Positions 1 through 64,000 of a stretch of 64,000 nt of DNA are shown here, one piece after another. Source of the DNA: Marinobacter sp. F4216 (GTDB lineage Bacteria > Pseudomonadota > Gammaproteobacteria > Pseudomonadales > Oleiphilaceae); NCBI RefSeq assembly GCF_019931195.1, contig NZ_JAIOUO010000002.1, positions 682,001 through 746,000 on the forward strand. The letters run 5' to 3'. A model generated the notes under the pieces. That model was given only the letters and a program-made list of their open reading frames with translations, was not told where the DNA came from and did no database searches. A program made the translations under genes and the position numbers. Positions within the stretch are counted from its first letter, which is position 1, and the number at the start of each line of letters is the position of its first letter.

Positions 1-21
1 GATATGGAGATTGCGTTGTGA
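1..21 (+). CDS. possible 3' end of an upstream gene (6 codons)
   Basis: Frame 1 reads D-M-E-I-A-L followed by TGA at 19-21. That stop overlaps the GTG start of the phosphatase gene by 4 bases (GTGA), the usual form of translational coupling inside an operon. This suggests that an upstream gene of the same operon ends here. A copolymerase or tyrosine kinase of the EPS locus would be the expected neighbour of a Wzb-type phosphatase, but six residues cannot show that. Confidence 0.3.
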   Translation, partial: DMEIAL

Positions 22-554
22 GTCGGTTTGTCTATGAATATTTCGGATCGAAAAATGGACTCATGCGGTTCATCGGCCACGGGATACTCGCGACGGTTGG
101 AGCCTACCGACGTTATCCTGCTGCGAAGCCAGATGAAAACCAGCGTCTGGTTTTCATCTGCAGTGGAAACATTTGCCGTAGCCCCTTGGCGGAAGTGTAT
201 GCAAGGAGCCTGGGACGAGAGGCACGGTCTTGTGGGCTGGACTGTACCGATGGTCATCCAGCGGATCCCAGAGCGAGAAAGTTTGCGGCCGCTAATGGGT
301 TAAGTCTTGATGATCATGTCACGGTCAATGCGAAGAACTTTGAGTTTCAGGACAGTGATCTGATCGTTGTAATGGAACCCTCCCACATAGATTCTTTTCA
401 ACGAAGAGTTGGCCCCAGTCATGCTCTGGCCTTGGCCGGCGCGTACTGTTCTCCACCAAATCCCTATATCCATGACCCATTCAACTGCAGCGATGAGTTC
501 TTTGTTCGGTGTGAACAGAAAGTGATGGAAGCGGTAGGGAAGTTGTGTGAGTAA
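18..554 (+). CDS. low-molecular-weight protein-tyrosine phosphatase (Wzb-like)
   Basis: 178 aa. The P-loop CSGNICRSPLAE (about residues 48-59) is the C-x5-R-S signature of low-molecular-weight tyrosine phosphatases, and the late D-P pair in YIHDPFN supplies the usual general acid. In EPS loci these cytoplasmic enzymes dephosphorylate the tyrosine kinase that controls chain polymerisation. The GTG start has GGAG 8 bases upstream. A short N-terminal extension of about 40 residues precedes the canonical domain. The stop overlaps the next gene by 8 bases, so the two are probably co-translated. It is a single-domain protein and no kinase partner lies in the window. The family call is firm; the role in EPS control is inferred from context. 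Confidence 0.88.
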   Translation: MSRFVYEYFGSKNGLMRFIGHGILATVGAYRRYPAAKPDENQRLVFICSGNICRSPLAEVYARSLGREARSCGLDCTDGHPADPRARKFAAANGLSLDDHVTVNAKNFEFQDSDLIVVMEPSHIDSFQRRVGPSHALALAGAYCSPPNPYIHDPFNCSDEFFVRCEQKVMEAVGKLCE

Positions 555-1890
555 AAAAAAGAAGACGGTTACAATCGACGATTTTTATCAGCTTCGGCTG
601 ATGAAAATGTGGCGGTATTTTCGAGGCGAGTCCTTCGCCTTTTGGATGATCTGCGGCTACTTTTTCTTTGAGTATGTTCGTCCGCAGTCCATTTATCCGT
701 GGCTTGATTTCCTGCCTTGGACTCAGCTAACCGTTTTGGGCGCGCTTGTGGGGTGCTTCACCGATAAAACGGTGCGCTGGGTATCCACGCCGATTAATAT
801 AATGATCATCTTGTTCTTTCTGATCATCCTTTCGTCAAGCTTTTTGGCCTACTGGCCATCGTTGTCATACGAACAGCTCGAGTTTTCCTACACTTGGTTC
901 ATTATCTATTTTTTAATCATTAATATTGTAAATACGGAGAAGCGATTTTTTATATTTTTATGCATTTTCTTCCTGGCCTCTTTCAAACTCTCATTGTCAC
1001 TCTCCTTAAAATGGGCAGCTCGAGGGTTTTCGTTTACCGATTGGGGGCTAATGGGGCCGAAAGGCTTTTTTCAGAATTCCGGAGAACTTGCTATTCAAAT
1101 GCTGGTTTTTTGGCCGTTGGCCTGGGCATTCGCACACTTCTTGAAGGAAAAAGCGAGTAAAAAGTGGTATTCAATTGTACTACTGATGCCTGTCACGGCG
1201 GTGATGGTTGTTATTGGCGCTAGCTCAAGGGGAGGGCAGGTCGCGCTGTTTCTGCAACTGTTGGTCTTGAACGCGAAGGCGGTATTCAGGCCTCGCGTAC
1301 TGATTTCCTGCATTCTGGCAATGTCCGTTCTCTGGACGATCCTTCCGGACGAACAAAAAGAGCGTTTTGAGAATGCAGGCACTGACAGGACTTCCATTCA
1401 AAGATTTCTCTACTGGGAGCATGGAATAGATATGTTAAATGACCACCCATTCCTAGGTGTGGGGTACTTTAACTTCATCCCATATTACGAACGTGTTTAT
1501 CGAGAAGATATGCTTTATGAATACGCAGAGTTGCCGCACAATATTTTTATACAGGTTGGCGCTGAGCTCGGATATTTGGGGCTATCAGTGTACCTTCTTA
1601 TGTTTGCCTATAGTATTTGGAAAACCAATGCAACGAGAAAGCGGCTGAAAGAAGCGAACGATAAGAGTTTTTTTTATTTTGTTTTCTCCTATTTTAATAT
1701 TTCTCTTTTCGGGATTATATTCGCAGGACAGTTTGTCTCGGTCGTATATTATCCATTTCTCTGGATTCATCTTGCATTGTTTGTTTGCGCGAATAACATC
1801 GTATATCGTGATTCAGTGAAAACCTCTCCAAAAGGAGAGAGGGAGCCTAGTCGAGGCCAAAACTCTGTAGCGTCTATACGATCCGTCTAG
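547..1890 (+). CDS. O-antigen ligase/polymerase-family membrane protein (Wzy-like)
   Basis: 447 aa, strongly hydrophobic with about ten or more predicted membrane segments. A larger loop follows the mid-protein segments and contains the H-x3-G-x-G-type stretch HGIDMLNDHPFLGVG-Y and, further on, ELPHNIFIQVGAELG, both typical of the Wzy_C/WaaL family that polymerises or transfers undecaprenyl-linked glycans in the periplasm. In exosortase loci such proteins are the presumed EPS polymerase. The GTG start overlaps the phosphatase gene by 8 bases. The gene ends tail-to-tail with the minus-strand glycosyltransferase, the two stop codons overlapping at 1887-1890. A poly-K N-terminus precedes the first membrane segment. 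Polymerase versus ligase cannot be separated from sequence alone. Confidence 0.8.
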   Translation: MSKKKKTVTIDDFYQLRLMKMWRYFRGESFAFWMICGYFFFEYVRPQSIYPWLDFLPWTQLTVLGALVGCFTDKTVRWVSTPINIMIILFFLIILSSSFLAYWPSLSYEQLEFSYTWFIIYFLIINIVNTEKRFFIFLCIFFLASFKLSLSLSLKWAARGFSFTDWGLMGPKGFFQNSGELAIQMLVFWPLAWAFAHFLKEKASKKWYSIVLLMPVTAVMVVIGASSRGGQVALFLQLLVLNAKAVFRPRVLISCILAMSVLWTILPDEQKERFENAGTDRTSIQRFLYWEHGIDMLNDHPFLGVGYFNFIPYYERVYREDMLYEYAELPHNIFIQVGAELGYLGLSVYLLMFAYSIWKTNATRKRLKEANDKSFFYFVFSYFNISLFGIIFAGQFVSVVYYPFLWIHLALFVCANNIVYRDSVKTSPKGEREPSRGQNSVASIRSV

Positions 1891-2885
1891 AGGCTATGGA
1901 TTTCTGAAAAAACTTGAGCTCGTTGTTGTTCCTCTTTGGTGAGGATTTCCTGTTTTAATTCAGAAGCCTCTTTTTTGTATTCATCAATCTTGTCAATCAA
2001 CTCCTGAATTCCCGCCATGATGCCCTCCACTGAGTTATCACAAAAAACAGTTCCCTTTGTGAAGTAATTTCTCTGGGCAGCGAAATTCGATAGGAGAATG
2101 GGCTTCTCTGCTGAAATACTTTCGTATGCTCCGCAGACCATGCAAGCTGCTCTCTTTGTCAGATCGATACAAAAATCGGATGCGAAAAGTTGCCGTTGAA
2201 AAGCTGCTTCTTCTACGAAGCCCATTAACTTAACGTTCTCGGGTAGTTCCATAGGAATTGAGTTTAAGAACCTTTTAAAATTGCCTGAAAAATAGAAATC
2301 TACATTATCTGGGAGGCGTTTTGCTGCAATGAGAAGTTCAGACAATGGCTCGTCGTCGCTCCAAGACGTTATGCAAAGTGCTTTTAGTTTTTGGGAATCA
2401 GTTGGTTCACTAGGAGTGTTCAAATCGTCGGGCGGTGAAAGGCGAGGCAGGGGATCCGGAAGGATGATGGGCTGACCTCCGAGACTTTGAACGTACTCAG
2501 CGAGCTCCGCATTGGTGACGATAACGGCGTCGGATTTTCTTATTACATACCGATTAGCGCGAGAAATGAAATTTGGCCCATTTTCCGGGCCGTGAATGCC
2601 GGTATTGTGCGCATCGATAACTACTTTACACCGAATTAACTTCCCTAATACGACAGCCAATATTGCGAGAACAATAGATGGGTTTTGTGCAAATAAGATA
2701 CGGGGTTTTTGTCGGAAAATGATAGAAATGGTTTGCTTGGCGCAACTAAGATAGCGACCTGTTCGGGAGGAGGTCGGCCGGATGATTTCAAATAGGGGAA
2801 CCCCGAAATACTGACTGGTGGATTGGTTTCGAATCTGGCGTTCCCATGTAATCCATATTGCATCTTCCATGATTTCCTGCTCCAT
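1887..2885 (-). CDS. GT4-type glycosyltransferase
   Basis: About 332 aa. The N-terminus carries WITWERQIRNQS, a pattern seen in EPS glycosyltransferases. It is followed by VIDAHNTGIHGPE (donor and acceptor cleft), a CITSWSDDEPLSELL stretch that opens the second Rossmann lobe, and ACMVCGAYESISAEKPIL, which fits the E-x7-E nucleotide-sugar site of GT4 enzymes. It would add one sugar of the EPS repeat in the cytoplasm. The open frame runs up to 3161 but the extension overlaps the secreted-protein gene and is not protein-like. The start is placed at ATG 2885; ATG 2870, with GGAG 9 bases upstream, is equally plausible. It lies 20 bases downstream of the secreted-protein gene, so the two are likely one operon. 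Substrate unknown. Confidence 0.78.
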   Translation of the reverse strand: MEQEIMEDAIWITWERQIRNQSTSQYFGVPLFEIIRPTSSRTGRYLSCAKQTISIIFRQKPRILFAQNPSIVLAILAVVLGKLIRCKVVIDAHNTGIHGPENGPNFISRANRYVIRKSDAVIVTNAELAEYVQSLGGQPIILPDPLPRLSPPDDLNTPSEPTDSQKLKALCITSWSDDEPLSELLIAAKRLPDNVDFYFSGNFKRFLNSIPMELPENVKLMGFVEEAAFQRQLFASDFCIDLTKRAACMVCGAYESISAEKPILLSNFAAQRNYFTKGTVFCDNSVEGIMAGIQELIDKIDEYKKEASELKQEILTKEEQQRAQVFSEIHSL

Positions 2886-2905
2886 ACTAGCGTTCTTTTC
2901 GCAGA

Positions 2906-3769
2906 TTATTGGACATTTAACTGGGGTGATTGTGGTCGGCTTACGCCGGAACTGCTTGGGGGGCCAACCATCAAGTTCCCCGCAGCATCTCTGTTTGAGG
3001 GCCGATCGGAAGTGACTACGATTTGATCGGCATACATGTGCTGTGTTTTTGGGGCGCCCCCATTCCAATAGGTGAAAAGATGAGCGCGGTCTGAGGTATC
3101 TGTCGAACTGTTGAGTGTTTCTGCACCCGTGATTTCGTCCAATAACCTTCCGTCTTTCCAAACGCGCACTAACGCTGTGCCTCCCTGGTCAGTCGATCGA
3201 TTGTCGAACTTGATATACATTTCATAGTGTTCCCATCTTCCTCTCTGAATTTCATCCGACTCCGCCCCAAACCGGAACCACTGTTGTTGGCCTTCATAGA
3301 GAAACTGGTGAGGAATTACTGTGTCCTCTGGTGTCATATACCAATCGTTATAGCCAGAATTGTCTCCGCTGCTGGTTTGTACGTGCACTCGAAGAAATTT
3401 CAGCAGGCTGCCTCTGCCATACGAATCCCAATTGAAGCCCGAGGGAAAGTACAAATTCACGCTAAACCAGATTTCATCACCCTTCTTCAATAATTCAGGG
3501 AAATGTACGATCCCGCCCCACTTACCAAAAGCTGTTGCCCCCTCGGTTATAGTCAGTTTTGCGGCTTGACTCCCCAACAGGACCTCTTCGTTCGTGATGT
3601 AAGAGCCTCCGGCGGCATCATCGAAATCGTCATCACCCCCACCTTGCGCCTTCGAGCCAATAGTGCCTTGTTCAAAAGTAAGTGTCCGCGTCCAGGCCAT
3701 AGCTGATCCGGTAAGTGAGATCAGTATTGCCAACGTAACAACCTTTGCGAAAACCGATGCTTGAGTCAT
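2906..3769 (-). CDS. secreted polysaccharide-lyase-like protein
   Basis: 287 aa with a clear signal peptide (cleavage near AMA-WT, residue 25). The mature part is rich in beta-strand patterns and ends with HMYADQIVVTSDRP, a motif I associate with jelly-roll polysaccharide lyases of the heparin/alginate/glucuronan type. Other lyase-like stretches are WRFxxE-type pairs (RFGAESDEI) and GRWEHYEMYIKFDN. The sequence does not let me assign a PL family or confirm catalytic residues. In EPS loci a resident lyase usually trims, edits or releases the polymer in the periplasm or outside. ATG start with AGAGG 6 bases upstream. Transcribed with the downstream glycosyltransferase. The C-terminal 25 residues are low-complexity S/P/Q. 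Confidence 0.65.
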   Translation of the reverse strand: MTQASVFAKVVTLAILISLTGSAMAWTRTLTFEQGTIGSKAQGGGDDDFDDAAGGSYITNEEVLLGSQAAKLTITEGATAFGKWGGIVHFPELLKKGDEIWFSVNLYFPSGFNWDSYGRGSLLKFLRVHVQTSSGDNSGYNDWYMTPEDTVIPHQFLYEGQQQWFRFGAESDEIQRGRWEHYEMYIKFDNRSTDQGGTALVRVWKDGRLLDEITGAETLNSSTDTSDRAHLFTYWNGGAPKTQHMYADQIVVTSDRPSNRDAAGNLMVGPPSSSGVSRPQSPQLNVQ

Positions 3770-4458
3770 GGCGCAGCCTCTAAAACCAGTCTCTGAATAA
3801 GGGTGAACCTAAAAAGTACCGAAGAAAGTATAGTTGATCGTCCCAAACCTGAAATGAATTCTTCCGCTCTAAAGCATGGTGTCCCGAAAGGACGAGCAAC
3901 CGCGATAAAGAACGCAGTGTTAAGCCCGAAGCCCGATAGATACACACCCAAAGCACGGACAAAAACGTTTTTTTCAAAGCCACGCATCTCTTTTCATTTT
4001 TTAGCGCCGTTTGTCTCTAACCGGATGGGCTATTTGGGTGGCAAGAAAAAAGCCTTCGGGCATAAGGCGGAAGCAAGACTTCCTTTACAAAATAAGTTTT
4101 TCAACTAAAAGTTAGTTAATGATCTAGGGGTGAGTTTTTGTAATTAATTTGAGGTTAGCGATAGCTATTGTTAATGGGTGTAATTTTCAATTGATTCCTA
4201 ATCATTTCAATGCAGTTTTTATATGTATATGATCAATATGTTATTTTTATGCGTTTTGTGTTTTTTTATTGCTTTGGTTAATTTATTTTAGTCGATTTTT
4301 GGTAAGGGATGATAAATAGGTTTTCTATATTAATGTTTAGTTTTATTAATGCAAAATGATATGTGGTTGTATGGTTTTTTTGCGGGATTTTTTTGAGGAA
4401 CGAGATTGTAAACGTTTTAATTATTGTATAAATGAAACTATCTTATGGATGAGATGTT
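3770..4458. other. AT-rich intergenic region
   Basis: About 690 bases between the divergent secreted-lyase gene (minus) and the GT2 gene (plus). The right half (about 4100-4450) is very AT-rich with long T and A tracts and no open frame of protein character. An open frame of about 100 codons on the plus strand (3803-4108) has a basic, irregular composition and no recognisable domain, and I do not accept it as a gene. The stretch probably holds the promoters of both flanking genes. The compositional break suggests a junction of acquired DNA. Confidence 0.5.
4046..4068 (-). terminator. weak rho-independent terminator candidate
   Basis: Read on the minus strand: GCCTT, a 7-base loop, AAGGC, then TTTTTTCTT. 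The stem is only 5 bp. No minus-strand gene is seen immediately upstream, so it might insulate the lyase operon from read-through or be chance. Confidence 0.3.
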
Positions 4459-5583
4459 ATGTTGATTATTTCCTTTGCTATTATTGTGATACCATTGTAT
4501 GCCTATTTTATTTATCCAGGTATTTTATTTTTAGCTTCGATGGTAAAAGGATACCCATCAGTAGATAATGAAAAGAAAATCCTAAAACTACCCCCTGTAT
4601 CACTTATTGTTCCAATTCATAATGGTCAAGATATACTGGCCTCTAAAGTCGAGAATTTGCGTCAGATAAACTATCCCGATGAATATCTGGAAAAAATTAT
4701 AATTTCAGATGGCTCCAATGATCGCACTAATGCTTTACTAAATAAAATTGACCCGAATGAGATTAAGGTTATTTATTTGCCAAAGCGAGTAGGAAAAGAG
4801 GTAGCTCTTCACGAAGCGGTAAAGGCCGCATCTCATGATATCGTATGTTTCATTGATGCTGGGACGAGCGTCAACTCGAATGGCTTACAATATCTTTGCA
4901 GCCATTTTGAGGACTCCAAGATCGGTGCTGTTAGTTCGGTAGATCACTCTGACACTGGTGTTGCAAAGCTTGAGCAATTGCACTTGAAATATGTGTGTTC
5001 CCTCCGATTACTCGAATCAATTGTGACATCTAGTGTTGGTGTGAGTGGGTCTTTGTTCGCTACAAGAAAGCGCCTGTTTGAAAAGGTCCCTGTTTCGATA
5101 TGCTCTGATCTTGGAATTTCTTTCCAGTGTGTTACCGATGGCTATAAGGCTATTGTTGAAAAAAGAACCATTGGAAGCTATCGGAAGACTGAGAGTGTGA
5201 GAAGTGAGTACCATCGAAAGGTAAGAACTATAGCCCATGGTCTGGCTACGCTGGCCCAATATAAACACTTGTTTAACGCGCGTAAATACGGATGGTATGG
5301 GGTGCAGCTTTTCAGTCATAAAATACTTAGATGGATTTCTCCATTAGCGTTTTCTTTATCGATGCTGATTTTTTTGGGCTATTTATTCGGTCAAATTAGT
5401 TGGAATTTGATTGGGGTGGTGACGCTTATTTTTTTATTAATTTTGGTGCATCCGAAAATGCGCCAAGTAATATTGTTAAATGGTCGGTTGTTTGTCGCGT
5501 ATAATCTTGCGGTATTTTCTGCCTTTAAAGATTTCATGATTGGGAAAGATTATAGGATTTGGGAGCCTACAAGGCGTCTTTGA
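4459..5583 (+). CDS. GT2-family glycosyltransferase with C-terminal membrane segments
   Basis: 374 aa. An N-terminal membrane anchor (residues 1-30) is followed by the GT-A fold: VSLIVPIHNGQD, IIISDGSNDRT (first acidic pair) and CFIDAGTSV (D-x-D-like metal site). The acceptor motif comes late (CSDLGIS and RKVRTIAHG), then three to four C-terminal membrane helices. It resembles the GT2 at 13483-14616 along its whole length, down to the final W-x-P-x-x-R tail, so the two are paralogs. Codon use is much more AT-rich than in the paralog and the rest of the locus, which points to separate transfer. Probably adds a sugar at the inner membrane. It stands alone, with non-coding gaps of about 690 and 590 bases on either side. 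The ATG lacks a strong ribosome-binding site. Confidence 0.82.
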   Translation: MLIISFAIIVIPLYAYFIYPGILFLASMVKGYPSVDNEKKILKLPPVSLIVPIHNGQDILASKVENLRQINYPDEYLEKIIISDGSNDRTNALLNKIDPNEIKVIYLPKRVGKEVALHEAVKAASHDIVCFIDAGTSVNSNGLQYLCSHFEDSKIGAVSSVDHSDTGVAKLEQLHLKYVCSLRLLESIVTSSVGVSGSLFATRKRLFEKVPVSICSDLGISFQCVTDGYKAIVEKRTIGSYRKTESVRSEYHRKVRTIAHGLATLAQYKHLFNARKYGWYGVQLFSHKILRWISPLAFSLSMLIFLGYLFGQISWNLIGVVTLIFLLILVHPKMRQVILLNGRLFVAYNLAVFSAFKDFMIGKDYRIWEPTRRL

Positions 5584-6174
5584 GTTTCTAGTTTTGGTGC
5601 ATTTCCATTTATGGCCGTCCTAAAATAACTTTTCGAAACGGGACAGTAGGAAAAATCCGAGGGATGAAATCGGGTTGTCTTAGTGACAGGTCTTATAACT
5701 ATTCAAGCAATCCGATGAGGATTATGTTTTTCTACCTAGCCTCTTGACAGGCGATGTGTGTTTTTGATTTGTTCTTCAGGATATTAGGGAGTTAACGTGG
5801 TAAAATTGCTGGATTATTCCTAGCCAATGTGAATATTTTCTGCCAGACCATGTCTAGTGAACTACCAATCTTATAGATGATCGTTCACTGCCTGAAGCGT
5901 TTTCCTTTTAGTGCCGTCGTTGGGTTTCCTGGCAAATACGCGCACTCCCATCAGCTCACTAGGTTCAATTCGGCGTCGCTTCGAGCGACTACCTAGCCAA
6001 TACCATTGAGTTCGGTGCTTCATATTGGCGAGTTCTGTCGGGTCCTTCTATGCTGAGTTTTTCTGAAGGTGCGATTTGCGGAGGAGGCATCCAGCATCAT
6101 CCTTGATGAGCTTGCCGGCTTTGTCTCCATCAATTCGTTAAGTAAAGAGGCTTTTAATTTATTGAGAGGCTCAG
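5584..6174. other. non-coding gap of 591 bases
   Basis: No open frame of 60 codons or more with protein character. A 50-codon minus-strand frame (5871-6023), ATG to TAA, encodes a very basic peptide (K/R-rich, beginning MKHRTQWYWLG) without a ribosome-binding site. It could be a remnant of a decayed gene. The base composition here is closer to that of the chromosome than in the flanking AT-rich genes, so this may be scar sequence between two insertions. No clear promoter or terminator was found. Confidence 0.4.
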
Positions 6175-6942
6175 ATGTCTATTTCAATCAGAGTAACGAA
6201 AATAAAAGAAGTTATCTTTAATCCTAGTGTTATTACAAGTCCTTTAAGGTATTTGTTTGTTTTGAGCCACATGAGAAGCCGTTCATCGGTACTGTCTCAC
6301 ATATTGGGCAGTAATGATTCTATATGTGGGTACAGTGAGCTACACAGATCCTATATTAATTATATGGATATTTTGAAAATGAGAGTTGCGCTGTATCACG
6401 ATCTGAAGGTTGATTTGAGAGGAAAGTATCTCCTAGATAAAATTTTGCATAACGAGCATGAAATTTCAGGAGAAGTTTTAAAGGCGGTAGAGCCTAAGGT
6501 GTTATTTCTATTGAGAAATCCTCGGAGCTCAATTAAAAGTATCATAAAAATGGGGCAAATTTCAGGTATGAAAATTTATGAAGACCCGGAAAAAGCGTCA
6601 GAGTATTATTGTTCAAGATTGATGAGGCTAACTGCGTATGCCGAGGCTGTTGATCCGGACTATTTCTTTCTGGAATCTGATGATCTGGTAAATAAAACAG
6701 AGGCGGTATTAAGAGACTTAACTAAGTGGCTAGGGCTTAGCTCTCCTCTAACGAGTGATTACAGGTTTTTCAATAATACAGGAAAACCAGGGTACGGGGA
6801 CCGATCAGAAAAGATTCGGGCTGGAAGAGTCATAAAGACAACAGGGTATCCTGACATCAATATTCCTCCGGAGCTTCTTCGAGCAGCGGAGTCTGCTTAT
6901 CAGAGTTGTAAACTATCGCTTAACAAAACATCTAATAGTTAG
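6175..6942 (+). CDS. sulfotransferase-family protein
   Basis: 255 aa. The phosphosulfate-binding loop is visible near the N-terminus as SHMRSRSSVLSHILGSN (about residues 31-47), matching the R-S-G/R-S-T/S-x-L-type 5'-PSB loop that holds the PAPS sulfate donor. The 3'-phosphate site follows as LFLLRNPRSSIKSI (R and S about residues 118-125). A late stretch, FFNNTGKPGYGDRSEKIRAGR, fits the family's C-terminal G-x-x-G-x-x-K-like PAPS contact. It would sulfate the EPS repeat or a lipid-linked intermediate in the cytoplasm. The length suits small bacterial sulfotransferases. AT-rich, like the GT2 before it. ATG start with GAGAGG 5 bases upstream. Convergent with the wzx gene 57 bases away. The acceptor cannot be told. 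Confidence 0.8.
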   Translation: MSISIRVTKIKEVIFNPSVITSPLRYLFVLSHMRSRSSVLSHILGSNDSICGYSELHRSYINYMDILKMRVALYHDLKVDLRGKYLLDKILHNEHEISGEVLKAVEPKVLFLLRNPRSSIKSIIKMGQISGMKIYEDPEKASEYYCSRLMRLTAYAEAVDPDYFFLESDDLVNKTEAVLRDLTKWLGLSSPLTSDYRFFNNTGKPGYGDRSEKIRAGRVIKTTGYPDINIPPELLRAAESAYQSCKLSLNKTSNS

Positions 6943-6999
6943 GCACTTGGGTAAAAAAATATGAGTGTTTAAATCATGACGCCCATGTCACCCAATACA

Positions 7000-8490
7000 C
7001 TAATTTGATCTTTCTATGCTTTTTGCTGGTTTTTTTAATTTTATTATGATTTTCATGAATTCCCGAACAGCTGCCTTTATCTCTGGCTTTTTAAACATTA
7101 ACATAACTATCACTGTTGAGGTCACAATTGCCAACGCAAATTTTTCAGATATTGTGGATAGTGATAGCGTCGTGTTGGACATTGCTCCGTTTATAAGTGA
7201 GGCAACCAGCAGTATCAGGCATGACAGCATGAAGGGTCTTTGGGGTATTCTGAGCGGATAGGTTTTATTAGCCGCTGACAGGACGTAAATGTACTGGATG
7301 AAGTAGCTGACCATAAGAGCGAAAGCGGCACCAACGAAGCCGAAATTCGGTATTAGCAATAGATAGAATACAGTGATGATGACAGCGGCAATAGCATTAT
7401 GCTTCGTCATCTTGATGGTTTCGCTCTTGTGCATGAAGCTGAAGTTATTAAAGAAGATAAGGCAATGCAATATGCCGGATATGGTTAGATAGGGCACTGC
7501 GCTGGCAGAAGGGTGGAACTCTGTTGCCGACATTATAACTATCGTGATGTCCGAGAATATATTAACAAACACGCCGCCTATTAAAAGCAGTGAGGCAATC
7601 GTTCTAAACGCCAGTGAGTACTCGGGGTAAGGGTTTTCCTTTTGGGCAACTGAAAATCTTTCCGTTTGCCAGTATTGGGAGAAGGGCATCCATATTAAAA
7701 CTCCCACAATTGATCCAAATTTTGCAGCGAGTTCAAAAAGCCCCACATCATCAATCGATGAGAAAACTCTGATGAAATACCTGTTGGACGAACCAATATA
7801 GAGACCAATTAGGCCAGTAAGCCACAGTGGCCAGGAAAATTTCAGCATTCTCATGGATATGGCAGCATTGGTCTTCAGGCCGGTTTTATGAAGGGTGTAG
7901 CCCGCCAAGGCTAAAGCGATGATCAGCGAAGAAATCAAGCTGCTCAGGGCCAGGCCCATCAGGCCCATTTCGAGTACAACGATTGTCGTTATATTGAGTG
8001 TTAATTGGAGAACTAGCTTCGCGATGCTGAACCAGAAAAATAGCCATGGTTTTCGAATTATTCTGATGTAAGCCAGTCCATATTGTTCCAGCGAGTGTGT
8101 GAGGATGAGTACTGAAAATATCTGTACGTAGACTTCATACTCAACGGACCCAAAAAGCTGATCAGATATTGTTTGCGAGTTGAATGCCATCGCCGCTACA
8201 GCTACAAGGCTAAACAGACCCGTTATGGCGAAGGCGCTGGCTACTACGAAGTTCTTAGACTTCAGGTTGGTCTCTTGATGATAGAACTTGGGCACTGCCT
8301 GAAACATTTGTGCCCCCAACAACATCTCGAAAAGGCTTACCGCAAATATTAAAAGTCCGACAACACCATAATCAGATGGTGACAGATAGGTGGTGTAGAC
8401 AGGTAGCATTACGAAGCCAACTATCTGCCGTGATATATTGGCGATGGCATATATCGTCGAATGGGTTACCATTTGACGGGCGTTACTCAA
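7000..8490 (-). CDS. polysaccharide flippase (Wzx-type, MOP superfamily)
   Basis: 496 aa with about 12-14 predicted membrane helices across its length and the characteristic N-terminus (VTHSTIYAIANISRQIVGFVMLPVYTTYLSPSDYGVV) of the RfbX/Wzx branch of polysaccharide exporters. It would flip undecaprenyl-linked EPS repeats from the cytoplasmic to the periplasmic face. The start is a TTG at 8490, supported by GGAG 8 bases upstream and by a TTGA overlap with the stop of the preceding glycosyltransferase. The next ATG (8472) has no ribosome-binding site. Last gene of a tightly packed minus-strand block (13108 to 7000). The C-terminus ends with a short basic tail. Confidence 0.88.
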   Translation of the reverse strand: MSNARQMVTHSTIYAIANISRQIVGFVMLPVYTTYLSPSDYGVVGLLIFAVSLFEMLLGAQMFQAVPKFYHQETNLKSKNFVVASAFAITGLFSLVAVAAMAFNSQTISDQLFGSVEYEVYVQIFSVLILTHSLEQYGLAYIRIIRKPWLFFWFSIAKLVLQLTLNITTIVVLEMGLMGLALSSLISSLIIALALAGYTLHKTGLKTNAAISMRMLKFSWPLWLTGLIGLYIGSSNRYFIRVFSSIDDVGLFELAAKFGSIVGVLIWMPFSQYWQTERFSVAQKENPYPEYSLAFRTIASLLLIGGVFVNIFSDITIVIMSATEFHPSASAVPYLTISGILHCLIFFNNFSFMHKSETIKMTKHNAIAAVIITVFYLLLIPNFGFVGAAFALMVSYFIQYIYVLSAANKTYPLRIPQRPFMLSCLILLVASLINGAMSNTTLSLSTISEKFALAIVTSTVIVMLMFKKPEIKAAVREFMKIIIKLKKPAKSIERSN

Positions 8491-9650
8491 TTTACGTACT
8501 CCATTTTCTGTTCTTCCATCTCCCTGAAGATCCTTAGGATACCTTGTGCCTGGGAGTGTCGTGAGTAGTGGTCAATGACTCGTTGACGCCCACTTTCTCC
8601 CATTTTTTGCATCTTTTCCTGGTTCTTCAGAAGATTGTTTAACTCGATTGCTGCCTGAACATGATCCCCGGTTCGAAATCGTAAACCGGTTTCCGGTGTT
8701 ACGGTTTCATTGAGTCCGGGGAGGTCCGATACCAGCAAAGGCAAGCCGGTAGAGGCCATCTCCAGGGAAGACATGGGGAAGGAATCCCACTCAACTGAAG
8801 CGATCATGCCGATTGAGCAGCTTTTGAGCAGGTCCGGGATGTCTGTTCGGTATCCCCCGAACGTTATGTGGCGATTGGATTTCTCATCTTGCAGGAACTC
8901 GTTAAAACGTTCCTTTTCTCCGGGGCGGTTGCCGAGGATGAGGAAATGAACATCGGAACGGCCCAGCTCTTGTGTCAGATAGTGTGCAGCTTGCAGGATG
9001 ATGTGAACGCCCTTTCGCTGCTCCATATGCCCGGAAAATATGACGATTTTTCGGTTCTTGGGAATATTGAATACCTGGTGTGCGTAATGGCGGAGTTGTG
9101 GATCCGGCACGTATTTAGCTGTGTCGATGCCTGTTTTTACGATAGAGGTTTTCTGTTTCGGAATCCCGCGGCCCTGAACGGCTGTGTCTCGCATACCGGC
9201 GGACTGGAATATGTAATGGTCAGGACCAAGCCGCTTGGTGGATACCTCAAGTCTTTTCAGGAACAGTTTCAGCCCGGTATTGAGTGAGCTCATGGGTGCA
9301 CCCCAGTACGAAACGAAGGTTTCGACACCTCCGCGCCGCAGTGCCTGATACATGGGGCGAGAAACGGGCTGATCGAAGCCCAGCAGGTATTTAATCCTGT
9401 TTTGGCGCACGTATTGCTCGATATCTGCGAGCTGGTCTGGTGCCGACCACTGAGTATCCAATTGAATGACGTTGGTCAGCGCCGCCGGTAGGGAAGGGGT
9501 CATTCCCCCGTCGAGTCGTGAATAGGCATAGTGGACGCGAGAATAGTCCCCAACGATTTCCAGCGCCACATCCAGAAAAGTGTGTTCGTGACTGGATGCG
9601 GCGTAGCCCGGATTGGATTCGCAATGGAAGAGCACCATCATTGCGGTCAT
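8487..9650 (-). CDS. GT4-family glycosyltransferase
   Basis: 387 aa with the two-lobed GT-B layout. The C-terminal donor lobe has VIFSGHMEQRKGVHIIL (sugar-nucleotide loop with R-K-G) and DSFPMSSLEMASTGLPLLVSDLPGLNE, a clear E-x7-E equivalent. It would transfer a nucleotide sugar with retention of configuration to a lipid-linked EPS intermediate in the cytoplasm. The ATG overlaps the stop of the pyruvyltransferase gene (ATGA) and the stop overlaps the wzx start, so the three are translationally coupled. The N-terminal lobe carries no membrane segment. Acceptor and donor sugars are unknown. Confidence 0.87.
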   Translation of the reverse strand: MTAMMVLFHCESNPGYAASSHEHTFLDVALEIVGDYSRVHYAYSRLDGGMTPSLPAALTNVIQLDTQWSAPDQLADIEQYVRQNRIKYLLGFDQPVSRPMYQALRRGGVETFVSYWGAPMSSLNTGLKLFLKRLEVSTKRLGPDHYIFQSAGMRDTAVQGRGIPKQKTSIVKTGIDTAKYVPDPQLRHYAHQVFNIPKNRKIVIFSGHMEQRKGVHIILQAAHYLTQELGRSDVHFLILGNRPGEKERFNEFLQDEKSNRHITFGGYRTDIPDLLKSCSIGMIASVEWDSFPMSSLEMASTGLPLLVSDLPGLNETVTPETGLRFRTGDHVQAAIELNNLLKNQEKMQKMGESGRQRVIDHYSRHSQAQGILRIFREMEEQKMEYVN

Positions 9651-10849
9651 AGACTCTTCACCTCACGGACGCCCTCCAGATTGCCGATTCGCTCGGCTTC
9701 GTCAGAATCGCTCAGAAGATAATATGGACGGAGGTTGCTCGCCCTTTCCTGGCTTTGGATTTTTTGCGCGGCGGCCTCGAACGTTTCCTGGGCCGCGATG
9801 GCTTTGGCTACCAAGGCTTCGAGATCATTATCAATGTTCTCTACCGAGGTGACGAAAGGCTCAAGCCCCATAGCTTCAAACGCCCCGGTCAGTTTGGCCT
9901 GGGTGTACTGATCTACATAAACCCCGACCGCAGGGATGCCAATGGACAGTGCAAAAATGAGCTGGTGATATCGCATTGAAACGACAAACTGGCTGTCCGC
10001 CGTCAATGCTTTTAGCTCTGAGGCCAAGGGAATGGGATCTACCATGTGGAACTGTCCCTTCGGCCAAAGGTGAGATATGTTTTTGCCAAGTTCGATGTCG
10101 CCTTTGACTCCACCCGGGGCGTGGTGGGGAATGTATACGGTTTTAACACCATTCGCCTGTGTTACCCGCTCTATTGCTTTGGCAACATGGAGGACATCAT
10201 CGTCGTTCATGCCACCGAACTTGCGCATGGAAACGCAGGCGAAATGTTTTTGTTCATCGGATATCTTGCGGCTGTAATCGCTATGGCGATGATCCAGAAA
10301 GCATGCGTCATCGAGAGCAAAATGTACGGGGGCACTGATCTGTGTCTGGGAAAAATGAATGTCCCGGACGCCAATCCACCGGGCTTTCGCCAAAATCTGG
10401 TCTACCTGCTGGCGATGATGTTCCTCATAGGGACCAATGGTCTGGCTCACCAGGACAACATCCTTGCCAAAGAAGTTGGCGACTTTCAGCAATCGAAGAC
10501 GTGATTCAAGCACTTCCGGCCACACGCTTGTCATGTTGCCTCCACCGCAAATCACCACTTTGTCGCAACGTAAAACCTGATAAATGTTGGTCATGAATGA
10601 CTTGAAATAGGATAACGGCTTGCTCCAAAGCATCATCCGGTGCTGCTTGTCCGTTGTGTGGTAAAAGGCAAAGGCCCGGATACCATAGGTGGCCGGCACC
10701 CGCTCTGGATTCGCGCATCCAAGGATTAGATTCTCCTTTCCGATTAGATCGCTCAAGCGCTCGATGGCTACTTCCGCCATCGCCTCGTCACCTACGTGGT
10801 AGTCTGGGCCGAGCCCGGTAATGTCAGATAGCATTAAGATTTTAGGCAT
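9647..10849 (-). CDS. polysaccharide pyruvyl transferase family protein
   Basis: 400 aa. The family marks are an N-terminal GDEAM in a Rossmann-like start (MPKILMLSDITG), VICGGGNMTS (the G-G-G-N loop), LVSQTIGPYEEHHR (Q-T-I-G-P) and, near the C-terminus, FVVSMRYHQLIFALSIGIPAVGV (S-M-R-Y-H). These match CsaB/WcaK-type enzymes that put ketal-linked pyruvate from phosphoenolpyruvate on sugars, adding negative charge to the polymer. The 4-base overlap with the next gene indicates an operon. ATG start, good family length. The exact target sugar cannot be read. A 115-base gap separates it from the upstream GT4. Confidence 0.85.
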   Translation of the reverse strand: MPKILMLSDITGLGPDYHVGDEAMAEVAIERLSDLIGKENLILGCANPERVPATYGIRAFAFYHTTDKQHRMMLWSKPLSYFKSFMTNIYQVLRCDKVVICGGGNMTSVWPEVLESRLRLLKVANFFGKDVVLVSQTIGPYEEHHRQQVDQILAKARWIGVRDIHFSQTQISAPVHFALDDACFLDHRHSDYSRKISDEQKHFACVSMRKFGGMNDDDVLHVAKAIERVTQANGVKTVYIPHHAPGGVKGDIELGKNISHLWPKGQFHMVDPIPLASELKALTADSQFVVSMRYHQLIFALSIGIPAVGVYVDQYTQAKLTGAFEAMGLEPFVTSVENIDNDLEALVAKAIAAQETFEAAAQKIQSQERASNLRPYYLLSDSDEAERIGNLEGVREVKSL

Positions 10850-10964
10850 GTTCCATATACTCTAAGTCATACAAAAACTGACATGTTTTTGTTTTTAACA
10901 AGAATGCCGGCCCGAGAGATGCTGACCAGTGCCATCTCAATTGGCTGGCGACGCAGCTAGACAA

Positions 10965-12077
10965 CTATGTTCCATACAGCTCCTCATACAACTTGACGTT
11001 CGCCTCCGCACCGAACAGGCGGTGCGCGCGGGCAAGTCCCGCATCTAATTTGGTCGTTCTTTCGCTCTCATTGTTCAGTACTTCGGTAACAGCCGCTGCA
11101 TACCCCCTTGGTGAGTGGTCTTCCACGAGCCATCCGCAGTGTCCGTCTGCCAGTACCTCCGGGATGCCTCCTACCCGATGTGCAACGATCGGGATTTCAA
11201 GTGCAAGAGCCTCGAGCAGGACCATTGGCAAGCCCTCATGGTCCGACGGCATGACAAGTACATCCAGGTCTTTAAGGGCCCGGTACACGGGTTCCACGAA
11301 ACCGCGAAACTCGATGTGATTGGTTATTCCCAGGTTGCTGGCCATCTTCTTGAGTTCCGGCTCAAGGGGGCCCGATCCGATAACGATGCCCTTGCAGCGT
11401 ATGCCTCGTTGGTTCAACTGCCGAATCATCTGTAGAAAAATATCCACTCGCTTTACCGGTACAAGGCGCCCAACCAGGCCCACTTTCGGTTCCTGATGAG
11501 CCGATGTGTGTTCTACAGCGCCCTGTTCGCGAATTGTGTCGATGTCTATAAAATTGAATATTTTGTGTACTTTGCCGGGAAACATTGGCGTGAGGGTTTC
11601 TTCAAGCTGGGAAGATACGGCGATGACGGCTTGTTGCATGGTTCGTCCGAGCAAGTGATCGATGTTTTGAACGAGCCATTTCAGCGGCTGGGCAGGCGTG
11701 ATCTGGTTTTCAGGATTGCCGTGAACGGTCCTTATGGAGCGGGGAACTCTGGCGAGTTTCTTTGCGGCGATTCCCAGGACGTTTTCTTTAAAGCCATGCG
11801 TGTGGAGTACTCTGGTGTTGTGTTGCTCGCAGTGTTTTCGGATCGCGCTGATCATTTGAAGGGCGCTGAGATTCGTTTCATCGGCTAAGTCAACGTGGAT
11901 ACCGAGATTTCTGAGCTTTTTGCACAGGACACCCTCGTTTAAGACGACCGCCGTAACCTCCACGGTGTTCGTAGCCAGAAGCGCCTTGCACAGGTTGAAT
12001 ACCTGGACTTCAGCACCTGCCCACAGATCTCCTGAAACAATTTGGGTCACAACGGTTCTGCTTGCCCCGCTGCTCAT
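10965..12077 (-). CDS. GT4-family glycosyltransferase
   Basis: 370 aa. The N-terminal acceptor lobe begins with TQIVSGDLWAGAEVQVFNL (the G-G/A-A-E-x-Q loop near the substrate), followed by RVLHTHGFKENV and RSIRTVHGNPEN. The donor lobe has KVGLVGRLVPVKRVD (G-R-L-x-x-x-K) and PSDHEGLPMVLLEALALEIPIVAHRVGGIPEV, the classic E-G-x-x-x-x-x-x-E glycosyl-1-phosphate site. A retaining transferase for one sugar of the EPS repeat. The ATG overlaps the stop of the deacetylase gene by 4 bases (ATGA). It lies in the same minus-strand block as the pyruvyltransferase, GT4 and Wzx genes. Confidence 0.9.
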   Translation of the reverse strand: MSSGASRTVVTQIVSGDLWAGAEVQVFNLCKALLATNTVEVTAVVLNEGVLCKKLRNLGIHVDLADETNLSALQMISAIRKHCEQHNTRVLHTHGFKENVLGIAAKKLARVPRSIRTVHGNPENQITPAQPLKWLVQNIDHLLGRTMQQAVIAVSSQLEETLTPMFPGKVHKIFNFIDIDTIREQGAVEHTSAHQEPKVGLVGRLVPVKRVDIFLQMIRQLNQRGIRCKGIVIGSGPLEPELKKMASNLGITNHIEFRGFVEPVYRALKDLDVLVMPSDHEGLPMVLLEALALEIPIVAHRVGGIPEVLADGHCGWLVEDHSPRGYAAAVTEVLNNESERTTKLDAGLARAHRLFGAEANVKLYEELYGT

Positions 12078-13108
12078 ACGATGCCTCGCCCGAGGGTTGC
12101 AAGAAGTTTTCGCCCATTGCTGCTATTGCCGTCGTGCAGATTAAAACGATGCAGGTCGTAAGGGTTACGGTCAGAGCGGTTCCAGCCAGTCTTGGTGGTG
12201 CAGGCGGCGTCAAAGCAAGACTGAACGAGTTGTTCTCCCTGTTGTGTGATATCTCCGTTGGGATAGCAGAAAATCGACACGGCGCCTTCCTTGATTAACT
12301 TGAGATCGTTATGGCAACCCCTGATCTCATTTTCCAGGGCAGAAAGATCGTTCAAACGATTCAGTCTGTAATGGTGGCGGGTATGGGCGCCGAATTTTAC
12401 GAGACCCTCCGCAGCCATTTCCTTCAACTCAGTACTTGAGAGAATAGAACGCTTTTCGGATGTTGGGGACTCTGGCATGAGGCCCGAGTCTTCAATTAAC
12501 TTCAAATGGCTGATAATGGCCTGATCATCAAGCTCTTTAAGGCGATTGATAACCTGGTCAGCCTCGTTCAGGGAGAGCGGGGCTTTGGATATAGCCCTCT
12601 TGGGTAAAAAAGGTATCAGCCACTGAAACTCAGCCTTGCCGTTGGGAACTCCTGTTGACGTCAGCAAATGCAGGACGGCTTCAGGCCAGAATGTTCGATC
12701 CGAGTCCAGAAGCTTGGTGACAAGAAAAATGGTTGCGGGCGTACGGGTTTCCTTCAGAACCGGATACGCGAACTGAAAGTTGTCACGCCATCCATCATCA
12801 AAGGTGAATGAAACAGAGAGTGGGGGGAGCTGTTCGCCTTTGCGCTTTCTGGCAAGCCATTCATCGAGATGGACCGGCTCTGCGCCAATGGAACGCATGA
12901 TGCCAATGTGATCTCGTAAAGCAGAGGGGGTGGTCACCATCCCAGGTTGTTCAAATTTACGGTCAGGGTGGTCCTGAGGCAAAATCCTGTGGTAGGTCAG
13001 GATAATAAGCGAGGGCCTGGAAGACAGCTTTATCCTGAACCACGCGATCACAGCGAGAATGGCCGTGGCGATAAATTTCACACCAGCTCTGAGATGGGCC
13101 AAGACCAT
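12074..13108 (-). CDS. polysaccharide deacetylase family protein (CE4, NodB-like)
   Basis: 344 aa. The NodB catalytic motifs are readable: ILTYHRIL (start of the barrel), SVSFTFDDGWRDN (motif 1, base and metal Asp pair) and KFGAHTRHHYRL (motif 2, H-x3-H metal ligands). These metal-dependent enzymes remove N- or O-acetyl groups from sugars. In exosortase EPS loci a deacetylase is a regular member and would work on the growing or exported glycan. An N-terminal hydrophobic stretch (residues 9-22) suggests a membrane anchor or signal. An AAGGAGG ribosome-binding site lies only 1 base before the ATG but 7 bases before a TTG at codon 3, so the real start may be that TTG (13102). First gene of the minus-strand block ending with wzx. 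Confidence 0.85.
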   Translation of the reverse strand: MVLAHLRAGVKFIATAILAVIAWFRIKLSSRPSLIILTYHRILPQDHPDRKFEQPGMVTTPSALRDHIGIMRSIGAEPVHLDEWLARKRKGEQLPPLSVSFTFDDGWRDNFQFAYPVLKETRTPATIFLVTKLLDSDRTFWPEAVLHLLTSTGVPNGKAEFQWLIPFLPKRAISKAPLSLNEADQVINRLKELDDQAIISHLKLIEDSGLMPESPTSEKRSILSSTELKEMAAEGLVKFGAHTRHHYRLNRLNDLSALENEIRGCHNDLKLIKEGAVSIFCYPNGDITQQGEQLVQSCFDAACTTKTGWNRSDRNPYDLHRFNLHDGNSSNGRKLLATLGRGIV

Positions 13109-13482
13109 GCCTCCTTGATAGTCTCTACGGCTTTATTTGATTGTAGCGTCCCGTTAAAGCCTGTACCCATCAATCTATCAGCCAATCCCGTACTTTGCAT
13201 TATCGCCGGGTATCCCACTCTGGTGAGCGGGCTGCCTCTTGAGATCCAGTCAGGCTCTGATTGAGCTCTGGCCGCGTTCCAAGACTCGCTGACCTTATGA
13301 TCTGGCACCCCGGGCTACTAAACTTCTAAAAAAATCCTTAATTGAGTCTGAAATGCTCATGGCCGGGCCTGAAATCTGGTCTATAGTTTGGGTATTTCGT
13401 CACGAAATTACTTCCGCACATTGCGCGTCTTTCAGAAGTGTCCGCAGTAACCGGGTAGAACCACTCGCATGGATGGTCGGTT
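13109..13482. other. divergent intergenic region
   Basis: 374 bases between the deacetylase operon (minus) and the GT2-aminotransferase pair (plus). No protein-like frame. It should hold both promoters; none with good -35/-10 spacing could be picked by eye. One clear dyad is listed separately. A run of A at 13328-13334 adds local AT-richness. Confidence 0.5.
13394..13408. promoter_or_regulatory. perfect 7-bp dyad, operator candidate
   Basis: ATTTCGT-C-ACGAAAT is a perfect 7-bp inverted repeat around one central base, about 80 bases before the GT2 start and in the only long divergent spacer of the EPS block. The size and symmetry suit a dimeric repressor or activator site. No regulator gene for it is evident nearby. 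Confidence 0.35.
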
Positions 13483-14616
13483 ATGACGGTGATCCTGTTT
13501 TGGACAGCACTCATTGGCGTTGTTTACAGTTACTTCATTTACCCTTTGGTTCTGGTGTTTATTCCAAAGCGGAATAAACTTGCATCAAGCGGGGCTGGTT
13601 GCTCTTTGCCCAAGGTTTCCCTCATTGTTACCGCACATAATGAGGAACTCCGAATTCGTGACAAGATTGAAAACTGCCTCAAACTGGATTACCCGGATAT
13701 GGAAATCATTGTTGCATCCGACGCTTCAGTCGATGCGACAGACCAGATCGTGGACGATTATTCGGCCCAGGGTGTCCTCCTTGCTCGTGCTGAAGAAAGG
13801 AAGGGGAAAGAGCACGCGCAATTGCAGGGCATTAAAAGGGCGACCGGTGACATTCTGGTCTTCTCAGACGTAGCCACGGCTATTCCCGAGGACGGAATCC
13901 GCAACCTGGTTCGTTATTTTGAAAATCCGATGGTCGGGGCTGTATCCAGTGAGGACCGGTTCCTCAGCCGTGATGGCAGTGTGGTGGGCGAGGGCGCTTA
14001 CGTACGCTATGAAATGTGGTTGCGCCGCCTTGAGTCCGATAGAAATGGCATTGTAGGGCTGTCCGGGTCTTTTTTTGCCGCTCGACGAGAGGTCTGCGAG
14101 GAAAACTGGGACATCTACTCACCGAGTGATTTCAATACCGCCCTTAACTGTGCGCGGAGGGGTTTGGTGGCAGTGACTGCACCAGATGTTCTCGGTTTCT
14201 ATCAGGATGTCAGTGATTCGACAAAAGAGTATCAGAGAAAGATCCGGACGGTGATTCGGGGGCTGACCGCTTTAACCCGACATCCCGACGTTCTGAATCC
14301 GTTTAGGTACGGAATGTTCTCGTTTCAGGTCTTTGGCCACAAAGTGATGCGCTGGGCTGTGCCCTGGTTTCAAATCCTTTTACTGGCTACCTCCATAGTG
14401 CTGGCTAAGGCCGGCTGGTTCTACTTATTGGTGTTACTGGCACAGATTGGTTTCTATTCGTTGGTGCTTACGGGTCGCCTGATACCAGGCGTCCGGCAGC
14501 AGACTCTGATCAAGATCCCGTATTTCTTCGTTCAGGTAAACATTGCTATAGCGCATGCAACGGTTTCCTTTATGGGGGGCAAGCGAATGACGGTTTGGAC
14601 ACCGTCCGAGCGCTGA
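13483..14616 (+). CDS. GT2-family glycosyltransferase with C-terminal membrane segments
   Basis: 377 aa. N-terminal anchor, then VSLIVTAHNEELR, IIVASDASVDATD, LVFSDVATAIPED (metal-binding acidic pair), a GLSGSFFAARRE acceptor strand and RKIRTVIRGLTAL, the Q/R-x-x-R-W-like element, before three C-terminal membrane helices. It is a paralog of the GT2 at 4459-5583 with the same ending (W-x-P-S-E-R versus W-E-P-T-R-R), but in normal chromosomal codon use. Probably transfers a sugar to a lipid carrier at the inner membrane. 22 bases separate it from the aminotransferase gene and both run in the same direction, so they are likely one operon. The ribosome-binding site at the ATG is weak. Confidence 0.85.
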   Translation: MTVILFWTALIGVVYSYFIYPLVLVFIPKRNKLASSGAGCSLPKVSLIVTAHNEELRIRDKIENCLKLDYPDMEIIVASDASVDATDQIVDDYSAQGVLLARAEERKGKEHAQLQGIKRATGDILVFSDVATAIPEDGIRNLVRYFENPMVGAVSSEDRFLSRDGSVVGEGAYVRYEMWLRRLESDRNGIVGLSGSFFAARREVCEENWDIYSPSDFNTALNCARRGLVAVTAPDVLGFYQDVSDSTKEYQRKIRTVIRGLTALTRHPDVLNPFRYGMFSFQVFGHKVMRWAVPWFQILLLATSIVLAKAGWFYLLVLLAQIGFYSLVLTGRLIPGVRQQTLIKIPYFFVQVNIAIAHATVSFMGGKRMTVWTPSER

Positions 14617-14638
14617 CAGGCAAGGAGAAGCCAATAAT

Positions 14639-15832
14639 ATGATGAGTAAAGTCAGGCCGGTCGGTAGCAGAGTTCCACGCCCTGAACCGGTCCCCAGCAA
14701 CTTCAGGTATCCGTGGGCGATTAATGGTTACCTGACTGAATTTCTGGAAAATGGTACCCAGGCTCTGTCCTTAGCGATAGCCATTGCCATCGCAAAGAAA
14801 CGGGATATCTCCGCGCCGGAGGTGATTTTGCCTGCTTATGGTTGTCCGGATCTGGTCGCGGCTGTCGTGGCCCAGGGGGCAAAACCAGTCCTTGTCGATC
14901 TGTTGTCGAATACGGCGCAAATGGATGATAACCGGCTCTGTCACGCTATTGGCCCTGGCTGTGTAGCCGTTGTCGCTGTTGGATTCCTTGGGGTGCCCGA
15001 GCGGTTAAAGGTTTTGTCCGAAATATGTCGAGAGCGGGAGATTTTCCTGATAGAAGATTCGGCCCAGTGTTTTCCTCCGTCCGGCATTACGTTTTCCCAT
15101 GCGGATGCCATCGTTCTGAGTTTTGGCCGGGGTAAGCCGATCAATTTGATGGGTGGGGGGGCCTTGATCTATCAGAGGAAACTTCAGCGGCTGGTAAAGG
15201 AGGCTCTGGGTAACACACCCTCTCTGGCCAAATCGGTCGGTATATTATGGCGATTCAAACGCTTAGTGTTTAACTGGCTGATGATGCGATTGCCCTATTG
15301 GGCCGTTGAAAAGGTCCCTTTTTTGCACATTGGCCAGACGCGCTATCAGGAGTGCCCTTATATCCGGCGGGCCATCTTGCCTGACACACTGCTTTTTGGA
15401 GGTATCCAATACTTTTTTCAAAGGCCCTATCTGGGCGACCTGTATCGGAAAGAGTTAGATGAGCTATGCGACAATGGCTGGCGGTTGCTAGGGAGCGATT
15501 GCAAAAGAATGGATCATCCTGGCTGTTCGGTGCCAAGGGTCAGGATCGCTTTGCTTGCACCAAGCAGCACTGCCCGGGAGCATGCCGAGTTAGCGCTCAA
15601 TCGTGCCGGCATCGGAGCGACTAATTTTTACGGTGCAATTCTCCCCGAGCTTGAAGGACTTGAGGGTTTCTTTGAGAGCGCTCATTTCCCGGTTGCGAAA
15701 GACTTCTCCTCTCGTCTGCTGACCCTCCCGTGCCACGAAGATGTGCGTCCTGGGGATATTCATAAGATCGTAAAGATAATGAAAAAGCTGTACTCGGATG
15801 ACTGGGCAAGTGAGGCTGACCGGGTGTCATAG
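14639..15832 (+). CDS. DegT/DnrJ/EryC1/StrS-family aminotransferase-like protein
   Basis: 397 aa, fold type I PLP enzyme. Readable marks are LENGTQALSLAIAI (G-T-x-A-L), VILPAYGCPDLVAAVVAQGAKPVLVD (the I-L-P-A-Y-x-C pattern), FLIEDSAQCF (E-D-x-A-Q) and VLSFGRGKPINLMGGGALI, in which the K is the expected Schiff-base lysine. Such enzymes aminate keto-sugars for polysaccharides, which would give the EPS an amino sugar. AAGGAG lies 10 bases before the ATG. The usual partner genes (dehydratase, epimerase) are not adjacent, so its substrate may come from elsewhere in the genome. The C-terminal part (about residues 210-270) is unusual for the family. It ends 15 bases from the convergent lipoprotein gene. 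Confidence 0.8.
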   Translation: MMSKVRPVGSRVPRPEPVPSNFRYPWAINGYLTEFLENGTQALSLAIAIAIAKKRDISAPEVILPAYGCPDLVAAVVAQGAKPVLVDLLSNTAQMDDNRLCHAIGPGCVAVVAVGFLGVPERLKVLSEICREREIFLIEDSAQCFPPSGITFSHADAIVLSFGRGKPINLMGGGALIYQRKLQRLVKEALGNTPSLAKSVGILWRFKRLVFNWLMMRLPYWAVEKVPFLHIGQTRYQECPYIRRAILPDTLLFGGIQYFFQRPYLGDLYRKELDELCDNGWRLLGSDCKRMDHPGCSVPRVRIALLAPSSTAREHAELALNRAGIGATNFYGAILPELEGLEGFFESAHFPVAKDFSSRLLTLPCHEDVRPGDIHKIVKIMKKLYSDDWASEADRVS

Positions 15833-15847
15833 GTACTCCATTGGATT

Positions 15848-17401
15848 TTATTCTACCGTGCGAGTCTTTGGTTCCGAAAACTCTCCGGCAACGCCCTCCG
15901 TATCAATCGCCCTGATCCTGAACTGCCATTGGCCTGAATTCAGATTCCTTACGACATAGGAATTGTTTCCATCAGCATCAATCGTTTCTGTTGTTTCCGG
16001 TGCAGCTGCGGGGGTCAATTTAATGGCATCAGCCACTACATAGCCATCTGCGTCATTGTCGATTCTGATCATGATTTGGCCATCACTGGTCGTGAACGAG
16101 CCAATTTCCTGCCAGGATCCGCCATTAGCCCGCTGATCCACAGTTGCGCTTCCGGTGCTCTCCTGTCCCTCGTTATTGGTGAATGTGTACTGGTAAGTCG
16201 CGTTTGATGCACGCAATCCTGACGATACCCAGTGTGCATAAATATCGTAGCTCACTCCGACCGCGAGGTTGGTAACCGCCCATTCTGCGATAACTTCACC
16301 ACTGCCCGGATTCATCAGGAAGTAGTCTGCTCCGATGAAACCTTCGTAGCTGCTCGACGTCCTGCCGCCGCCGTAAGTGATAAAGGCATCGGACTCGTTG
16401 TCCACCACTGTTTCTTCCGATGAGGACGTGGCGCTCATTGGTTGATACGACAGCTCGTATTGCGCGATATCGCTTTCGGCAAGCGCGCTGCCATCGGTCC
16501 GCTGGGTGGGGGTAGTCCAGGTAAGAATGACGGTATTTGCGTCTGGCAGGCTAGTGCCATCGTTCGGGTTGGTTCCAGCGGCGAACTCCTGCTCGTTGGT
16601 AAATCCATCACCGTCCGAGTCTTCGGCCGCGTCATCAGCTGTTGGGTTGAGTCCGTTTTCAACCTCATAACCATCTGAAATGCCATCCCCATCAGTGTCC
16701 AGGGAGATTGGACTCGTCAGTGCAAGGAATTCATCGAGGTTTGAAAGACCATCGCCATCGGAATCCAGAGTTGCATCGGATGGATCGTCGGGATCGAAAC
16801 CATACTGGACTTCCCATTCATCGCTCATGCCATCGCCATCGGAATCCCCCGTGGTGTCGGCTACATCGTCGCCACCGGAAACACCGATTTCCTGAAAAAG
16901 AACCGCATCGGCTACCACCCATCCGTCTGCATCGTCGTTGGTGGTTACGCGGCCGGTAAGGGTAGACATTTTGTAGGTTCCCAGCTTGAACCATTCCCCG
17001 CCGTTCTCTCGCTGATCAACCACAACAGTATCGGTCACCAGGTTATTGGCCTGGTCTAAATAGTGAACGGTATATTTTACGTTTGAACCTCGTCGAGGGG
17101 TTGATGTCCACTTAACGTAGACATCGAATTGACGAATGATATTGAGGTTCCATGTTGCAGTGTTGGCCCCGGTTCCCGGCCCGACAATCAGGTAGTCACT
17201 GCCCTGGAATCCAGAAATGGAATCTGAAACCCGCCAGTCGCCATCGGAAAAGAATCCTATATCGTCCCGATCAATAACGTGCTCGGGAAAACCGCTTGCT
17301 GTTGGCTCCAGTTCTTCGAGCTCTTCTGGCATCTGGGTGGCACAACCGACAACGAACGAGCTCGATATCGACAGAAGCAAAAGATTCTTATTCCTGGCCA
17401 T
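15848..17401 (-). CDS. surface lipoprotein with two golvesin-like domains, TSP3 repeats and an FN3 domain
   Basis: 517 aa. The signal peptide ends in the lipobox VVG-C20. Residues 40-170 form a golvesin-like carbohydrate-binding domain (GSDYLIVGPG, VVVDQRENGGEW, DGWVVADAVLF). Residues 185-285 hold calcium-binding thrombospondin type-3-like repeats (D-S-D-G-D-G-x-S/T-N/D, five or more copies). A second golvesin domain follows (GADYFLMNPG, ATVDQRANGGSW, DGYVVADAIKL; about 330-460). The FN3-like halves TVILTW-TQRTDGSALA and WQFRIRAIDTEG flank this second domain, so it appears inserted in an FN3 fold. Likely exported to the outer membrane surface to bind the EPS. ATG start with GAGG 8 bases upstream. 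It ends 15 bases from the aminotransferase gene. The function as an EPS anchor is inferred. Confidence 0.75.
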   Translation of the reverse strand: MARNKNLLLLSISSSFVVGCATQMPEELEELEPTASGFPEHVIDRDDIGFFSDGDWRVSDSISGFQGSDYLIVGPGTGANTATWNLNIIRQFDVYVKWTSTPRRGSNVKYTVHYLDQANNLVTDTVVVDQRENGGEWFKLGTYKMSTLTGRVTTNDDADGWVVADAVLFQEIGVSGGDDVADTTGDSDGDGMSDEWEVQYGFDPDDPSDATLDSDGDGLSNLDEFLALTSPISLDTDGDGISDGYEVENGLNPTADDAAEDSDGDGFTNEQEFAAGTNPNDGTSLPDANTVILTWTTPTQRTDGSALAESDIAQYELSYQPMSATSSSEETVVDNESDAFITYGGGRTSSSYEGFIGADYFLMNPGSGEVIAEWAVTNLAVGVSYDIYAHWVSSGLRASNATYQYTFTNNEGQESTGSATVDQRANGGSWQEIGSFTTSDGQIMIRIDNDADGYVVADAIKLTPAAAPETTETIDADGNNSYVVRNLNSGQWQFRIRAIDTEGVAGEFSEPKTRTVE

Positions 17402-17683
17402 CTGGTAAGCCTCGAGCCGGATTAATCTGTATAGATATTCAGAACATCAAAAGCATGGCATATGGGGGTGATAAAGCACTTGGCAGTTTAGTTTTTCTGC
17501 TTTTATAAAATTCGTGTTGATAAAAAAATAGTATTTAACGTGTAACGCCCACACTGTGCTGTTGATTCTCAGTTGCCGGGGCTGGAGGAAATGCGGAACA
17601 GGCAGGAAGTCCCCTAAAAGCGTGGGGAGTGTAATTGAACCAATGAACAACCGGTCGGCGGTGCGAGGTAAGTATCTATCGGA

Positions 17684-18541
17684 TTACGTGGAAGGTAGTG
17701 CTCTTGACGTCGTTCTGACCCAGTCAACGATAGCGTCAACGACCGTGTGACGATCGTGCGGCTCGGAGAGGATGTGGCTTGCCTGGGGGCGATGGATAAC
17801 CTTCAGATTGTCGCCAAAGCGAACGGAGCTGAAGCAATCGGAGAACTGCTCGGGATACCGGTAATGCTCATTTCCCATAAATACATATAACATCTGGAGA
17901 TTCCTCTGGTTCAGCTTCTCCAGGCCTTCAGCCACCTCTGCTTTGGGCGGATAACTGGCGAAGTCCGGCACCTCGAAATAGCGCTCATCGATGCCCGATA
18001 AGTCCGCGCCTCTTTTCTGCTCAAGCAGACCGAGTTTCCGTAGCACGAATTTGAGCCATCGTGCCGGTGAGCGCAACCGTCGAATATAGTGAATCAGGTA
18101 ACTCTTGGTCGTCATATAGCAGTAACCATCCAATTGAGCTGTTGCGACGACTCGAGGGTCCTCCAGTGCTGTCCGGTAGGCGGCAAATGCGCCAGAGCAA
18201 AGGCCGTAGAGAATAAAACGGTCGAACTGTTTCCAGTTGGAGAGGTAGTTCATCACTTCCTGAACTTCCTCAACAGCCGCCAGGTCGGCGGTTAGCGTGC
18301 CTCGTCTGGGTTCGCTGTCACCGATACCGGAAAAGTCAAAGCGAAACGTGCTCAACCCGGATCGTTCCGATATCGCTCTGGCCAGAGTCACCGTCAGACG
18401 ACAAGAGCCGACACGGTGAATGACGCCCGAGTTCAGGAGTATTACGGCGGTTCTGGGATCTGCAAGTTCCCCGGCCCTTGGTTCGCAGAAAACGCCGACA
18501 AGAGGGCGGTCGTCACCAACCATCACTACTTGTTCACGCAT
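17684..18541 (-). CDS. alpha/beta hydrolase, exosortase A system hydrolase 1-like
   Basis: 285 aa alpha/beta hydrolase. The strand-turn-helix elbow reads LYGLCSGAF (residues 111-119), so the nucleophile position is Cys115 rather than Ser. A late ASHILSEPHD supplies the His. FRFDFSGIGDS is the oxyanion-region motif. Exosortase A loci regularly carry two such hydrolases (types 1 and 2) beside an acyl-ligase/decarboxylase module, and this protein fits type 1. The overlap of 8 bases with the upstream hydrolase gene and the NRPS genes before that make it the last gene of one long minus-strand operon. It may act as a stand-alone thioesterase or acyltransferase for the NRPS product; that is inference. 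Confidence 0.72.
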   Translation of the reverse strand: MREQVVMVGDDRPLVGVFCEPRAGELADPRTAVILLNSGVIHRVGSCRLTVTLARAISERSGLSTFRFDFSGIGDSEPRRGTLTADLAAVEEVQEVMNYLSNWKQFDRFILYGLCSGAFAAYRTALEDPRVVATAQLDGYCYMTTKSYLIHYIRRLRSPARWLKFVLRKLGLLEQKRGADLSGIDERYFEVPDFASYPPKAEVAEGLEKLNQRNLQMLYVFMGNEHYRYPEQFSDCFSSVRFGDNLKVIHRPQASHILSEPHDRHTVVDAIVDWVRTTSRALPST

Positions 18542-19340
18542 AGTGTGTCATCTCGTACTGGGTCGTCGCGCTGAAATGACGCTCGATCGCGTCGATAACA
18601 GGCTTTGGCCACAAGATTCCACCGACATGGTCAACGTAATTCCAGTCGTGTGGAGCCGGTGCGAGCTCGGAGTAGAACATTTTCCTATGATCCAGTTGCC
18701 TCTGAATTTTGGCAAATTCATCGGTTTCGTGGGAAACGAACTGAGCGATGGGCAAGGCAATATCTTGAGCCAGTTCACCCAAACTGAATGCCTCAAGAGA
18801 GTTCTGGAAGGCCTTGGACATTGAGAATCCATTGAAATGAATGGTCCCGTCTGGTGTCAGTATTTTCGAACGACTTCCCAGTTTCTGAGCGTTTGCGACG
18901 GCAGTCTTTATCTCCTCAAGGTATCCTTCACCGTCTGTGATCGGGTCCCAGAGGATTAGTCGGGAGATATCATTGCTTTCGATGGCGGCCCTGGCAGCGA
19001 GTATGGCCCCAAGACGAAGTCCTACGAGCGCTACTCTGGAGACGCCTGCCATGTCCCGAAGCTCCTGGATGGCATGGCCTATATCTTCGACCCACTCGTC
19101 GGCCGTTACATCGGACAGATCCCCGGCAGAGTCCCCTGTGCCGCGATAGTCAAAACGCAAAACGGGATAACCAAGCTCGCTCAGGTTTATTGCCAGCCTG
19201 CGAATCGACTTGTGGGCACGCAAGTACTCCTGTCCAAATGGATTACAGAGGACAATCCCCTCATCAAGATGACCTGTTTTTCTGGGGTGATAAACGCCCA
19301 GCAGATAGCTCTGTGATGGTCCAAAAAAAAACGCTTCCAA
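18534..19340 (-). CDS. alpha/beta hydrolase, exosortase A system hydrolase 2-like
   Basis: 268 aa. The fold marks are EGIVLCNPFGQEY (oxyanion-side loop), LRFDYRGTGDSAG and the elbow VGLRLGAIL (residues 106-114). The nucleophile position is Arg109, so no Ser or Cys is present where the family usually has it. PHDW near the end has the catalytic-type His. It fits the hydrolase 2 type of exosortase A loci. The start is a TTG at 19340 with GGGAG 7 bases upstream, and no other start fits. 82 bases downstream of the NRPS gene and 8 bases overlapping hydrolase 1. It may be a non-catalytic partner or use a different mechanism. Confidence 0.7.
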   Translation of the reverse strand: MEAFFFGPSQSYLLGVYHPRKTGHLDEGIVLCNPFGQEYLRAHKSIRRLAINLSELGYPVLRFDYRGTGDSAGDLSDVTADEWVEDIGHAIQELRDMAGVSRVALVGLRLGAILAARAAIESNDISRLILWDPITDGEGYLEEIKTAVANAQKLGSRSKILTPDGTIHFNGFSMSKAFQNSLEAFSLGELAQDIALPIAQFVSHETDEFAKIQRQLDHRKMFYSELAPAPHDWNYVDHVGGILWPKPVIDAIERHFSATTQYEMTHYA

Positions 19341-19422
19341 TCGATTCTCCCTGCAAACGTCTACCCTGAACTGCTGCGTAAGTAGACCTCGATATCACTA
19401 TCGTAGTCGCAAATCGTTTGAA

Positions 19423-22400
19423 TTATGAGCCGAAAAGCCGCTGAAATACCGAGCGGCCGGACTTTTTCTCTTGTTTAGCGTCGGGGGGCGCATCCTTATC
19501 AATCGCTTCCTTGGGCACCGCTTTTTGTTCTACCAGGTTCGCCAGCTGCTCAAGTGTATTGACCCACAAATCCTGAGGCATGAGGCTGACACCAAACGTT
19601 CTCTCGATTTCTACGATGACCTTCAGCGCAAGCAGTGAATGCCCGCCAACCTCCAGAAATTGGTCATCGATGGTCACGTGCTCCCGTTTCAGCAGAGCCG
19701 TCCAGATATCAATAAGCTTCTGCTCAGTGATCGTTGGTGGACGTTCAGGTTTGCGAGCCTCAACCACGCTGGTGGTTTGCGCGAGAGCTTTACGGTTGAC
19801 CTTACCGGACGGAAGCAGCGGTAGTTCCTCGTGAGTTACAAATTGTTGAGGGATCATGTAATCCGGCAAATAATTCCGAAGGTGTTTACGAAGTTCGCTG
19901 CCTGTCGGCTGCTGCTCGCCCTGATAGACAATGTGGGCGCTGAGTCGCTGGTCATCCACGCCCAGATCCTGAACTACGACAGCGGCATCTGCGACATCGG
20001 GGTGTGACCTTAACTGGATTTCGATTTCTTCCAGCTCAATCCGGAACCCGCGGATTTTTACCTGATTGTCGAAACGGTCGCCAAACTCCAGTTGGCCGTC
20101 CATGGTCCAGCGTGCAAAGTCCCCGGTTCGGTAGAGTCTCCGGCCATCCGGGAAACGCACGAAACGTTCAGAAGTTTGTTCCGGATTGCCCCGATAGCCC
20201 CTCGCCAGGCCCAGCCCGCCGATCCACAGTTCTCCATACACACCGGGAGGCAAGGGGGTACTTTCTTCATCAAGAACATAGAGTTGGGTGTTTGCAAGCG
20301 GACGTCCAATCAGTACTCGTGGGGTGCTTTGCTCGTCCGGGAGGTGCACTCTGTAACAACTGGTCCACACGGTGGCTTCAGTCGGGCCGTACATGTTCCA
20401 GAGCTCAACGTTGCAGGTGAGCAGCGCTGATGCCAGATCCGGGGGCAGTTTTTCACCACCCACCAGGCCCCGCAGTGGTGTCTCCGTTGCCAGGCCGGCA
20501 TTAACCAACATGCGCCAGGTCGCTGGTGTTGCCTGTAGCACAGAGATTGAATGCTGAGTGATCAGGGAGAGCAGCTGATGAGGGTCTTTGTTTTGCCTGC
20601 TAGAGGCAATGACCAGCTTTGCGCCAACAGCCAGCGGCAAAAATAGTTCCAATATGGAAATGTCAAAAGCCGGGGTGGTGATGGCCAGCAGACGATCTTC
20701 TGACGTAAGCCCTGGTTTCTCAGCAACCGCTTTTAGAAAGTTGCTCAGGGCTTCGTGGCTAATCTCTACGCCTTTGGGAACGCCCGTGGAACCTGAGGTG
20801 AATATCACATAGGCCAGTTGGTCAGGTTTTAGGGTAACCGGCAGCTTATCCGAACTCTGGTTATTTATCGTGTCCTGATCCTGGTCGAGAAGGATGGTGG
20901 TTCCTTCATGCGCCCCTACCACGCTATCAAAGTGGGTGACGCTAATCAGATGATGTGCATTTGCGACGCCAAGGATCGCTTTTACTCGCTCGACAGGAAA
21001 GAGCGCGTCAAGCGGAACGTATGAGGCTCCCAGCTTCCAAAGGGCAAGAATGGTAAGTGGCAGTTCAACCGTGCGATCCAGAAGGATTGCCACGACATCG
21101 CCGGCCTGAACTCCCTGGGATGAAAAGTGCCTTGCTAACCTGTTGGATCGTTCATCGAATTCGCGATAGGCGTATTCCCCGTTGGCATCAATGCAGGCAA
21201 TGTCGTCCGGGTGCTCTGCAACCTGATGGTCGAACTGAGATAAAAATCCATTCTCGAAGGGCCGTTCGACGTAGGTGTTGTTCCAGTTCTGGATCATCCG
21301 TTGCTCGTCCTGAGTTGCGCCTGCAACAAGATCGAAGCCTTCCTTTTGCTCCTGAAGCGCTGTGATGCTTTCCTGAAAACTTATCACAAAGCCCTCTACA
21401 GTCGCGCGGTTGAACAAGGCGACCGGGTACTCAAATCCGCATTGAATACCGTTGGCGTGCCGCTTGAACCAGACATCGAGATCGGTTTCCACACCTTCCC
21501 TGTCGAGGTTTATCTGGGTGCGCTGAATACCATCCATCTCGTCTTGTCGGTTTCGGACATCCTGATAGTTGAACAGGGTCTGGGCGATGGGATTTCGAGA
21601 GGTATCACGGTGAGGGTTTATGGTACGCACCAACAGGTCAAAAGGAACGAACTGATGCTCCATGGCACTGAGTATGGTGTCTTTTACATGGCGTACTAAC
21701 CCATCAAAGGACTGTAAACCCGTTAATCTGAAACGGCAGACAAGAACGTTGATCATCGGCCCCATAAGACCCTTGAATTCATCCAGATGTCGTCCGTATA
21801 CCGGCACATTCACGATGATTTCGTTTTGCCGGCTGTAGCGGTGCAGCATGTGAACGTATAGCGACATGACAACCATGAACAGCGTGGTCTGGTGTCGCGC
21901 AGCAAGCGCTTCGAGTGTTTCCACACTGGTCTGATCAATATCAAACTTGATGCCTTCCGAGCGATGGGGCTGTTGGCTTGGGCGATCGAAGTCGGTTGGC
22001 AGATTCAGTACGGGCAACTCTCCGGAGAGCGTTTCTTTCCAGTAGTCGAGGTGTTCTTCGAGGCGTTCACTTTGCAACCAGTTGGATTGCCAAAGTGCAA
22101 AGTCGTTAAACTGCAGCGGCAAGTCGGGCAGGGGATTGGCCTGATCCTTTGCAAAGGCGTTGTAGAGAGTGCAGAGCTCCTTCAGCAGCAAATCAAAAGA
22201 CCAGCCATCGAACACCAGGTGATGGATCAGGAAAAACAGGATGTAGTCCTGGGAGTCTGCTTCGATCAGTGATGCCTTGAACAAGGAGCCGGAAGAGACG
22301 TTGAACGGCTCGGCAACCTCTGTTCTTAATGCCGTTTCCAGTGAATCCAGGTCGCTTGCGTTGTAGTGGGACAGTGGGAGTGGTTTTAAATCAATCCGCC

Positions 22401-25400
22401 TGTTCTCATCCACAACGATGTGAACTTCACCATCCAGCTCTACGAAATTCGACCGCAGAATTTCATGGCGTTGAAGAATTTTGTTCAGCGCCAACCCCAG
22501 TGCTTCGGTATTCAGCTGCCCCTGCAGTCGAAATACGGCTGGCAGATTGAAGGCATAGGAATCCGGGACGATTTTTTCGTAAAGATACCAGACCTGCTGC
22601 TGGTGGATGGCAGGTACAGGGGTGTTTTCCGTATGCCTGACGATGGGTGGTACTTCCTCGATGTAGACGCGCTCTGACTCAATGACGCGACACATCTCGC
22701 GAATGGTCGGTGCTTCGAACAGCCTTCCCAGCCCAAGGCTCACGCCAAATTGACTTTTCACCTTGGCGAGCATCTGAGTACCCAGAAGCGAGTGCCCTCC
22801 CAGGTCAAAGAAGTTGGCCGATGCACTGATTTCCGGAGTTCCCAGAATATCGTTCCAGATCCTGCTCAGCTCTACCTCAAGTTGCGATTCCGGTGCTTCG
22901 AAGGTGTCGCTGTTCAGCGCTTCGATTTTGGGCGCGGGAAGTGCCTTACGATCCACTTTCCCGCTGGACGTAAGCGGCAGGGTCAGCAGCTGAACGAAGT
23001 GTTGCGGAATCATATAGTCGGGTAACTGCCGGCCCATATGAGCTTTGAGCTGTGGCAGGACATCTGCCAACTCATCTTTCGATACGATGTAGGCGACCAG
23101 ACGCTGGTCGTTCTTGCGATCTTCCCGCGCTAAAACCGCACACTGGGTGACGCCCGGATAGGTAAGAACGATGGATTCGATTTCCCCCAGCTCGATCCGC
23201 AGTCCCCGAAGCTTGATCTGGAAGTCGTTGCGGCCAAGATATTCAAGGACGCCATCGGTGCGCATTTTTACCAGATCGCCCGTACGATAGGCGTTGTATG
23301 GCTCATCGCTGAACGGATCTCGGATAAACCGCTCGGCGTTGAGCTCCGGACGGTTTACGTAGCCCCTTGCGACTTGCACGCCGCCAATCAGGAGTTCGCC
23401 AACCAGACCCGGGGCGAGGAGCCGCATATCTTCATCCACGACGTAAAGGCGAGTGTTGGACAGGGCCGTGCCTATTGGCACTGTGTGAGTAGATTGCTTC
23501 TGACCGCATAACCATAGGCTGGCGTGAACGGCTGCTTCTGTTGGTCCGTACAGGTTCCAGCACTCTGCCTTTGGGAATGCCTCTGAAAAACGGGCTTCCA
23601 GCTCGGTACTGACCGCTTCGCCGGTTAAGACAAAACGTCTAAGGCTGGGGCATTGGGCCTGGGCGTACTGGTCCAGGAAAAGGTACGCCATTGAGGGTAC
23701 GAAGTGGATGTGGGTTATCTTTTCTTCATTAACGAGACTGGCAAGATAGTGGGGGTCTTTGTGTCCGCCGGGCCGGGCAATGATCAGCCTGCTGCCACAC
23801 ATGAGGGGGCCAAACAGCTCGCAAAGGGAAACATCAAAGGTGTACGGCGTTTTCAGCATCACCGCGTCGGATTCGTTCAACGGCAGCGCTTCCTGCATCC
23901 ATAGCATGTGGTTGCAGATCGAACGATGCTCAAGCATGACGCCTTTGGGGTTGCCGGTTGAACCCGAGGTGTAGATCACATACGCGAGCTGAGAGGGAGA
24001 GTAATCGATTCCGGGTCGGGTAACGGGACAGTCAACGAGGCTTGCCGGTGGCGTGTCCAGTGCAACAGTCTTAATGCCTTGGGGGACCTTTTCGGCCTGA
24101 GCCGACTGAGTCAGAACCAGCTCTGCCTGAACCTCATCAACGATGAATTTGAGCCGATCATGAGGATGATCAGGATCAAGCGGGAGGTAGGCACCGCCTG
24201 CCTTCAGAATGCCGTTGATCGCGATGAGCATTTCCATGGACCGTTCCATCAGTACCGGCACGATGGTTTCGGCGCGCACGCCGCGGTCTATCAACCAATG
24301 TGCAAGCTGGTTAGCCCGCTCGTCGAGCTCACGATAGGTAAGCTGCTCTCCCTCGAAGACCAGAGCTGTTCGATCCGGGAACTGGTCGGAAGCGTCTTCA
24401 ATAAGACCATGCAGGCTGGCTTGCTCAAGGCTATAGGGGCGCCTTACACCTTCCCATAACTGCTGATAGAGGGCGATGTCTGCGTCGCTGATCAGGTCGT
24501 GATGCCTTATGGTGGCTTCTGGCTCGGAAACAACGTGGCCGAGAAGGCGCAGAAACTCACCCATACGGCGATCGATGGTCTCGGTGTCCCAAAGGTGGAG
24601 GTTGTGTGTGCACTCCATGACCGCATCGCGGTCTGACAGCGTGATGTTTAAATTGATGTCAAAGTTTTCGGATACCCGGGGGTTGGATTCAAACACCGCA
24701 TCCAGTCCTGCGAACTCAAAGTCGGATTCGTTGGACTGATCGACGTTGAACAGTACCGACACCAGCGGTGGCTTTGATGGATCCCGAGTGGCACCGAGTG
24801 TCTTGAGCAATGTGCCATACGTCAGGTACTGGTGCTCGAAGGCTTCCAGCATGTTTTGCTGTGCCTTGTGCAGCAGGGACTCAAAGGTATCGCTGGACGA
24901 TACGCTGATGTGCAGCGGAATAATGTTGACGCAATGACCAATCAGCTCATGCTCTTCCTTGGCCATCTGTCCGGCAAACGGTATCCCCAGGACAATCTCT
25001 TCGCAGCCTGAAACTCGATTCAGGTAGGCCGCGAACGCTGCCATGAGCGTGGTTGTGAGGGTGCTCCTGTTTTTGGCAGCCAGCGTTTTCAGTTCACCAA
25101 GGAGAGGCAGCGGAAGTTCTTTATCCAGCCGAAAAGCACGGAAACTTCTGCTAGGGGCCCTGGGCCGGTCGTAAGGAAGATCCAGAGCGGGAATTCCGTG
25201 TGCAAACCGTTGTGTCCAGTAGGCAATGCTCTGTTCGCGCAGGGGCTGTGTTTCGGGACTGCGCTCCCAGGCCGCGTAGTCGCTGAAAAGAGGCGCCGGT
25301 TCCAAATTCGGGACTGAAGATCCGGTGCAGCGGGCCGAGTACAGCTTGCCGAGTTCGCTGGCCAGGACGTAAAGAGACCATCCATCACAAACAGAGTGGT

Positions 25401-25863
25401 GCAGGGTCAATAACACCCGCGTGTCTGTTTCGCTGCAAAGAATGACATCGAATTGGGCGAGAGGGCCATTGAACAGATCGAACGGTGCTGTGACCGCGTT
25501 ACTGGCAAGGTCGCTGACCTGCTGCGTGGTGTCTTCGTCGCTCAGTGGGCGACAATCGTACACCTTGATGGGCGCAGGGCGGTCTTTGTAGACCACCATT
25601 TCCTCGCCATCATTGCTGAAACAGCCTCGTACCGACTGATGTCTGAACCACAGGTCTTGCAGGGCTTTTTCGAGGGCTGCCTGATTCGGGGTTCCCTGAA
25701 GTCGGACAAACACGGATTCATTGAATGCAACACTGGCGTCTTCGCCAAACTGGGCCGCCAGCCAAACTTCCCGCTGGGACTCGGTGCTCTCGACGGTGCA
25801 CTCGAGTTCGCCAAACTGGAAAGGATCATGGTGTTTGTCGTACTTGAAAACGGCGCTATTCAT
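19423..25863 (-). CDS. non-ribosomal peptide synthetase, C-A-T-C-A-T
   Basis: 2146 aa. C1 (about 25-455) has HHSVCDG at 155-161. A1 (480-990) has YTSGSTGNPKG at 631-641. T1 (1000-1065) has LGGHS with Ser1025. C2 (1085-1520) has HHLVFDG. A2 (1535-2030) follows. T2 (2045-2112) has VGGHS with Ser2076. A short K/E-rich tail follows and no thioesterase is present. The A-domain pocket residues read by alignment to GrsA are D-V-C-H-V-T-L-V-H-K for A1 (serine-like in places, not a known code) and D-I-L-Q-L-G-M-V-W-K for A2 (the glycine code). Both condensation motifs are intact. It sits 6 bases downstream of the PKS-NRPS gene, whose C-terminal linker matches the usual aminotransferase-to-C-domain hand-over. 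ATG start, weak ribosome-binding site. Confidence 0.9.
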   Translation of the reverse strand: MNSAVFKYDKHHDPFQFGELECTVESTESQREVWLAAQFGEDASVAFNESVFVRLQGTPNQAALEKALQDLWFRHQSVRGCFSNDGEEMVVYKDRPAPIKVYDCRPLSDEDTTQQVSDLASNAVTAPFDLFNGPLAQFDVILCSETDTRVLLTLHHSVCDGWSLYVLASELGKLYSARCTGSSVPNLEPAPLFSDYAAWERSPETQPLREQSIAYWTQRFAHGIPALDLPYDRPRAPSRSFRAFRLDKELPLPLLGELKTLAAKNRSTLTTTLMAAFAAYLNRVSGCEEIVLGIPFAGQMAKEEHELIGHCVNIIPLHISVSSSDTFESLLHKAQQNMLEAFEHQYLTYGTLLKTLGATRDPSKPPLVSVLFNVDQSNESDFEFAGLDAVFESNPRVSENFDINLNITLSDRDAVMECTHNLHLWDTETIDRRMGEFLRLLGHVVSEPEATIRHHDLISDADIALYQQLWEGVRRPYSLEQASLHGLIEDASDQFPDRTALVFEGEQLTYRELDERANQLAHWLIDRGVRAETIVPVLMERSMEMLIAINGILKAGGAYLPLDPDHPHDRLKFIVDEVQAELVLTQSAQAEKVPQGIKTVALDTPPASLVDCPVTRPGIDYSPSQLAYVIYTSGSTGNPKGVMLEHRSICNHMLWMQEALPLNESDAVMLKTPYTFDVSLCELFGPLMCGSRLIIARPGGHKDPHYLASLVNEEKITHIHFVPSMAYLFLDQYAQAQCPSLRRFVLTGEAVSTELEARFSEAFPKAECWNLYGPTEAAVHASLWLCGQKQSTHTVPIGTALSNTRLYVVDEDMRLLAPGLVGELLIGGVQVARGYVNRPELNAERFIRDPFSDEPYNAYRTGDLVKMRTDGVLEYLGRNDFQIKLRGLRIELGEIESIVLTYPGVTQCAVLAREDRKNDQRLVAYIVSKDELADVLPQLKAHMGRQLPDYMIPQHFVQLLTLPLTSSGKVDRKALPAPKIEALNSDTFEAPESQLEVELSRIWNDILGTPEISASANFFDLGGHSLLGTQMLAKVKSQFGVSLGLGRLFEAPTIREMCRVIESERVYIEEVPPIVRHTENTPVPAIHQQQVWYLYEKIVPDSYAFNLPAVFRLQGQLNTEALGLALNKILQRHEILRSNFVELDGEVHIVVDENRRIDLKPLPLSHYNASDLDSLETALRTEVAEPFNVSSGSLFKASLIEADSQDYILFFLIHHLVFDGWSFDLLLKELCTLYNAFAKDQANPLPDLPLQFNDFALWQSNWLQSERLEEHLDYWKETLSGELPVLNLPTDFDRPSQQPHRSEGIKFDIDQTSVETLEALAARHQTTLFMVVMSLYVHMLHRYSRQNEIIVNVPVYGRHLDEFKGLMGPMINVLVCRFRLTGLQSFDGLVRHVKDTILSAMEHQFVPFDLLVRTINPHRDTSRNPIAQTLFNYQDVRNRQDEMDGIQRTQINLDREGVETDLDVWFKRHANGIQCGFEYPVALFNRATVEGFVISFQESITALQEQKEGFDLVAGATQDEQRMIQNWNNTYVERPFENGFLSQFDHQVAEHPDDIACIDANGEYAYREFDERSNRLARHFSSQGVQAGDVVAILLDRTVELPLTILALWKLGASYVPLDALFPVERVKAILGVANAHHLISVTHFDSVVGAHEGTTILLDQDQDTINNQSSDKLPVTLKPDQLAYVIFTSGSTGVPKGVEISHEALSNFLKAVAEKPGLTSEDRLLAITTPAFDISILELFLPLAVGAKLVIASSRQNKDPHQLLSLITQHSISVLQATPATWRMLVNAGLATETPLRGLVGGEKLPPDLASALLTCNVELWNMYGPTEATVWTSCYRVHLPDEQSTPRVLIGRPLANTQLYVLDEESTPLPPGVYGELWIGGLGLARGYRGNPEQTSERFVRFPDGRRLYRTGDFARWTMDGQLEFGDRFDNQVKIRGFRIELEEIEIQLRSHPDVADAAVVVQDLGVDDQRLSAHIVYQGEQQPTGSELRKHLRNYLPDYMIPQQFVTHEELPLLPSGKVNRKALAQTTSVVEARKPERPPTITEQKLIDIWTALLKREHVTIDDQFLEVGGHSLLALKVIVEIERTFGVSLMPQDLWVNTLEQLANLVEQKAVPKEAIDKDAPPDAKQEKKSGRSVFQRLFGS

Positions 25864-25869
25864 ACGTGC

Positions 25870-28800
25870 TTAGCCTGCCCATTTCTCAAACTGGTTCTTG
25901 TTCGTTCTTGACGGGACGAACCACGCGGCTTTGCCATTTTCATCCCTTCCCAGGCGCGCACCCTCGACCGGGGGCTTCTGACTCTCCGTCATACTGACTT
26001 TAGTCGGATCTTCCGTAACCGGGAAAAATTCCATGGCAATCATGTCATCCATCGCCTCCTTGAACGCCTGGATAATGCTCTGAATATCCTCGTCGGTATG
26101 AGCGGTTGTGATGAACATTGGTCTGGCGTCCCAGACATGGATTCCTTTCTCACGAAGCAGGATGTAAATCAGCTCTTCAAAGGCAATGTCCTGGGGGATC
26201 TTGATCTTGCACATGGAACCGCAGTTTTCGATTTTGAGCGGCGCACCGATCATCCTGGCGTACTGGTTGATTTCCTCCACCATCCGGTCGGCGCGGTCAT
26301 TGAGAATAGACTGGAGTTCGGGCTCCTCAACCAGTCGCCGTAATACGGCCACTGCCGCCGAGAGAACAAGGGGATGGCGGACGAAGGTACCCGCGAAGTA
26401 GGTAACGCCAACCTCTGGTGAGGAATCGTCTCCGAACTGCCATTGGCCACCATCCAGTGCGTCCATGAATCCGGCTTTGCCCGAAATGGCGCCAATAGGC
26501 AGACCACCGCCAACGATCTTTCCGTAGGTGCAAATGTCTGCATCGATGCCGTAGTAGCCTTGTGCGCCCCTTGCATGGATACGGAATCCGGTAATCACCT
26601 CGTCAAAGATCAGGGCAATGCCCTGCTCGGTACACAGCGTGCGTGCTTTTTCGAGGAAGGCTTTGGGCTGGAGGCTGGGGTGTCGGCTTTGGACGGGCTC
26701 GACCAGAATAGCGGCAATTTCGTCGGCATGTTCGCGAATATAGTCTAGCGATTCGTCGCTGCCATAATCGAGGACAATCATGTTCTCTACCGCGGAGTCC
26801 GGAATGCCGGCCGCCGCTGGCACCGCATAGCCATTGCTTCCCCGTGTGACGATCACGTCGTCGTGGATGCCGTGGTAGTCGTTTTCGAACAGCACGACTT
26901 TTTCTTTTGCGGTTACGGTCCGCGCCAGTCTCATGGCACCAAGCACCGCCTCGGAGCCGGTATTGCAGAATGCGACCCGTTCATTCCCGGTAACCTGGCA
27001 GAAAAGCCTTGAGGCCTCCGCAACCAGCGGGTGCTGCGGACCGATTTCGTAGCCGGTGTCCAGCTGCCGTGCGATGGCTTCCTTGATAAACGGAGCCGAA
27101 TTTCCAAAGAAGTTCGAGCCGAATCCGCAGGTTACGTCGATAAGCTTCCCGCCATCGATGTCCCAGAGGTAGGGACCCTCTGAGCGCTCAACGACGATGG
27201 GGTATATCACCTCTTTTATAACTGTCCGAAAACCGGATACCACACGGGGATCGGCCAGCTGTTTACGGTTGTCCTGGGCAAACTGCTTGGACCTGGCGAA
27301 GCGCTGGTTGTATCGCTCGGACAGGTGATCGAAGTTTTGCTTCTGCACCGGTGTCATGTCGTTACTGCGTTTGACGTTGATGCGGGTGCCTGCGCCAAAC
27401 GGCTTCAGGCCCTCATGGGAGGATCTGGTTTGGCTTACTTTGCCCGAATCAGATGATGCGGGCGTTACCGGCAGCGGGCCCTGTGACGCCAGAGAAGACA
27501 GCACAGCCAGTTGACCCTGCATGATCTGCATCTGCTGTTGCAGTAGCGCCTGGATATCTCCGGAAGGCGCTTGCGCCATGGCGGGCTGCGGTGTGTTCAT
27601 GATGCCAGGCGGTATCTGGCCCGGAGGTGTCCCGGGCAATTCGCCGCCTTGCTGCATGCTCTGAGACGCCTGAGGCGCTGGCGCAGCCTGGGGGGTTCCC
27701 GCCGTGACCCCTTCCTTGATCAGGTAGTCCGTCAGCTTGTCCAGACTGCCGCAATCATTCAGCAGTTGGCGGAACGTCAGGTTCACTTTGAACTTTTTCT
27801 TGAGTTTCAGGGTGGACTGGGTGAGAAGCAGAGAGTCCAGTCCCAGCTCAAAGAATGTGGCTTCGCCATCCGCCTGGCTAAGGTCAATGCCGGAGATGTC
27901 GGAAAACAGGGTACGCAATTGTTCCTTGATGGCGTCGTTCATGTTTTGTCCAGTCAAACTCGGGGAATCGGGAATCGCAGCAGCAAAGTCGGGCTGAGTT
28001 GGAGAATAGCTCTCTGAGGGCCCCGGCACGACGGCTTCTGCCAGTGGTTCAATCACAAATGTCTTATGTTGGAAAGGATACTGGGGCAGGCTGGACCGCA
28101 GGCTGGGCGGGAATTCACCGCAAGGCCAATCCATGTCAACGCCAGCGCACCATGCCTTTCCGAGGCCTGTAGAAAACGATGCCAGCTCTTTCTCGTCATC
28201 GCCGGCATCTGCAACCAGGGGAACGAGGACTACATCGGATTTTTCAGCCAGGTTCTGCATGGCCATGCCACACACGGTGCCCTGAGGACCACATTCAAGG
28301 ACGACCAGTTGATTCAGTTCACCAAGGGTCTGGCAGCCTTTCCGGAACTGAACCGGCTGGCGGATTTGCCGGGCCCAGTAGTGGATGTCCGTTGCCTGAC
28401 CATCGGTTATCCAGTCGCCAGACACGCAGGATATGAACCGGAAGCGAGGGGGATGCAGTTCAATGTCTTCTAATCGCTCGGCAAAGGCCTTGCTGGCACC
28501 GTCCATGGAGGGTGAATGGAAGGCATGGGAGGTGTTGAGTTCCCTGTATTTGATGCCTTGCTGTTCAAGAATCTTGCCAAACGCCTTTATAGCCTCAGAC
28601 TCCCCGGACAGGGTGACACTGCCTTCTGTGTTTTCTGCCGCAATGACCACGCCAGCGGGCAATAAGGGCGTTAACTCGTCGATATCGGCTCTTACTGCCA
28701 TCATCGAACCGGGAGGCTGAGCCTGCATCACCTCGCCGCGTGTCAGTACAACGCGAAGTGCAGTAGGTAGATCAAAGACACCGGCTACTGTTGCCGCAAC

Positions 28801-31800
28801 CAATTCGCCAATACTGTGTCCGATGCCTGCAGCCGGCTGAACGCCGAGTCGGTTGAGCACTTCAGCCAGGCCAAAACCGACGCAGAACAGTGCAATCTGT
28901 GTCTTCTGGGTGTCTTTTAGCGGGTCACCGGAATGGAATAGCAATTCCTTGATATCAACATTGTATTCCTGCTTCAGAATGTCGTCGCAGTGATCAATGG
29001 CTTCCCTGAACACGGGAACATGCTCATACAACCGACGTCCCATACCGGCTACCTGGCATCCCTGACCGGGGAAGGCGAAGACGATGGTGGGTTCGCCGAA
29101 CGCGGGGTCATTGTCGGCTGCGTTTTCAGAGACGTTGTTCAGTGCCTCGTTACCAACCGTTTGCAAGACGGTTTCGCGGAAAGGGAAAGCGCGACGGGAG
29201 CGAATGAGGGCAGATACCAGGTCGGCACGGGCTGCCGGGCTGCTGCATTCTTCCAGCAGGCCCCGGTGTGAGCTTATCAGAGCCGAGAGCGCCTCGGCCG
29301 AATGGGCACTGAAACAGAGCGGAACCCAGTTGGGTGTGGCTCCGAAAGTGTCGGTTGCATCGGCTTGGACGCCTTTTAGCAGAACGTGAGCGTTGGTTCC
29401 GCCAATACCAAATGAGCTCACACCGGCAATTCGCTTCTCCTTCTCGGCGTCCCATGGACTGGATGTGGCGGCAACAACAAAGGGCGTTTGTTCCAGAGCC
29501 AGTTCCGGATTGGGGGTTTCGAAATTGATGGATGGGGGAATCACACCACGGTCAATAGCCAGGGCAGATTTGATGAGGCCGACAACACCCGCCGCCGCTG
29601 TCAGGTGACCGAAATTGCTTTTGACCGAACCCAGTTTGCAGAACTGCCTGTCTGGTGTGAACTGCGAGAACGCAGAGCTCAGCGCTGTAACCTCGATGGG
29701 ATCGCCAATGGGCGTGGCGGTTCCATGGGCCTCCACATAGCCAATCTCACTCACGGTTTGCCGGGCATCTTTGATGGCTGAGAGGATGACCGACTTTTGC
29801 CCCTCAACACTCGGACCGGAGAAGCTGCCTTTTTCGGCGCCATCGTTGTTGACCCCGATACCGGTAATGGCCGCGTAGACGTAATCCCGGTCCTTCAGGG
29901 CTTCATCAAGGCGCTTGAGAACCACCATGCCGCCGCCATCGCTGAACACGGTACCGGAACTGTTGGCGTCGAATGGCCTGGTATGTCCATCCCGGGTATA
30001 AATGCTGCCTTCTTCATGTGTGTGCGGCTGCTGTTGCGGGAATGCAACCGAGGCGCCACCTGCGATGGCTATATCACAGCGTCCGTGACGGATCGCCTCG
30101 ACCGCTTCAGCAACCGCGACCAGCGAGGTCGAGCAGGCGGTATGAATGCTCAATGCGGGGCCAACCAGGTTCAGTTTATGGGCAAGGCGGGTTGCCGCGT
30201 AATCCTTTTCGTTGGCGACCATGGCCTGAAGCGGGCCGTAATCTTCAAGCTTTTCGTGATTCTTGAGTACGTTGTTGAGGTAATAGGTGTTGTTGCCGAC
30301 CCCGCAGAACACGCCGATCTTGCCGGCGAACGTTTCCGGGTCAACCCCCGCGTTTTCCAGGGCATGCCAGGCAAGCTCAAGCAGCAGCCGTTGTTGCGGG
30401 TCTACGAACTCGGCCTCGATGGGGGTGATGCCAAAAAAACGGGCGTCAAATCCGAGCGGGTCATCCAGAACCCCGCGGGCGTTTACCTGATTGGTTGAGG
30501 GATTTTCCGGCTCGAAAAAGGTGACAGTTTCCTTGCCATCCAGCAGGTTCTGCCAGAATTGCTCAATCGAGTTGGCTCCGGGAACACGAGCCGAAAGGCC
30601 AATAATGGCTACATCCCGGAGTGATTCATCCCGTGATGGGGCGTTGTTGGCCTGGGATTCGCCAGATTGAACAGCTTTGTGCCGGGAGGTTGCGTATCGA
30701 AGGAAGTGACCCGCCGTACGGTGTTGAAAGAGCGAATAGACCGGTACAGAGAGCCCTGCTTTTTCCAGGAAAGAGGCCGCGATTCGGTTTGCGGCCAAGG
30801 AGTCCATCCCCTGATCCTGAAGGTTCTGGTCTTTCATCAGGCCAGGGTGATTCAATTCGTCCCGGATAATGGACATCAATTGCTCGGATAAGACTTCGCT
30901 GCTTGTGGTCTCGGTTCGCTGCTCAGTGGTGGGTTCCAACGACTCCAGCATGGATTTCCGGTCAATCTTCCCCGACGGTGTCTTTAACAGAGCGTCAACC
31001 CAGATAAAACGGGACGGCACCATGTAGTCGGGCATGTGCGACTTGAGCTGTTTACGGATAGCGTCGTCGCTGATCTGACCGCGCTCTGCTTCGGTTACGA
31101 AGGCTATGAGTCTCTTTTGCTCACCGACTTGCTGAACGGCGACCGCGGCTTCGGAAACCAAGCCTGTATCGAGTAGTCGGACCTCTACTTCACTGAGTTC
31201 GATCCGATAACCACGGATCTTGACCTGATTGTCCATCCTGCCGTGATAGGCGTATTCTCCGTTGCTATTCACGCTCACCAGATCCCCGGTGCGATAGGCC
31301 CGCCTGGGCTCTGGTCCCTGAAGCTCAATGAAACGCTCGGCGGTCTGTTCAGGACTGTTGATGTAGCCGTCGGCAAGGACCGGACCGGCGATATAGAGTT
31401 CCCCGACATCGCCGGGCGTTACTGGTTGCTGATGGTCATCCAGTACAAGCAACTCGGCAGAGGTGATCGGGAGCCCAATCGGCGGTAGCGCCGGCCAGTT
31501 ATCAGTCGGTTGGTGCAGCTGATATTCGCTCACTACATGGGTTTCGCAGGGCCCGTACTGATTGCACAGCATGGCGTTTTCAAGACCGCTGAAGGCCGTA
31601 CGAAGTTCTTTGCTGATGACCAGTTGCTCGCCCGCAGTGATGACTTCTTTAAGGGACGAAGGATAAAGTTTCAGCCGGTTGGCCCACATCACCAGTTGCA
31701 GCAAAGCGATGTAGGGCAGGAAAATCCGCTCGATCCGGTGTTCATCAATGAACTCCAGCAGCCGCCGAAAATCCTGTTTAGTGGTGTCTTCAATCAGGTA

Positions 31801-32457
31801 GAGTGTCCCGCCCATGGCAAGGGTGGAAAAGGTTTCCTGAAAGGAGACGTCAAAGCTGAATGCGGAAAACTGCAGTGTCCGGTAACGGGCCTCTGGTTCG
31901 TATCGCTCATTCTGCCACGCAATCAGATTATCCAGTGTTCCATGATTCATCAGCACACCCTTGGGCGTGCCTGTAGACCCGGATGTGTAGATCACGTAGG
32001 CGCTGGAGTCCGGAGTAATGTTGGCCGTGCCCGCGTCGACATCCGAAGGCCCGGAAAAGGAAAGTTCGCCTAGATCGAGGTGATCGCCAACGGTAGAGCG
32101 AAAGTCGTCATTGTCGGAGATGGTCAGCGCAACCTGAGCATGACTGACCATGTAATCCAGTCTGTCTGCCGGATAGAGCGGGTCGAGCGGGAGATAAGGG
32201 CTGCCGTGGCGCAAAATAGCGATGATGGCCGTGATTGCCAATTCGCGGTCGTGAGCATGGATGGCGATGGGCAAACCCGGCTTAACGCCCATCCGCTGAA
32301 TCCGGGCCTGAATAACCCGCGCATTATCTAACAGTTCTGCGTAACTGATGAACTTGCCCCGGAACCACAGTGCAGGGTTGCCAGCAAATGCCTCGGCATT
32401 TTGTTCGAATTTTGCAAGAAAACTGGCCGCGCTGCGGGAAGACACCTTTGGAATCAT
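25870..32457 (-). CDS. hybrid PKS-NRPS, A-T-KS-AT-T-aminotransferase
   Basis: 2195 aa. A (1-505) has YTSGSTGTPKG; its pocket code D-V-Q-I-I-A-Q-V-V-K differs from the GrsB/TycB proline code by two residues. T1 has GMDSL with Ser553. KS (615-1035) has HTACSTS (Cys775), EAHGTAT (His911) and NFGHLT (His951), an intact triad. AT (1120-1450) has GHSIGE (Ser1215) and HAFH at 1311-1314, the malonyl-CoA type. T2 has LGLDSL with Ser1542. A P/Q-rich linker leads to a PLP aminotransferase (1700-2145) with Lys1980. No KR, DH or ER. It would load proline, extend with malonate and aminate the beta-keto group. Start at ATG 32457 with AGGAAGG 7 bases upstream. First gene of the operon. Confidence 0.9.
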   Translation of the reverse strand: MIPKVSSRSAASFLAKFEQNAEAFAGNPALWFRGKFISYAELLDNARVIQARIQRMGVKPGLPIAIHAHDRELAITAIIAILRHGSPYLPLDPLYPADRLDYMVSHAQVALTISDNDDFRSTVGDHLDLGELSFSGPSDVDAGTANITPDSSAYVIYTSGSTGTPKGVLMNHGTLDNLIAWQNERYEPEARYRTLQFSAFSFDVSFQETFSTLAMGGTLYLIEDTTKQDFRRLLEFIDEHRIERIFLPYIALLQLVMWANRLKLYPSSLKEVITAGEQLVISKELRTAFSGLENAMLCNQYGPCETHVVSEYQLHQPTDNWPALPPIGLPITSAELLVLDDHQQPVTPGDVGELYIAGPVLADGYINSPEQTAERFIELQGPEPRRAYRTGDLVSVNSNGEYAYHGRMDNQVKIRGYRIELSEVEVRLLDTGLVSEAAVAVQQVGEQKRLIAFVTEAERGQISDDAIRKQLKSHMPDYMVPSRFIWVDALLKTPSGKIDRKSMLESLEPTTEQRTETTSSEVLSEQLMSIIRDELNHPGLMKDQNLQDQGMDSLAANRIAASFLEKAGLSVPVYSLFQHRTAGHFLRYATSRHKAVQSGESQANNAPSRDESLRDVAIIGLSARVPGANSIEQFWQNLLDGKETVTFFEPENPSTNQVNARGVLDDPLGFDARFFGITPIEAEFVDPQQRLLLELAWHALENAGVDPETFAGKIGVFCGVGNNTYYLNNVLKNHEKLEDYGPLQAMVANEKDYAATRLAHKLNLVGPALSIHTACSTSLVAVAEAVEAIRHGRCDIAIAGGASVAFPQQQPHTHEEGSIYTRDGHTRPFDANSSGTVFSDGGGMVVLKRLDEALKDRDYVYAAITGIGVNNDGAEKGSFSGPSVEGQKSVILSAIKDARQTVSEIGYVEAHGTATPIGDPIEVTALSSAFSQFTPDRQFCKLGSVKSNFGHLTAAAGVVGLIKSALAIDRGVIPPSINFETPNPELALEQTPFVVAATSSPWDAEKEKRIAGVSSFGIGGTNAHVLLKGVQADATDTFGATPNWVPLCFSAHSAEALSALISSHRGLLEECSSPAARADLVSALIRSRRAFPFRETVLQTVGNEALNNVSENAADNDPAFGEPTIVFAFPGQGCQVAGMGRRLYEHVPVFREAIDHCDDILKQEYNVDIKELLFHSGDPLKDTQKTQIALFCVGFGLAEVLNRLGVQPAAGIGHSIGELVAATVAGVFDLPTALRVVLTRGEVMQAQPPGSMMAVRADIDELTPLLPAGVVIAAENTEGSVTLSGESEAIKAFGKILEQQGIKYRELNTSHAFHSPSMDGASKAFAERLEDIELHPPRFRFISCVSGDWITDGQATDIHYWARQIRQPVQFRKGCQTLGELNQLVVLECGPQGTVCGMAMQNLAEKSDVVLVPLVADAGDDEKELASFSTGLGKAWCAGVDMDWPCGEFPPSLRSSLPQYPFQHKTFVIEPLAEAVVPGPSESYSPTQPDFAAAIPDSPSLTGQNMNDAIKEQLRTLFSDISGIDLSQADGEATFFELGLDSLLLTQSTLKLKKKFKVNLTFRQLLNDCGSLDKLTDYLIKEGVTAGTPQAAPAPQASQSMQQGGELPGTPPGQIPPGIMNTPQPAMAQAPSGDIQALLQQQMQIMQGQLAVLSSLASQGPLPVTPASSDSGKVSQTRSSHEGLKPFGAGTRINVKRSNDMTPVQKQNFDHLSERYNQRFARSKQFAQDNRKQLADPRVVSGFRTVIKEVIYPIVVERSEGPYLWDIDGGKLIDVTCGFGSNFFGNSAPFIKEAIARQLDTGYEIGPQHPLVAEASRLFCQVTGNERVAFCNTGSEAVLGAMRLARTVTAKEKVVLFENDYHGIHDDVIVTRGSNGYAVPAAAGIPDSAVENMIVLDYGSDESLDYIREHADEIAAILVEPVQSRHPSLQPKAFLEKARTLCTEQGIALIFDEVITGFRIHARGAQGYYGIDADICTYGKIVGGGLPIGAISGKAGFMDALDGGQWQFGDDSSPEVGVTYFAGTFVRHPLVLSAAVAVLRRLVEEPELQSILNDRADRMVEEINQYARMIGAPLKIENCGSMCKIKIPQDIAFEELIYILLREKGIHVWDARPMFITTAHTDEDIQSIIQAFKEAMDDMIAMEFFPVTEDPTKVSMTESQKPPVEGARLGRDENGKAAWFVPSRTNKNQFEKWAG

Positions 32458-32550
32458 CTCGTCGCCTTCCTTAGATAGAGAATACCGATACAAACTCGGT
32501 TGAACTCCGTACCGAGAATCCGCGCTTCACCCGGGTAGAATAGCTGGGGT

Positions 32551-32586
32551 GTTACAGTATGTTAAATTAGCATAACCAAGTGTAAC
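32551..32586. promoter_or_regulatory. bipartite dyad between the PPTase and NRPS genes
   Basis: GTTACA (32551-32556) and TGTAAC (32581-32586) are perfect inverted arms around centre 32568.5. A second pair, GTTA (32561-32564) and TAAC (32573-32576), shares exactly the same centre, giving each arm the form GTTA-N6-GTTA. It lies about 95-130 bases before the PKS-NRPS start, where an operator would act. TTACAC and CATACT on the minus strand, 18 bases apart, could be its -35 and -10. No regulator gene is adjacent. Confidence 0.42.
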
Positions 32587-32644
32587 GGACCATGTGGCGT
32601 GGCGTTTAGCTACTCAGTGAGAAAATCTGATTTACCGCAATTAT

Positions 32645-33289
32645 TCAGGCAAAACTGGCGGTCAGAAGGCCCAGTTCGGTTGGCAGCACAAGGCAAGGCA
32701 CGGCGGCGGGCAGGCTTGGCACCTCAGCAACGAGCCTATCCCCCTGATTCTTCAGTCGAATATCGAGCATTTCAAGATAAGAGCCGAGTTCGGGCGACGC
32801 CACCTTGACGACGGATTCCTTAACAGAGAAAGCCAGGGCGCTGGGAGGATGATCTGGATACATGGCTCGCAACAGCTCTGATTCATGGGAATTGAGAATG
32901 AGGGCCGTAAGATCGTCAGTGACGGTGGAGGGGTCCTCCAGGAGGTCGATGCCCAGTTGGCGTAGGGGAGGGCAGTAGGCAACGGCAGCCAGAGCATGGA
33001 CCTGGCCATGAGAGATTGAGCCAGTGATGCCATCGGGCCAGAGCGGATTGCCAACGGCCCCCCTAAGGACGGGGGCCGGAGGAAGCCCTGCACGCATCAT
33101 GGCTTGTCGGGCCAAACGTCTACCGGTGAAAAATTCGGTTCTTCGTTTGGGGACAGCGTTTCGAACGAGCTCTCGCTCTTGTTCATAGTCACTTTCATCG
33201 CCGCAAAGCGCGCCAGAGGCCACAAAGACGGGTGCTCCGACAAGCGCGCTGAGGCGCTTTTCGATGTGATCTGTGCTATAGCTGATCAT
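32645..33289 (-). CDS. Sfp/EntD-type 4'-phosphopantetheinyl transferase
   Basis: 214 aa. Family motifs in order: RRTEFFTGRRLARQAM (P1a region, with the F-x-x-G-R-x-x-A pattern), WPDGITGSISHG (G-S-I-S-H), LGIDLLEDPS (the metal-binding G-I-D, slightly altered after the D) and FSVKESVVK (the F-S-x-K-E-S-x-x-K signature). It transfers phosphopantetheine from CoA to the Ser of carrier domains. Four such domains lie in the two downstream megasynthases, which makes them the obvious substrates. It is on the same strand as the NRPS operon, 187 bases upstream, with a dyad in between. ATG start without an obvious ribosome-binding site. Divergent from the GNAT gene 108 bases away. Confidence 0.88.
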   Translation of the reverse strand: MISYSTDHIEKRLSALVGAPVFVASGALCGDESDYEQERELVRNAVPKRRTEFFTGRRLARQAMMRAGLPPAPVLRGAVGNPLWPDGITGSISHGQVHALAAVAYCPPLRQLGIDLLEDPSTVTDDLTALILNSHESELLRAMYPDHPPSALAFSVKESVVKVASPELGSYLEMLDIRLKNQGDRLVAEVPSLPAAVPCLVLPTELGLLTASFA

Positions 33290-33397
33290 AAGGAATCAGT
33301 TGCTGGGCCATCTGTTTTGCCGCTTTTTTGGGGCGACTGGACTGTTCGTTGGGCGCTTTGCTCATTATGGCAACGGGACCAAGAGGACGCAGGGACA

Positions 33398-34006
33398 TTG
33401 AGCACATTAAGGCGTTGGCTAGGGACGGGCAAGCGTTGGTTTAACCGGCGTGTTGAATTCAAGATCGGCACCATGATGCAGCAGCCGGTAGTAAGGGATT
33501 CGTCACGATCGGACGACCGGTGCCGTTTTGTCCGGACACAGACCCACCGGGCGGGCTTGCCTTTTTCTCTCAAGGAGTTTGAGAAACGCAGCCAGCAGGG
33601 CAATTTCCTGTACGAGCTTTTTGTGGACGGGAATCCGGTCTCTTACGGCTGGGTGGCCGGGCCTGGTGCGCAGGTTGGCATTCTTCACGAATTAAATATG
33701 CGCGTTCCTGAGCACGCGCTATACATCTGGGACTGTGCAACACCCGAAGAGCATCGGGGTAAAGGCTATTTCCAGACCCTTCTCCGCTCGATGATGCAGT
33801 CTCAAGGAGTAGAGACCAACGTTGCTCTGGTCGCAGTGGACAGCAATAACACCGCGTCCAAAGCGGCGCTGAAGAAAGTGGGGTTTCAGCCTCTGTTTAC
33901 TTACTGGAGTTTTCGGGTTTTTGGCAGGGTTGTTCTCAGTTTGGCTTTAAAGGATGGAAGGCTGACCTGGGCCCAACCTCAATTTGACCAGCTTCAGTTT
34001 AGCTAG
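33398..34006 (+). CDS. GNAT-family N-acetyltransferase
   Basis: About 202 aa. The acetyl-CoA loop is HRGKGYFQTLL (R/Q-x-x-G-x-G/Y), after IWDCATPEE and before the AVDSNNTASKAALKKVGFQ strand-helix, a normal GNAT ending (N-x-x-S-x-x-x-x-K-x-G-F). The substrate is not readable; the gene opens a plus-strand run with a hydroxylase-like, an acyltransferase-like and a formyltransferase gene, so a tailoring role on EPS or on the NRPS product is possible. The open frame extends back to 33104, but that part overlaps the PPTase gene antisense. The TTG at 33398, with GGGA close upstream, is the best start, and the first in-frame ATG is at 33473. Confidence 0.65.
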   Translation: MSTLRRWLGTGKRWFNRRVEFKIGTMMQQPVVRDSSRSDDRCRFVRTQTHRAGLPFSLKEFEKRSQQGNFLYELFVDGNPVSYGWVAGPGAQVGILHELNMRVPEHALYIWDCATPEEHRGKGYFQTLLRSMMQSQGVETNVALVAVDSNNTASKAALKKVGFQPLFTYWSFRVFGRVVLSLALKDGRLTWAQPQFDQLQFS

Positions 34007-34210
34007 TTAAACGTTCTTTCCTCCCGTTTTTAAAAGTGCAGTAAGAAATTAACTATATTGGGTATGGGCGCCGGGACCGCTGCGCCTTGCGGCTTCTTGG
34101 GGCATGGCCTATACCCTAATGGAATCGGCGTTGTTAACGGAGTCACATCTTTTGGTGTCGGCGAAGACTCCGAATAATGCTGCAATGGTTCGGTGAAAAG
34201 GGACCTCAAA

Positions 34211-35065
34211 ATGGACTTGTTCGACCTCGCAGGCTCAGAAGCCATTGAATCCATACCTTTCCCAACATCAGAAGACGGCTTGCTTCCCTATATCCAGGAG
34301 CGCAGGCCGGTTCTTTTGAACGGGATACGGGAAGCATTGCCCTTCACCCGTGAGTGGGACTACGACTACTTTAAACACCATTTACAAAGTATTCGGGTCC
34401 AGAGAAAGTCAGAGGATGGCATTTTTCACTATCTAGGTTTTGAGCGTATTCCAATGGATGATTTTGATCAGATGATGGAAACGACTCATGACGGGTATGC
34501 GCTGGAACCACTGAAGGGCAGAGGGGTTTCTGATGATCTGCCGCCTGAAATCGATGTTTCGTTACCTCCGTTTGTGCCGGAAGAGGGGTTTCGAGTATCG
34601 AATCTGTACGTTGGGCCGGGGAAAAATACCTCGCTTCTGCATTATGACGAGACTCACAGCCTGCTGATGATGCTGGAGGGCCGTAAGCGGTTCATTTTGT
34701 TTTCACCGGAACAGAGTGACTGCATGTATGCCTACAGCCCGTTCAGCCTGAAAGCGATTCGCGAGAACCGTGTGGTGGACAGCAAAGTGAATTGTGCAGC
34801 ACCGGATCTGGAGAGTTTTCCCAAGCTAGGTCAGGCTCGCGGGTTGGCCGGCTGGCTTGAGGAAGGGCAGGCGTTGTTCATTCCGGCCGGCACCTGGCAC
34901 TACATTCAGGCCGAGGGGCGCAACGTCTCCGTGAATTATTTCTGGATGCAGAACAGTCTCACACATTGGCTTCACCAACCCTTGCTCAACTTCTGGATCA
35001 AGCGTCGGGCTATCGATGTGCTGGATACGCTTCGCAAGGTCAAGCACAAGCTATCAGCCGCCTAG
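34211..35065 (+). CDS. cupin-like/JmjC-type Fe(II)/2-oxoglutarate oxygenase
   Basis: 284 aa from ATG 34211 (ribosome-binding site AAAGGGAC about 8 bases upstream); a GTG at 34193 is in frame but has no site. The double-stranded beta-helix core has LLHYDETHSLLMMLEGRKRFILFSP: H-x-D (HYD) with the K-R-F-I-L-F-S-P strand typical of Cupin_8/JmjC hydroxylases. The distal His follows in FIPAGTWHYIQ. Together these give the H-x-D...H iron facial triad. Such enzymes hydroxylate peptides, proteins or small molecules. It is followed 15 bases later by the acyltransferase-like gene, with translation likely coupled. Target unknown; an amino-acid residue on the NRPS product or a carrier-bound intermediate fits the neighbourhood. 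Confidence 0.78.
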   Translation: MDLFDLAGSEAIESIPFPTSEDGLLPYIQERRPVLLNGIREALPFTREWDYDYFKHHLQSIRVQRKSEDGIFHYLGFERIPMDDFDQMMETTHDGYALEPLKGRGVSDDLPPEIDVSLPPFVPEEGFRVSNLYVGPGKNTSLLHYDETHSLLMMLEGRKRFILFSPEQSDCMYAYSPFSLKAIRENRVVDSKVNCAAPDLESFPKLGQARGLAGWLEEGQALFIPAGTWHYIQAEGRNVSVNYFWMQNSLTHWLHQPLLNFWIKRRAIDVLDTLRKVKHKLSAA

Positions 35066-35080
35066 GCAAGGAGTCATCTC

Positions 35081-36316
35081 TTGCAAGAACGCATTCCGGT
35101 TGGTTTTTCCAGCCCTGAAACCTCTGGCGGCCACCGATCCGTTGCGCTGGTTTCGGGCCTTCTCCAGACTGGTCCGGAAATCGCGTTACGAGTGGTGTGC
35201 TCGCTCGATGATTTTGCTCGGGTGGCCGGTGAATGGGATGAATTTCTGAATAGGCTGGATCCCGTGCCTTTACCTCTGATGTCCTTCTGGCTTTCGTCCT
35301 GGTGGAAAGCGTTTGGGCAGGACAGAGGCATGGAAATGGAGTTCCGGTGTGCCTATCAAGGAGGCCGGCTCGTTGGGATTGCACCTCTCGTGCGCCAGGT
35401 GCAGCGTCACAGGGGCGTTCCCGTCACCCTGCTCAAGCTCGCTGCCAATGGTCATTCTCCCTACTCGGCCATCGTTGTTGATTCTGATCTGTCCGCCGCT
35501 GATCGAGATGTGACCTTCAGGTTACTGTCGCATGTGGCTCCCAGGGAACTGGGATTGTTTTTCAAGATTGACCAGAGCAGTGCGCTAAAAGCGTTCCTGC
35601 TGGCGGACACCTCCGGATTTTCCGAGAGAGTCGGCCAAAAGCCGAGCATACGAACACCCATCGTTAATATTGATCAGCCCTGGGATGATTTTTATCGATC
35701 AAGGCCCCGAACGCTGAAGAAGAGTGTGAACCACAAGCTTAACCGGTTTAAAAATCACGCGGGGTTATCGGTGAACGCTGAGCCGATTACCCGTGTGGAT
35801 CAGAGATTGGTTAGCGAACTCGTGACGATTTCCTCCAGGAGCTGGAAGTCGACCATTGGCAATGATCTGGGATCAAACCTGAAGAGTCGCCAGTTTCTGT
35901 TGAATCTTATCGAGAAGCTTGGGCCATCGGGATGCATTACCGGATGGATTGCTCGTGATAGGGAGCGACCGGTGGCGTTCGAGTTACATTTGACCTTCGA
36001 CGGCGTCGTTTATCCGATTCGGGCTGATTACGATCAGGAGTACAGGGCAGTTTCCCCAGGCTCGGTACTGGAATATACCGCGCTGAAGCACCTTTTTGAC
36101 GACGGAACCTGCCGACAGTACTACACCTGCGCCGACGATTACTGGTACCTCAGTCATTGGGCTACCGACTACAAGGATCTCTGTACCATCGAACTGTATG
36201 GTGACAGCGTAAAGCTTCGGGCCCTGCACTTTCTGGAATATCGCGTCATTCCTAAACTCAAGCCTTTTATCAAGCCATTACGAAGCACCGGAACCGGGTC
36301 TGGCAAACACGGATGA
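35081..36316 (+). CDS. GNAT_6/BioF2-like acyltransferase
   Basis: 411 aa. It has the two-GNAT-fold layout of FemAB/BioF2-like proteins. The central part is LPLMSFWLSSWWKAFGQ (the S/F-W-x-x-W entry motif), PVTLLKLAANGHSPYSAIVVD and RPRTLKKSVNHKLNRF. The C-terminal fold has ARDRERPVAFELHLTFDGVVYP and DQEYRAVSPGSVLEY (the P-G-x-x-L/V motif). Such proteins transfer acyl or aminoacyl groups; a FemAB-like member is a common neighbour of exosortase A genes. The TTG start at 35081 has AAGGAG 8 bases upstream and follows the oxygenase gene by 15 bases. The formyltransferase gene follows after 16 bases. The donor (acyl-CoA or an aminoacyl carrier) cannot be told; a link to the NRPS product is speculation. 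Confidence 0.72.
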   Translation: MQERIPVGFSSPETSGGHRSVALVSGLLQTGPEIALRVVCSLDDFARVAGEWDEFLNRLDPVPLPLMSFWLSSWWKAFGQDRGMEMEFRCAYQGGRLVGIAPLVRQVQRHRGVPVTLLKLAANGHSPYSAIVVDSDLSAADRDVTFRLLSHVAPRELGLFFKIDQSSALKAFLLADTSGFSERVGQKPSIRTPIVNIDQPWDDFYRSRPRTLKKSVNHKLNRFKNHAGLSVNAEPITRVDQRLVSELVTISSRSWKSTIGNDLGSNLKSRQFLLNLIEKLGPSGCITGWIARDRERPVAFELHLTFDGVVYPIRADYDQEYRAVSPGSVLEYTALKHLFDDGTCRQYYTCADDYWYLSHWATDYKDLCTIELYGDSVKLRALHFLEYRVIPKLKPFIKPLRSTGTGSGKHG

Positions 36317-36332
36317 ACAGGGAGGAAGGGCG

Positions 36333-37214
36333 ATGCGTACTGTGGTCGTCGTCAGTCAGGATAAGTCGGACTTGTTTTTCGCCAACCAGCTGATGAAGTC
36401 GTTGAATGTGGTGGGCGTCGTGATCGAGAATCAAATCCCGGAAAAGGATCGGTCCTCGTTGGCAAGAAAAGCCATGAAGTATGTTGGCAATCCGCCAGTG
36501 TTTTTTAAGAAAGTGACGGAAGTCCTGGATAGAACATTCGTTGAAAAGCACCAGGAATACAACAACCCGGAGTTCGCTTTATCATTTGGCGATGAGGGCA
36601 AACAGCTCTTCCCTGACGAGGACACTGAAGTACTGTACACCCGTGGCGTGAACGACATTAATGCCCCTGAAAACTGCGCCTGGATCCGAGCCAGGCAGCC
36701 TGATGTTATCGCAGTGTGTGGGGCATCGATCATGAAAAGCGATCTGCTTTCTATTCCCACACACGGTGTTCTGAATCTCCATGGCGGCCTTTCGCAGTTC
36801 TATCGCGGTCTGTTTCCAACCGACTGGGCGATCCACAACGGTGAGCCTGAGTGCGTCGGGGCGACCATCCACTTTGTTTCCCCGGGCGTTGACGATGGCG
36901 ATGTGGTCTATCAGGGGCGGCCGTCAATTTCCGCGGACGATCACCCGAATAGCCTTTATGAAAAAGTGGTGCGGTTGGGGGTTCAAATGATGGTCCAGGC
37001 CATTTCTGACCTGGAACGTGCGTCAATTGAAGCCATTCCCCTGAAGACAAGGGGAGCCCTTTATCTCAACGATATGTTTGACGTCCACGCGAAAAGGAAG
37101 GCGTGGAGTCAGATTAAGAATGGGGTAGTATCGGACTACTTGTCCAATAAAGGTCAGAGGGACCAACGAGTTCGCCAGGCTCTTATCAACGAATTCCAGT
37201 GTCCTCGCTCGTAG
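36333..37214 (+). CDS. formyltransferase-family protein
   Basis: 293 aa. The N-terminal Rossmann-like start MRTVVVVSQDKSD is followed by a long variable part. The formyl-THF site is GVLNLHGGLSQFYRG (N-x-H, the catalytic pair) and CVGATIHFVSPGVDDGDVV, with the second catalytic Asp in D-D-G-D. This is the layout of methionyl-tRNA/sugar formyltransferases that use N10-formyl-tetrahydrofolate. No C-terminal tRNA-binding domain is visible, so a sugar amine or an NRPS-derived amine is a more likely target than tRNA. ATG start with GGAGGAAGG upstream. Last gene of the plus-strand run that begins at 33398. The exosortase gene converges on it 17 bases away. Confidence 0.8.
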   Translation: MRTVVVVSQDKSDLFFANQLMKSLNVVGVVIENQIPEKDRSSLARKAMKYVGNPPVFFKKVTEVLDRTFVEKHQEYNNPEFALSFGDEGKQLFPDEDTEVLYTRGVNDINAPENCAWIRARQPDVIAVCGASIMKSDLLSIPTHGVLNLHGGLSQFYRGLFPTDWAIHNGEPECVGATIHFVSPGVDDGDVVYQGRPSISADDHPNSLYEKVVRLGVQMMVQAISDLERASIEAIPLKTRGALYLNDMFDVHAKRKAWSQIKNGVVSDYLSNKGQRDQRVRQALINEFQCPRS

Positions 37215-37231
37215 ACGTTGATTTTACGACC

Positions 37232-38737
37232 TTACTGGAGCGAGCTTTGCATGAAGCGCTGAAATACATCGCGCTGGTGCTCACAAGTCAGCTTCGACTC
37301 TGTTCCGCAGGGACCCGCGAGGGCCCATAACGCGCCGCGATTGTCTCCCGATAATTTCTTGATTGCTCCCGCAATTTTGGCTTCGAGCCTGGAGTCGGTC
37401 AGGTAGCCTCCGAGTTCGTACCAGGACCAGACGATCACCTTTGATGCGTCTTCTTTATTTTGAATGACAGTCTCATTGACGGTGGGTGGTATCAGTCCCC
37501 TGTATGACGGAAGAGGGCGCTTCTGGCTCGACAAAAGAATCCAGGCCTCGGGATCGAAGAGCTTATTCTTGAAGAAAATAAGCTCTTTATCCTGAACCTG
37601 TCGTTTATAGCCAGTAATCTGCAGTTGGACTTGTTTAAGGTCCTCAGAGACGTAGACCCCACTCAAATTGAAATCGGGCGCGATGTATTTGGGTGTCCAT
37701 ATTGTCACGTGGGGGATTGGACCTTTCCATCCCGGTGAGGGAGTGACAAGCTCGGGTTGCCAGCTTTCTGCAATTCGTTCGGTCTTGGCTTCAAGCACCA
37801 TCGGCAATAGCGAAGGCCAGATTAGAAGACTGGAAGCGACCGCTGGCCAGCCCCAGGACGAAATGCTTTTATTCGGTGTTGCTGGCCGCCTTCGTAGTGT
37901 CCCTTCTGTGTTCCTCGCTGGAAAGGCTTCGAACCTGCCTGACAGAAAGAAGAGAGGCATCAGCGTGAAGATCATAAAAATACCCCAGCCAAAGAGTTCA
38001 TGGTCCTCAACCAGTGACGTTTCCATGTTGGTGTAATGGCCGGCCAGGATGATGCCGAATACCCGAATCCAGTTGGACAGCATGGAAAGCAATCCAGCGA
38101 AAAGAACAAGCAGGACTTTTGAACTGAGCTTCCTGTAAAAAATCTGACCGTAGAACGCGGCCAAAAACAGCGCCACCATCAAATATCGGACACCACTACA
38201 GCCGTTTTCAACATGGAAAACGCCTACGTCAAGCTCAATGAAAAATTCGCTGATGATGGCGTCAATGTTGAATAGGCGCAGGAGAATATCATTGAAGAAG
38301 ACGGTGATGTGCTGCAGGAGCGGCGATAAGTCGTCCCAAACAGGTACTCCAAACATGAGCAATAGAATTGGGCCGCCGGCTATCTGGAGAAATCCGGCAC
38401 CCCATATCGACCAGCCCCAAAGCACGATCATTACCGGAACCAGCATCAGGCGGATAAAGCGGATATCGGCTGCTTGAGAGAACAAGAGTACTGCACTACA
38501 GACCGCAAGAAGGAGTAATGCCAGTGGTGAGCCACTAATGGTTAATGCGCTGAATCGATCTCTGCGGCTGAATAGCACAAAGCAGGCACCCGCCAGGACA
38601 AGGTAGCCATGATGGTAGACAATGGATTCTTTCCAGAGGGCAAAAAACTCCTGCCACTCTGACCACAGGCTGAAGGCAAGCAGCGGAAACGAGAGGAGCC
38701 AAAGATATTGGAGTATGTTCGTTTCTAGACGGCTCAT
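37232..38737 (-). CDS. exosortase with C-terminal EpsI domain
   Basis: 501 aa. About eight membrane helices in the N-terminal 270 residues hold the exosortase triad: Cys180 in VENGCSGVRYL, Arg225 in NWIRVFGI and His246 in VEDHELFGWG. After a link at about 270-300 comes a periplasmic EpsI-like domain (VTIWTPKYIAPDFNLSG, VWSWYELGGYLTDS). It would cleave and process proteins with a PEP-CTERM tail at the inner membrane. The preferred start is ATG 38737 with AGGA about 5 bases upstream; a TTG at 38791 is in frame. It follows prsT by 106 bases on the same strand. A PEP-CTERM protein lies in the same window (56892-57443). Confidence 0.92.
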   Translation of the reverse strand: MSRLETNILQYLWLLSFPLLAFSLWSEWQEFFALWKESIVYHHGYLVLAGACFVLFSRRDRFSALTISGSPLALLLLAVCSAVLLFSQAADIRFIRLMLVPVMIVLWGWSIWGAGFLQIAGGPILLLMFGVPVWDDLSPLLQHITVFFNDILLRLFNIDAIISEFFIELDVGVFHVENGCSGVRYLMVALFLAAFYGQIFYRKLSSKVLLVLFAGLLSMLSNWIRVFGIILAGHYTNMETSLVEDHELFGWGIFMIFTLMPLFFLSGRFEAFPARNTEGTLRRRPATPNKSISSWGWPAVASSLLIWPSLLPMVLEAKTERIAESWQPELVTPSPGWKGPIPHVTIWTPKYIAPDFNLSGVYVSEDLKQVQLQITGYKRQVQDKELIFFKNKLFDPEAWILLSSQKRPLPSYRGLIPPTVNETVIQNKEDASKVIVWSWYELGGYLTDSRLEAKIAGAIKKLSGDNRGALWALAGPCGTESKLTCEHQRDVFQRFMQSSLQ

Positions 38738-38843
38738 AACGTCCTTTTGGTCAAACGTTATAGCGGGATGGTTGTCTGTACCATACTCCAACTTTTCTGA
38801 TCGTGACAGTTTTGACCGTGGTCGGATAGGTTTTGAATGGGAA

Positions 38844-41543
38844 TCAGCCCCGATCTCCTCGTTTTTCCAGCAGTCGTTCTGCGGCAGACGTCATGCCCGC
38901 TTTTCGATAGGCCTCAGCAAGGTGCTTGGTGATTTCCTCGGAATCCGGCTCCAGTTCATAGGCTTTCTCCAGGATCGAAATACTCTTCTGGTGGTTACCG
39001 GTTTGCAAAAGAATCCACCCGTAGGTATCTGCCACCGCGCCGCTTTTCGGGTTTAGATTATAGGCTCTTCGGGCCAGTTCGAGGGCCCGTGTATCGCCCT
39101 GCTTCTGATAGATCCAGGCGAGATTATTCAATATCACGGTATTGTTAGGCTCGGATTCCAGCAAGCGTTCGTAGTTGTCTCGAGCGGCGGTGTCTTCACC
39201 TGCAGACTGCTGGAGCAAGGCCAGATTCAAGCGCAATTGTTTGCTCGACGGATGGGAGCGAATCTCTTCCTCGAGGTACAAGAGGGCCTCTTCATCGTCT
39301 CCGGACAGCTGCAGATTTCGGACATAACCTGATACCAGGGCGACGCTGGACTTCAGGTTTAGAGCTTCCTTATAGAGTTCTGCCGCGCGCTGGTAGTGGG
39401 CTTTCTTCTCAAGGTATGTTGCTTCCGCGATCAATGGGGCAGCAGAGTTTGGGTAATCTGCTCGGGCCTTCTGAAGAATGGCTCTTGCCGCTTCCTCGTC
39501 ATTCCTGGTGAAAGCCGCCTTTGCAGCCAGAATCGCAATGGATTCTCTGCCCGGGAACAGGATCTGTGCTCGTTGCAGGAGTGAATCTGACTGATCTTGC
39601 TGTCCATTGTCTGACAGTGTGGCAATTACCCTGCTGTATACGTCTTCAACCAGAGGAGCGTTGGGTGATGGCGTCACCTCGTCCTCTCGTTCAAGCAGAG
39701 TGGCTGTGAGATCGTCAGCGCGGGTTGAATCTTCTTCAAGCAGGGCAATTTCGAGCAGCAAAAGTTTCGGGCCAAGGGCATCGGGGTGCTTGGCGACTAT
39801 CGATTGCATGAAGACTTTGGAATCTTTCATGCTCTGTGAGGCAATCAGACCCTGAATCGCTGGAGCACTGTTGGGGGACACTTTGACAGCTTTCTGAAAC
39901 TCGCGTTTGGCTTCCTCCCGTTCCCCTTGCATGAGGGCAAGACGCCCAAGTGCGATTAAGGGTCCTACCGACTTGGGCGATTGTGACTGGGCTTTGGTGA
40001 AGTATTCTTCTGCCTTGTGTGGCTGGTTTTGAACAATGGCGAGATTCCCGCGCGCCAACAAAGCGTGCATGTTTTTTGGCTCTTCGTTTACCCACGCATC
40101 GGCAGTCGAAACAGCGGATGCGGTATCGCCGGCTCTGAGATGAATCTGTATTTCAAGGTTCCGGGTCTCATGGGAGTCCGGGCTCCTGGAGCGGGCAACG
40201 TTTACCTGGGACAGGGCCTTCGCGTAATCTCCTCGCTGACTAAGGTAGGTGGCGTATCTCAGTCTCAGGTCATGGTTGTCTGGATTCAGTGCCAGCGCAT
40301 CCTCCATCAGGGGCTCGCCGTTTTCCCAGTCGCCGTTTTCAAGTGCTGCTATGGCTACCATTGCAAGCATTTCCGGGTCAGACTCGTTCGTGTCAATCTG
40401 CGCGAGGGTCGACTGCGCACCTTGGGCGTCCCCCATCTGGAGTAATGAGGCCGCGAGCATTTTGTTTGCAAGGGGAGAGCCGCCTTTCTGAACAATCGGG
40501 GCGAGTAATTCCTGTGCATCTCGTGAGCGACCTTGTTTAAAGCGAATCAGCGCGAGCATCAGATTGCTCTGTTGGTGATCAGGGGCCTGGGCCAAAATGT
40601 CGCTAAGGTAGCGCTCGGCTTCGGTGAGGTTGCCCGATTCCACCGCCTCGCTGGCAGCAAGAAGATTGCTTTTGACTCGGCCAAGTGGGGATTTGGCCAG
40701 AATTTCTTCGTAAACGTAGGCCTCCGAAAACTTGCTCTGAGCCCTGAGCACGTGAATCAGCGCTGTCATAGTGGCGTATTTTTTTGCCGTCATAATGTCG
40801 TACTGGCCAATCTCATCCAGGGCGCGAACATAGGCCTCTTCTGCGCTCTCCCAGTGTTCATCCAGGTGAGCAAGTTGTGCTTTCCATAGCCAGAGTTCGC
40901 CATTGTCCATGTCAATTTCATTGGCGTGGGAAACGAACGAACGGGCCGTTTTGGGGTCACCGGAGGCCATTGCGGCTTTGGAAAGGCCGATAAGGGCCTT
41001 GATGGAACCTGGGTCCATTGTCAGCGCTTTGTGATAGGTTTCCTTTGCTGTCTCCAGGTCTCCAGCGGTCAAGTGGGCTTCAGCCTGCAGGAGCTCAACC
41101 TTCAGTTCGGTTGGGTGGTCAGCGGAGGAGATGCTTTTCAGTGCGGCAAGCGCTTCCTTAAATTTCGCCTGCTTCAGGTAGGCTTCGGCGAGGATCAGGG
41201 TCGCCCGATTGTTCACCGTTGGCCCGACGGCTTTCTTGGAAATCCGCTGCAGGAGCTGTTGGACCTGACGCTCAGCACTGACAGCATCGCCGGCCGTTAA
41301 CAGATTATCGATAATAAGGAAGTAAGGCTCTGTTTGCCCCGGTTGCATTTCAATGGCGCTTCGGGCTTCCTGGGTGCTCGCTTTCAGCTCACCCTGGCGT
41401 TGATAAAAACGAGCCTGATCCAGATGACTCAAGTACCGGATCTCTTGTTGGCTCATTTCCTTTTCGTCGCTTCCACACCCCGTTAATAAGAAAGCTAATG
41501 CCAGAGCGCATAGAGCAGAGCGTAATGCCGCTAACCAATTCAT
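38844..41543 (-). CDS. prsT: PEP-CTERM system TPR lipoprotein (PrsT)
   Basis: 899 aa. Signal peptide with lipobox LTG-C23, then TPR repeats along nearly the whole length (for example AEAHLTAGDLETAKETYHKA, ALAALKSISSADHP and ALLYLEEEIRSHP). Both the length (roughly 900 aa) and the gene position next to prsR and exosortase match the PrsT family of exosortase EPS loci. As an outer or inner membrane lipoprotein facing the periplasm, it would scaffold polysaccharide assembly or secretion. ATG start with AAGGA 8 bases upstream. 63 bases downstream of prsR. The repeats are typical of the TPR class and show no catalytic residues. Confidence 0.9.
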   Translation of the reverse strand: MNWLAALRSALCALALAFLLTGCGSDEKEMSQQEIRYLSHLDQARFYQRQGELKASTQEARSAIEMQPGQTEPYFLIIDNLLTAGDAVSAERQVQQLLQRISKKAVGPTVNNRATLILAEAYLKQAKFKEALAALKSISSADHPTELKVELLQAEAHLTAGDLETAKETYHKALTMDPGSIKALIGLSKAAMASGDPKTARSFVSHANEIDMDNGELWLWKAQLAHLDEHWESAEEAYVRALDEIGQYDIMTAKKYATMTALIHVLRAQSKFSEAYVYEEILAKSPLGRVKSNLLAASEAVESGNLTEAERYLSDILAQAPDHQQSNLMLALIRFKQGRSRDAQELLAPIVQKGGSPLANKMLAASLLQMGDAQGAQSTLAQIDTNESDPEMLAMVAIAALENGDWENGEPLMEDALALNPDNHDLRLRYATYLSQRGDYAKALSQVNVARSRSPDSHETRNLEIQIHLRAGDTASAVSTADAWVNEEPKNMHALLARGNLAIVQNQPHKAEEYFTKAQSQSPKSVGPLIALGRLALMQGEREEAKREFQKAVKVSPNSAPAIQGLIASQSMKDSKVFMQSIVAKHPDALGPKLLLLEIALLEEDSTRADDLTATLLEREDEVTPSPNAPLVEDVYSRVIATLSDNGQQDQSDSLLQRAQILFPGRESIAILAAKAAFTRNDEEAARAILQKARADYPNSAAPLIAEATYLEKKAHYQRAAELYKEALNLKSSVALVSGYVRNLQLSGDDEEALLYLEEEIRSHPSSKQLRLNLALLQQSAGEDTAARDNYERLLESEPNNTVILNNLAWIYQKQGDTRALELARRAYNLNPKSGAVADTYGWILLQTGNHQKSISILEKAYELEPDSEEITKHLAEAYRKAGMTSAAERLLEKRGDRG

Positions 41544-41606
41544 AACGCGATTCCTTCCTGCTTGCTTCCCTGATCCCTTGATGTTGCCTGGAAGCGCTTT
41601 CCTGTT

Positions 41607-42980
41607 TTAGGTGCCCGAGGTTTCCGGTGAGGTGTTGATACGATATTTGTCTGTCAGGTTATAGAGTGTTGGCCGGGTGACGCCGAGCAATCGCGAGGTT
41701 TGTGCAATATTGAAATTACAGGCCCGCAAGGCCTGAACAATGGCTTGGCGTTCAGCGGTTTCTCGGACCTGTCTGAGGTTTAGCTGTATCTGGTCACTGG
41801 TTTGGCCATTCACCAACTCCAGATCTTCGGCCGTTACTCGCTTGCCATCTGCCATGATGGTGGCCCGTTTCACCTTGTTAATCATTTCACGGACATTTCC
41901 GGGCCAGCCATAACCATTAATGGCATTGGCTGCTTCCTCAGAGAATGCGAGGTTGGGACGATCCATCTGTTTTCCCAAGGACTTGAGAAGGGACTGCGCA
42001 ATAACAAGTGCATCGCCGTCGCGCTCACGAACAGGGGGGACGTCGAGGGTGATTTCACTGATACGGTAATAGAGATCTTCACGAAAATCTCCTGCTTCGA
42101 TCAGTGCCCGCACATCCCGGTGCGTCGCACAGACGACCCGGACATCAACCGGGATCGGTTGTACCGAACCTACCCGGTCTACCATTCGCTCCTGAAGGAA
42201 GCGCAGAAGCTTTGCCTGCAACGCCATTGGCATGTCACCAATTTCGTCCAGAAAGAGGGTGCCGCCATTGGCACTCTCAATCTTTCCTTTCTTGGTGTGG
42301 GTTGCGCCTGTAAATGAGCCTTTCTCAAAACCAAACAGTTCACTTTCGAGCAGGTTTTCGGGAATGGCCGCACAGTTGATGGCGGCGAAAGGCTTGTCAG
42401 CCCGATGGCTGAGGTCATGAATTGCCCGCGCAAGAAGCTCCTTACCTGTGCCGGTTTCACCCGTAATCAGGGTGGTGACATCCGTCGGGGCAACTTTTTC
42501 CAGAGTTCTGCAGATCCCCAGCATCTGTGGGCTTGCGGCCACAATGCCTTTTACGTTGGTTCCACTGCGCTGAATCGCCAGATATTCGTTTTCTCGTTCG
42601 AGCTCAGCCAGGCGGAAAGCACGGTTTACAACGAACGAAAGAATGTCTGCATCAAGTGGTTTCTGGTAGAAATCACAGGCGCCCATGCCGATAGCCTTGA
42701 CGGCGTTTTCCTTGTCTTCCCGGCCAGTAACCACGATAACTTTGGTGCCCGGTGAAAGGCGGAGAATTTCTTCCAGAAGGCTGAAGCCTTCTGTAGCTCC
42801 GCCGGGATCGGGTGGGAGCCCGAGATCCAGGGTCACGACATCCGGCTCGGCGCGGCGCAGAGCGGTCAGGGCGGATTCCCGATCTGAGGCTACGGTGACC
42901 TCCAGATCGTCACTGAAACACCACCGCATCTGGCTTTGCAGGCCAGGGTCATCCTCTACGATTAAAAGTCGTCTAGTCAC
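41607..42980 (-). CDS. prsR: sigma-54-dependent response regulator (PrsR)
   Basis: 457 aa NtrC-type regulator. Receiver domain with LLIVEDD and phospho-acceptor Asp52 (VVTLDLGLPP). The AAA+ domain has Walker A GETGTGKE (174-181), ELFGFEKGSFTGA with GSFTGA at 222-227 (the sigma-54 contact loop, with S in place of the usual A), Walker B GGTLFLDEIGDM and the R finger region FREDLYYR. A Fis-type HTH (NFNIAQTSRLLGVTRPTLYN) is at the C-terminus. PrsK phosphorylates it; with RpoN it activates PEP-CTERM genes in known systems. GTG start without a strong ribosome-binding site. 137 bases downstream of prsK. Confidence 0.93.
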   Translation of the reverse strand: MTRRLLIVEDDPGLQSQMRWCFSDDLEVTVASDRESALTALRRAEPDVVTLDLGLPPDPGGATEGFSLLEEILRLSPGTKVIVVTGREDKENAVKAIGMGACDFYQKPLDADILSFVVNRAFRLAELERENEYLAIQRSGTNVKGIVAASPQMLGICRTLEKVAPTDVTTLITGETGTGKELLARAIHDLSHRADKPFAAINCAAIPENLLESELFGFEKGSFTGATHTKKGKIESANGGTLFLDEIGDMPMALQAKLLRFLQERMVDRVGSVQPIPVDVRVVCATHRDVRALIEAGDFREDLYYRISEITLDVPPVRERDGDALVIAQSLLKSLGKQMDRPNLAFSEEAANAINGYGWPGNVREMINKVKRATIMADGKRVTAEDLELVNGQTSDQIQLNLRQVRETAERQAIVQALRACNFNIAQTSRLLGVTRPTLYNLTDKYRINTSPETSGT

Positions 42981-43117
42981 AACAGCAACAATTCCCTTGT
43001 TTGATTGCTTTCTTTTCTTCTGGAACTCACTGTTCCAACACCGCCATCATGATTGATTCTCGACCGAACAATGTCTCATTGCAACGTTCCTGTACGGCGT
43101 TTGTGCAGAAAAGCCGG

Positions 43118-45250
43118 TCAATTTGCTTTTGGCTCGCCCTGTCGTGTCGCCAAACTATCGTCAGGGCCTTCCGCTGGTTCGCGGCCTGGAGCCTCGGCGA
43201 GAGGAATCCTGATGGAAAAACAGGAGCCAACACCAGGCTTGCTGGTAACATCAATGCTTCCGCCCAGCCCCTGGATATATTCCCGCGCCTGAAATGCGCC
43301 AATCCCCATGCCTGTCAGCCCTTTGGTGCTGTCGAACGGTTTAAATAACTGAGAGTTGATGAACTGTTCAGTCATACCGCACCCGGTGTCCTGGATAAAA
43401 AGGACCGCATTTCCGGTCGCGATCTTGATGGTAAGAGTGACTTCTCCGTCGGGCGGCGTGGCATCTTTGGCGTTTTGGATCAGGTGTCCCAGCACGCTCC
43501 GAAGTTGCTCTTCGTTAGCGTTGACGAGGGCGTCGGGCTGGCTTCCCTCCAGTCGGGGGACGGGTTTCTGGTGTCCGTAATGCTCGACCAGTTCCTTCGT
43601 GAGGATCGTGAGATTGAGGATCTCAGTTTCAGCCTTGGTATCTTCAGAGGGGCGACGAATATGATCGACCAGACGAGACATCTTTTTCACTGCGTGATCA
43701 GTGGTTTGGATCATATCGTCGATGAAGGCGGGATTATCACGATGTCGCGGCGCGTTCTTGACCAGCAATGACAGCTGGGCGATGACCGTTTTCAGATCGT
43801 GAACCATGAAAGCCGACGCCTTGCTGACTGCTTCGAACTGCATCGCACGGGACAATCGGTTCTGGGCGTCTTCCTGTGCCAGCAGGTTACACGTCTGACG
43901 CGCGACCACTTTCACCAGGTCAAAGTTTTCCCAGTTCAGCTCCACCTTGGCATAAGATCTTCCTACCAGTGTTATTCCGTAAAGTTCGTTGCCCAGAAAC
44001 ATGGGTATGAGCAGCCACGCATCGTCCATCTGGGCGATTGCGTCGGGAATTTCAATAAGGTCATAACGGACCGGATCTGCCCGGTACTCGTTGAGATCGA
44101 TGATCCATTCACGCCGTTTGAAGAACTGGGGGAGATCCGAATCCGCATCAATCATTGTGTACCTGGGAGAAGGCTGGTTGACTGATGTCTTCAGCACGAA
44201 AGTGCCCTGGTCATTTTTAAGCCAGATAGCGCCAGAGTTACTTTCCACCAAACCTGCAAGAATGCGTGTGACTCGTTCGGGCAAGGGCGGGTCGTCGCTC
44301 AGGTTCGCCAGCTCCCGGGTCATCTTTAACCACTCCTCCCGATAGTCGTATTTGTAGTCAAAGAAGTTACGACTGATGACCACCATGAGCCTTGAGCGTA
44401 TCCGTCTTGAGAGAATCAGGGTCGCCAGAAAGACCAGTGCACCGGTAAAAAACAGGACCTGTAAAGCATCGCCAACATTGCCCCCAAGAATGCGCACGTA
44501 ATAGCCGCCAACCGCCAGACAGAGCAGATAGGTGCCGGCGAAGATGAGGGTGCTTCCATGAAAAACAGCAGATCGGGAGAGCTGGAAGTCGACGGGCTGC
44601 TTTCGGGTGTTGATCACATTGATGGCGAACAGGGGTACCAGCAATGCGTTGACGAACCCTCTGGCGTTCCAGAAGGATTCGTCAACTTGCCCGAATAGCA
44701 GGGCGTCGGCATACATGAAGAAATCAAAGGCGAAGAGTGTTGCGGTGCCAATGCACAGGTATTTGATGCTTGAGCGGCCAAAACCGGGTGAATTTCGCCA
44801 GATCTGTTCCACCAGCGATAACCCGAGCAGAGCCAGGGCGATCTGGCCGAGAACCCGGGCTTTGCCAGTGAGCAAGGATTCGTTGAGCGCAAACTCAAAG
44901 ATTGCCAGCCCCAACAGCAGACACAATAAAGCGGCGGCGGACACGCCGAGTATCCGTTTGAATTGGCCGGTTAATTCGCGATGACGGGATGCATTGCGGA
45001 GCATGGCGAAGAGCAGGCCAATCCATGCGCCATACCGCAGCAACTCAAGCAGGTAACGAGTGAAGAAACCCGGAACGCTGAACAGGCTCTGGGAAACCAG
45101 TACGCCGGCCCAGAGAGCGGTTACGGTAGCTGAAAGAAAAAGCGCGCGGTCGACCCCTCGTCGCAGGTATCGCACTGCGACCAGGCCCATCAACAACGCA
45201 TAGGTCAGGGCAGCTGCCGCATAACTGATCACGCTAAAATCACTTAGCAT
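43118..45250 (-). CDS. prsK: membrane sensor histidine kinase (PrsK)
   Basis: 710 aa. About eight membrane helices in residues 1-290, then a GAF-like region (about 310-460), a dimerisation/phospho-acceptor helix with FMVHDLKTVIAQ (His484) and a HATPase core with the N box HLIQNAKDATPPDG, DTGCGM and GMGIGAF. The layout and length are those of PrsK of exosortase systems. It would sense an unknown envelope signal and phosphorylate PrsR. ATG start with AGGA 8 bases upstream. Transcribed after the SDR and acyltransferase genes on the same strand (49-base gap to the SDR gene). The C-terminal tail is short and acidic/polar. Confidence 0.92.
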   Translation of the reverse strand: MLSDFSVISYAAAALTYALLMGLVAVRYLRRGVDRALFLSATVTALWAGVLVSQSLFSVPGFFTRYLLELLRYGAWIGLLFAMLRNASRHRELTGQFKRILGVSAAALLCLLLGLAIFEFALNESLLTGKARVLGQIALALLGLSLVEQIWRNSPGFGRSSIKYLCIGTATLFAFDFFMYADALLFGQVDESFWNARGFVNALLVPLFAINVINTRKQPVDFQLSRSAVFHGSTLIFAGTYLLCLAVGGYYVRILGGNVGDALQVLFFTGALVFLATLILSRRIRSRLMVVISRNFFDYKYDYREEWLKMTRELANLSDDPPLPERVTRILAGLVESNSGAIWLKNDQGTFVLKTSVNQPSPRYTMIDADSDLPQFFKRREWIIDLNEYRADPVRYDLIEIPDAIAQMDDAWLLIPMFLGNELYGITLVGRSYAKVELNWENFDLVKVVARQTCNLLAQEDAQNRLSRAMQFEAVSKASAFMVHDLKTVIAQLSLLVKNAPRHRDNPAFIDDMIQTTDHAVKKMSRLVDHIRRPSEDTKAETEILNLTILTKELVEHYGHQKPVPRLEGSQPDALVNANEEQLRSVLGHLIQNAKDATPPDGEVTLTIKIATGNAVLFIQDTGCGMTEQFINSQLFKPFDSTKGLTGMGIGAFQAREYIQGLGGSIDVTSKPGVGSCFSIRIPLAEAPGREPAEGPDDSLATRQGEPKAN

Positions 45251-45299
45251 TCATCGCATCCTGCGTTACCGGGCTCACTGCGCTGTCGGGCAGCGAGCC

Positions 45300-46247
45300 T
45301 CATACGGGTTCTTTGTTATCCCGGTAAAACCGGAAAATTTCCTTGAGCGGTCGCTTCGGTTTGAAGTTGAACTCTTTTGCAAAGGCCCTGCCGTCGATAA
45401 CCACAGGATACTTGAAAAAGGCCATCAGATAAGACGGAAAACGTCTGAGTTTCAGGGCCCTGAGAATGACTGTCGGAATAATAGGGGGTACGGAAGGGAT
45501 AGGTATTCGCCGGCAGCCAGCCAGCTTGAGAGCGTGCTGACAGGCCACCCAATCCTCCGGAGCGACGTTGAAGATCCCTCGGGTTGGCTTCTGATAGGTT
45601 TTTACGATGGCGTCTGCCATGTCGTCGATGTGAATGAACTGCATCATCGGGGAAAAACCGGCCAGAACTGGCGCGTTTTGCCCGGCCAGCAGCGTGCTGA
45701 TGGAGTTGCGGACACCCGGGCCAACTATGTTGCAGGGCCTCAGAATCGTGATGTTGAGGTCCGGATAGCGCCACAGGTAGATGTTGGCGAGGTTCTCCAG
45801 TTCTACGGAGTCGATCAGGTCTGCACTCAGCCCCGCGCTTTTCAGGGGGGCTGATTCGTCAATCAGGGCAGGGTTGTAGGCAACGGCACCGTACACGTGG
45901 TATGTCGACAGCACCACCACCCTGTGAACGCCATATTTGTGGCTGAGGTCCAGCAATTTCTGGGTGCCAAGGACGTTTGCATTATAGCGGCGCATCCGGG
46001 TCAGCTCACTTGACTGGATGCGTCCGAGGTGAATAACGCCGTCGAATTCATAGCGCCGAAACAGGTCTTCGAAAACGCGCTTGTTGAAGTCGATGCAGTA
46101 GCTTGGGATGTCATCACCAAGGTACACCTGTTCGCGGAAATCAATGGCAACCAGGTCGCAGTCTTCCTTTAAGCGGCTGATCACCTGCTGAGCCAGTGCG
46201 CCTGCGGCGCCAGTCACGAGAATGTGGGGTCTGCGATGTTTTCCCAT
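45300..46247 (-). CDS. atypical SDR-family NAD-dependent epimerase/dehydratase-like protein
   Basis: 315 aa. The Rossmann entry is ILVTGAAGALAQQ (the third conserved Gly is replaced by Ala). It continues with DGVIHLGR, VVVLSTYHVYGA and ILRPCNIVGPG, the normal extended-SDR strands. The catalytic Y-x-x-x-K is not found at its usual place: the helix reads LSADLIDSVELENL, with D and V where Tyr and Lys belong. It is therefore an atypical SDR, perhaps a non-catalytic or differently acting sugar-nucleotide protein. The start ATG overlaps the stop of the acyltransferase gene (TGATG). prsK follows. Located in the exosortase gene block. Confidence 0.72.
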   Translation of the reverse strand: MGKHRRPHILVTGAAGALAQQVISRLKEDCDLVAIDFREQVYLGDDIPSYCIDFNKRVFEDLFRRYEFDGVIHLGRIQSSELTRMRRYNANVLGTQKLLDLSHKYGVHRVVVLSTYHVYGAVAYNPALIDESAPLKSAGLSADLIDSVELENLANIYLWRYPDLNITILRPCNIVGPGVRNSISTLLAGQNAPVLAGFSPMMQFIHIDDMADAIVKTYQKPTRGIFNVAPEDWVACQHALKLAGCRRIPIPSVPPIIPTVILRALKLRRFPSYLMAFFKYPVVIDGRAFAKEFNFKPKRPLKEIFRFYRDNKEPV

Positions 46248-47062
46248 CAGAAAAGCCTTGTCCGTTCACTCAGTCCTTTGTCGATCAGGCGGTTGATCTC
46301 TGCTTTCACCGCTTCAACCCGCTCAGTAACCTGTTCCTCCGGGATCTCCCGGTCATCAAAATACATGGGGGGACCAAAATTCAGGTGCACCTTGGCGGGC
46401 AAAACCATGGGCAGGGCAACGGGCACATACGGAACGCCAAGGGCCTTGGCCAGGGGCTTGATGTTGGCGATGGCGGGAATGGTTTCCTCACAGCCCACAA
46501 CGCCCACGGGTACAATCGGTGCCTTGTATTTCATGGCGAGGTGCATGAAACCATTACCGAATCGCTTCAGCTCGTATCGATCATGGTAGAGCTTGCCGGA
46601 ACCGCGGATCCCTTCAGGAAACACGATCACGGCTTCGTTGTTGGCCAGCATTTTCGCGCAGTTAACCGGGTCGCCCAGAACGGCCCCGACTTCGTTCAAA
46701 AGATTGCCAAGCCACGGAACCGTAGGAAAAAAGCGTTCGATCATGGCGCGCGGGATGCGAGGATTTTCCTTGCGAGAGGCGAGGGCATAGCCAATCAGAA
46801 GACCATCAATGGGTAATTGTCCGCTGTGATTGGCAATGATCAGAACAGGTCCTTCCGATGGGATCTGCTCTACTCCGTAGGCCTGCACCCTGAAATAGCG
46901 TTCGTAAATGGGTTTGAGCAGGCCAAAGCCGTATTTTATGGCCTCGTTATTGTAGCCCCAGGGATCGTAACCGAGGCTGCCGATTGGTTTTTGGATGCGG
47001 TTGACGTGCTCCTCCAGTGCAGGAGAGACGAGCTTCGATTTGATCAACGATGTCAGGCCCAT
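46247..47062 (-). CDS. 1-acylglycerol-3-phosphate acyltransferase-like (PlsC family)
   Basis: 271 aa. The catalytic motif IANHSGQLPIDGLL (N-H-x4-D) and the acyl-acceptor motif VFPEGIRGSGK (F-P-E-G-x-R) are both clear. A later IVPVGVVG strand fits motif 4. It would transfer an acyl group from acyl-CoA or acyl-ACP, either to a phospholipid precursor or to a lipid that anchors the polymer. The ATG at 47062 has GGGAG 6 bases upstream. It overlaps the downstream SDR gene by 1 base. 28 bases upstream lies the mutarotase gene. Its nearness to prsK may be only organisational. Confidence 0.8.
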   Translation of the reverse strand: MGLTSLIKSKLVSPALEEHVNRIQKPIGSLGYDPWGYNNEAIKYGFGLLKPIYERYFRVQAYGVEQIPSEGPVLIIANHSGQLPIDGLLIGYALASRKENPRIPRAMIERFFPTVPWLGNLLNEVGAVLGDPVNCAKMLANNEAVIVFPEGIRGSGKLYHDRYELKRFGNGFMHLAMKYKAPIVPVGVVGCEETIPAIANIKPLAKALGVPYVPVALPMVLPAKVHLNFGPPMYFDDREIPEEQVTERVEAVKAEINRLIDKGLSERTRLF

Positions 47063-47090
47063 GCCGACTCCCTGTTACCTGCAAAATCCG

Positions 47091-48011
47091 TTACATGCGG
47101 CCGATCAGTACACCCACGGTGTGGCTTTGGCCTTCATTCAGTACCCGGTAGTCACCGCCGGCATTGGCGGTTTCAATGCAAAGCATATTCTTCCATGCCG
47201 AGTTTGAAAAATCCGATAACCGGGCTGCTTTCTCCGGGCCGGGGTTCCAGACGACCGTGGAATCGCTGCCGACGCTTCTCAGCCGTCTGCTGCCGCCGGG
47301 TGTCACGATGGTCAGTGGTTCGCCGCTCTCGTAGATTCGATCTGTTTCTCCGTCGAAATAGACCGCGCCTTCCTGGTTCCGGTATTCCCAGTGATCAAGC
47401 GTGTCGATGTAATTGCTGTTGCCCAGTCCCAGAACCCGTGTTCTGTTGATGTCGGCGGTGGGGAAATAGCTGTGCAGGGCCTGGCTGAATGCCAGAGGCT
47501 CCAGGTCCAGGTTGGTTGTGGTCAGCGCGATCTGGCAACCACGTACCGAAAAATTGAAGGTGATCAGGGCCACCGCATGACCCGTCCAGTACGGCTCAAA
47601 ATCTTCCGTCGCATCCAGGGAAAGGCTGATCTCTACCTCATGGGCGTTTTCACGAACATCTTCGAGCTTCCAGAGTGCGGTTCGAGCGAAGCCGTGAGCG
47701 CTGTCGGCCAATATGCGTTTTCGGACCTCTGGTGCATTGCGTTTGGGGTCTCCAAACCAGGGCCAGCAAACTGGAATGCCGCCCCGAATGGCACGACCAG
47801 GCTCGTAGCGTGCAGTATTGCTCAGCCAGAGCCAGTCCGCATCATCCTGAGGGGTGAACTGAGTCAGGTGGGCTCCCTGCAGGAAGAGTGTTGCCCTGAA
47901 TAGAGGGTGGCGAACCTCCAGGGCTTCCAGTTGCCCAATTGTGTTCCATCTCGTGAAGGACCATTGGCCCGGCGACAGCGAGAGGGGCGGCCGGTTACTG
48001 CTCTCAGACAT
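47091..48011 (-). CDS. D-hexose-6-phosphate mutarotase (aldose-1-epimerase family, YeaD-like)
   Basis: 306 aa from ATG 48011; the open frame runs to 48221 but the extra part overlaps the divergent oxygenase gene. Galactose-mutarotase fold marks are AHLTQFTPQDDADWLWLS, GIPVCWPWFGDPKR (the H/W-P-W-F-G substrate loop) and HSYFPTADI (the catalytic-type His), with FWNPGPEKAARL near the end. It interconverts alpha and beta anomers of hexose-6-phosphate. First gene of the minus-strand group leading to prsK. Catalytic Glu not verified. Confidence 0.82.
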   Translation of the reverse strand: MSESSNRPPLSLSPGQWSFTRWNTIGQLEALEVRHPLFRATLFLQGAHLTQFTPQDDADWLWLSNTARYEPGRAIRGGIPVCWPWFGDPKRNAPEVRKRILADSAHGFARTALWKLEDVRENAHEVEISLSLDATEDFEPYWTGHAVALITFNFSVRGCQIALTTTNLDLEPLAFSQALHSYFPTADINRTRVLGLGNSNYIDTLDHWEYRNQEGAVYFDGETDRIYESGEPLTIVTPGGSRRLRSVGSDSTVVWNPGPEKAARLSDFSNSAWKNMLCIETANAGGDYRVLNEGQSHTVGVLIGRM

Positions 48012-48127
48012 GGTTCTTATCGGTTTGCAGGAGGTTAAGCGTACATGCGTATAAAGAGAGTAAATTAATTCTCCCGCTGCCGCGAGAACTATGCCTAAAA
48101 TATGAAAATTTTTTTGTGGGGTGCCAG

Positions 48128-48874
48128 ATGGTTGAGGACGTTGTGAAGGTAATTGACGCCCGTACGGTTGGCCTCGGATCGTCATTGAATGCTTCGTCGG
48201 TGGGTTTGGGACTTTCGGCATCTGACCTTGTTGCGGGGATGGATGAGGCGAGAGAAACTTGTCTGAACCATTTGGCAGACGGGCTGAGTGAGCATGGCTG
48301 GATGACCTTCGATGCGTCCTCGTTCCTTGGGCCCCGGTTACTTCAGGCGCTCGCGGCCGAAGTGATGCTGCTCGAAAGTACGGATGCCATGAAGAAAGCA
48401 GGAGTAGGCCGGGGGTCGGATCATGTACAGGATCGTTCGATCCGGAGGGACAGGATCGCGTGGCTTCAGGGCATTACGTCTCCCCAGGCAGCTTTGTTCG
48501 AAAACTTTGAGCGCATCCGTGAGGGGTTGAACCAAAGGCTTTTTCTGGGGCTCAAGCGGTTTGAGTGTCATTACGCGACCTATCGTCCGGGAGACTTCTA
48601 CCGCAAGCACCTGGACAGCTTTCGCGGGCGCGCTTCACGTGTCGTGAGTCTGGTGTTGTATCTCAATGAGGATTGGCAGCCGGAGGATGGTGGCGAGCTG
48701 TGCATTTTTAATCGTGACAGCGAACATGAAATGTGCGGCCTGGTGCTGCCGGAAGCCGGACGTATGGCGGTTTTTCTCAGCGAAGAGATTCCCCACGAGG
48801 TACTGCCAGCGAACCGAACGCGGTTTAGTCTTGCCTGCTGGTTCCGGCAGGACGAAGTCCCGTTGCCGCTCTGA
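48128..48874 (+). CDS. 2-oxoglutarate/Fe(II) oxygenase, prolyl-4-hydroxylase/SM-20-like
   Basis: About 248 aa. The iron triad is in the C-terminal half: KHLDSF (H-x-D), EIPHEVLPA (distal His) and RFSLACWFR (the 2-oxoglutarate-binding Arg). The intervening VVSLVLYLNEDWQPEDGGELCIF is the core of the SM-20/P4H class. The start is ATG 48128; a GTG at 48116 is in frame. An unrelated N-terminal part (about 90 residues) precedes the core. It is divergent from the mutarotase gene (117 bases apart) and precedes ffs. Substrate unknown; ordinary chromosomal codon use. Confidence 0.75.
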   Translation: MVEDVVKVIDARTVGLGSSLNASSVGLGLSASDLVAGMDEARETCLNHLADGLSEHGWMTFDASSFLGPRLLQALAAEVMLLESTDAMKKAGVGRGSDHVQDRSIRRDRIAWLQGITSPQAALFENFERIREGLNQRLFLGLKRFECHYATYRPGDFYRKHLDSFRGRASRVVSLVLYLNEDWQPEDGGELCIFNRDSEHEMCGLVLPEAGRMAVFLSEEIPHEVLPANRTRFSLACWFRQDEVPLPL

Positions 48875-48910
48875 ATGGGTGCCCTTTTCGTGCCGGGTTA
48901 ATAAATGCCG

Positions 48911-48939
48911 TTGTAGTCGCCCATGCCATTTGCTAATAT
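48911..48939 (+). promoter_or_regulatory. sigma-70 promoter of the SRP RNA gene
   Basis: -35 TTGTAG (48911-48916), exactly 17 bases, -10 TAATAT (48934-48939), then a GC-rich discriminator (GCGCGCC). Transcription would start near 48946, about 30 bases before the mature RNA. A GC-rich discriminator is typical of growth-rate-controlled stable RNA promoters. Confidence 0.7.
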
Positions 48940-48977
48940 GCGCGCCGCTTTCGGGGAACATTTCCCGAGCCCGTTAT

Positions 48978-49088
48978 GGTGGCCCCATTGGTGCCTCCGC
49001 AACATGAAACCGTGAACCCGGTCAGGCCCGGAAGGGAGCAGCCGCAGCGGTGGAATTGTGTGCCGGAGTGTCGCTGATGGGGGCACCC
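48978..49088 (+). ncRNA. ffs: signal recognition particle 4.5S RNA
   Basis: The conserved SRP core GGTCAGGCCCGGAAGG, followed by GAGCAGCC, forms the Ffh-binding asymmetric loop and GGAA tetraloop. The ends (GGTGGCCCCAT and ATGGGGGCACC) pair nearly perfectly into the long stem. The overall length of about 111 bases is that of the short bacterial SRP RNA. With Ffh it targets membrane proteins to the translocon. It lies just upstream of dnaX, as in related gammaproteobacteria. Ends are good to a few bases. Confidence 0.92.
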
Positions 49089-49261
49089 CCAAATATCCTC
49101 CCGTTTGTTTCATTCCCAATAACTTACCGCTAGCTTAAGCGTGCTTCAGTCCGTTAGTTCAGGTGTGCTTCCGTGACACTCGGTACAGCGTCGCGCTTGC
49201 TTCTTCTCGAAGGCTGTCCGTGCTATGGTTAAGCCCCGTTTTTGACTGCAGTTGGCGGAAC

Positions 49262-51301
49262 ATGAGCTACCAGGTACTTGCCCGAAAATGGCGCCCTCGC
49301 ACCTTCCAGGACATGGTGGGCCAAGAACATGTGCTTCAAGCACTGATTCACGCATTGGAAAGCCAGAGATTGCACCATGCCTATCTGTTTACCGGTACCC
49401 GCGGTGTGGGGAAAACAACCATCGGCCGGCTGCTGGCGCGGTGCCTGAACTGTGAAACTGGTATAACCGCCAACCCCTGCGGCGAGTGTTCCAGCTGTCT
49501 TGAGATTCAGGACGGTCGGTTTGTTGATCTGATCGAAATCGATGCGGCATCTCGAACCGGCGTAGACGACATGCGGGAACTGACGGACAACGTCCAGTAC
49601 GCTCCGACCCGCGGGCGCTATAAGGTGTACCTTATTGACGAGGTGCACATGCTGACCAACCAGTCTTTCAACGCCTTCCTGAAGACGCTGGAGGAGCCAC
49701 CTGAACACGTGAAGTTCCTGCTGGCCACAACAGATCCCCAAAAGCTTCCGGTTACCATTCTATCCCGCTGTCTGCAGTTCAATCTGAAACGCATGACGCC
49801 AGAGCACATTGCCGGGCATCTCCAGCATGTACTGACCGAAGAGCAGATTCCGTTTGAGGAACCGGCACTTTGGCTGCTGGCCCGTGCGGCGGATGGCAGT
49901 ATGCGCGATGCACTGAGCCTGACCGACCAGGCCATTGCCTTTGGTAACCAGAACCTGGCGGCCAGTGATGTCAGCAACATGCTGGGAACCATTGATCAGC
50001 GCGACATCGAGCGCCTGGTCAGCACACTGGTCGAACGCGATGGGCCGGGGCTGCTCACGGAAATCAATCGGATTTCGGATTTTGCTCCGGACTACGGTGT
50101 GATTCTGGCCGACCTCTTGGCGTTGTTCCATCGGGTCACCATGGAACAGGTGGTGCCCGGTAGCGCCGATAATGCACTTGGCGACGCCCGGCAGGTTCAG
50201 GCGCTGGCCAAGAAACTGAGTGCCGAAGACGCCCAGCTTTTCTATCAGGTGGCGCTGGCGGGCAGGAAAGACCTGTCGATCACTCCCGATGCCCGAATGG
50301 GCTTTGAAATGACGTTGTTGCGGATGCTGGCATTCCGCCCAGGCACTGAACGGCGCGAACCTCCCAAAATGAGTTCATCCGCCCCGGCCGCCAGCTCGGA
50401 GACCAAGGAAGAGCCCGAACCTGCGGGTACTGCGGCATCCGCTCCCGCTGAGACCAGTCTGGAAAAAACATCGGTGGAGGCGGAGACCGCCCCTCAGTCA
50501 ACAGCGCCAAGTGAACAAGCGAATGACGTAGCCGAAGAGCCAGCTAACCGCGAGCCGGCTGCGCAAGAGGTTTTGGCCGATGGGCCGGAACAGGCTGCTG
50601 TTTCCGATGAGTCAGCGGATTCCAGTGCTGCTGGGTCTGGAGAAGCCATCCCTCCGGCAGAGCAAATGGCATCTGACGATACCGGTGATGACGCCTGGCT
50701 GGCGAGCCTGGATGCGCAGGCGGAGGCGGGTGCCGGGGATGTCGATTCGTTCGATGATGTGACGCCACATCCAGAGGAATCCACCAGCCAGCCGACCAGC
50801 GCGCTGGCAAGCGAGTCTGTGGAACCGGGTGACGGGCTGGGTGCTAACCCGGTCCCGGAACAGGCCACCGAGATTCACAGTGAAGCAACTGACGTTGAGC
50901 TGCCCACAGAACCAGAAGGGCAGTTTGTCTGGGAGCGGGACTTCCGTTCGCTGGCAATCGTTGGTATGCCCGGGAATCTGGGCAGTCAGTGTTCGATGAG
51001 CTGGGATGGTCAGGCAGTCGTATTGACCATCGACGAGGGACACTTCCGCCTTCTGAACGAACGGCATGAGGAAAAGATCCTCGCGGGCTTGAGAAAACGG
51101 TTCGGTGACGCCATTGAATTGCGCGTAGAGGTTGGTGAACCGGGGCCCCACACGCCGGCTGCCTTTGAGGAGCGACAGAGGGTCGCGCGCCAGCAGGCGG
51201 CAGAACAAGCCATCCGACAGGATCCGGCGGTACAGGCCATCGTTGAACGATTCGAAGGGCGGGTAGTCGAAGACACTATCCGGCCGACTCAGATTAAGTA
51301 G
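49262..51301 (+). CDS. dnaX: DNA polymerase III subunits gamma and tau
   Basis: 679 aa from ATG 49262 ([12 protein letters not shown]), although the frame is open further upstream. Walker [12 protein letters not shown] (residues 43-53), zinc Cys64, Cys73, Cys76 and Cys79, and Walker B-type YLIDEVHML mark the clamp-loader ATPase. Residues about 370-590 are A/E/P-rich low-complexity linker; the C-terminal domain (about 590-679) contacts DnaE/DnaB as tau. It links clamp loading to the replication fork. A run of six A at 50463-50468 (codons 401-403) could allow a shift to the -1 frame, ending at 50514 after about 15 codons, which would give a gamma-like product of about 417 aa. Untested. Confidence 0.95.
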
Positions 51302-51311
51302 GAGACAGGTG

Positions 51312-51635
51312 ATGATGAATAATATGGGCGACCTGATGAAGAAAGCCCAGAAGATGCAGGAAGAAATGCAGAAAGCCCAGGAAGAAATCGCCAAGGCGGA
51401 AGTGACCGGCGAAGCAGGGGCCGGGCTGGTTAAGGTCACCATGAACGGGCGCCATGATGTTCGAAAGGTTGATATCGATTCCTCATTGCTCAGCGAAGAC
51501 AAGGAAATCCTGGAGGACCTGCTGGCGGCAGCGGTTAACGATGCGGTGCGTCGCGTTGAGGCCAACCAGAAAGAAAAAATGTCAGGCATGATGTCCGGGA
51601 TGGGGATGCCGCCCGGTTTCAAGATGCCGTTCTGA
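51312..51635 (+). CDS. YbaB/EbfC-family nucleoid-associated protein
   Basis: 107 aa from ATG 51312 (GGAG 7 bases upstream; GTG 51309 is an alternative). It begins [20 protein letters not shown], the coiled-coil start of the YbaB family, followed by the conserved [16 protein letters not shown] stretch and the M-P-P-G-x-x-M-P-F end. A small DNA-binding dimer. Normal place between dnaX and recR. Confidence 0.95.
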
Positions 51636-51672
51636 TCCGGGATCAGGTTCATACGAAATTTGAGGAGTCTTC

Positions 51673-52275
51673 ATGGCATTCAGCCCGTTGGTTGATGAAC
51701 TCGTCGAATCGCTTCGGTGTCTGCCCGGCGTAGGTCAGAAAACGGCTCAGCGCATGGCCTTCCATTTGCTGGAACGTGGACGGTCCGGCGGTGTCCGTCT
51801 CGCAGATGCGCTGGGTAAGGCAATGGATGGCGTCCGCCGATGCGACAGCTGTCAGAATTTTTCGGACACCGAGACCTGTGGCATCTGCGAAAACCCGGGG
51901 CGGCGCACCGGGACGCTCTGTGTGGTGGAAAGTCCTTCGGATTTGCTGGCTATTGAACAGTCCGGCGACTACCGGGGTGGGTATTTTGTACTGATGGGGC
52001 ACTTGTCCCCGATCGACGGAATCGGGCCGGCGGAAATCGGCGTGGAGCGCCTGATTGATCGGGTCGTGCAGGAAGACATCACGGAAGTGATTCTGGCAAC
52101 CAATCCGACCGTTGAAGGCGAAGCCACGGCCCATTACATTGCGGACCGGCTGGACGGCCGGGAGGTTCTGATTACTCGTCTTGCACACGGTATTCCTGTC
52201 GGAGGCGAGCTCGGTTACGTCGATGGCTTCACGCTGACCCATGCCTTCCGGGGCCGCAAACCACTCTCCGAATAG
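51673..52275 (+). CDS. recR: recombination protein RecR
   Basis: 200 aa. Helix-hairpin-helix start ([28 protein letters not shown]), four-Cys zinc finger (about residues 57-72, [16 protein letters not shown]), then a Toprim domain with [14 protein letters not shown] and the [14 protein letters not shown] strand, ending [16 protein letters not shown]. It works with RecO and RecF to load RecA at gaps. ATG with AGGAG 6 bases upstream. Overlapping shadow frames on the other strand are not genes. Confidence 0.97.
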
Positions 52276-52291
52276 CCCTCCAGGAAATTTT

Positions 52292-53443
52292 ATGGCAACT
52301 ACCGCTGCGGCCGTTGAAGTCCCTCCGGCACCAGAAACCATTGTTTGGCTAGAAACTCCGGAAGCGCTGAATCAGTGGCTCGATCGGGTGTCCGGCCTCC
52401 CTCTGGTATTGGACACCGAGTTCGAGCGGGTGAACACGTTTCATCCGATCCCGGGCCTTGTACAGCTGGGAGCCGGTAGCGAGTTTTTCCTCGTTGATCC
52501 CGGGATCGCCGAGCAGTCGGATCGGTTCCGGTCTGTCCTTGGTGATCCGGGTGTGATCAAGCTGCTCTACGCCATGAGCGAGGACCTGGAGCTGTTTCGC
52601 CACTGGCTGGATCTTGAGCCCCGCGGCGTCATTGACCTCCAGATCGGTGCCGCGCTGGCCGGGGCCGGCTTTTCCGTGGGCTATGCCAGACTGGTGGAAG
52701 AGTTATTCGGCGAAACGCTCGATAAAACGGCCACACGCTCAGACTGGCTTAAGCGTCCTCTCTCAGAGGCCCAGCAGCGCTATGCGGTGGAGGATATCCG
52801 GTTTCTGGAGCCGCTTTACCGGTGGGTCATTCCCCGGTTGCGTGAGCGGGGCCTGGAGCAGGCAATGATCGAGGAATCGGCGCGATTCGCACAGGAGCAG
52901 AGCGGCCAGGAAAACCCGGAGCAGCATTATCTCAAGTTGCGTGCGGGCTGGACTCTGAAACCCACGCAACAATTAGCGCTAAGGGAATTGGTTCTCTGGC
53001 GGGAACAGCAGTGCCGGAAACTTGATCGGCCCCGCAACCGCGTGCTGGCCGATCCAATATTAATTGCCATAGCCGAGCGAATGCCGGACACAGCTCGGGC
53101 GTTGTCTGGTATTGATGGATTGCCACCGGTGGTGGTACGCAAATACGGTGAGCTTTTGGTGTCGCTGGTGAATCAGGCCCGGGAATCCGGTGACGCATCA
53201 ACGTTGAAACGAATCGCACCGCCCCTGACCCGGGATGAGCAGGGTGTATTAAAGGAAATCAAAAAACGTTTCAGGAAATCTGCCGAGGTGTCGGGCGTCC
53301 CCATTGAGCTTCTGGCTCCGAGAAAACGACTGGAAAAAGTAATTCAGGATCGTTCCGTCAGGGATCAGGCATTTTTCCAGGGCTGGCGGTCGAAAGTGCT
53401 GGAGCCCGTCAGGACAGAGATTGAGGAACTACTTAGATCATGA
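52292..53443 (+). CDS. rnd: ribonuclease D
   Basis: 383 aa from ATG 52292 (AGGA 7 bases upstream); the frame extends to 52241 without a good start. DEDD exonuclease motifs: LPLVLDTEFERVN (motif I, D-x-E), YAMSEDLELF (motif II, D) and QRYAVEDIRFL (motif III, Y-x-x-x-D). Two HRDC-like helical regions follow in the C-terminal half (LRELVLWREQQCRKLDRPR). It trims 3' ends of tRNA precursors. It overlaps the ycgL start by 4 bases. Confidence 0.93.
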   Translation: MATTAAAVEVPPAPETIVWLETPEALNQWLDRVSGLPLVLDTEFERVNTFHPIPGLVQLGAGSEFFLVDPGIAEQSDRFRSVLGDPGVIKLLYAMSEDLELFRHWLDLEPRGVIDLQIGAALAGAGFSVGYARLVEELFGETLDKTATRSDWLKRPLSEAQQRYAVEDIRFLEPLYRWVIPRLRERGLEQAMIEESARFAQEQSGQENPEQHYLKLRAGWTLKPTQQLALRELVLWREQQCRKLDRPRNRVLADPILIAIAERMPDTARALSGIDGLPPVVVRKYGELLVSLVNQARESGDASTLKRIAPPLTRDEQGVLKEIKKRFRKSAEVSGVPIELLAPRKRLEKVIQDRSVRDQAFFQGWRSKVLEPVRTEIEELLRS

Positions 53444-53733
53444 GTGAAAAAGTGTTTGTGTCTGTTTTTCGAAGCAGCAAAAAAGACGATACCTTCATTT
53501 TTGTCCGACGCGGGCAGGACTGGGAAGAGCTGCCGGATGCCTTGAAGGACATCTTTGGCCAGCCGGTCCATTCGATGGATCTGGTGCTGACACCCGAGCG
53601 CAAACTGGCCCGTACCACAGGCAAGCAGGTGCTGAAAGCGCTTGAAGACAGAGGATTTTACCTCCAGATGCCTGAGGAGCAGGATAGCTACGTGGTTGAA
53701 TTCCGGAAGAAACTGGAGCGCCACAAGCAATGA
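53440..53733 (+). CDS. ycgL: YcgL domain protein
   Basis: 97 aa. KVFVSVFRSSKKDDTFIFV and LPDALKDIFGQP are the core strands of the YcgL fold, and it ends in the usual basic helix. The ATGA overlap with rnd and the 4-base overlap with ycgN show a tight operon. Function unknown in the family; small cytoplasmic protein. Confidence 0.92.
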   Translation: MSEKVFVSVFRSSKKDDTFIFVRRGQDWEELPDALKDIFGQPVHSMDLVLTPERKLARTTGKQVLKALEDRGFYLQMPEEQDSYVVEFRKKLERHKQ

Positions 53734-54176
53734 TTGCGGAGATTCCATTCTGGCAGAGGAAGCGTCTCGACGAGATGAGTCCCGCCGAGTGGGAGTCGCT
53801 GTGCGACGGCTGCGGAAAGTGCTGTCTCCAGAAGCTGGAGGATGAGGACACCGGCGATGTTTACCATACGGACCTGGTTTGCCGGTTCATGGATGAAGCG
53901 ACGTGCCAATGCACCGTATACTCGCAGCGTTTGCAGAAAGAACCCGGTTGTACGGTGTTAACACCGGAAACCGTGGGTGATTATCACTGGTTGCCCTACA
54001 CCTGTGCCTACCGGACCCTGGCTGATGGGCGCCCGCTGGCAGACTGGCACCCGCTGAGAAGCGGTGACCCCAACTCGGTTCACGAGGCGGGCGTGTCGGT
54101 TCGTTCCAAGGTAATACCCTACGACCAGGTTCCAGAGGAAGACTGGGAAGAACATATAATTCACTGGGTTTTGTAA
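53730..54176 (+). CDS. ycgN: YcgN/UPF0260 cysteine-cluster protein
   Basis: 148 aa. Many conserved Cys: LCDGCGKCCLQKLED near the start, CRFMDEATCQCTVYSQR and EPGCTVLTPE. These fit the Cys-cluster fold of the UPF0260 family, probably metal- or iron-sulfur-binding. Start ATG overlaps ycgL by 4 bases. It comes with ycgL in many gammaproteobacteria. Role unknown. Confidence 0.9.
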   Translation: MIAEIPFWQRKRLDEMSPAEWESLCDGCGKCCLQKLEDEDTGDVYHTDLVCRFMDEATCQCTVYSQRLQKEPGCTVLTPETVGDYHWLPYTCAYRTLADGRPLADWHPLRSGDPNSVHEAGVSVRSKVIPYDQVPEEDWEEHIIHWVL

Positions 54177-54520
54177 TGATCGATACTGACGCACAACTTG
54201 CCTATGGCATTTTTTGGGCGGCCTATGCCGTCGCTTTCGTCATTTTCTTTTACATGATGAAAAAACTGTTTCGCATACTTCCTCTCTACGGTTTGCAGAC
54301 GTTACTGCTGGCCACCCTGGTGGCGTTGTTGCTCACCCCCGTTGAATCCAAGGAACTGGCCGGTTGGTGGATTCCCGCCTGGCTGCACGGTGGTTACGAG
54401 ATGATTCTGGGCAATAGTGACGAAGCCGGGCGGGCTCTGTTCAACCTGTCGATTGCCGGTCTCATCATGGCACTGGTCTGGATACTGGATCTCGTCCGTT
54501 ACCGGTTGACCACCCGTTAA
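54176..54520 (+). CDS. small membrane protein of unknown function
   Basis: 114 aa with three predicted membrane helices (residues 10-28, 40-53 and 90-110). No domain that I recognise. It begins one base inside the ycgN stop codon, so it belongs to the same operon. It ends RYRLTTR (basic, cytoplasmic). About 240 bases without a gene follow, with no clear terminator. Confidence 0.72.
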   Translation: MIDTDAQLAYGIFWAAYAVAFVIFFYMMKKLFRILPLYGLQTLLLATLVALLLTPVESKELAGWWIPAWLHGGYEMILGNSDEAGRALFNLSIAGLIMALVWILDLVRYRLTTR

Positions 54521-54764
54521 TTGTCGGTTGCTACGGTCAGTCTCCCCAGCGAAACAGACGCTGCACCCGAGGATGAACCTTAGCAAGCGAAGCTCGTAGA
54601 TACTGATACAGATTCTGAGCGAGCTGAAAAAGGTGTTTGTCCTTTAATGTTCTGTTTTGTATCGAATTTGACGACGTTCGAGAAGTGGCGACCGATCAAA
54701 CAGGCAACCACACAGATTCCGAATCAACCGAGACAGAAAAAAGTAACTGACAGGAACCTGACCC

Positions 54765-55607
54765 ATGAAGTTTACCGGTACCGAAAAATACGTTGCCACC
54801 GATGACCTGCAAATGGCCGTGAACGCAGCCATATCGCTCCAACGGCCCCTTCTGATCAAGGGCGAGCCTGGAACCGGGAAAACCTTGCTGGCGGAGGAAA
54901 TGGCCGCCGCGTTGGGAATGAAGCTGATTCCCTGGCACATCAAGTCCACAACCAAGGCGCAGCAGGGGCTTTACGAATACGATGCCGTTTCACGGCTGCG
55001 GGATTCCCAGTTGGGTGACGAAAAAGTCAACGACATCCGCAACTACATCGTGAAGGGCAAGCTATGGGAGGCCTTTGAGGCGGATGAGCAAGTTGTCCTT
55101 TTGATCGATGAGATCGATAAGGCCGATATCGAATTCCCTAACGATCTATTGCTGGAACTCGATCGGATGGAGTTCTTTGTTTACGAAACCCAGGAATTCG
55201 TCAAAGCCAGACAGCGTCCGATTGTGGTGATTACCAGCAACAACGAGAAGGAACTGCCCGACGCGTTTCTGCGTCGCTGTTTCTTTCACTACATCAGCTT
55301 CCCGGACCACGACACCATGCAGGATATTGTCGATGTCCATTTCCCGGGGCTGCAGCAGGAAATCGTTCGCGATGCTCTGGAAGTGTTTTTCGACGTTCGG
55401 AAGGTGCCTGGACTGAAGAAAAAGCCGTCCACATCCGAACTCATTGATTGGCTGAAACTGCTGATGGCCGACGAGTTGTCCGCAAAGTTGCTGCAGGAAA
55501 AGGACTCAAGTACGGCGCTACCGCCTCTCTACGGGGCTTTGGTGAAAAACGAACAGGACGTACACCTGCTGCAGAAACTGGCATTTATGGCTCGTCGCCG
55601 CGGCTGA
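54765..55607 (+). CDS. MoxR-family AAA+ ATPase
   Basis: 280 aa. Walker A LIKGEPGTGKTLLAEE (about residues 25-40), Walker B VVLLIDEIDKAD and sensor/Arg-finger strand VVITSNNEKELPDAFLRRCF are the MoxR signature. These ATPases act as chaperones for the VWA protein coded beside them, often to insert a metal or activate an enzyme. The neighbour (55630) is that VWA protein. ATG with AGGA 9 bases upstream. 22 bases to the next gene. Which enzyme they serve is unknown. Confidence 0.88.
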   Translation: MKFTGTEKYVATDDLQMAVNAAISLQRPLLIKGEPGTGKTLLAEEMAAALGMKLIPWHIKSTTKAQQGLYEYDAVSRLRDSQLGDEKVNDIRNYIVKGKLWEAFEADEQVVLLIDEIDKADIEFPNDLLLELDRMEFFVYETQEFVKARQRPIVVITSNNEKELPDAFLRRCFFHYISFPDHDTMQDIVDVHFPGLQQEIVRDALEVFFDVRKVPGLKKKPSTSELIDWLKLLMADELSAKLLQEKDSSTALPPLYGALVKNEQDVHLLQKLAFMARRRG

Positions 55608-55629
55608 CACTCAGCAAGAGTCTTGCGTT

Positions 55630-56808
55630 ATGTTGATTGATTTTTTTCTCGAGGTCCGGCGGGCAAAGGTGCCTGCCAGTCTGCGCGAATTCCTAGATCT
55701 GCTGGAGGCGCTTCGAAATCGACTGGCGTTTGCCGATATGGAGGAGTTTTATTACCTCTCCCGGCTTTGCCTGGTCAAGGATGAGCGCCACTTCGATAAG
55801 TTCGATCGGGCGTTCAAAGCCTACTTTGAGGGCATCGAAAATCTCGACGATCTCATGGAGCAGCTGATCCCCGATGATTGGCTGCGGGCAGAGTTTGAAA
55901 AGCACCTGTCAGAGGAAGACAAGGCCAAAATTGATTCTCTGGGCGGGCTTGAGGAACTGATCGAAACCTTCAAGAAACGCATGGAAGAGCAAAATGAACG
56001 CCACGCCGGTGGTAACAAGTGGATAGGGACGGGCGGCACGTCTCCGTTTGGTGCCAACGGCTATAACCCCGAGGGCTTCCGCATCGGCCAGAAGAACGGT
56101 CGTCACGGCCGGGCCGTGAAAGTGTGGGAAAAGCGCGCGTTCAAGGATCTGGATGACAGCCTGACGCTGGGCATTCGTAACGTCAAGGTGGCGTTACGAC
56201 GGTTGCGAAAGTTCGCTCGTCAGGGGGCGGCGGACCAGCTCGACATGGACGATACCATTCGCTCGACGGCGCGAAACGCGGGTTATCTGGATCTGAAAAT
56301 GGTTCCGGAGCGGCACAATGCGGTGAAAGTGCTGATCTTTTTTGATGTCGGCGGTTCCATGGATCCGCATATCCGGGTTTGTGAAGAGCTGTTTTCCGCT
56401 GCCCGTCTCGAGTTCAAGCACATGGAGTATTTTTACTTCCATAACTTTATCTACGAGAGCGTCTGGACGAACAACATTCGCCGGATGAATGAAGCCACCA
56501 GCACCTGGGATATCCTCCACAAGTACTCGCCGGACTATAAGGTGATCTTTGTGGGGGACGCCACCATGGCGCCCTATGAGATATCCCATCCGGGAGGCTC
56601 GATCGAACACTGGAATGAAGAGTCCGGAGCCACCTGGTTCCAGCGAGTGCACGATCATTTCAGGAAGGTGGTCTGGCTGAACCCGCTCCCCGAGAGTTAC
56701 TGGGGAACTGGTGGCTCCCTGGGAATGACTCGTCAGTTAGTGAATGACCAGATGTATCCGCTCACTATCGAGGGCCTGGAAGGGGCAATGAGGCAGTTGA
56801 GTAAATAG
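55630..56808 (+). CDS. VWA (CoxE-like) domain protein
   Basis: 392 aa. The MIDAS-type motif is LIFFDVGGSMDPHIRVC (D-x-G-x-S, with an extra G), after an N-terminal helical part (1-200) with a G-rich loop NKWIGTGGTSPFGANGYNPEG. A late stretch has IFVGDATMAPYEI. Together with the MoxR ATPase 22 bases upstream it forms the common MoxR-VWA pair. Weak ribosome-binding site before the ATG. Followed by a strong bidirectional terminator. Confidence 0.82.
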   Translation: MLIDFFLEVRRAKVPASLREFLDLLEALRNRLAFADMEEFYYLSRLCLVKDERHFDKFDRAFKAYFEGIENLDDLMEQLIPDDWLRAEFEKHLSEEDKAKIDSLGGLEELIETFKKRMEEQNERHAGGNKWIGTGGTSPFGANGYNPEGFRIGQKNGRHGRAVKVWEKRAFKDLDDSLTLGIRNVKVALRRLRKFARQGAADQLDMDDTIRSTARNAGYLDLKMVPERHNAVKVLIFFDVGGSMDPHIRVCEELFSAARLEFKHMEYFYFHNFIYESVWTNNIRRMNEATSTWDILHKYSPDYKVIFVGDATMAPYEISHPGGSIEHWNEESGATWFQRVHDHFRKVVWLNPLPESYWGTGGSLGMTRQLVNDQMYPLTIEGLEGAMRQLSK

Positions 56809-56845
56809 AGCGGTGGAGGCAAGGCTTCGACTTCTCGATGGTAAA

Positions 56846-56875
56846 AAAGCCCCCCGGAGGGCCGGAGGGCTTTTG
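56846..56875. terminator. bidirectional rho-independent terminator
   Basis: AAAAAAGCCCCCCGG, AGGG loop, CCGGAGGGCTTTT: a long GC stem with T tracts on both strands (TTTT on plus, TTTTTT on minus). It fits both the VWA gene (ends 56808, plus) and the PEP-CTERM gene (ends 56892, minus). Confidence 0.8.
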
Positions 56876-56891
56876 GCGTTTAGAATACTGC

Positions 56892-57443
56892 TTATTTGCT
56901 AATGCGTCTTGAAATTCCAAGACCAAGAATGCCTAAACCGAGTAACGCTAAAGTAGCGGGTTCCGGGACAGGTATCGGCTCAATATTCGCTTTAAGCTTC
57001 GAGGTTTTCCACCAGAAATCGTTGTGCAGCAGATCTTTTCCGTCATAGGAAGACAGTGCAGTCACAGTAACTGCCAACAACCCCGAAGTGTTCAGGCTAT
57101 CTATTCCACCTGAGCCGACTTCAAGCCAGCGGATGTCAAAGCCGTATGCGTGTGTTCCATCCACTTCCCAAATGCCACTGAGTCCATCCCCAGAGATTTC
57201 AGCGAAATCCTTGTAGTAGTCGCCCGACGAGTACCCATCAGAGAAACCCAAAACAAGCTTGGCCGACGTCACCCTATAAGAGTCCGGTACACCATAGTCT
57301 GTCAGATCATGAGTAATGGTTTTGGATTCTCCACTTTCCAGGAAGACATACGGATTATTTTGATCATAAACAAGAAGAGCTGAGGCAGTGTTAGCCAACA
57401 GTAATGCCAGTATTGCAGCAAATACTTTCGTTAATTCCCTCAT
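56892..57443 (-). CDS. PEP-CTERM-sorted secreted protein
   Basis: 183 aa from ATG 57443 (AGGA about 10 bases upstream); the frame is open to 57488. A signal peptide (residues 1-23) is followed by a beta-rich domain with short G/S/Y stretches (LGFSDGYSSGDYY). The C-terminus is the sorting tail: VPEPATLALLGLGILGL, then SRRISK, that is the PEP motif, a membrane helix and a basic end. It would be the substrate of the exosortase at 37232-38737. A sigma-54 promoter candidate lies 56-73 bases upstream of the ATG, consistent with PrsR control. The beta domain itself is unrecognised; it may hold the EPS at the cell surface. Confidence 0.88.
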   Translation of the reverse strand: MRELTKVFAAILALLLANTASALLVYDQNNPYVFLESGESKTITHDLTDYGVPDSYRVTSAKLVLGFSDGYSSGDYYKDFAEISGDGLSGIWEVDGTHAYGFDIRWLEVGSGGIDSLNTSGLLAVTVTALSSYDGKDLLHNDFWWKTSKLKANIEPIPVPEPATLALLGLGILGLGISRRISK

Positions 57444-57498
57444 TGTTGTTGTGTCCTGTGCTTTAGGTGTATTTGTGAATACAGCCACACCGCTCCGT

Positions 57499-57516
57499 AA
57501 GCATTAATCAGGCCCA
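57499..57516 (-). promoter_or_regulatory. sigma-54 promoter candidate of the PEP-CTERM gene
   Basis: Read on the minus strand, GGGCCTGATTAATGCTTA contains GG and GC with exactly 10 bases between (the -24/-12 hallmark), followed by TT. The predicted start would fall about 45 bases before the ATG. PrsR is a sigma-54 activator in the same window. It matches the consensus only in part (CCTG for CACG, AT for TT). Confidence 0.55.
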
Positions 57517-58013
57517 CTCACCAGATTTTGAAGAAATATAAAAGCTAAGGTCTTCTATCGATTAGATGGTTTTTGAGACATGTAAAGTTTGTCGGCTCTT
57601 TAGCTGTCGTTTTGTTGGTTTTAGACTCGGAGGTTTAGTTCAAGAGTCTCAAACAGCCTGACCTGATAAAAAAAGCCGATGCGGTTGAGGGCATCGGCAA
57701 AGCTCGGCATTTCAAACGGGATTGCCTGAAAAAGTAATCCCGCGGTTTCTGATCCAGCAATTACAAGGCCATTGGTAAAAAGATATTTATAATCAGAGAA
57801 GTAAGCGCCATATCTCGGCGATCCTCGAACCGTTCCGTCTCTTTATCGAAAAACCTGTCAAATTGATCGACACTTCCTGACGTTTTTGGGTCTGGAGATT
57901 CTTATTTGGTGATCTGGATACCGTTATTGGTGTTTACCAAGTGTTACGCTCCCTCTCGAACAGTTACATAAGAATAAAGACCTTCACCAGGAAGGCAGGG
58001 GGTAGACAGAGAC
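57517..58013. other. intergenic region of about 500 bases
   Basis: Between the PEP-CTERM promoter and the plus-strand gene at 58014. It contains one strong hairpin (listed separately) and a minus-strand open stretch of about 73 codons without a start codon (ending near 57619), which may be a gene remnant. A TTGACA-like box on the minus strand near 57869 has no -10 partner. No clear promoter for 58014 was found. Confidence 0.45.
57668..57698 (-). terminator. strong hairpin, minus-strand terminator candidate
   Basis: GCCGATGC, 8-base loop, GCATCGGC (8-bp perfect stem) followed on the minus strand by TTTTTTT. No minus-strand gene is known between it and 58013, so it may end a small RNA or mark a lost gene. 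Confidence 0.6.
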
Positions 58014-58562
58014 ATGTTCGGTGCTCAAAAGGATCGGAAAGCCGTCAAAACCCGCAGGCTAACCGCAGTAGTCCTTTTATTCGCAGTTTCAGCGTGTGTT
58101 ACCTCTCTCAGCCGGGCATCGGAACTGGACTCCAGGATAGAGGCGCTCAAGAGCCAGGTTCATGAGCACAGCGCCAATGTGTTTGCCCTGCAGCAAAGTA
58201 TTCTTCATCCCGCCAACACCAGACTGGCAGTCTTTTTGACACTCGGGGCCGGGGATACGCTGGAGTTAGACTCCGTTGAGCTCTATCTCGATGGCGAGCC
58301 AGTAGCCTCGCACCTATACAGCGCCCGTGAACTGCGCTCCCTCGATAACGGCGGCGTCCAGCAACTGTTCACCGGTAACCTCTCCAGTGGCGAGCATGAA
58401 TTGAAAACCGTCGTGTCCGCCCAGGCTGCGAATGACCACTTTGTCCGGCGGGAGTCCGTCTACCGGTTCACCAAACGTCCCGGCCCCTTCCGGATTCAGA
58501 TGAGCCTGGATGCCCAGGCACCGGATTTCGAACCTCGTGTTGTGTTTCATGAGTGGAAATAA
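58014..58562 (+). CDS. secreted protein of unknown function (TPR/ExbB cluster)
   Basis: 182 aa. A basic start (KDRKAVKTRR) is followed by a hydrophobic signal ending ...SACVTSLSRASE. A short coiled-coil-like helix (LDSRIEALKSQVHEHSANVFALQQ) precedes a beta-rich part with VELYLDGEPVASHLYSAREL. I do not recognise the family. It runs 6 bases before the next gene and opens a plus-strand set of TPR proteins leading to an ExbB-like channel, so a periplasmic part of that envelope machine is the best guess. Confidence 0.68.
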   Translation: MFGAQKDRKAVKTRRLTAVVLLFAVSACVTSLSRASELDSRIEALKSQVHEHSANVFALQQSILHPANTRLAVFLTLGAGDTLELDSVELYLDGEPVASHLYSARELRSLDNGGVQQLFTGNLSSGEHELKTVVSAQAANDHFVRRESVYRFTKRPGPFRIQMSLDAQAPDFEPRVVFHEWK

Positions 58563-58568
58563 CTGCCC

Positions 58569-60224
58569 ATGAAGGATGTGTTTTTGAAGAAGCTCGCGCT
58601 GGTCACGTTCGGGCTTGCGATAACTGGCAGCGGATTTGCCGGTGCCAGTAAAGAACCCATGTCAGCGGAGCAGTTACGTAACGGTCTGGTGCGCTTTGCC
58701 CTCGCGAATAATGAACTTGCGCCTGTGCTGAACTCTGCCAGCCGTCTGGAAGGGCCGTCGGCAGACTTCCTTCGGGCCCAGTTGCTACTGGCAAGTGGGC
58801 GAACCGAAGATGCGATCTCCGAGCTTAAAGCCGTTATTGACGGCGATTATCACCGGGCGGATGCAGCGCTCCTTCTGGGGAAAACCCTGCTGCACTACCA
58901 GGATCCGGAGGCTCAGCAATGGCTCGAGCTGGCAGTACGAGTCGGAGGGCGTGAAACAGGTTCGGAGGCCGGCTTTTATCTGGCTGAACTGCACCGGTCA
59001 AACGGTCATTCCGAAAAAGCCGGTCAGGTGTTGGGTGGCCTGGCTGCCGGGTACTGGGCCGCTGTCGGCTATATGAACCTTGCCAGCGATTATGCTCGCG
59101 AAGATCTCAATGCTGTTCGCGCCCTGGTTTCGTTGAGAGTCGCCCTGGCCATGGCGGAGCAGGACCCTGAAGTGAGTCGTCGCAAGGTGTTGACTGGTCG
59201 GTTGCTCGTTCGTGCGGGTTATCTGGCGCTTCAGAACAACGACTACGACAAGGCGATTAGCTTCCTTGAGGGAGTGTCCCTTGACGGCGATAACAACTTG
59301 ACGGCTCAGGCACTGTATTTTCATGGTTTGGCGCTGTCCAAAAAAGGCAGCAGCCGGGCGGCAATGCAGAGCTGGCACAGGGCGAAGAAGTACCCGCTGG
59401 CTTATCCGGGTGTTGCCGATTCGTGGATTGGGATGGGGCGGGGGTACGACCTTTCTGGTTATCTCGGACAATCGGGTGAGGCCTACCTGGCTGCAACTGC
59501 CGCGCTTGAAAGCGAACGCGTGACTCTTCGGAATCTGGCTGAACAGATTCGTGAAGGTGGAGCCTACAACACGCTTTTAGCGAAGGCTCGCGATACTGGC
59601 GTCGAGTGGTTCCTGGCAGACCATCGAATAAAAACCCAGCCCAGGATTGCCTATCTGCACGAGCTGTTGCAGGAGCCGGAGGCTCAGAAAGCGGTTTCAA
59701 GGGTTGCTGAACTGGACGCGGTTGGAAGTGAGCTTGAGCGGGAAGCGCGGGACCTTGATGTCTTCATCCGCAGTTTGAAGTCGCAGTTGACGACATTGTC
59801 CCGCCAAAAACCTGATGTTGTTGGCGGTTTGCTTTCCACCCAGCGATTCCTGCACAAAGAACTGTCCGCACTGTCGGCGCAGCCATTGTCTGCCATCCAG
59901 AGGGCCAGACTCGACGCCGTTGCTGAAACCCTTGCGGAAACGTCCACTGACCTCACTACCTTTGGGCGTTCTGTCCAGAATCAGCCATTGGAACTCGAGC
60001 GCTTGCTGGCCGAAGCCCGCTCGTTGAAGAGTTCTACGGAACGTCTCTACGGGCAGGTCCAGGTTCTCAGGCGCGAAGCCGACCGGCAGCTTGATGAGCT
60101 GGCGCTCGAGTTTGTGTCGGAGCAGGACCGCAGGATGGTTCTTGTACAAGATAAAGCCGAGCAACAGATTGCGCATCTCTACGAATATCTTGCCGTCAGC
60201 AAGATGGAGGGGCGCGAACCATGA
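58569..60224 (+). CDS. periplasmic TPR and coiled-coil protein
   Basis: 551 aa. Signal peptide (residues 1-25), then TPR-like repeats to about residue 330 (AISELKAVIDGDYHRADAALLLG, AGYLALQNNDYDKAISFLEG), followed by long coiled-coil-forming helices (about 360-545; VLRREADRQLDELALEFV). No catalytic motif. Co-transcribed with the next TPR gene, whose ATG overlaps its TGA (ATGA). Likely a scaffold in the periplasm. Confidence 0.8.
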   Translation: MKDVFLKKLALVTFGLAITGSGFAGASKEPMSAEQLRNGLVRFALANNELAPVLNSASRLEGPSADFLRAQLLLASGRTEDAISELKAVIDGDYHRADAALLLGKTLLHYQDPEAQQWLELAVRVGGRETGSEAGFYLAELHRSNGHSEKAGQVLGGLAAGYWAAVGYMNLASDYAREDLNAVRALVSLRVALAMAEQDPEVSRRKVLTGRLLVRAGYLALQNNDYDKAISFLEGVSLDGDNNLTAQALYFHGLALSKKGSSRAAMQSWHRAKKYPLAYPGVADSWIGMGRGYDLSGYLGQSGEAYLAATAALESERVTLRNLAEQIREGGAYNTLLAKARDTGVEWFLADHRIKTQPRIAYLHELLQEPEAQKAVSRVAELDAVGSELEREARDLDVFIRSLKSQLTTLSRQKPDVVGGLLSTQRFLHKELSALSAQPLSAIQRARLDAVAETLAETSTDLTTFGRSVQNQPLELERLLAEARSLKSSTERLYGQVQVLRREADRQLDELALEFVSEQDRRMVLVQDKAEQQIAHLYEYLAVSKMEGREP

Positions 60225-63031
60225 AGCGTCTAGTAGCAGCTTTGCTGTGTTCCTTTGGCGTAGCGACTTTGTCATGGGCGCAGGAGGCGTTCCGTGTCGA
60301 ATTGGGCGGCGAGGGAGAAACCATCGGCGACATGCGCCCGGTTTTTCTTCCCTTTGAATCACGACCGATGCCGGCTATTTCTCCGGCAGAGGTGGCGAGG
60401 CGGTACCAGAAATTGTTCCGTTCATCGGACGAGCCGGAGGTTCGTATCGATGCATTGAATCGCCTGAGCAATATCCAGACGTTATCCGGTGAAGACATCG
60501 GGTTTACACCAGAGGAAGAAACCGCGATCTATCGGGAAGCGATCGGGAGCTACGAATCGATCATCGGTCGTGGTTCCTACAGCGGTCGTCTCGATGAACT
60601 GCTCTACCAGATGGCAAAGGCCCACGCGTTAACTGGGCAGGCCGATGAGTCAATCACGCGGCTCAAGCAGTTGGCAGGGCTTTACCCGAAATCTCCCTTC
60701 GCGCCAGAGGCCAGATTCCGCGTGGCCGAATCAGCTTTTGCCAGTGGCAACTATCCGGAAGCGGAAGCCGAATACCGCGCGGTACTTGATCAGGTTTCCG
60801 GCGATTCCCCTTTGGGCTCGAAAGCCCGATTTATGATGGGTTGGAGCCAGTTCAAACAGGGCGTTTCCGCCTGGAACCGGGCGGCGGACAATTTTATTCG
60901 GGTTTTGGATGGGTTTCTGCCGGATCAGGAGAGTTTGCTGACGGTCGATAGATCCAGCGTCGATACGATCGACGATACGCTGCGAGTTCTGGCAATGATG
61001 GCCGCGCGAACCGATGGAGCAGAGCGACTCTATACCTGGCTCGACGGGGCAGAGGACCGGCACTGGACCTATGTTGTGTTCGATCGCCTCGCGGATTACT
61101 ACGCAGTGCTGGGACAATACACCGAGAGTGTTGCCGCAAATCAGGCCTTTGTTGATTACTTCCCCAATCATCCGCGCAATCCAGCCTTCCTTGCCCAGGT
61201 TGCAGATGTCTGGCTGCTGGCGGACAAGCCGGCGAAGGTCAGGGCGGCAAAGGCGAATTATGTGGCGCAATTTGCTTCGCCGGACCTTTACCAAACGCTC
61301 TCCGGGGCGGAACAGGAGCGTTGGCTTCAATTCAGTCGCGAACTGGCGGATTTTCACTACCATTCCGGTTCCGGGAACCTGGCCGCAGGTAATCGGGTAA
61401 ACGGCCAGCAAGACTTTTCCACCGCAGCAAGTTTCTACGAAGCACTCGCGGGAAGAACCGAGGAATCCGGAGAAGTTCTTCGTCTTGCCGGTGATGCCCG
61501 ACTCCAGTCCGGACAATACAGTGCAGCGCTGATTGACTTCCAGGAATCAGCCTACACGTTCGGTGGCTATCCCGAGGCGGCGGACGCGGGCTGGGCTGCC
61601 ATTGTTCTGCTGCGGGAAGGCCTGGACGGTCAACGAACTTCTCCGGGATTCCGAGCTGACATTGATGATCTTGTTCACGAAGCCGTCCGCTTTGAAGTCC
61701 ACTTCTCCGGAGATGGCCGTCTGGCCGGGCTGCTGGCTGAGCTTTCCGTCCGCTGGTTTGAAAGGGGCGAACTTGAGAAGGCTATAGAGACTGCTCAAAA
61801 GGCGGTTTTGCATCCAGGGTCAAACGCTTCAGAGCGTTACGCAGCCTGGCAGGTCGTGGCCAAAGTCCGGCAACATCGTGAAGAGTTTTCGCTGGCAGAG
61901 CGAGCCTGGAATAACGTTCTGGAGCAGCTGGGCAGTGGCGAGGTCAGCCCGGCAGGTGCAACCGATGCGCGAGCTGCCCAACATCAATTGGCAACTGTTA
62001 TCTATCGCCAGGGTGAAGTGGCTGCTGAGGCCGGAAATGTGGATGCGGCCGTCAAGCATTTCGAGCGCATTGAGTCGGCACTTCCGGGTTCCGAGATCGC
62101 CATCAAGGGGCGTTACGATGCAGCCAATACTCTGTTAATCGCACATCAGTACGCTGATGCCATCGATGCCTTTACCCGGTTCCGGGCTGATTTTCCTGAT
62201 CATTCTCTGACGGCCGGGATTAGCGACAAACTGGTCCATGCCCACGTATCGGCCGGTGATCCGGCACAAGCCGCCGACGAGCTGCTTCTGGTTGCCAGGT
62301 CCGAATCAAATCCCTGGCCGACACGGCTCAAGGCAGCGGCGCTTTACCATGAGGGCGGTGCCATCGAGTCCAGAAACACCATTTATACGGGGTACCTTGG
62401 AACAAGTCCGGTGGTAGAAAGTGCCGACCACCATGTTCTGCAGCAAACCATGCGACAGCGCCTTATAGCGTCCGGGGATGACCCGCTGAAGCTGCAGGAG
62501 GCGATTGTTGCCAGCGAACTTGACAGCCAATGGCACTCCGAGGAGACGCTGGCCTGGGCGGCGCGCAGCGCCCTTATTCTTGGCGCAAAGGCCGCAGCGA
62601 CATTCACCGGAATCCGACTCACGCATCCCTTGGCAGATTCGCTGGACAGAAAGCAGGTTGCGCTCGAAAGCGCGCGCCAACGTTTTCTTGAAGCAGAGAA
62701 GTTCGGGGATGAGGTGGTTCGCTCTGAGTCCCTGTACCGCCGTGCCGAGCTTTACCGGGGGTTGGCACAGGATCTGATGGCGTCTTCGGTCCCGGATGAT
62801 CTGAACGAAATGGAAGCGATGCAATATCAGATGCTGCTTGAGGAAGAAGCCTATCCCTTCGAGGAAAAAGCGATCCGATTGCATTCAGACAATCACCAGC
62901 GCATCGCGTCGATCGGTTTCAACGCGTGGATAGGTAGGAGCCTGGATGCACTGGCAAAGATGAATCCGGGGCGATATGACCGGACCGTGCGCTGGATGAG
63001 TTGGGCAATGGAGGTGAATGATGGCGCCTGA
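60221..63031 (+). CDS. large periplasmic TPR protein
   Basis: 936 aa. Signal peptide ending SWAQ (about residue 20). TPR motifs across most of the length (GSYESIIGRGSYSGRLDELLYQMAKAH, NYPEAEAEYRAVLDQVSG, ALIDFQESAYTFGG). No enzymatic signature. Its start overlaps the previous gene and its stop overlaps the next TPR gene by 14 bases, so translation is coupled. It probably forms the bulk of a trans-periplasmic scaffold beside the ExbB-like channel. Confidence 0.82.
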   Translation: MKRLVAALLCSFGVATLSWAQEAFRVELGGEGETIGDMRPVFLPFESRPMPAISPAEVARRYQKLFRSSDEPEVRIDALNRLSNIQTLSGEDIGFTPEEETAIYREAIGSYESIIGRGSYSGRLDELLYQMAKAHALTGQADESITRLKQLAGLYPKSPFAPEARFRVAESAFASGNYPEAEAEYRAVLDQVSGDSPLGSKARFMMGWSQFKQGVSAWNRAADNFIRVLDGFLPDQESLLTVDRSSVDTIDDTLRVLAMMAARTDGAERLYTWLDGAEDRHWTYVVFDRLADYYAVLGQYTESVAANQAFVDYFPNHPRNPAFLAQVADVWLLADKPAKVRAAKANYVAQFASPDLYQTLSGAEQERWLQFSRELADFHYHSGSGNLAAGNRVNGQQDFSTAASFYEALAGRTEESGEVLRLAGDARLQSGQYSAALIDFQESAYTFGGYPEAADAGWAAIVLLREGLDGQRTSPGFRADIDDLVHEAVRFEVHFSGDGRLAGLLAELSVRWFERGELEKAIETAQKAVLHPGSNASERYAAWQVVAKVRQHREEFSLAERAWNNVLEQLGSGEVSPAGATDARAAQHQLATVIYRQGEVAAEAGNVDAAVKHFERIESALPGSEIAIKGRYDAANTLLIAHQYADAIDAFTRFRADFPDHSLTAGISDKLVHAHVSAGDPAQAADELLLVARSESNPWPTRLKAAALYHEGGAIESRNTIYTGYLGTSPVVESADHHVLQQTMRQRLIASGDDPLKLQEAIVASELDSQWHSEETLAWAARSALILGAKAAATFTGIRLTHPLADSLDRKQVALESARQRFLEAEKFGDEVVRSESLYRRAELYRGLAQDLMASSVPDDLNEMEAMQYQMLLEEEAYPFEEKAIRLHSDNHQRIASIGFNAWIGRSLDALAKMNPGRYDRTVRWMSWAMEVNDGA

Positions 63032-63497
63032 CAGCAAGTGGTTCTGGATTGGAACGGCCTGTGTTCTGCTGACGCTCATGGCCGGGTGCGGGGGCCCCGG
63101 GGTAAAGGTACCCCAGGAACCAGCGAAGCCGGAACTGGCAGCGCAGTTCGCCAACGAGGGGAAGCAGGCCTTTGATCAGGGGCGTAAACAGGCTGCGGAA
63201 ATTGCCTGGCAGAAGGCTGTGAGCCTGAACCCCGCTGACGCCGCAGTGGTCAATAATCTTGCCCTGCTCAAAAAGGAAAACAAGAACTTCAGGGAAGCGG
63301 TCACTCTCCTTGAAACCGGTATTCAGTATTCACCGGATGTTGCCGAGTTGCACTACAACCTGGGCGTGATAGCGGAGCTTTACCTTCTGGATCTTGAGAA
63401 AGCCCTGATCCATTACCAGCGGTATCGGGAACTGGCGGGTCAGGACGATCAGCGGGTGGCTGGCTGGATTGCGGATCTGGAACGGAGATTAGACTAA
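63018..63497 (+). CDS. TPR lipoprotein
   Basis: 159 aa. Lipobox LMAG-C (about residue 24), then at least three TPR units (ANEGKQAFDQGRKQAAEIAWQKAV, NNLALLKKENKNFREAVTLLE, YNLGVIAELYLLDLEKALIHY). GGAGGTGA directly upstream of ATG 63018. A small outer or inner membrane lipoprotein of the TPR/ExbB operon. Confidence 0.8.
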   Translation: MMAPDSKWFWIGTACVLLTLMAGCGGPGVKVPQEPAKPELAAQFANEGKQAFDQGRKQAAEIAWQKAVSLNPADAAVVNNLALLKKENKNFREAVTLLETGIQYSPDVAELHYNLGVIAELYLLDLEKALIHYQRYRELAGQDDQRVAGWIADLERRLD

Positions 63498-63863
63498 GTG
63501 CCAAACATGAGACTGAAAGTGCTGGATTCATTGAAGTCGCTGCCCCTGTTACCCCCGCTACTTCTATTGTGCCCGGTGTCGGTGGTGGCCGCGGCGGGTT
63601 CTGAATCCGAGGCACCCGAGCTGGGACTGATCGTGGAAGGTATCTCAACCAGCGTGGGGGAGGATAACCCAAGGGTACTCTACATATTGCCATGGCAGCC
63701 GCCAACACTACCCCGGCGCGAGCGCCAGGAGCTCAATAGCAGCGCTCCTTCGCTCACTCAACCTGTCGATGCAGAAGTCCTTGAAAGGCAGCGTGTCTTT
63801 CGGGAATCCCTCAATCCACTAACACTGATTCCCGGACGGGAATCTGCCGTGAGCCAGCAGTAA
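63498..63863 (+). CDS. small secreted protein of unknown function
   Basis: 121 aa. The GTG start lies directly after the preceding stop (GGAG 11 bases upstream); ATG 63507 is an alternative. Signal peptide (SVVAAAG), then a P/S/R-rich mature part with LYILPWQPPTLPRRE. Family unknown; 18 bases upstream of the ExbB-like gene. Confidence 0.62.
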   Translation: MPNMRLKVLDSLKSLPLLPPLLLLCPVSVVAAAGSESEAPELGLIVEGISTSVGEDNPRVLYILPWQPPTLPRRERQELNSSAPSLTQPVDAEVLERQRVFRESLNPLTLIPGRESAVSQQ

Positions 63864-63881
63864 TAACGGAGAGTTCAGAAA

Positions 63882-64000
63882 ATGGATACGATTGTTCGGT
63901 TTTTCCAGGATGGCGGCCCTTTCATGTACCCGATTGGCGTGGTGCTGTTGATTGGACTTGCGATAACGGTTGAGCGTTTTGTGTACCTCGGCGCCATGCG
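63882..64000 (+). CDS. MotA/TolQ/ExbB-family proton channel, N-terminal part
   Basis: Only the first 39 codons are present; the gene runs past the window end. MDTIVRFFQDGGPFMYPIG and VVLLIGLAITVERFVYLGAM are the N-terminal region and first membrane helix of ExbB/TolQ proteins, which harness the proton gradient for outer-membrane work. ATG with GGAGAG 9 bases upstream. ExbD- and TonB-like partners would be expected beyond 64000. Confidence 0.8.
   Translation, partial: MDTIVRFFQDGGPFMYPIGVVLLIGLAITVERFVYLGAM

What the first reader, a model, noticed from the sequence alone, without database searches (positions are those of the whole stretch)
17684..33289. A complete NRPS-PKS assembly line inside an exosortase/PEP-CTERM polysaccharide locus
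Seen: PPTase, A-T-KS-AT-T-aminotransferase, C-A-T-C-A-T and two alpha/beta hydrolases on one strand, flanked by EPS genes on one side and exosortase/prsKRT on the other. Known: exosortase-A loci commonly carry a small acyl-CoA-ligase, PLP-decarboxylase and carrier-protein module with hydrolases 1 and 2. Here the same hydrolase pair sits after megasynthases, as if the small module had been replaced by a full assembly line. Inference: the product is a decoration, anchor or signal for the EPS/PEP-CTERM system and not a free antibiotic-like molecule.
Basis: partly seen in the sequence, partly recalled or inferred. Interest (0 to 1): 0.92.

Follow-up and report, generated by a model that had tools for sequence, protein, structure and literature searches.

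The report
Peptide assembly line in exosortase locus
A marine bacterium carries, inside the gene cluster for its surface polysaccharide and protein-sorting enzyme, a complete enzyme assembly line for a short unusual peptide, which ends not in the usual cutting domain but in an unstudied pair of proteins that probably hands the peptide on to something else.

Summary
In detail: PPTase, A-T-KS-AT-T-aminotransferase, C-A-T-C-A-T and two alpha/beta-hydrolase genes, active residues intact, lie on one strand between EPS genes and XrtA-PrsT-PrsR-PrsK. In the genus (Marinobacter by named relatives) it is a fixed slot: 10 of 10 sampled genomes with the KS-AT-T-aminotransferase gene have it 8-13 kb from prsK, with the hydrolases. 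No decarboxylase of the small module is over cut-off in this genome. 'Replacement' is only partly right: the hydrolases score below both curated cut-offs and belong to a sister lineage that follows NRPS/PKS lines in several phyla, about half of it in genomes without an exosortase (25 of 48 searched). New: 'hydrolase 2' has Arg at the nucleophile elbow (123 of 123) and 'hydrolase 1' Cys (128 of 128, one lone Ser hydrolase left out). Hydrolase 2 is often fused after the last carrier domain, and the two are often fused to each other. I read the pair as a two-part release or transfer unit in place of a thioesterase. Transfer to EPS is plausible in Marinobacter, not shown. No structure model was obtained.

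The parts
32645..33289 (-). Sfp-type phosphopantetheinyl transferase
   Evidence: PF17837 84.6 bits; 4PPT families
25870..32493 (-). NRPS-PKS, A-T-KS-AT-T-beta-aminotransferase (2207 aa); A code DVQFIAQVVK
   Evidence: Pfam domains; active residues and code conserved in relatives; aminotransferase nearest solved structure is mycosubtilin synthase MycA, 376.8 bits
19423..25863 (-). NRPS C-A-T-C-A-T (2146 aa), no thioesterase domain; codes DVCFLGLVHK and DILAVGMVWK
19426..19461 (-). basic amphipathic C-terminal tail of the terminal NRPS (SGRSVFQRLFGS), candidate docking peptide
   Evidence: conserved in Marinobacter types I and II and in some distant lines with a separate hydrolase 2
18534..19340 (-). 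HYDR2: pseudo-hydrolase, Arg109 at the nucleophile elbow; TIGR03101-like below cut-off
19014..19016 (-). codon of HYDR2 Arg109 in G-L-R-L-G
17684..18541 (-). HYDR1: alpha/beta hydrolase with Cys115 at the nucleophile elbow and His256; TIGR03100-like below cut-off
18197..18199 (-). codon of HYDR1 Cys115 in G-L-C-S-G
33104..34006 (+). GNAT acetyltransferase (listed start overlaps the PPTase gene; the true start is probably later)
   Evidence: PF00583 28.6 bits
34193..35065 (+). cupin_8/JmjC-like protein
   Evidence: PF13621 113 bits
35081..36316 (+). Acetyltransf_6 (GNAT-fold) protein
   Evidence: PF13480 65 bits
36333..37214 (+). formyltransferase (nearest solved: ArnA and Fmt)
   Evidence: PF00551 69.5 bits
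37232..38791 (-). exosortase A with EpsI domain
   Evidence: TIGR03109 217.5 bits over cut-off 208
38844..41543 (-). PrsT
   Evidence: TIGR02917 372 bits over cut-off
41607..42980 (-). PrsR response regulator
   Evidence: TIGR02915 667 bits over cut-off
43118..45250 (-). PrsK histidine kinase
   Evidence: TIGR02916 679 bits over cut-off
547..15832 (.). EPS cluster: Wzy_C O-antigen ligase, GT2 and GT4 glycosyltransferases, Wzx-like flippase, pyruvyl transferase, polysaccharide deacetylase, DegT aminotransferase
15848..17401 (-). golvesin/TSP3 repeat protein (lipoprotein-like N-terminus by eye), found beside the cassette in most genus loci mapped

Best explanation
The window holds an intact NRPS-PKS line ending in a two-part release unit instead of a thioesterase. 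Proposed working: the first A-T loads an amino acid (Pro-like code), KS-AT-T adds malonate, and the MycA-like aminotransferase turns the beta-ketone into a beta-amine. C-A-T-C-A-T then adds two residues (the last with a conserved, Gly-like code). HYDR2, which cannot be a Ser hydrolase (Arg at the elbow, no conserved catalytic His), docks the last carrier, through the NRPS C-terminal tail here or by fusion in other genomes. HYDR1 takes the chain on its Cys and passes it to an acceptor. In Marinobacter the cassette is part of the XrtA EPS locus, so the likeliest acceptor is the EPS, its lipid-linked precursor or an associated surface molecule. Shown by sequence: anatomy, location in the sampled genus genomes, Arg/Cys signature, fusions, order. 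Inferred: substrates, docking, acyl-Cys, acceptor. My odds: release/transfer unit 0.8; product belongs to the EPS/exosortase system in Marinobacter 0.55; covalent transfer to polysaccharide 0.35.
For: Arg in HYDR2 123 of 123 and Cys in HYDR1 128 of 128 non-redundant domains, His 125 of 126 (rows left out are named in the report). Of 20 fetched generic hydrolase loci used as controls 19 gave a match: Ser in 17, Cys in 2, Arg in none. HYDR2 lies directly upstream of HYDR1 on the same strand for 80 of 84 HYDR1 domain hits, median gap 29 nt. A carrier domain is fused to, or ends within 600 nt upstream of, HYDR2 in 66 of 78 named-locus domains, 19 of them fusions. A-T-HYDR2-HYDR1 is a single protein in L207 and L212. 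HYDR2-HYDR1 fusions: 118 of 120 listed proteins keep Arg and Cys. No thioesterase domain in P0002. MycA-like aminotransferase. Location in the genus 10 of 10. Type I and type II HYDR1 do not group (AU p = 0.0017; long-branch caveat), so the same slot seems to have been filled twice.
Against: Outside Marinobacter the exosortase link is weak: 25 of 48 named genomes searched have no exosortase over the cut-off, and only for L135 (a Marinobacter), L142, L155 and L213 did I confirm one on the same contig nearby; of eight other class genomes with a line and the pair, six have no exosortase match and two have it on other contigs. G245's line is flanked by SelO on one side and Exo_endo_phos and RapA genes on the other. 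EPS-type genes near only 14 of 73. In decarboxylase-negative class loci 13 of 22 HYDR2 domains have no carrier directly upstream, and in Marinobacter type II a C domain follows the last T. The strict tail motif is found in 24 of 59, 15 of them Marinobacter. The acid of a catalytic triad is not conserved in HYDR1. No structure model, chemistry or expression data.
Confidence: 0.6

Rival explanations
1. The line makes a free, secreted small peptide (signal, siderophore-like or surface-active), and lies in the EPS locus because PrsK/PrsR co-regulates it with biofilm formation. The pair simply hydrolyses the product off.
For: The same pair ends NRPS/PKS lines in genomes with no exosortase match (G245, G271, G467), one of them between housekeeping genes (G245); 59 of 73 non-Marinobacter named loci show no EPS-type gene by the test.
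Against: 10 of 10 sampled genus genomes have it in the same slot and two divergent lines seem to have been drawn to it independently; Arg in place of the nucleophile in half of the pair is unlike a plain hydrolase.
Confidence: 0.3
2. One reading: the small ligase/decarboxylase/ACP module of the exosortase A locus was replaced in place by an assembly line while the hydrolase pair stayed.
For: Decarboxylase and this NRPS-PKS do not co-occur in the 101 family genomes; both module types carry an Arg/Cys pair.
Against: Window HYDR1 is not on the decarboxylase-linked side (branch 100/99); scores are below the TIGR cut-offs; G314 has both; the pair accompanies NRPS lines widely.
Confidence: 0.1
3. 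HYDR1/HYDR2 are accessory editing enzymes (type II thioesterase-like) that clear misprimed carriers; release happens otherwise (spontaneous cyclisation by the vicinal amines, or an unlinked enzyme).
For: Stand-alone hydrolases beside NRPS genes are often type II thioesterases (general knowledge); the predicted chain has free amines that could cyclise.
Against: HYDR2 is fused directly after the last carrier domain, where a thioesterase normally sits, in 19 of 78, and both are fused to A-T in L207 and L212.
Confidence: 0.15

Closest known systems
Exosortase A-associated hydrolase 1 / hydrolase 2 (TIGR03100 / TIGR03101)
   Same: best NCBIfam hits; same gene pair; same Arg (hydrolase 2) and Cys (hydrolase 1) elbows in the canonical members examined
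   Different: below curated cut-offs; other side of the HYDR1 tree; the canonical pair is not downstream of a carrier domain (0 of 16), ours is
Mycosubtilin synthase subunit A (MycA-type aminotransferase domain)
   Same: the aminotransferase domain aligns best to MycA (377 bits against 204 for GSAM); KS-AT-T before it, so probably beta-amination of the extended acyl chain
   Different: starts from an amino acid loaded by A-T, not a fatty acid (recalled for MycA); no terminal thioesterase; different release unit
NRPS terminal thioesterase (type I TE) and tandem TEs
   Same: position at the end of the line; alpha/beta hydrolase fold by sequence; chain release
   Different: two proteins, one with Arg instead of the nucleophile and one with Cys; no thioesterase family hit in P0002
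PHA synthase (Cys lipase-box alpha/beta enzymes)
   Same: G-x-C-x-G elbow acting on acyl thioesters (recalled knowledge; Cys elbows G-L-C-Q-G that I take for PHA synthase-like appeared in two control loci)
   Different: no close sequence relation shown; substrate and partner differ

Membership tests
TIGR03100 exosortase A hydrolase 1 | score over curated cut-off 168.45 | tested here: not met
   80.9 bits
TIGR03101 exosortase A hydrolase 2 | score over curated cut-off 202.75 | tested here: not met
   112.5 bits
TIGR03100 exosortase A hydrolase 1 | falls with the decarboxylase-linked hydrolase 1 proteins | tested here: not met
   other side of a 100/99 branch
Exosortase A ligase/decarboxylase/ACP module | TIGR03099 decarboxylase in the genome | tested here: not met
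   best 205.3 bits, cut-off 478.45
Exosortase A ligase/decarboxylase/ACP module | stand-alone TIGR03098 ligase and carrier protein in the genome | not tested
   only the window's A domains were seen to hit TIGR03098; no genome-wide search
Arg/Cys release pair (the group described here) | Arg elbow in HYDR2, Cys elbow and His in HYDR1, HYDR2 directly before HYDR1 | tested here: met
   8 nt overlap at 18534-18541
Arg/Cys release pair (the group described here) | carrier domain directly upstream of or fused to HYDR2 | tested here: met
   P0002 ends in T plus a 35-residue tail; its ORF ends 82 nt before the HYDR2 start
Exosortase A (XrtA) PEP-CTERM system | XrtA, PrsT, PrsR and PrsK over cut-offs | tested here: met
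Hybrid NRPS-PKS (type I) | A, T, KS, AT and C domains with active residues | tested here: met
NRPS with type I thioesterase | C-terminal thioesterase domain | tested here: not met
   no such domain in P0002
Transferase to polysaccharide | peptide found covalently bound to EPS | not testable with these tools
   needs chemistry

The most novel reading that the evidence does not exclude
The 'hydrolases' of exosortase A loci and of many NRPS/PKS lines across phyla are one unrecognised two-part chain-transfer module (Arg pseudo-hydrolase plus Cys transacylase) that moves carrier-bound amino-acyl, peptidyl or polyketide chains onto surface polysaccharide or its lipid precursor. Marinobacter's XrtA locus would be a case where a full NRPS-PKS feeds it.
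Probability: 0.3. Interest if true: 0.9.

Novelty: new variant of a known kind. Interest (0 to 1): 0.74.

Why it matters
Two gene families named from their exosortase neighbourhood ('hydrolase 1' and 'hydrolase 2') would get a testable job, and the small exosortase module would become a minimal assembly line with the same ending. It would add a new way for NRPS/PKS lines to let go of their product, and, if the EPS link holds, a route by which bacteria attach non-ribosomal peptides to their matrix. In the held open-access library I found no paper on this: searches gave none that was relevant by its listing (51 lists 40 of 75 papers, 87 lists 12 of 444).

Tried and rejected
Rejected: (a) simple in-place replacement of the small module (tree, for G314). 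(b) Exosortase-only function of the pair. (c) The neighbouring formyltransferase as an NRPS initiation formylase: it aligns better to ArnA and Fmt (48 bits) than to linear gramicidin synthetase (22 bits), so sugar N-formylation is as likely; not settled. (d) The Acetyltransf_6 neighbour had no PDB hit. (e) Type I and type II Marinobacter lines as one acquisition: rejected for HYDR1 (AU p = 0.0017), with a long-branch warning from the tree program. (f) The C-terminal tail as a universal docking signal: 24 of 59, only 9 of 44 outside Marinobacter. Led nowhere: the class-wide condensation search served only as a control set; literature searches found nothing relevant; structure prediction gave no result.

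A-domain substrate names rest on recalled code positions and recalled code tables, not on a call; P0002-A1 (DVCFLGLVHK) I could not assign. Active-site motif names (HHxxxDG, HAFH, GxSxG) are recalled.
Full report
Observation. The window (G000:C5:682001-746000) holds, on the minus strand, PPTase 32645-33289, a 2207-aa A-T-KS-AT-T-aminotransferase 25870-32493, a 2146-aa C-A-T-C-A-T 19423-25863, and two alpha/beta hydrolases 18534-19340 and 17684-18541 with an 8-nt overlap. To the left lie EPS genes (Wzy_C ligase, GT2 and GT4, flippase, pyruvyl transferase, polysaccharide deacetylase, DegT). To the right, after four plus-strand genes (GNAT, cupin_8, Acetyltransf_6, formyltransferase), lie XrtA, PrsT, PrsR and PrsK, all over their curated cut-offs. 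KS Cys/His/His, AT Ser, carrier Ser, aminotransferase Lys and condensation HHxxxDG are intact in the window.

Genus-wide. In 101 genomes of the family (62 of the window's genus, counted by hand), full-length homologues of KS-AT-T-aminotransferase occur in 10, all of the genus: six at 73-74% identity to the window (type I), three at 41-42% (type II) and the window's own. PrsK is in 98 of 101. In all 10 the gene lies 7.9-12.6 kb from prsK (worked out) and a hydrolase 2 hit sits just behind the second NRPS. Gene maps of the window and ten fetched genus loci (the nine others with the NRPS-PKS gene, and G059 without it) show the order hydrolase 1 - hydrolase 2 - NRPS - NRPS-PKS - XrtA - PrsT - PrsR - PrsK; a PPTase gene was found by my script in 6 of the 11. 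Five genus loci without NRPS-PKS that I fetched, about 40 kb each (G028, G048, G050, G062, G097), have PrsK but gave no blastp hit to the hydrolase pair.

Variation inside the slot. G059 and L135/G469 lack the first NRPS-PKS gene but keep PPTase, C-A-T-C-A-T and the pair. In its place they have a gene, 90% identical between the two, that by its sequence I take for an ATP-grasp ligase (not scanned against families). Both also lack the cupin/Acetyltransf_6/formyltransferase trio. The trio is present in 9 of 10 NRPS-PKS loci and, as a set of three, in 0 of 6 other genus loci fetched (two-sided Fisher p = 0.0009; the loci are related, so p is only a guide). The exception, G076, has a different EPS cluster. 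Six type I loci have an unlabelled 381-416 aa gene after hydrolase 1 that the window lacks. That of G056 is Acyl_transf_3 (OafA-like); it was used as query and rings in the Marinobacter loci L134, L136, L138 (G068), L139 (G058) and L140 and in L141, L142 and L149; those of G066, G075 and G084 were not tested. G018 (Oleiphilus, L152) has a different PKS, and a 1596-aa protein with a formyltransferase-like start, A and T domains (a monooxygenase insert is my reading), with a 40-41% hydrolase pair between PrsK/PrsR/PrsT and a 23%-identical XrtA homologue.

The hydrolases. Against NCBIfam the window's proteins hit TIGR03100 (80.9 bits, cut-off 168.45) and TIGR03101 (112.5, cut-off 202.75), so they are relatives, not members by the curated rule; the other NRPS-type or fused pairs scanned behave alike, while a canonical pair scores 340 and 269. 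Alignments (12 rows each, from which the search profiles were built) show Arg at the nucleophile elbow of every hydrolase 2 and Cys at that of every hydrolase 1. Census: 54 of 55 hydrolase 2 domains of at least 50 bits have Arg (the exception, G162, is a lone Ser hydrolase without partner in its fetched contig) and 54 of 54 hydrolase 1 have Cys. The non-redundant total is 123 of 123 and 128 of 128, with His in 125 of 126 hydrolase 1 and no conserved C-terminal His in hydrolase 2; for this count I left out those nine duplicates and L112 (the G162 exception). Of twenty loci of weak TIGR03101 hits, taken as controls, 19 gave a match: 17 Ser, 2 Cys, no Arg. Thus 'hydrolase 2' cannot be a Ser hydrolase and 'hydrolase 1' looks like a Cys enzyme; both hold for the canonical exosortase members examined too.

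Position and fusions. In the class sample (369 genomes) hydrolase 2 (E <= 1e-14) is in 53 and the TIGR03099 decarboxylase (E <= 1e-100) in 42, 36 of them over its cut-off; 30 genomes have both, 23 (with the window's) only hydrolase 2 and 12 only the decarboxylase (overlap counted by hand). I fetched pair loci of 18 of the 22 other decarboxylase-negative genomes and of two more (G162, G413); G400 and G416 were not fetched. Of the 23, nine have an A-T, NRPS or PKS protein at the pair (the window, G145, G151, G245, G271, G290, G298, G395, G467). Hydrolase 2 is fused after the carrier in G151, G245, G290 (twice), G298 and G395; hydrolase 2 and 1 are fused to each other in G171 (twice), G303, G360 and G446, and in the canonical G347. 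Of the 80 named loci (best 80 of 204 confirmed), 72 hold at least one assembly-line domain (counted by hand). Hydrolase 2 has a carrier domain fused or within 600 nt upstream in 66 of 78 named-locus domains (19 fused); the 12 misses are partly contig edges or divergent gene order. The figures for the other sets are: 7 of 13 in fetched family loci, with the three type II lines at about 1.4 kb because a C domain follows the T; 9 of 22 in decarboxylase-negative class loci; 0 of 16 in canonical loci. L207 and L212 are single A-T-hydrolase 2-hydrolase 1 proteins. A search with the 607-aa fusion of G446 gave 1759 proteins at E <= 1e-20 (7999 candidates scored); of the 120 listed, 118 keep Arg and Cys.

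Lineages. A tree of 129 hydrolase 1 rows (eight duplicate loci left out) puts all 18 decarboxylase-linked rows, 17 of them in one clade, on a 24-row side, separated from the 105 other rows by a 100/99 branch; the window is among the 105. Holding Marinobacter types I and II together is rejected (p-AU 0.0017; long branches are a stated risk). Marking the rows whose position in an exosortase locus I had seen, 17 of 101 labelled rows, needs at least six changes on the tree. The canonical rows, four rows of unknown position and six others were not labelled; rows marked 0 include loci read only to 10 kb, so some may be wrong, and a change may be a loss. My reading is that assembly lines with this pair came to XrtA loci more than once: Marinobacter I (with MAG PMG_192, L142, where PrsK, PrsR and XrtA lie 38-43 kb away with EPS genes between), Marinobacter II, Oleiphilus, Gemmatimonas (L155), and Thioalkalivibrio sulfidiphilus (L213/G516: XrtA about 22 kb and a ligase about 9 kb before the line).

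Outside exosortase loci. PF09721 gives no match in G151, G245, G271, G290, G395 and G467, all of which have the pair with an assembly line; G145 and G298 have one on other contigs. Of the named loci I gave 50 of 80 to (48 genomes searched, one locus not held, two in one genome): 23 of 48 have an exosortase over the cut-off. I confirmed it on the same contig near the line for L135, L142, L155 and L213; for the rest, contig breaks leave the position open. G245's line is flanked by SelO on one side and Exo_endo_phos and RapA genes on the other. Window-type EPS genes (ten reference proteins, biased to this window's EPS; DegT, OafA, sulfotransferase, PrsT and golvesin were not counted) occur in 14 of 73 non-Marinobacter pair loci and 0 of 20 control NRPS loci without the pair (one-sided p = 0.025; the control is from one class only and six of its loci are under 18 kb; with loci of 18 kb or more it is 12 of 47 against 0 of 14, p = 0.03). 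The pair is therefore a general ending, and the EPS link is strong only in Marinobacter and a minority of others.

Mechanism. Type I codes are conserved: DVQF[IV]AQVV (Pro-like), DVCFLGLVH (unassigned), DILA[IV]GMVW (Gly-like guess), with one change in G059. Type II starts with DALWLGGTF (Val-like), ends with DILACGMVW, and its last condensation domain has lost the second His. Thus both lines share nearly the same last code but not the first. The aminotransferase is nearest to mycosubtilin MycA (377 bits; next GSAM 204), which acts on a carrier-bound beta-ketone (recalled knowledge). The predicted chain is amino acid - CH(NH2)-CH2-CO - residue - residue on the last carrier. The terminal NRPS of types I and II ends in a basic amphipathic tail (roughly GRxxFxRLFG); 24 of 59 lines with a separate hydrolase 2 show the strict motif, 15 of them Marinobacter. 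I propose that hydrolase 2 docks the carrier, hydrolase 1 takes the chain on Cys and hands it to an acceptor. A Cys elbow and a nucleophile-less partner fit transfer better than simple hydrolysis, but neither has been tested.

Literature. Held library only: exosortase with nonribosomal peptide synthetase (5 papers, listing seen, none relevant); searches gave none; searches gave no relevant listing; (exosortase) listed 40 of 75 papers. For Haft 2006 (PMC1569441) a term search of its text gave no occurrence of hydrolase, ligase, decarboxylase, peptide synthetase, polyketide or acyl carrier. For PMC8233155 I saw passages saying that M. [quoted passage not shown] The TIGR model descriptions beyond the names printed are recalled.

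Verdict. The replacement story should give way to a broader one: a widespread Arg/Cys pair ends many assembly lines, and one such line lives in Marinobacter's XrtA locus. Whether the product is put on the polysaccharide is open.

Noticed in passing
L234 640-6432 (G050; genus member without the pair): A 1930-aa A-C-A-T NRPS of another kind lies in the XrtA/EPS region of a Marinobacter relative without the hydrolase pair; its C-terminal part (G050_28) looks to me like a thioesterase.
   Followed up: partly
L038/L037 (G059) and L239 (G469): In two genus members the first NRPS-PKS gene is missing and a 470-aa gene that looks like an ATP-grasp ligase (90% identical between the two) stands in its place.
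   Followed up: partly
L145, L150, L153, L155, L156, L159: A recurring A-A-T protein (split A domain) followed by a KS-AT-T protein and the pair, in Gammaproteobacteria and Gemmatimonadota: a conserved line of unknown product. L192 has a formyltransferase-A-A-T form.
   Followed up: no
L077, L082, L086, L176, L181, L188, L194, L201: Aminotransferase gene + A-T-hydrolase 2 + hydrolase 1: a three-gene minimal line in Gammaproteobacteria and Planctomycetota; in L077 beside a polysaccharide flippase.
   Followed up: partly
L041 8778-10592 and 6859-8740: Type II Marinobacter lines carry an extra CocE/PepX (S15) hydrolase, a JmjC-like protein and a 273-aa protein without Pfam hit after hydrolase 1.
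   Followed up: partly
window 19426-19461: Basic amphipathic C-terminal tail on the terminal NRPS, shared in form with some distant lines (e.g. L205, L211), possibly a docking peptide or membrane anchor.
   Followed up: partly
G000:C5:507843-508595 (L002): A second exosortase gene lies about 210 kb from the window's XrtA in the same genome.
   Followed up: no
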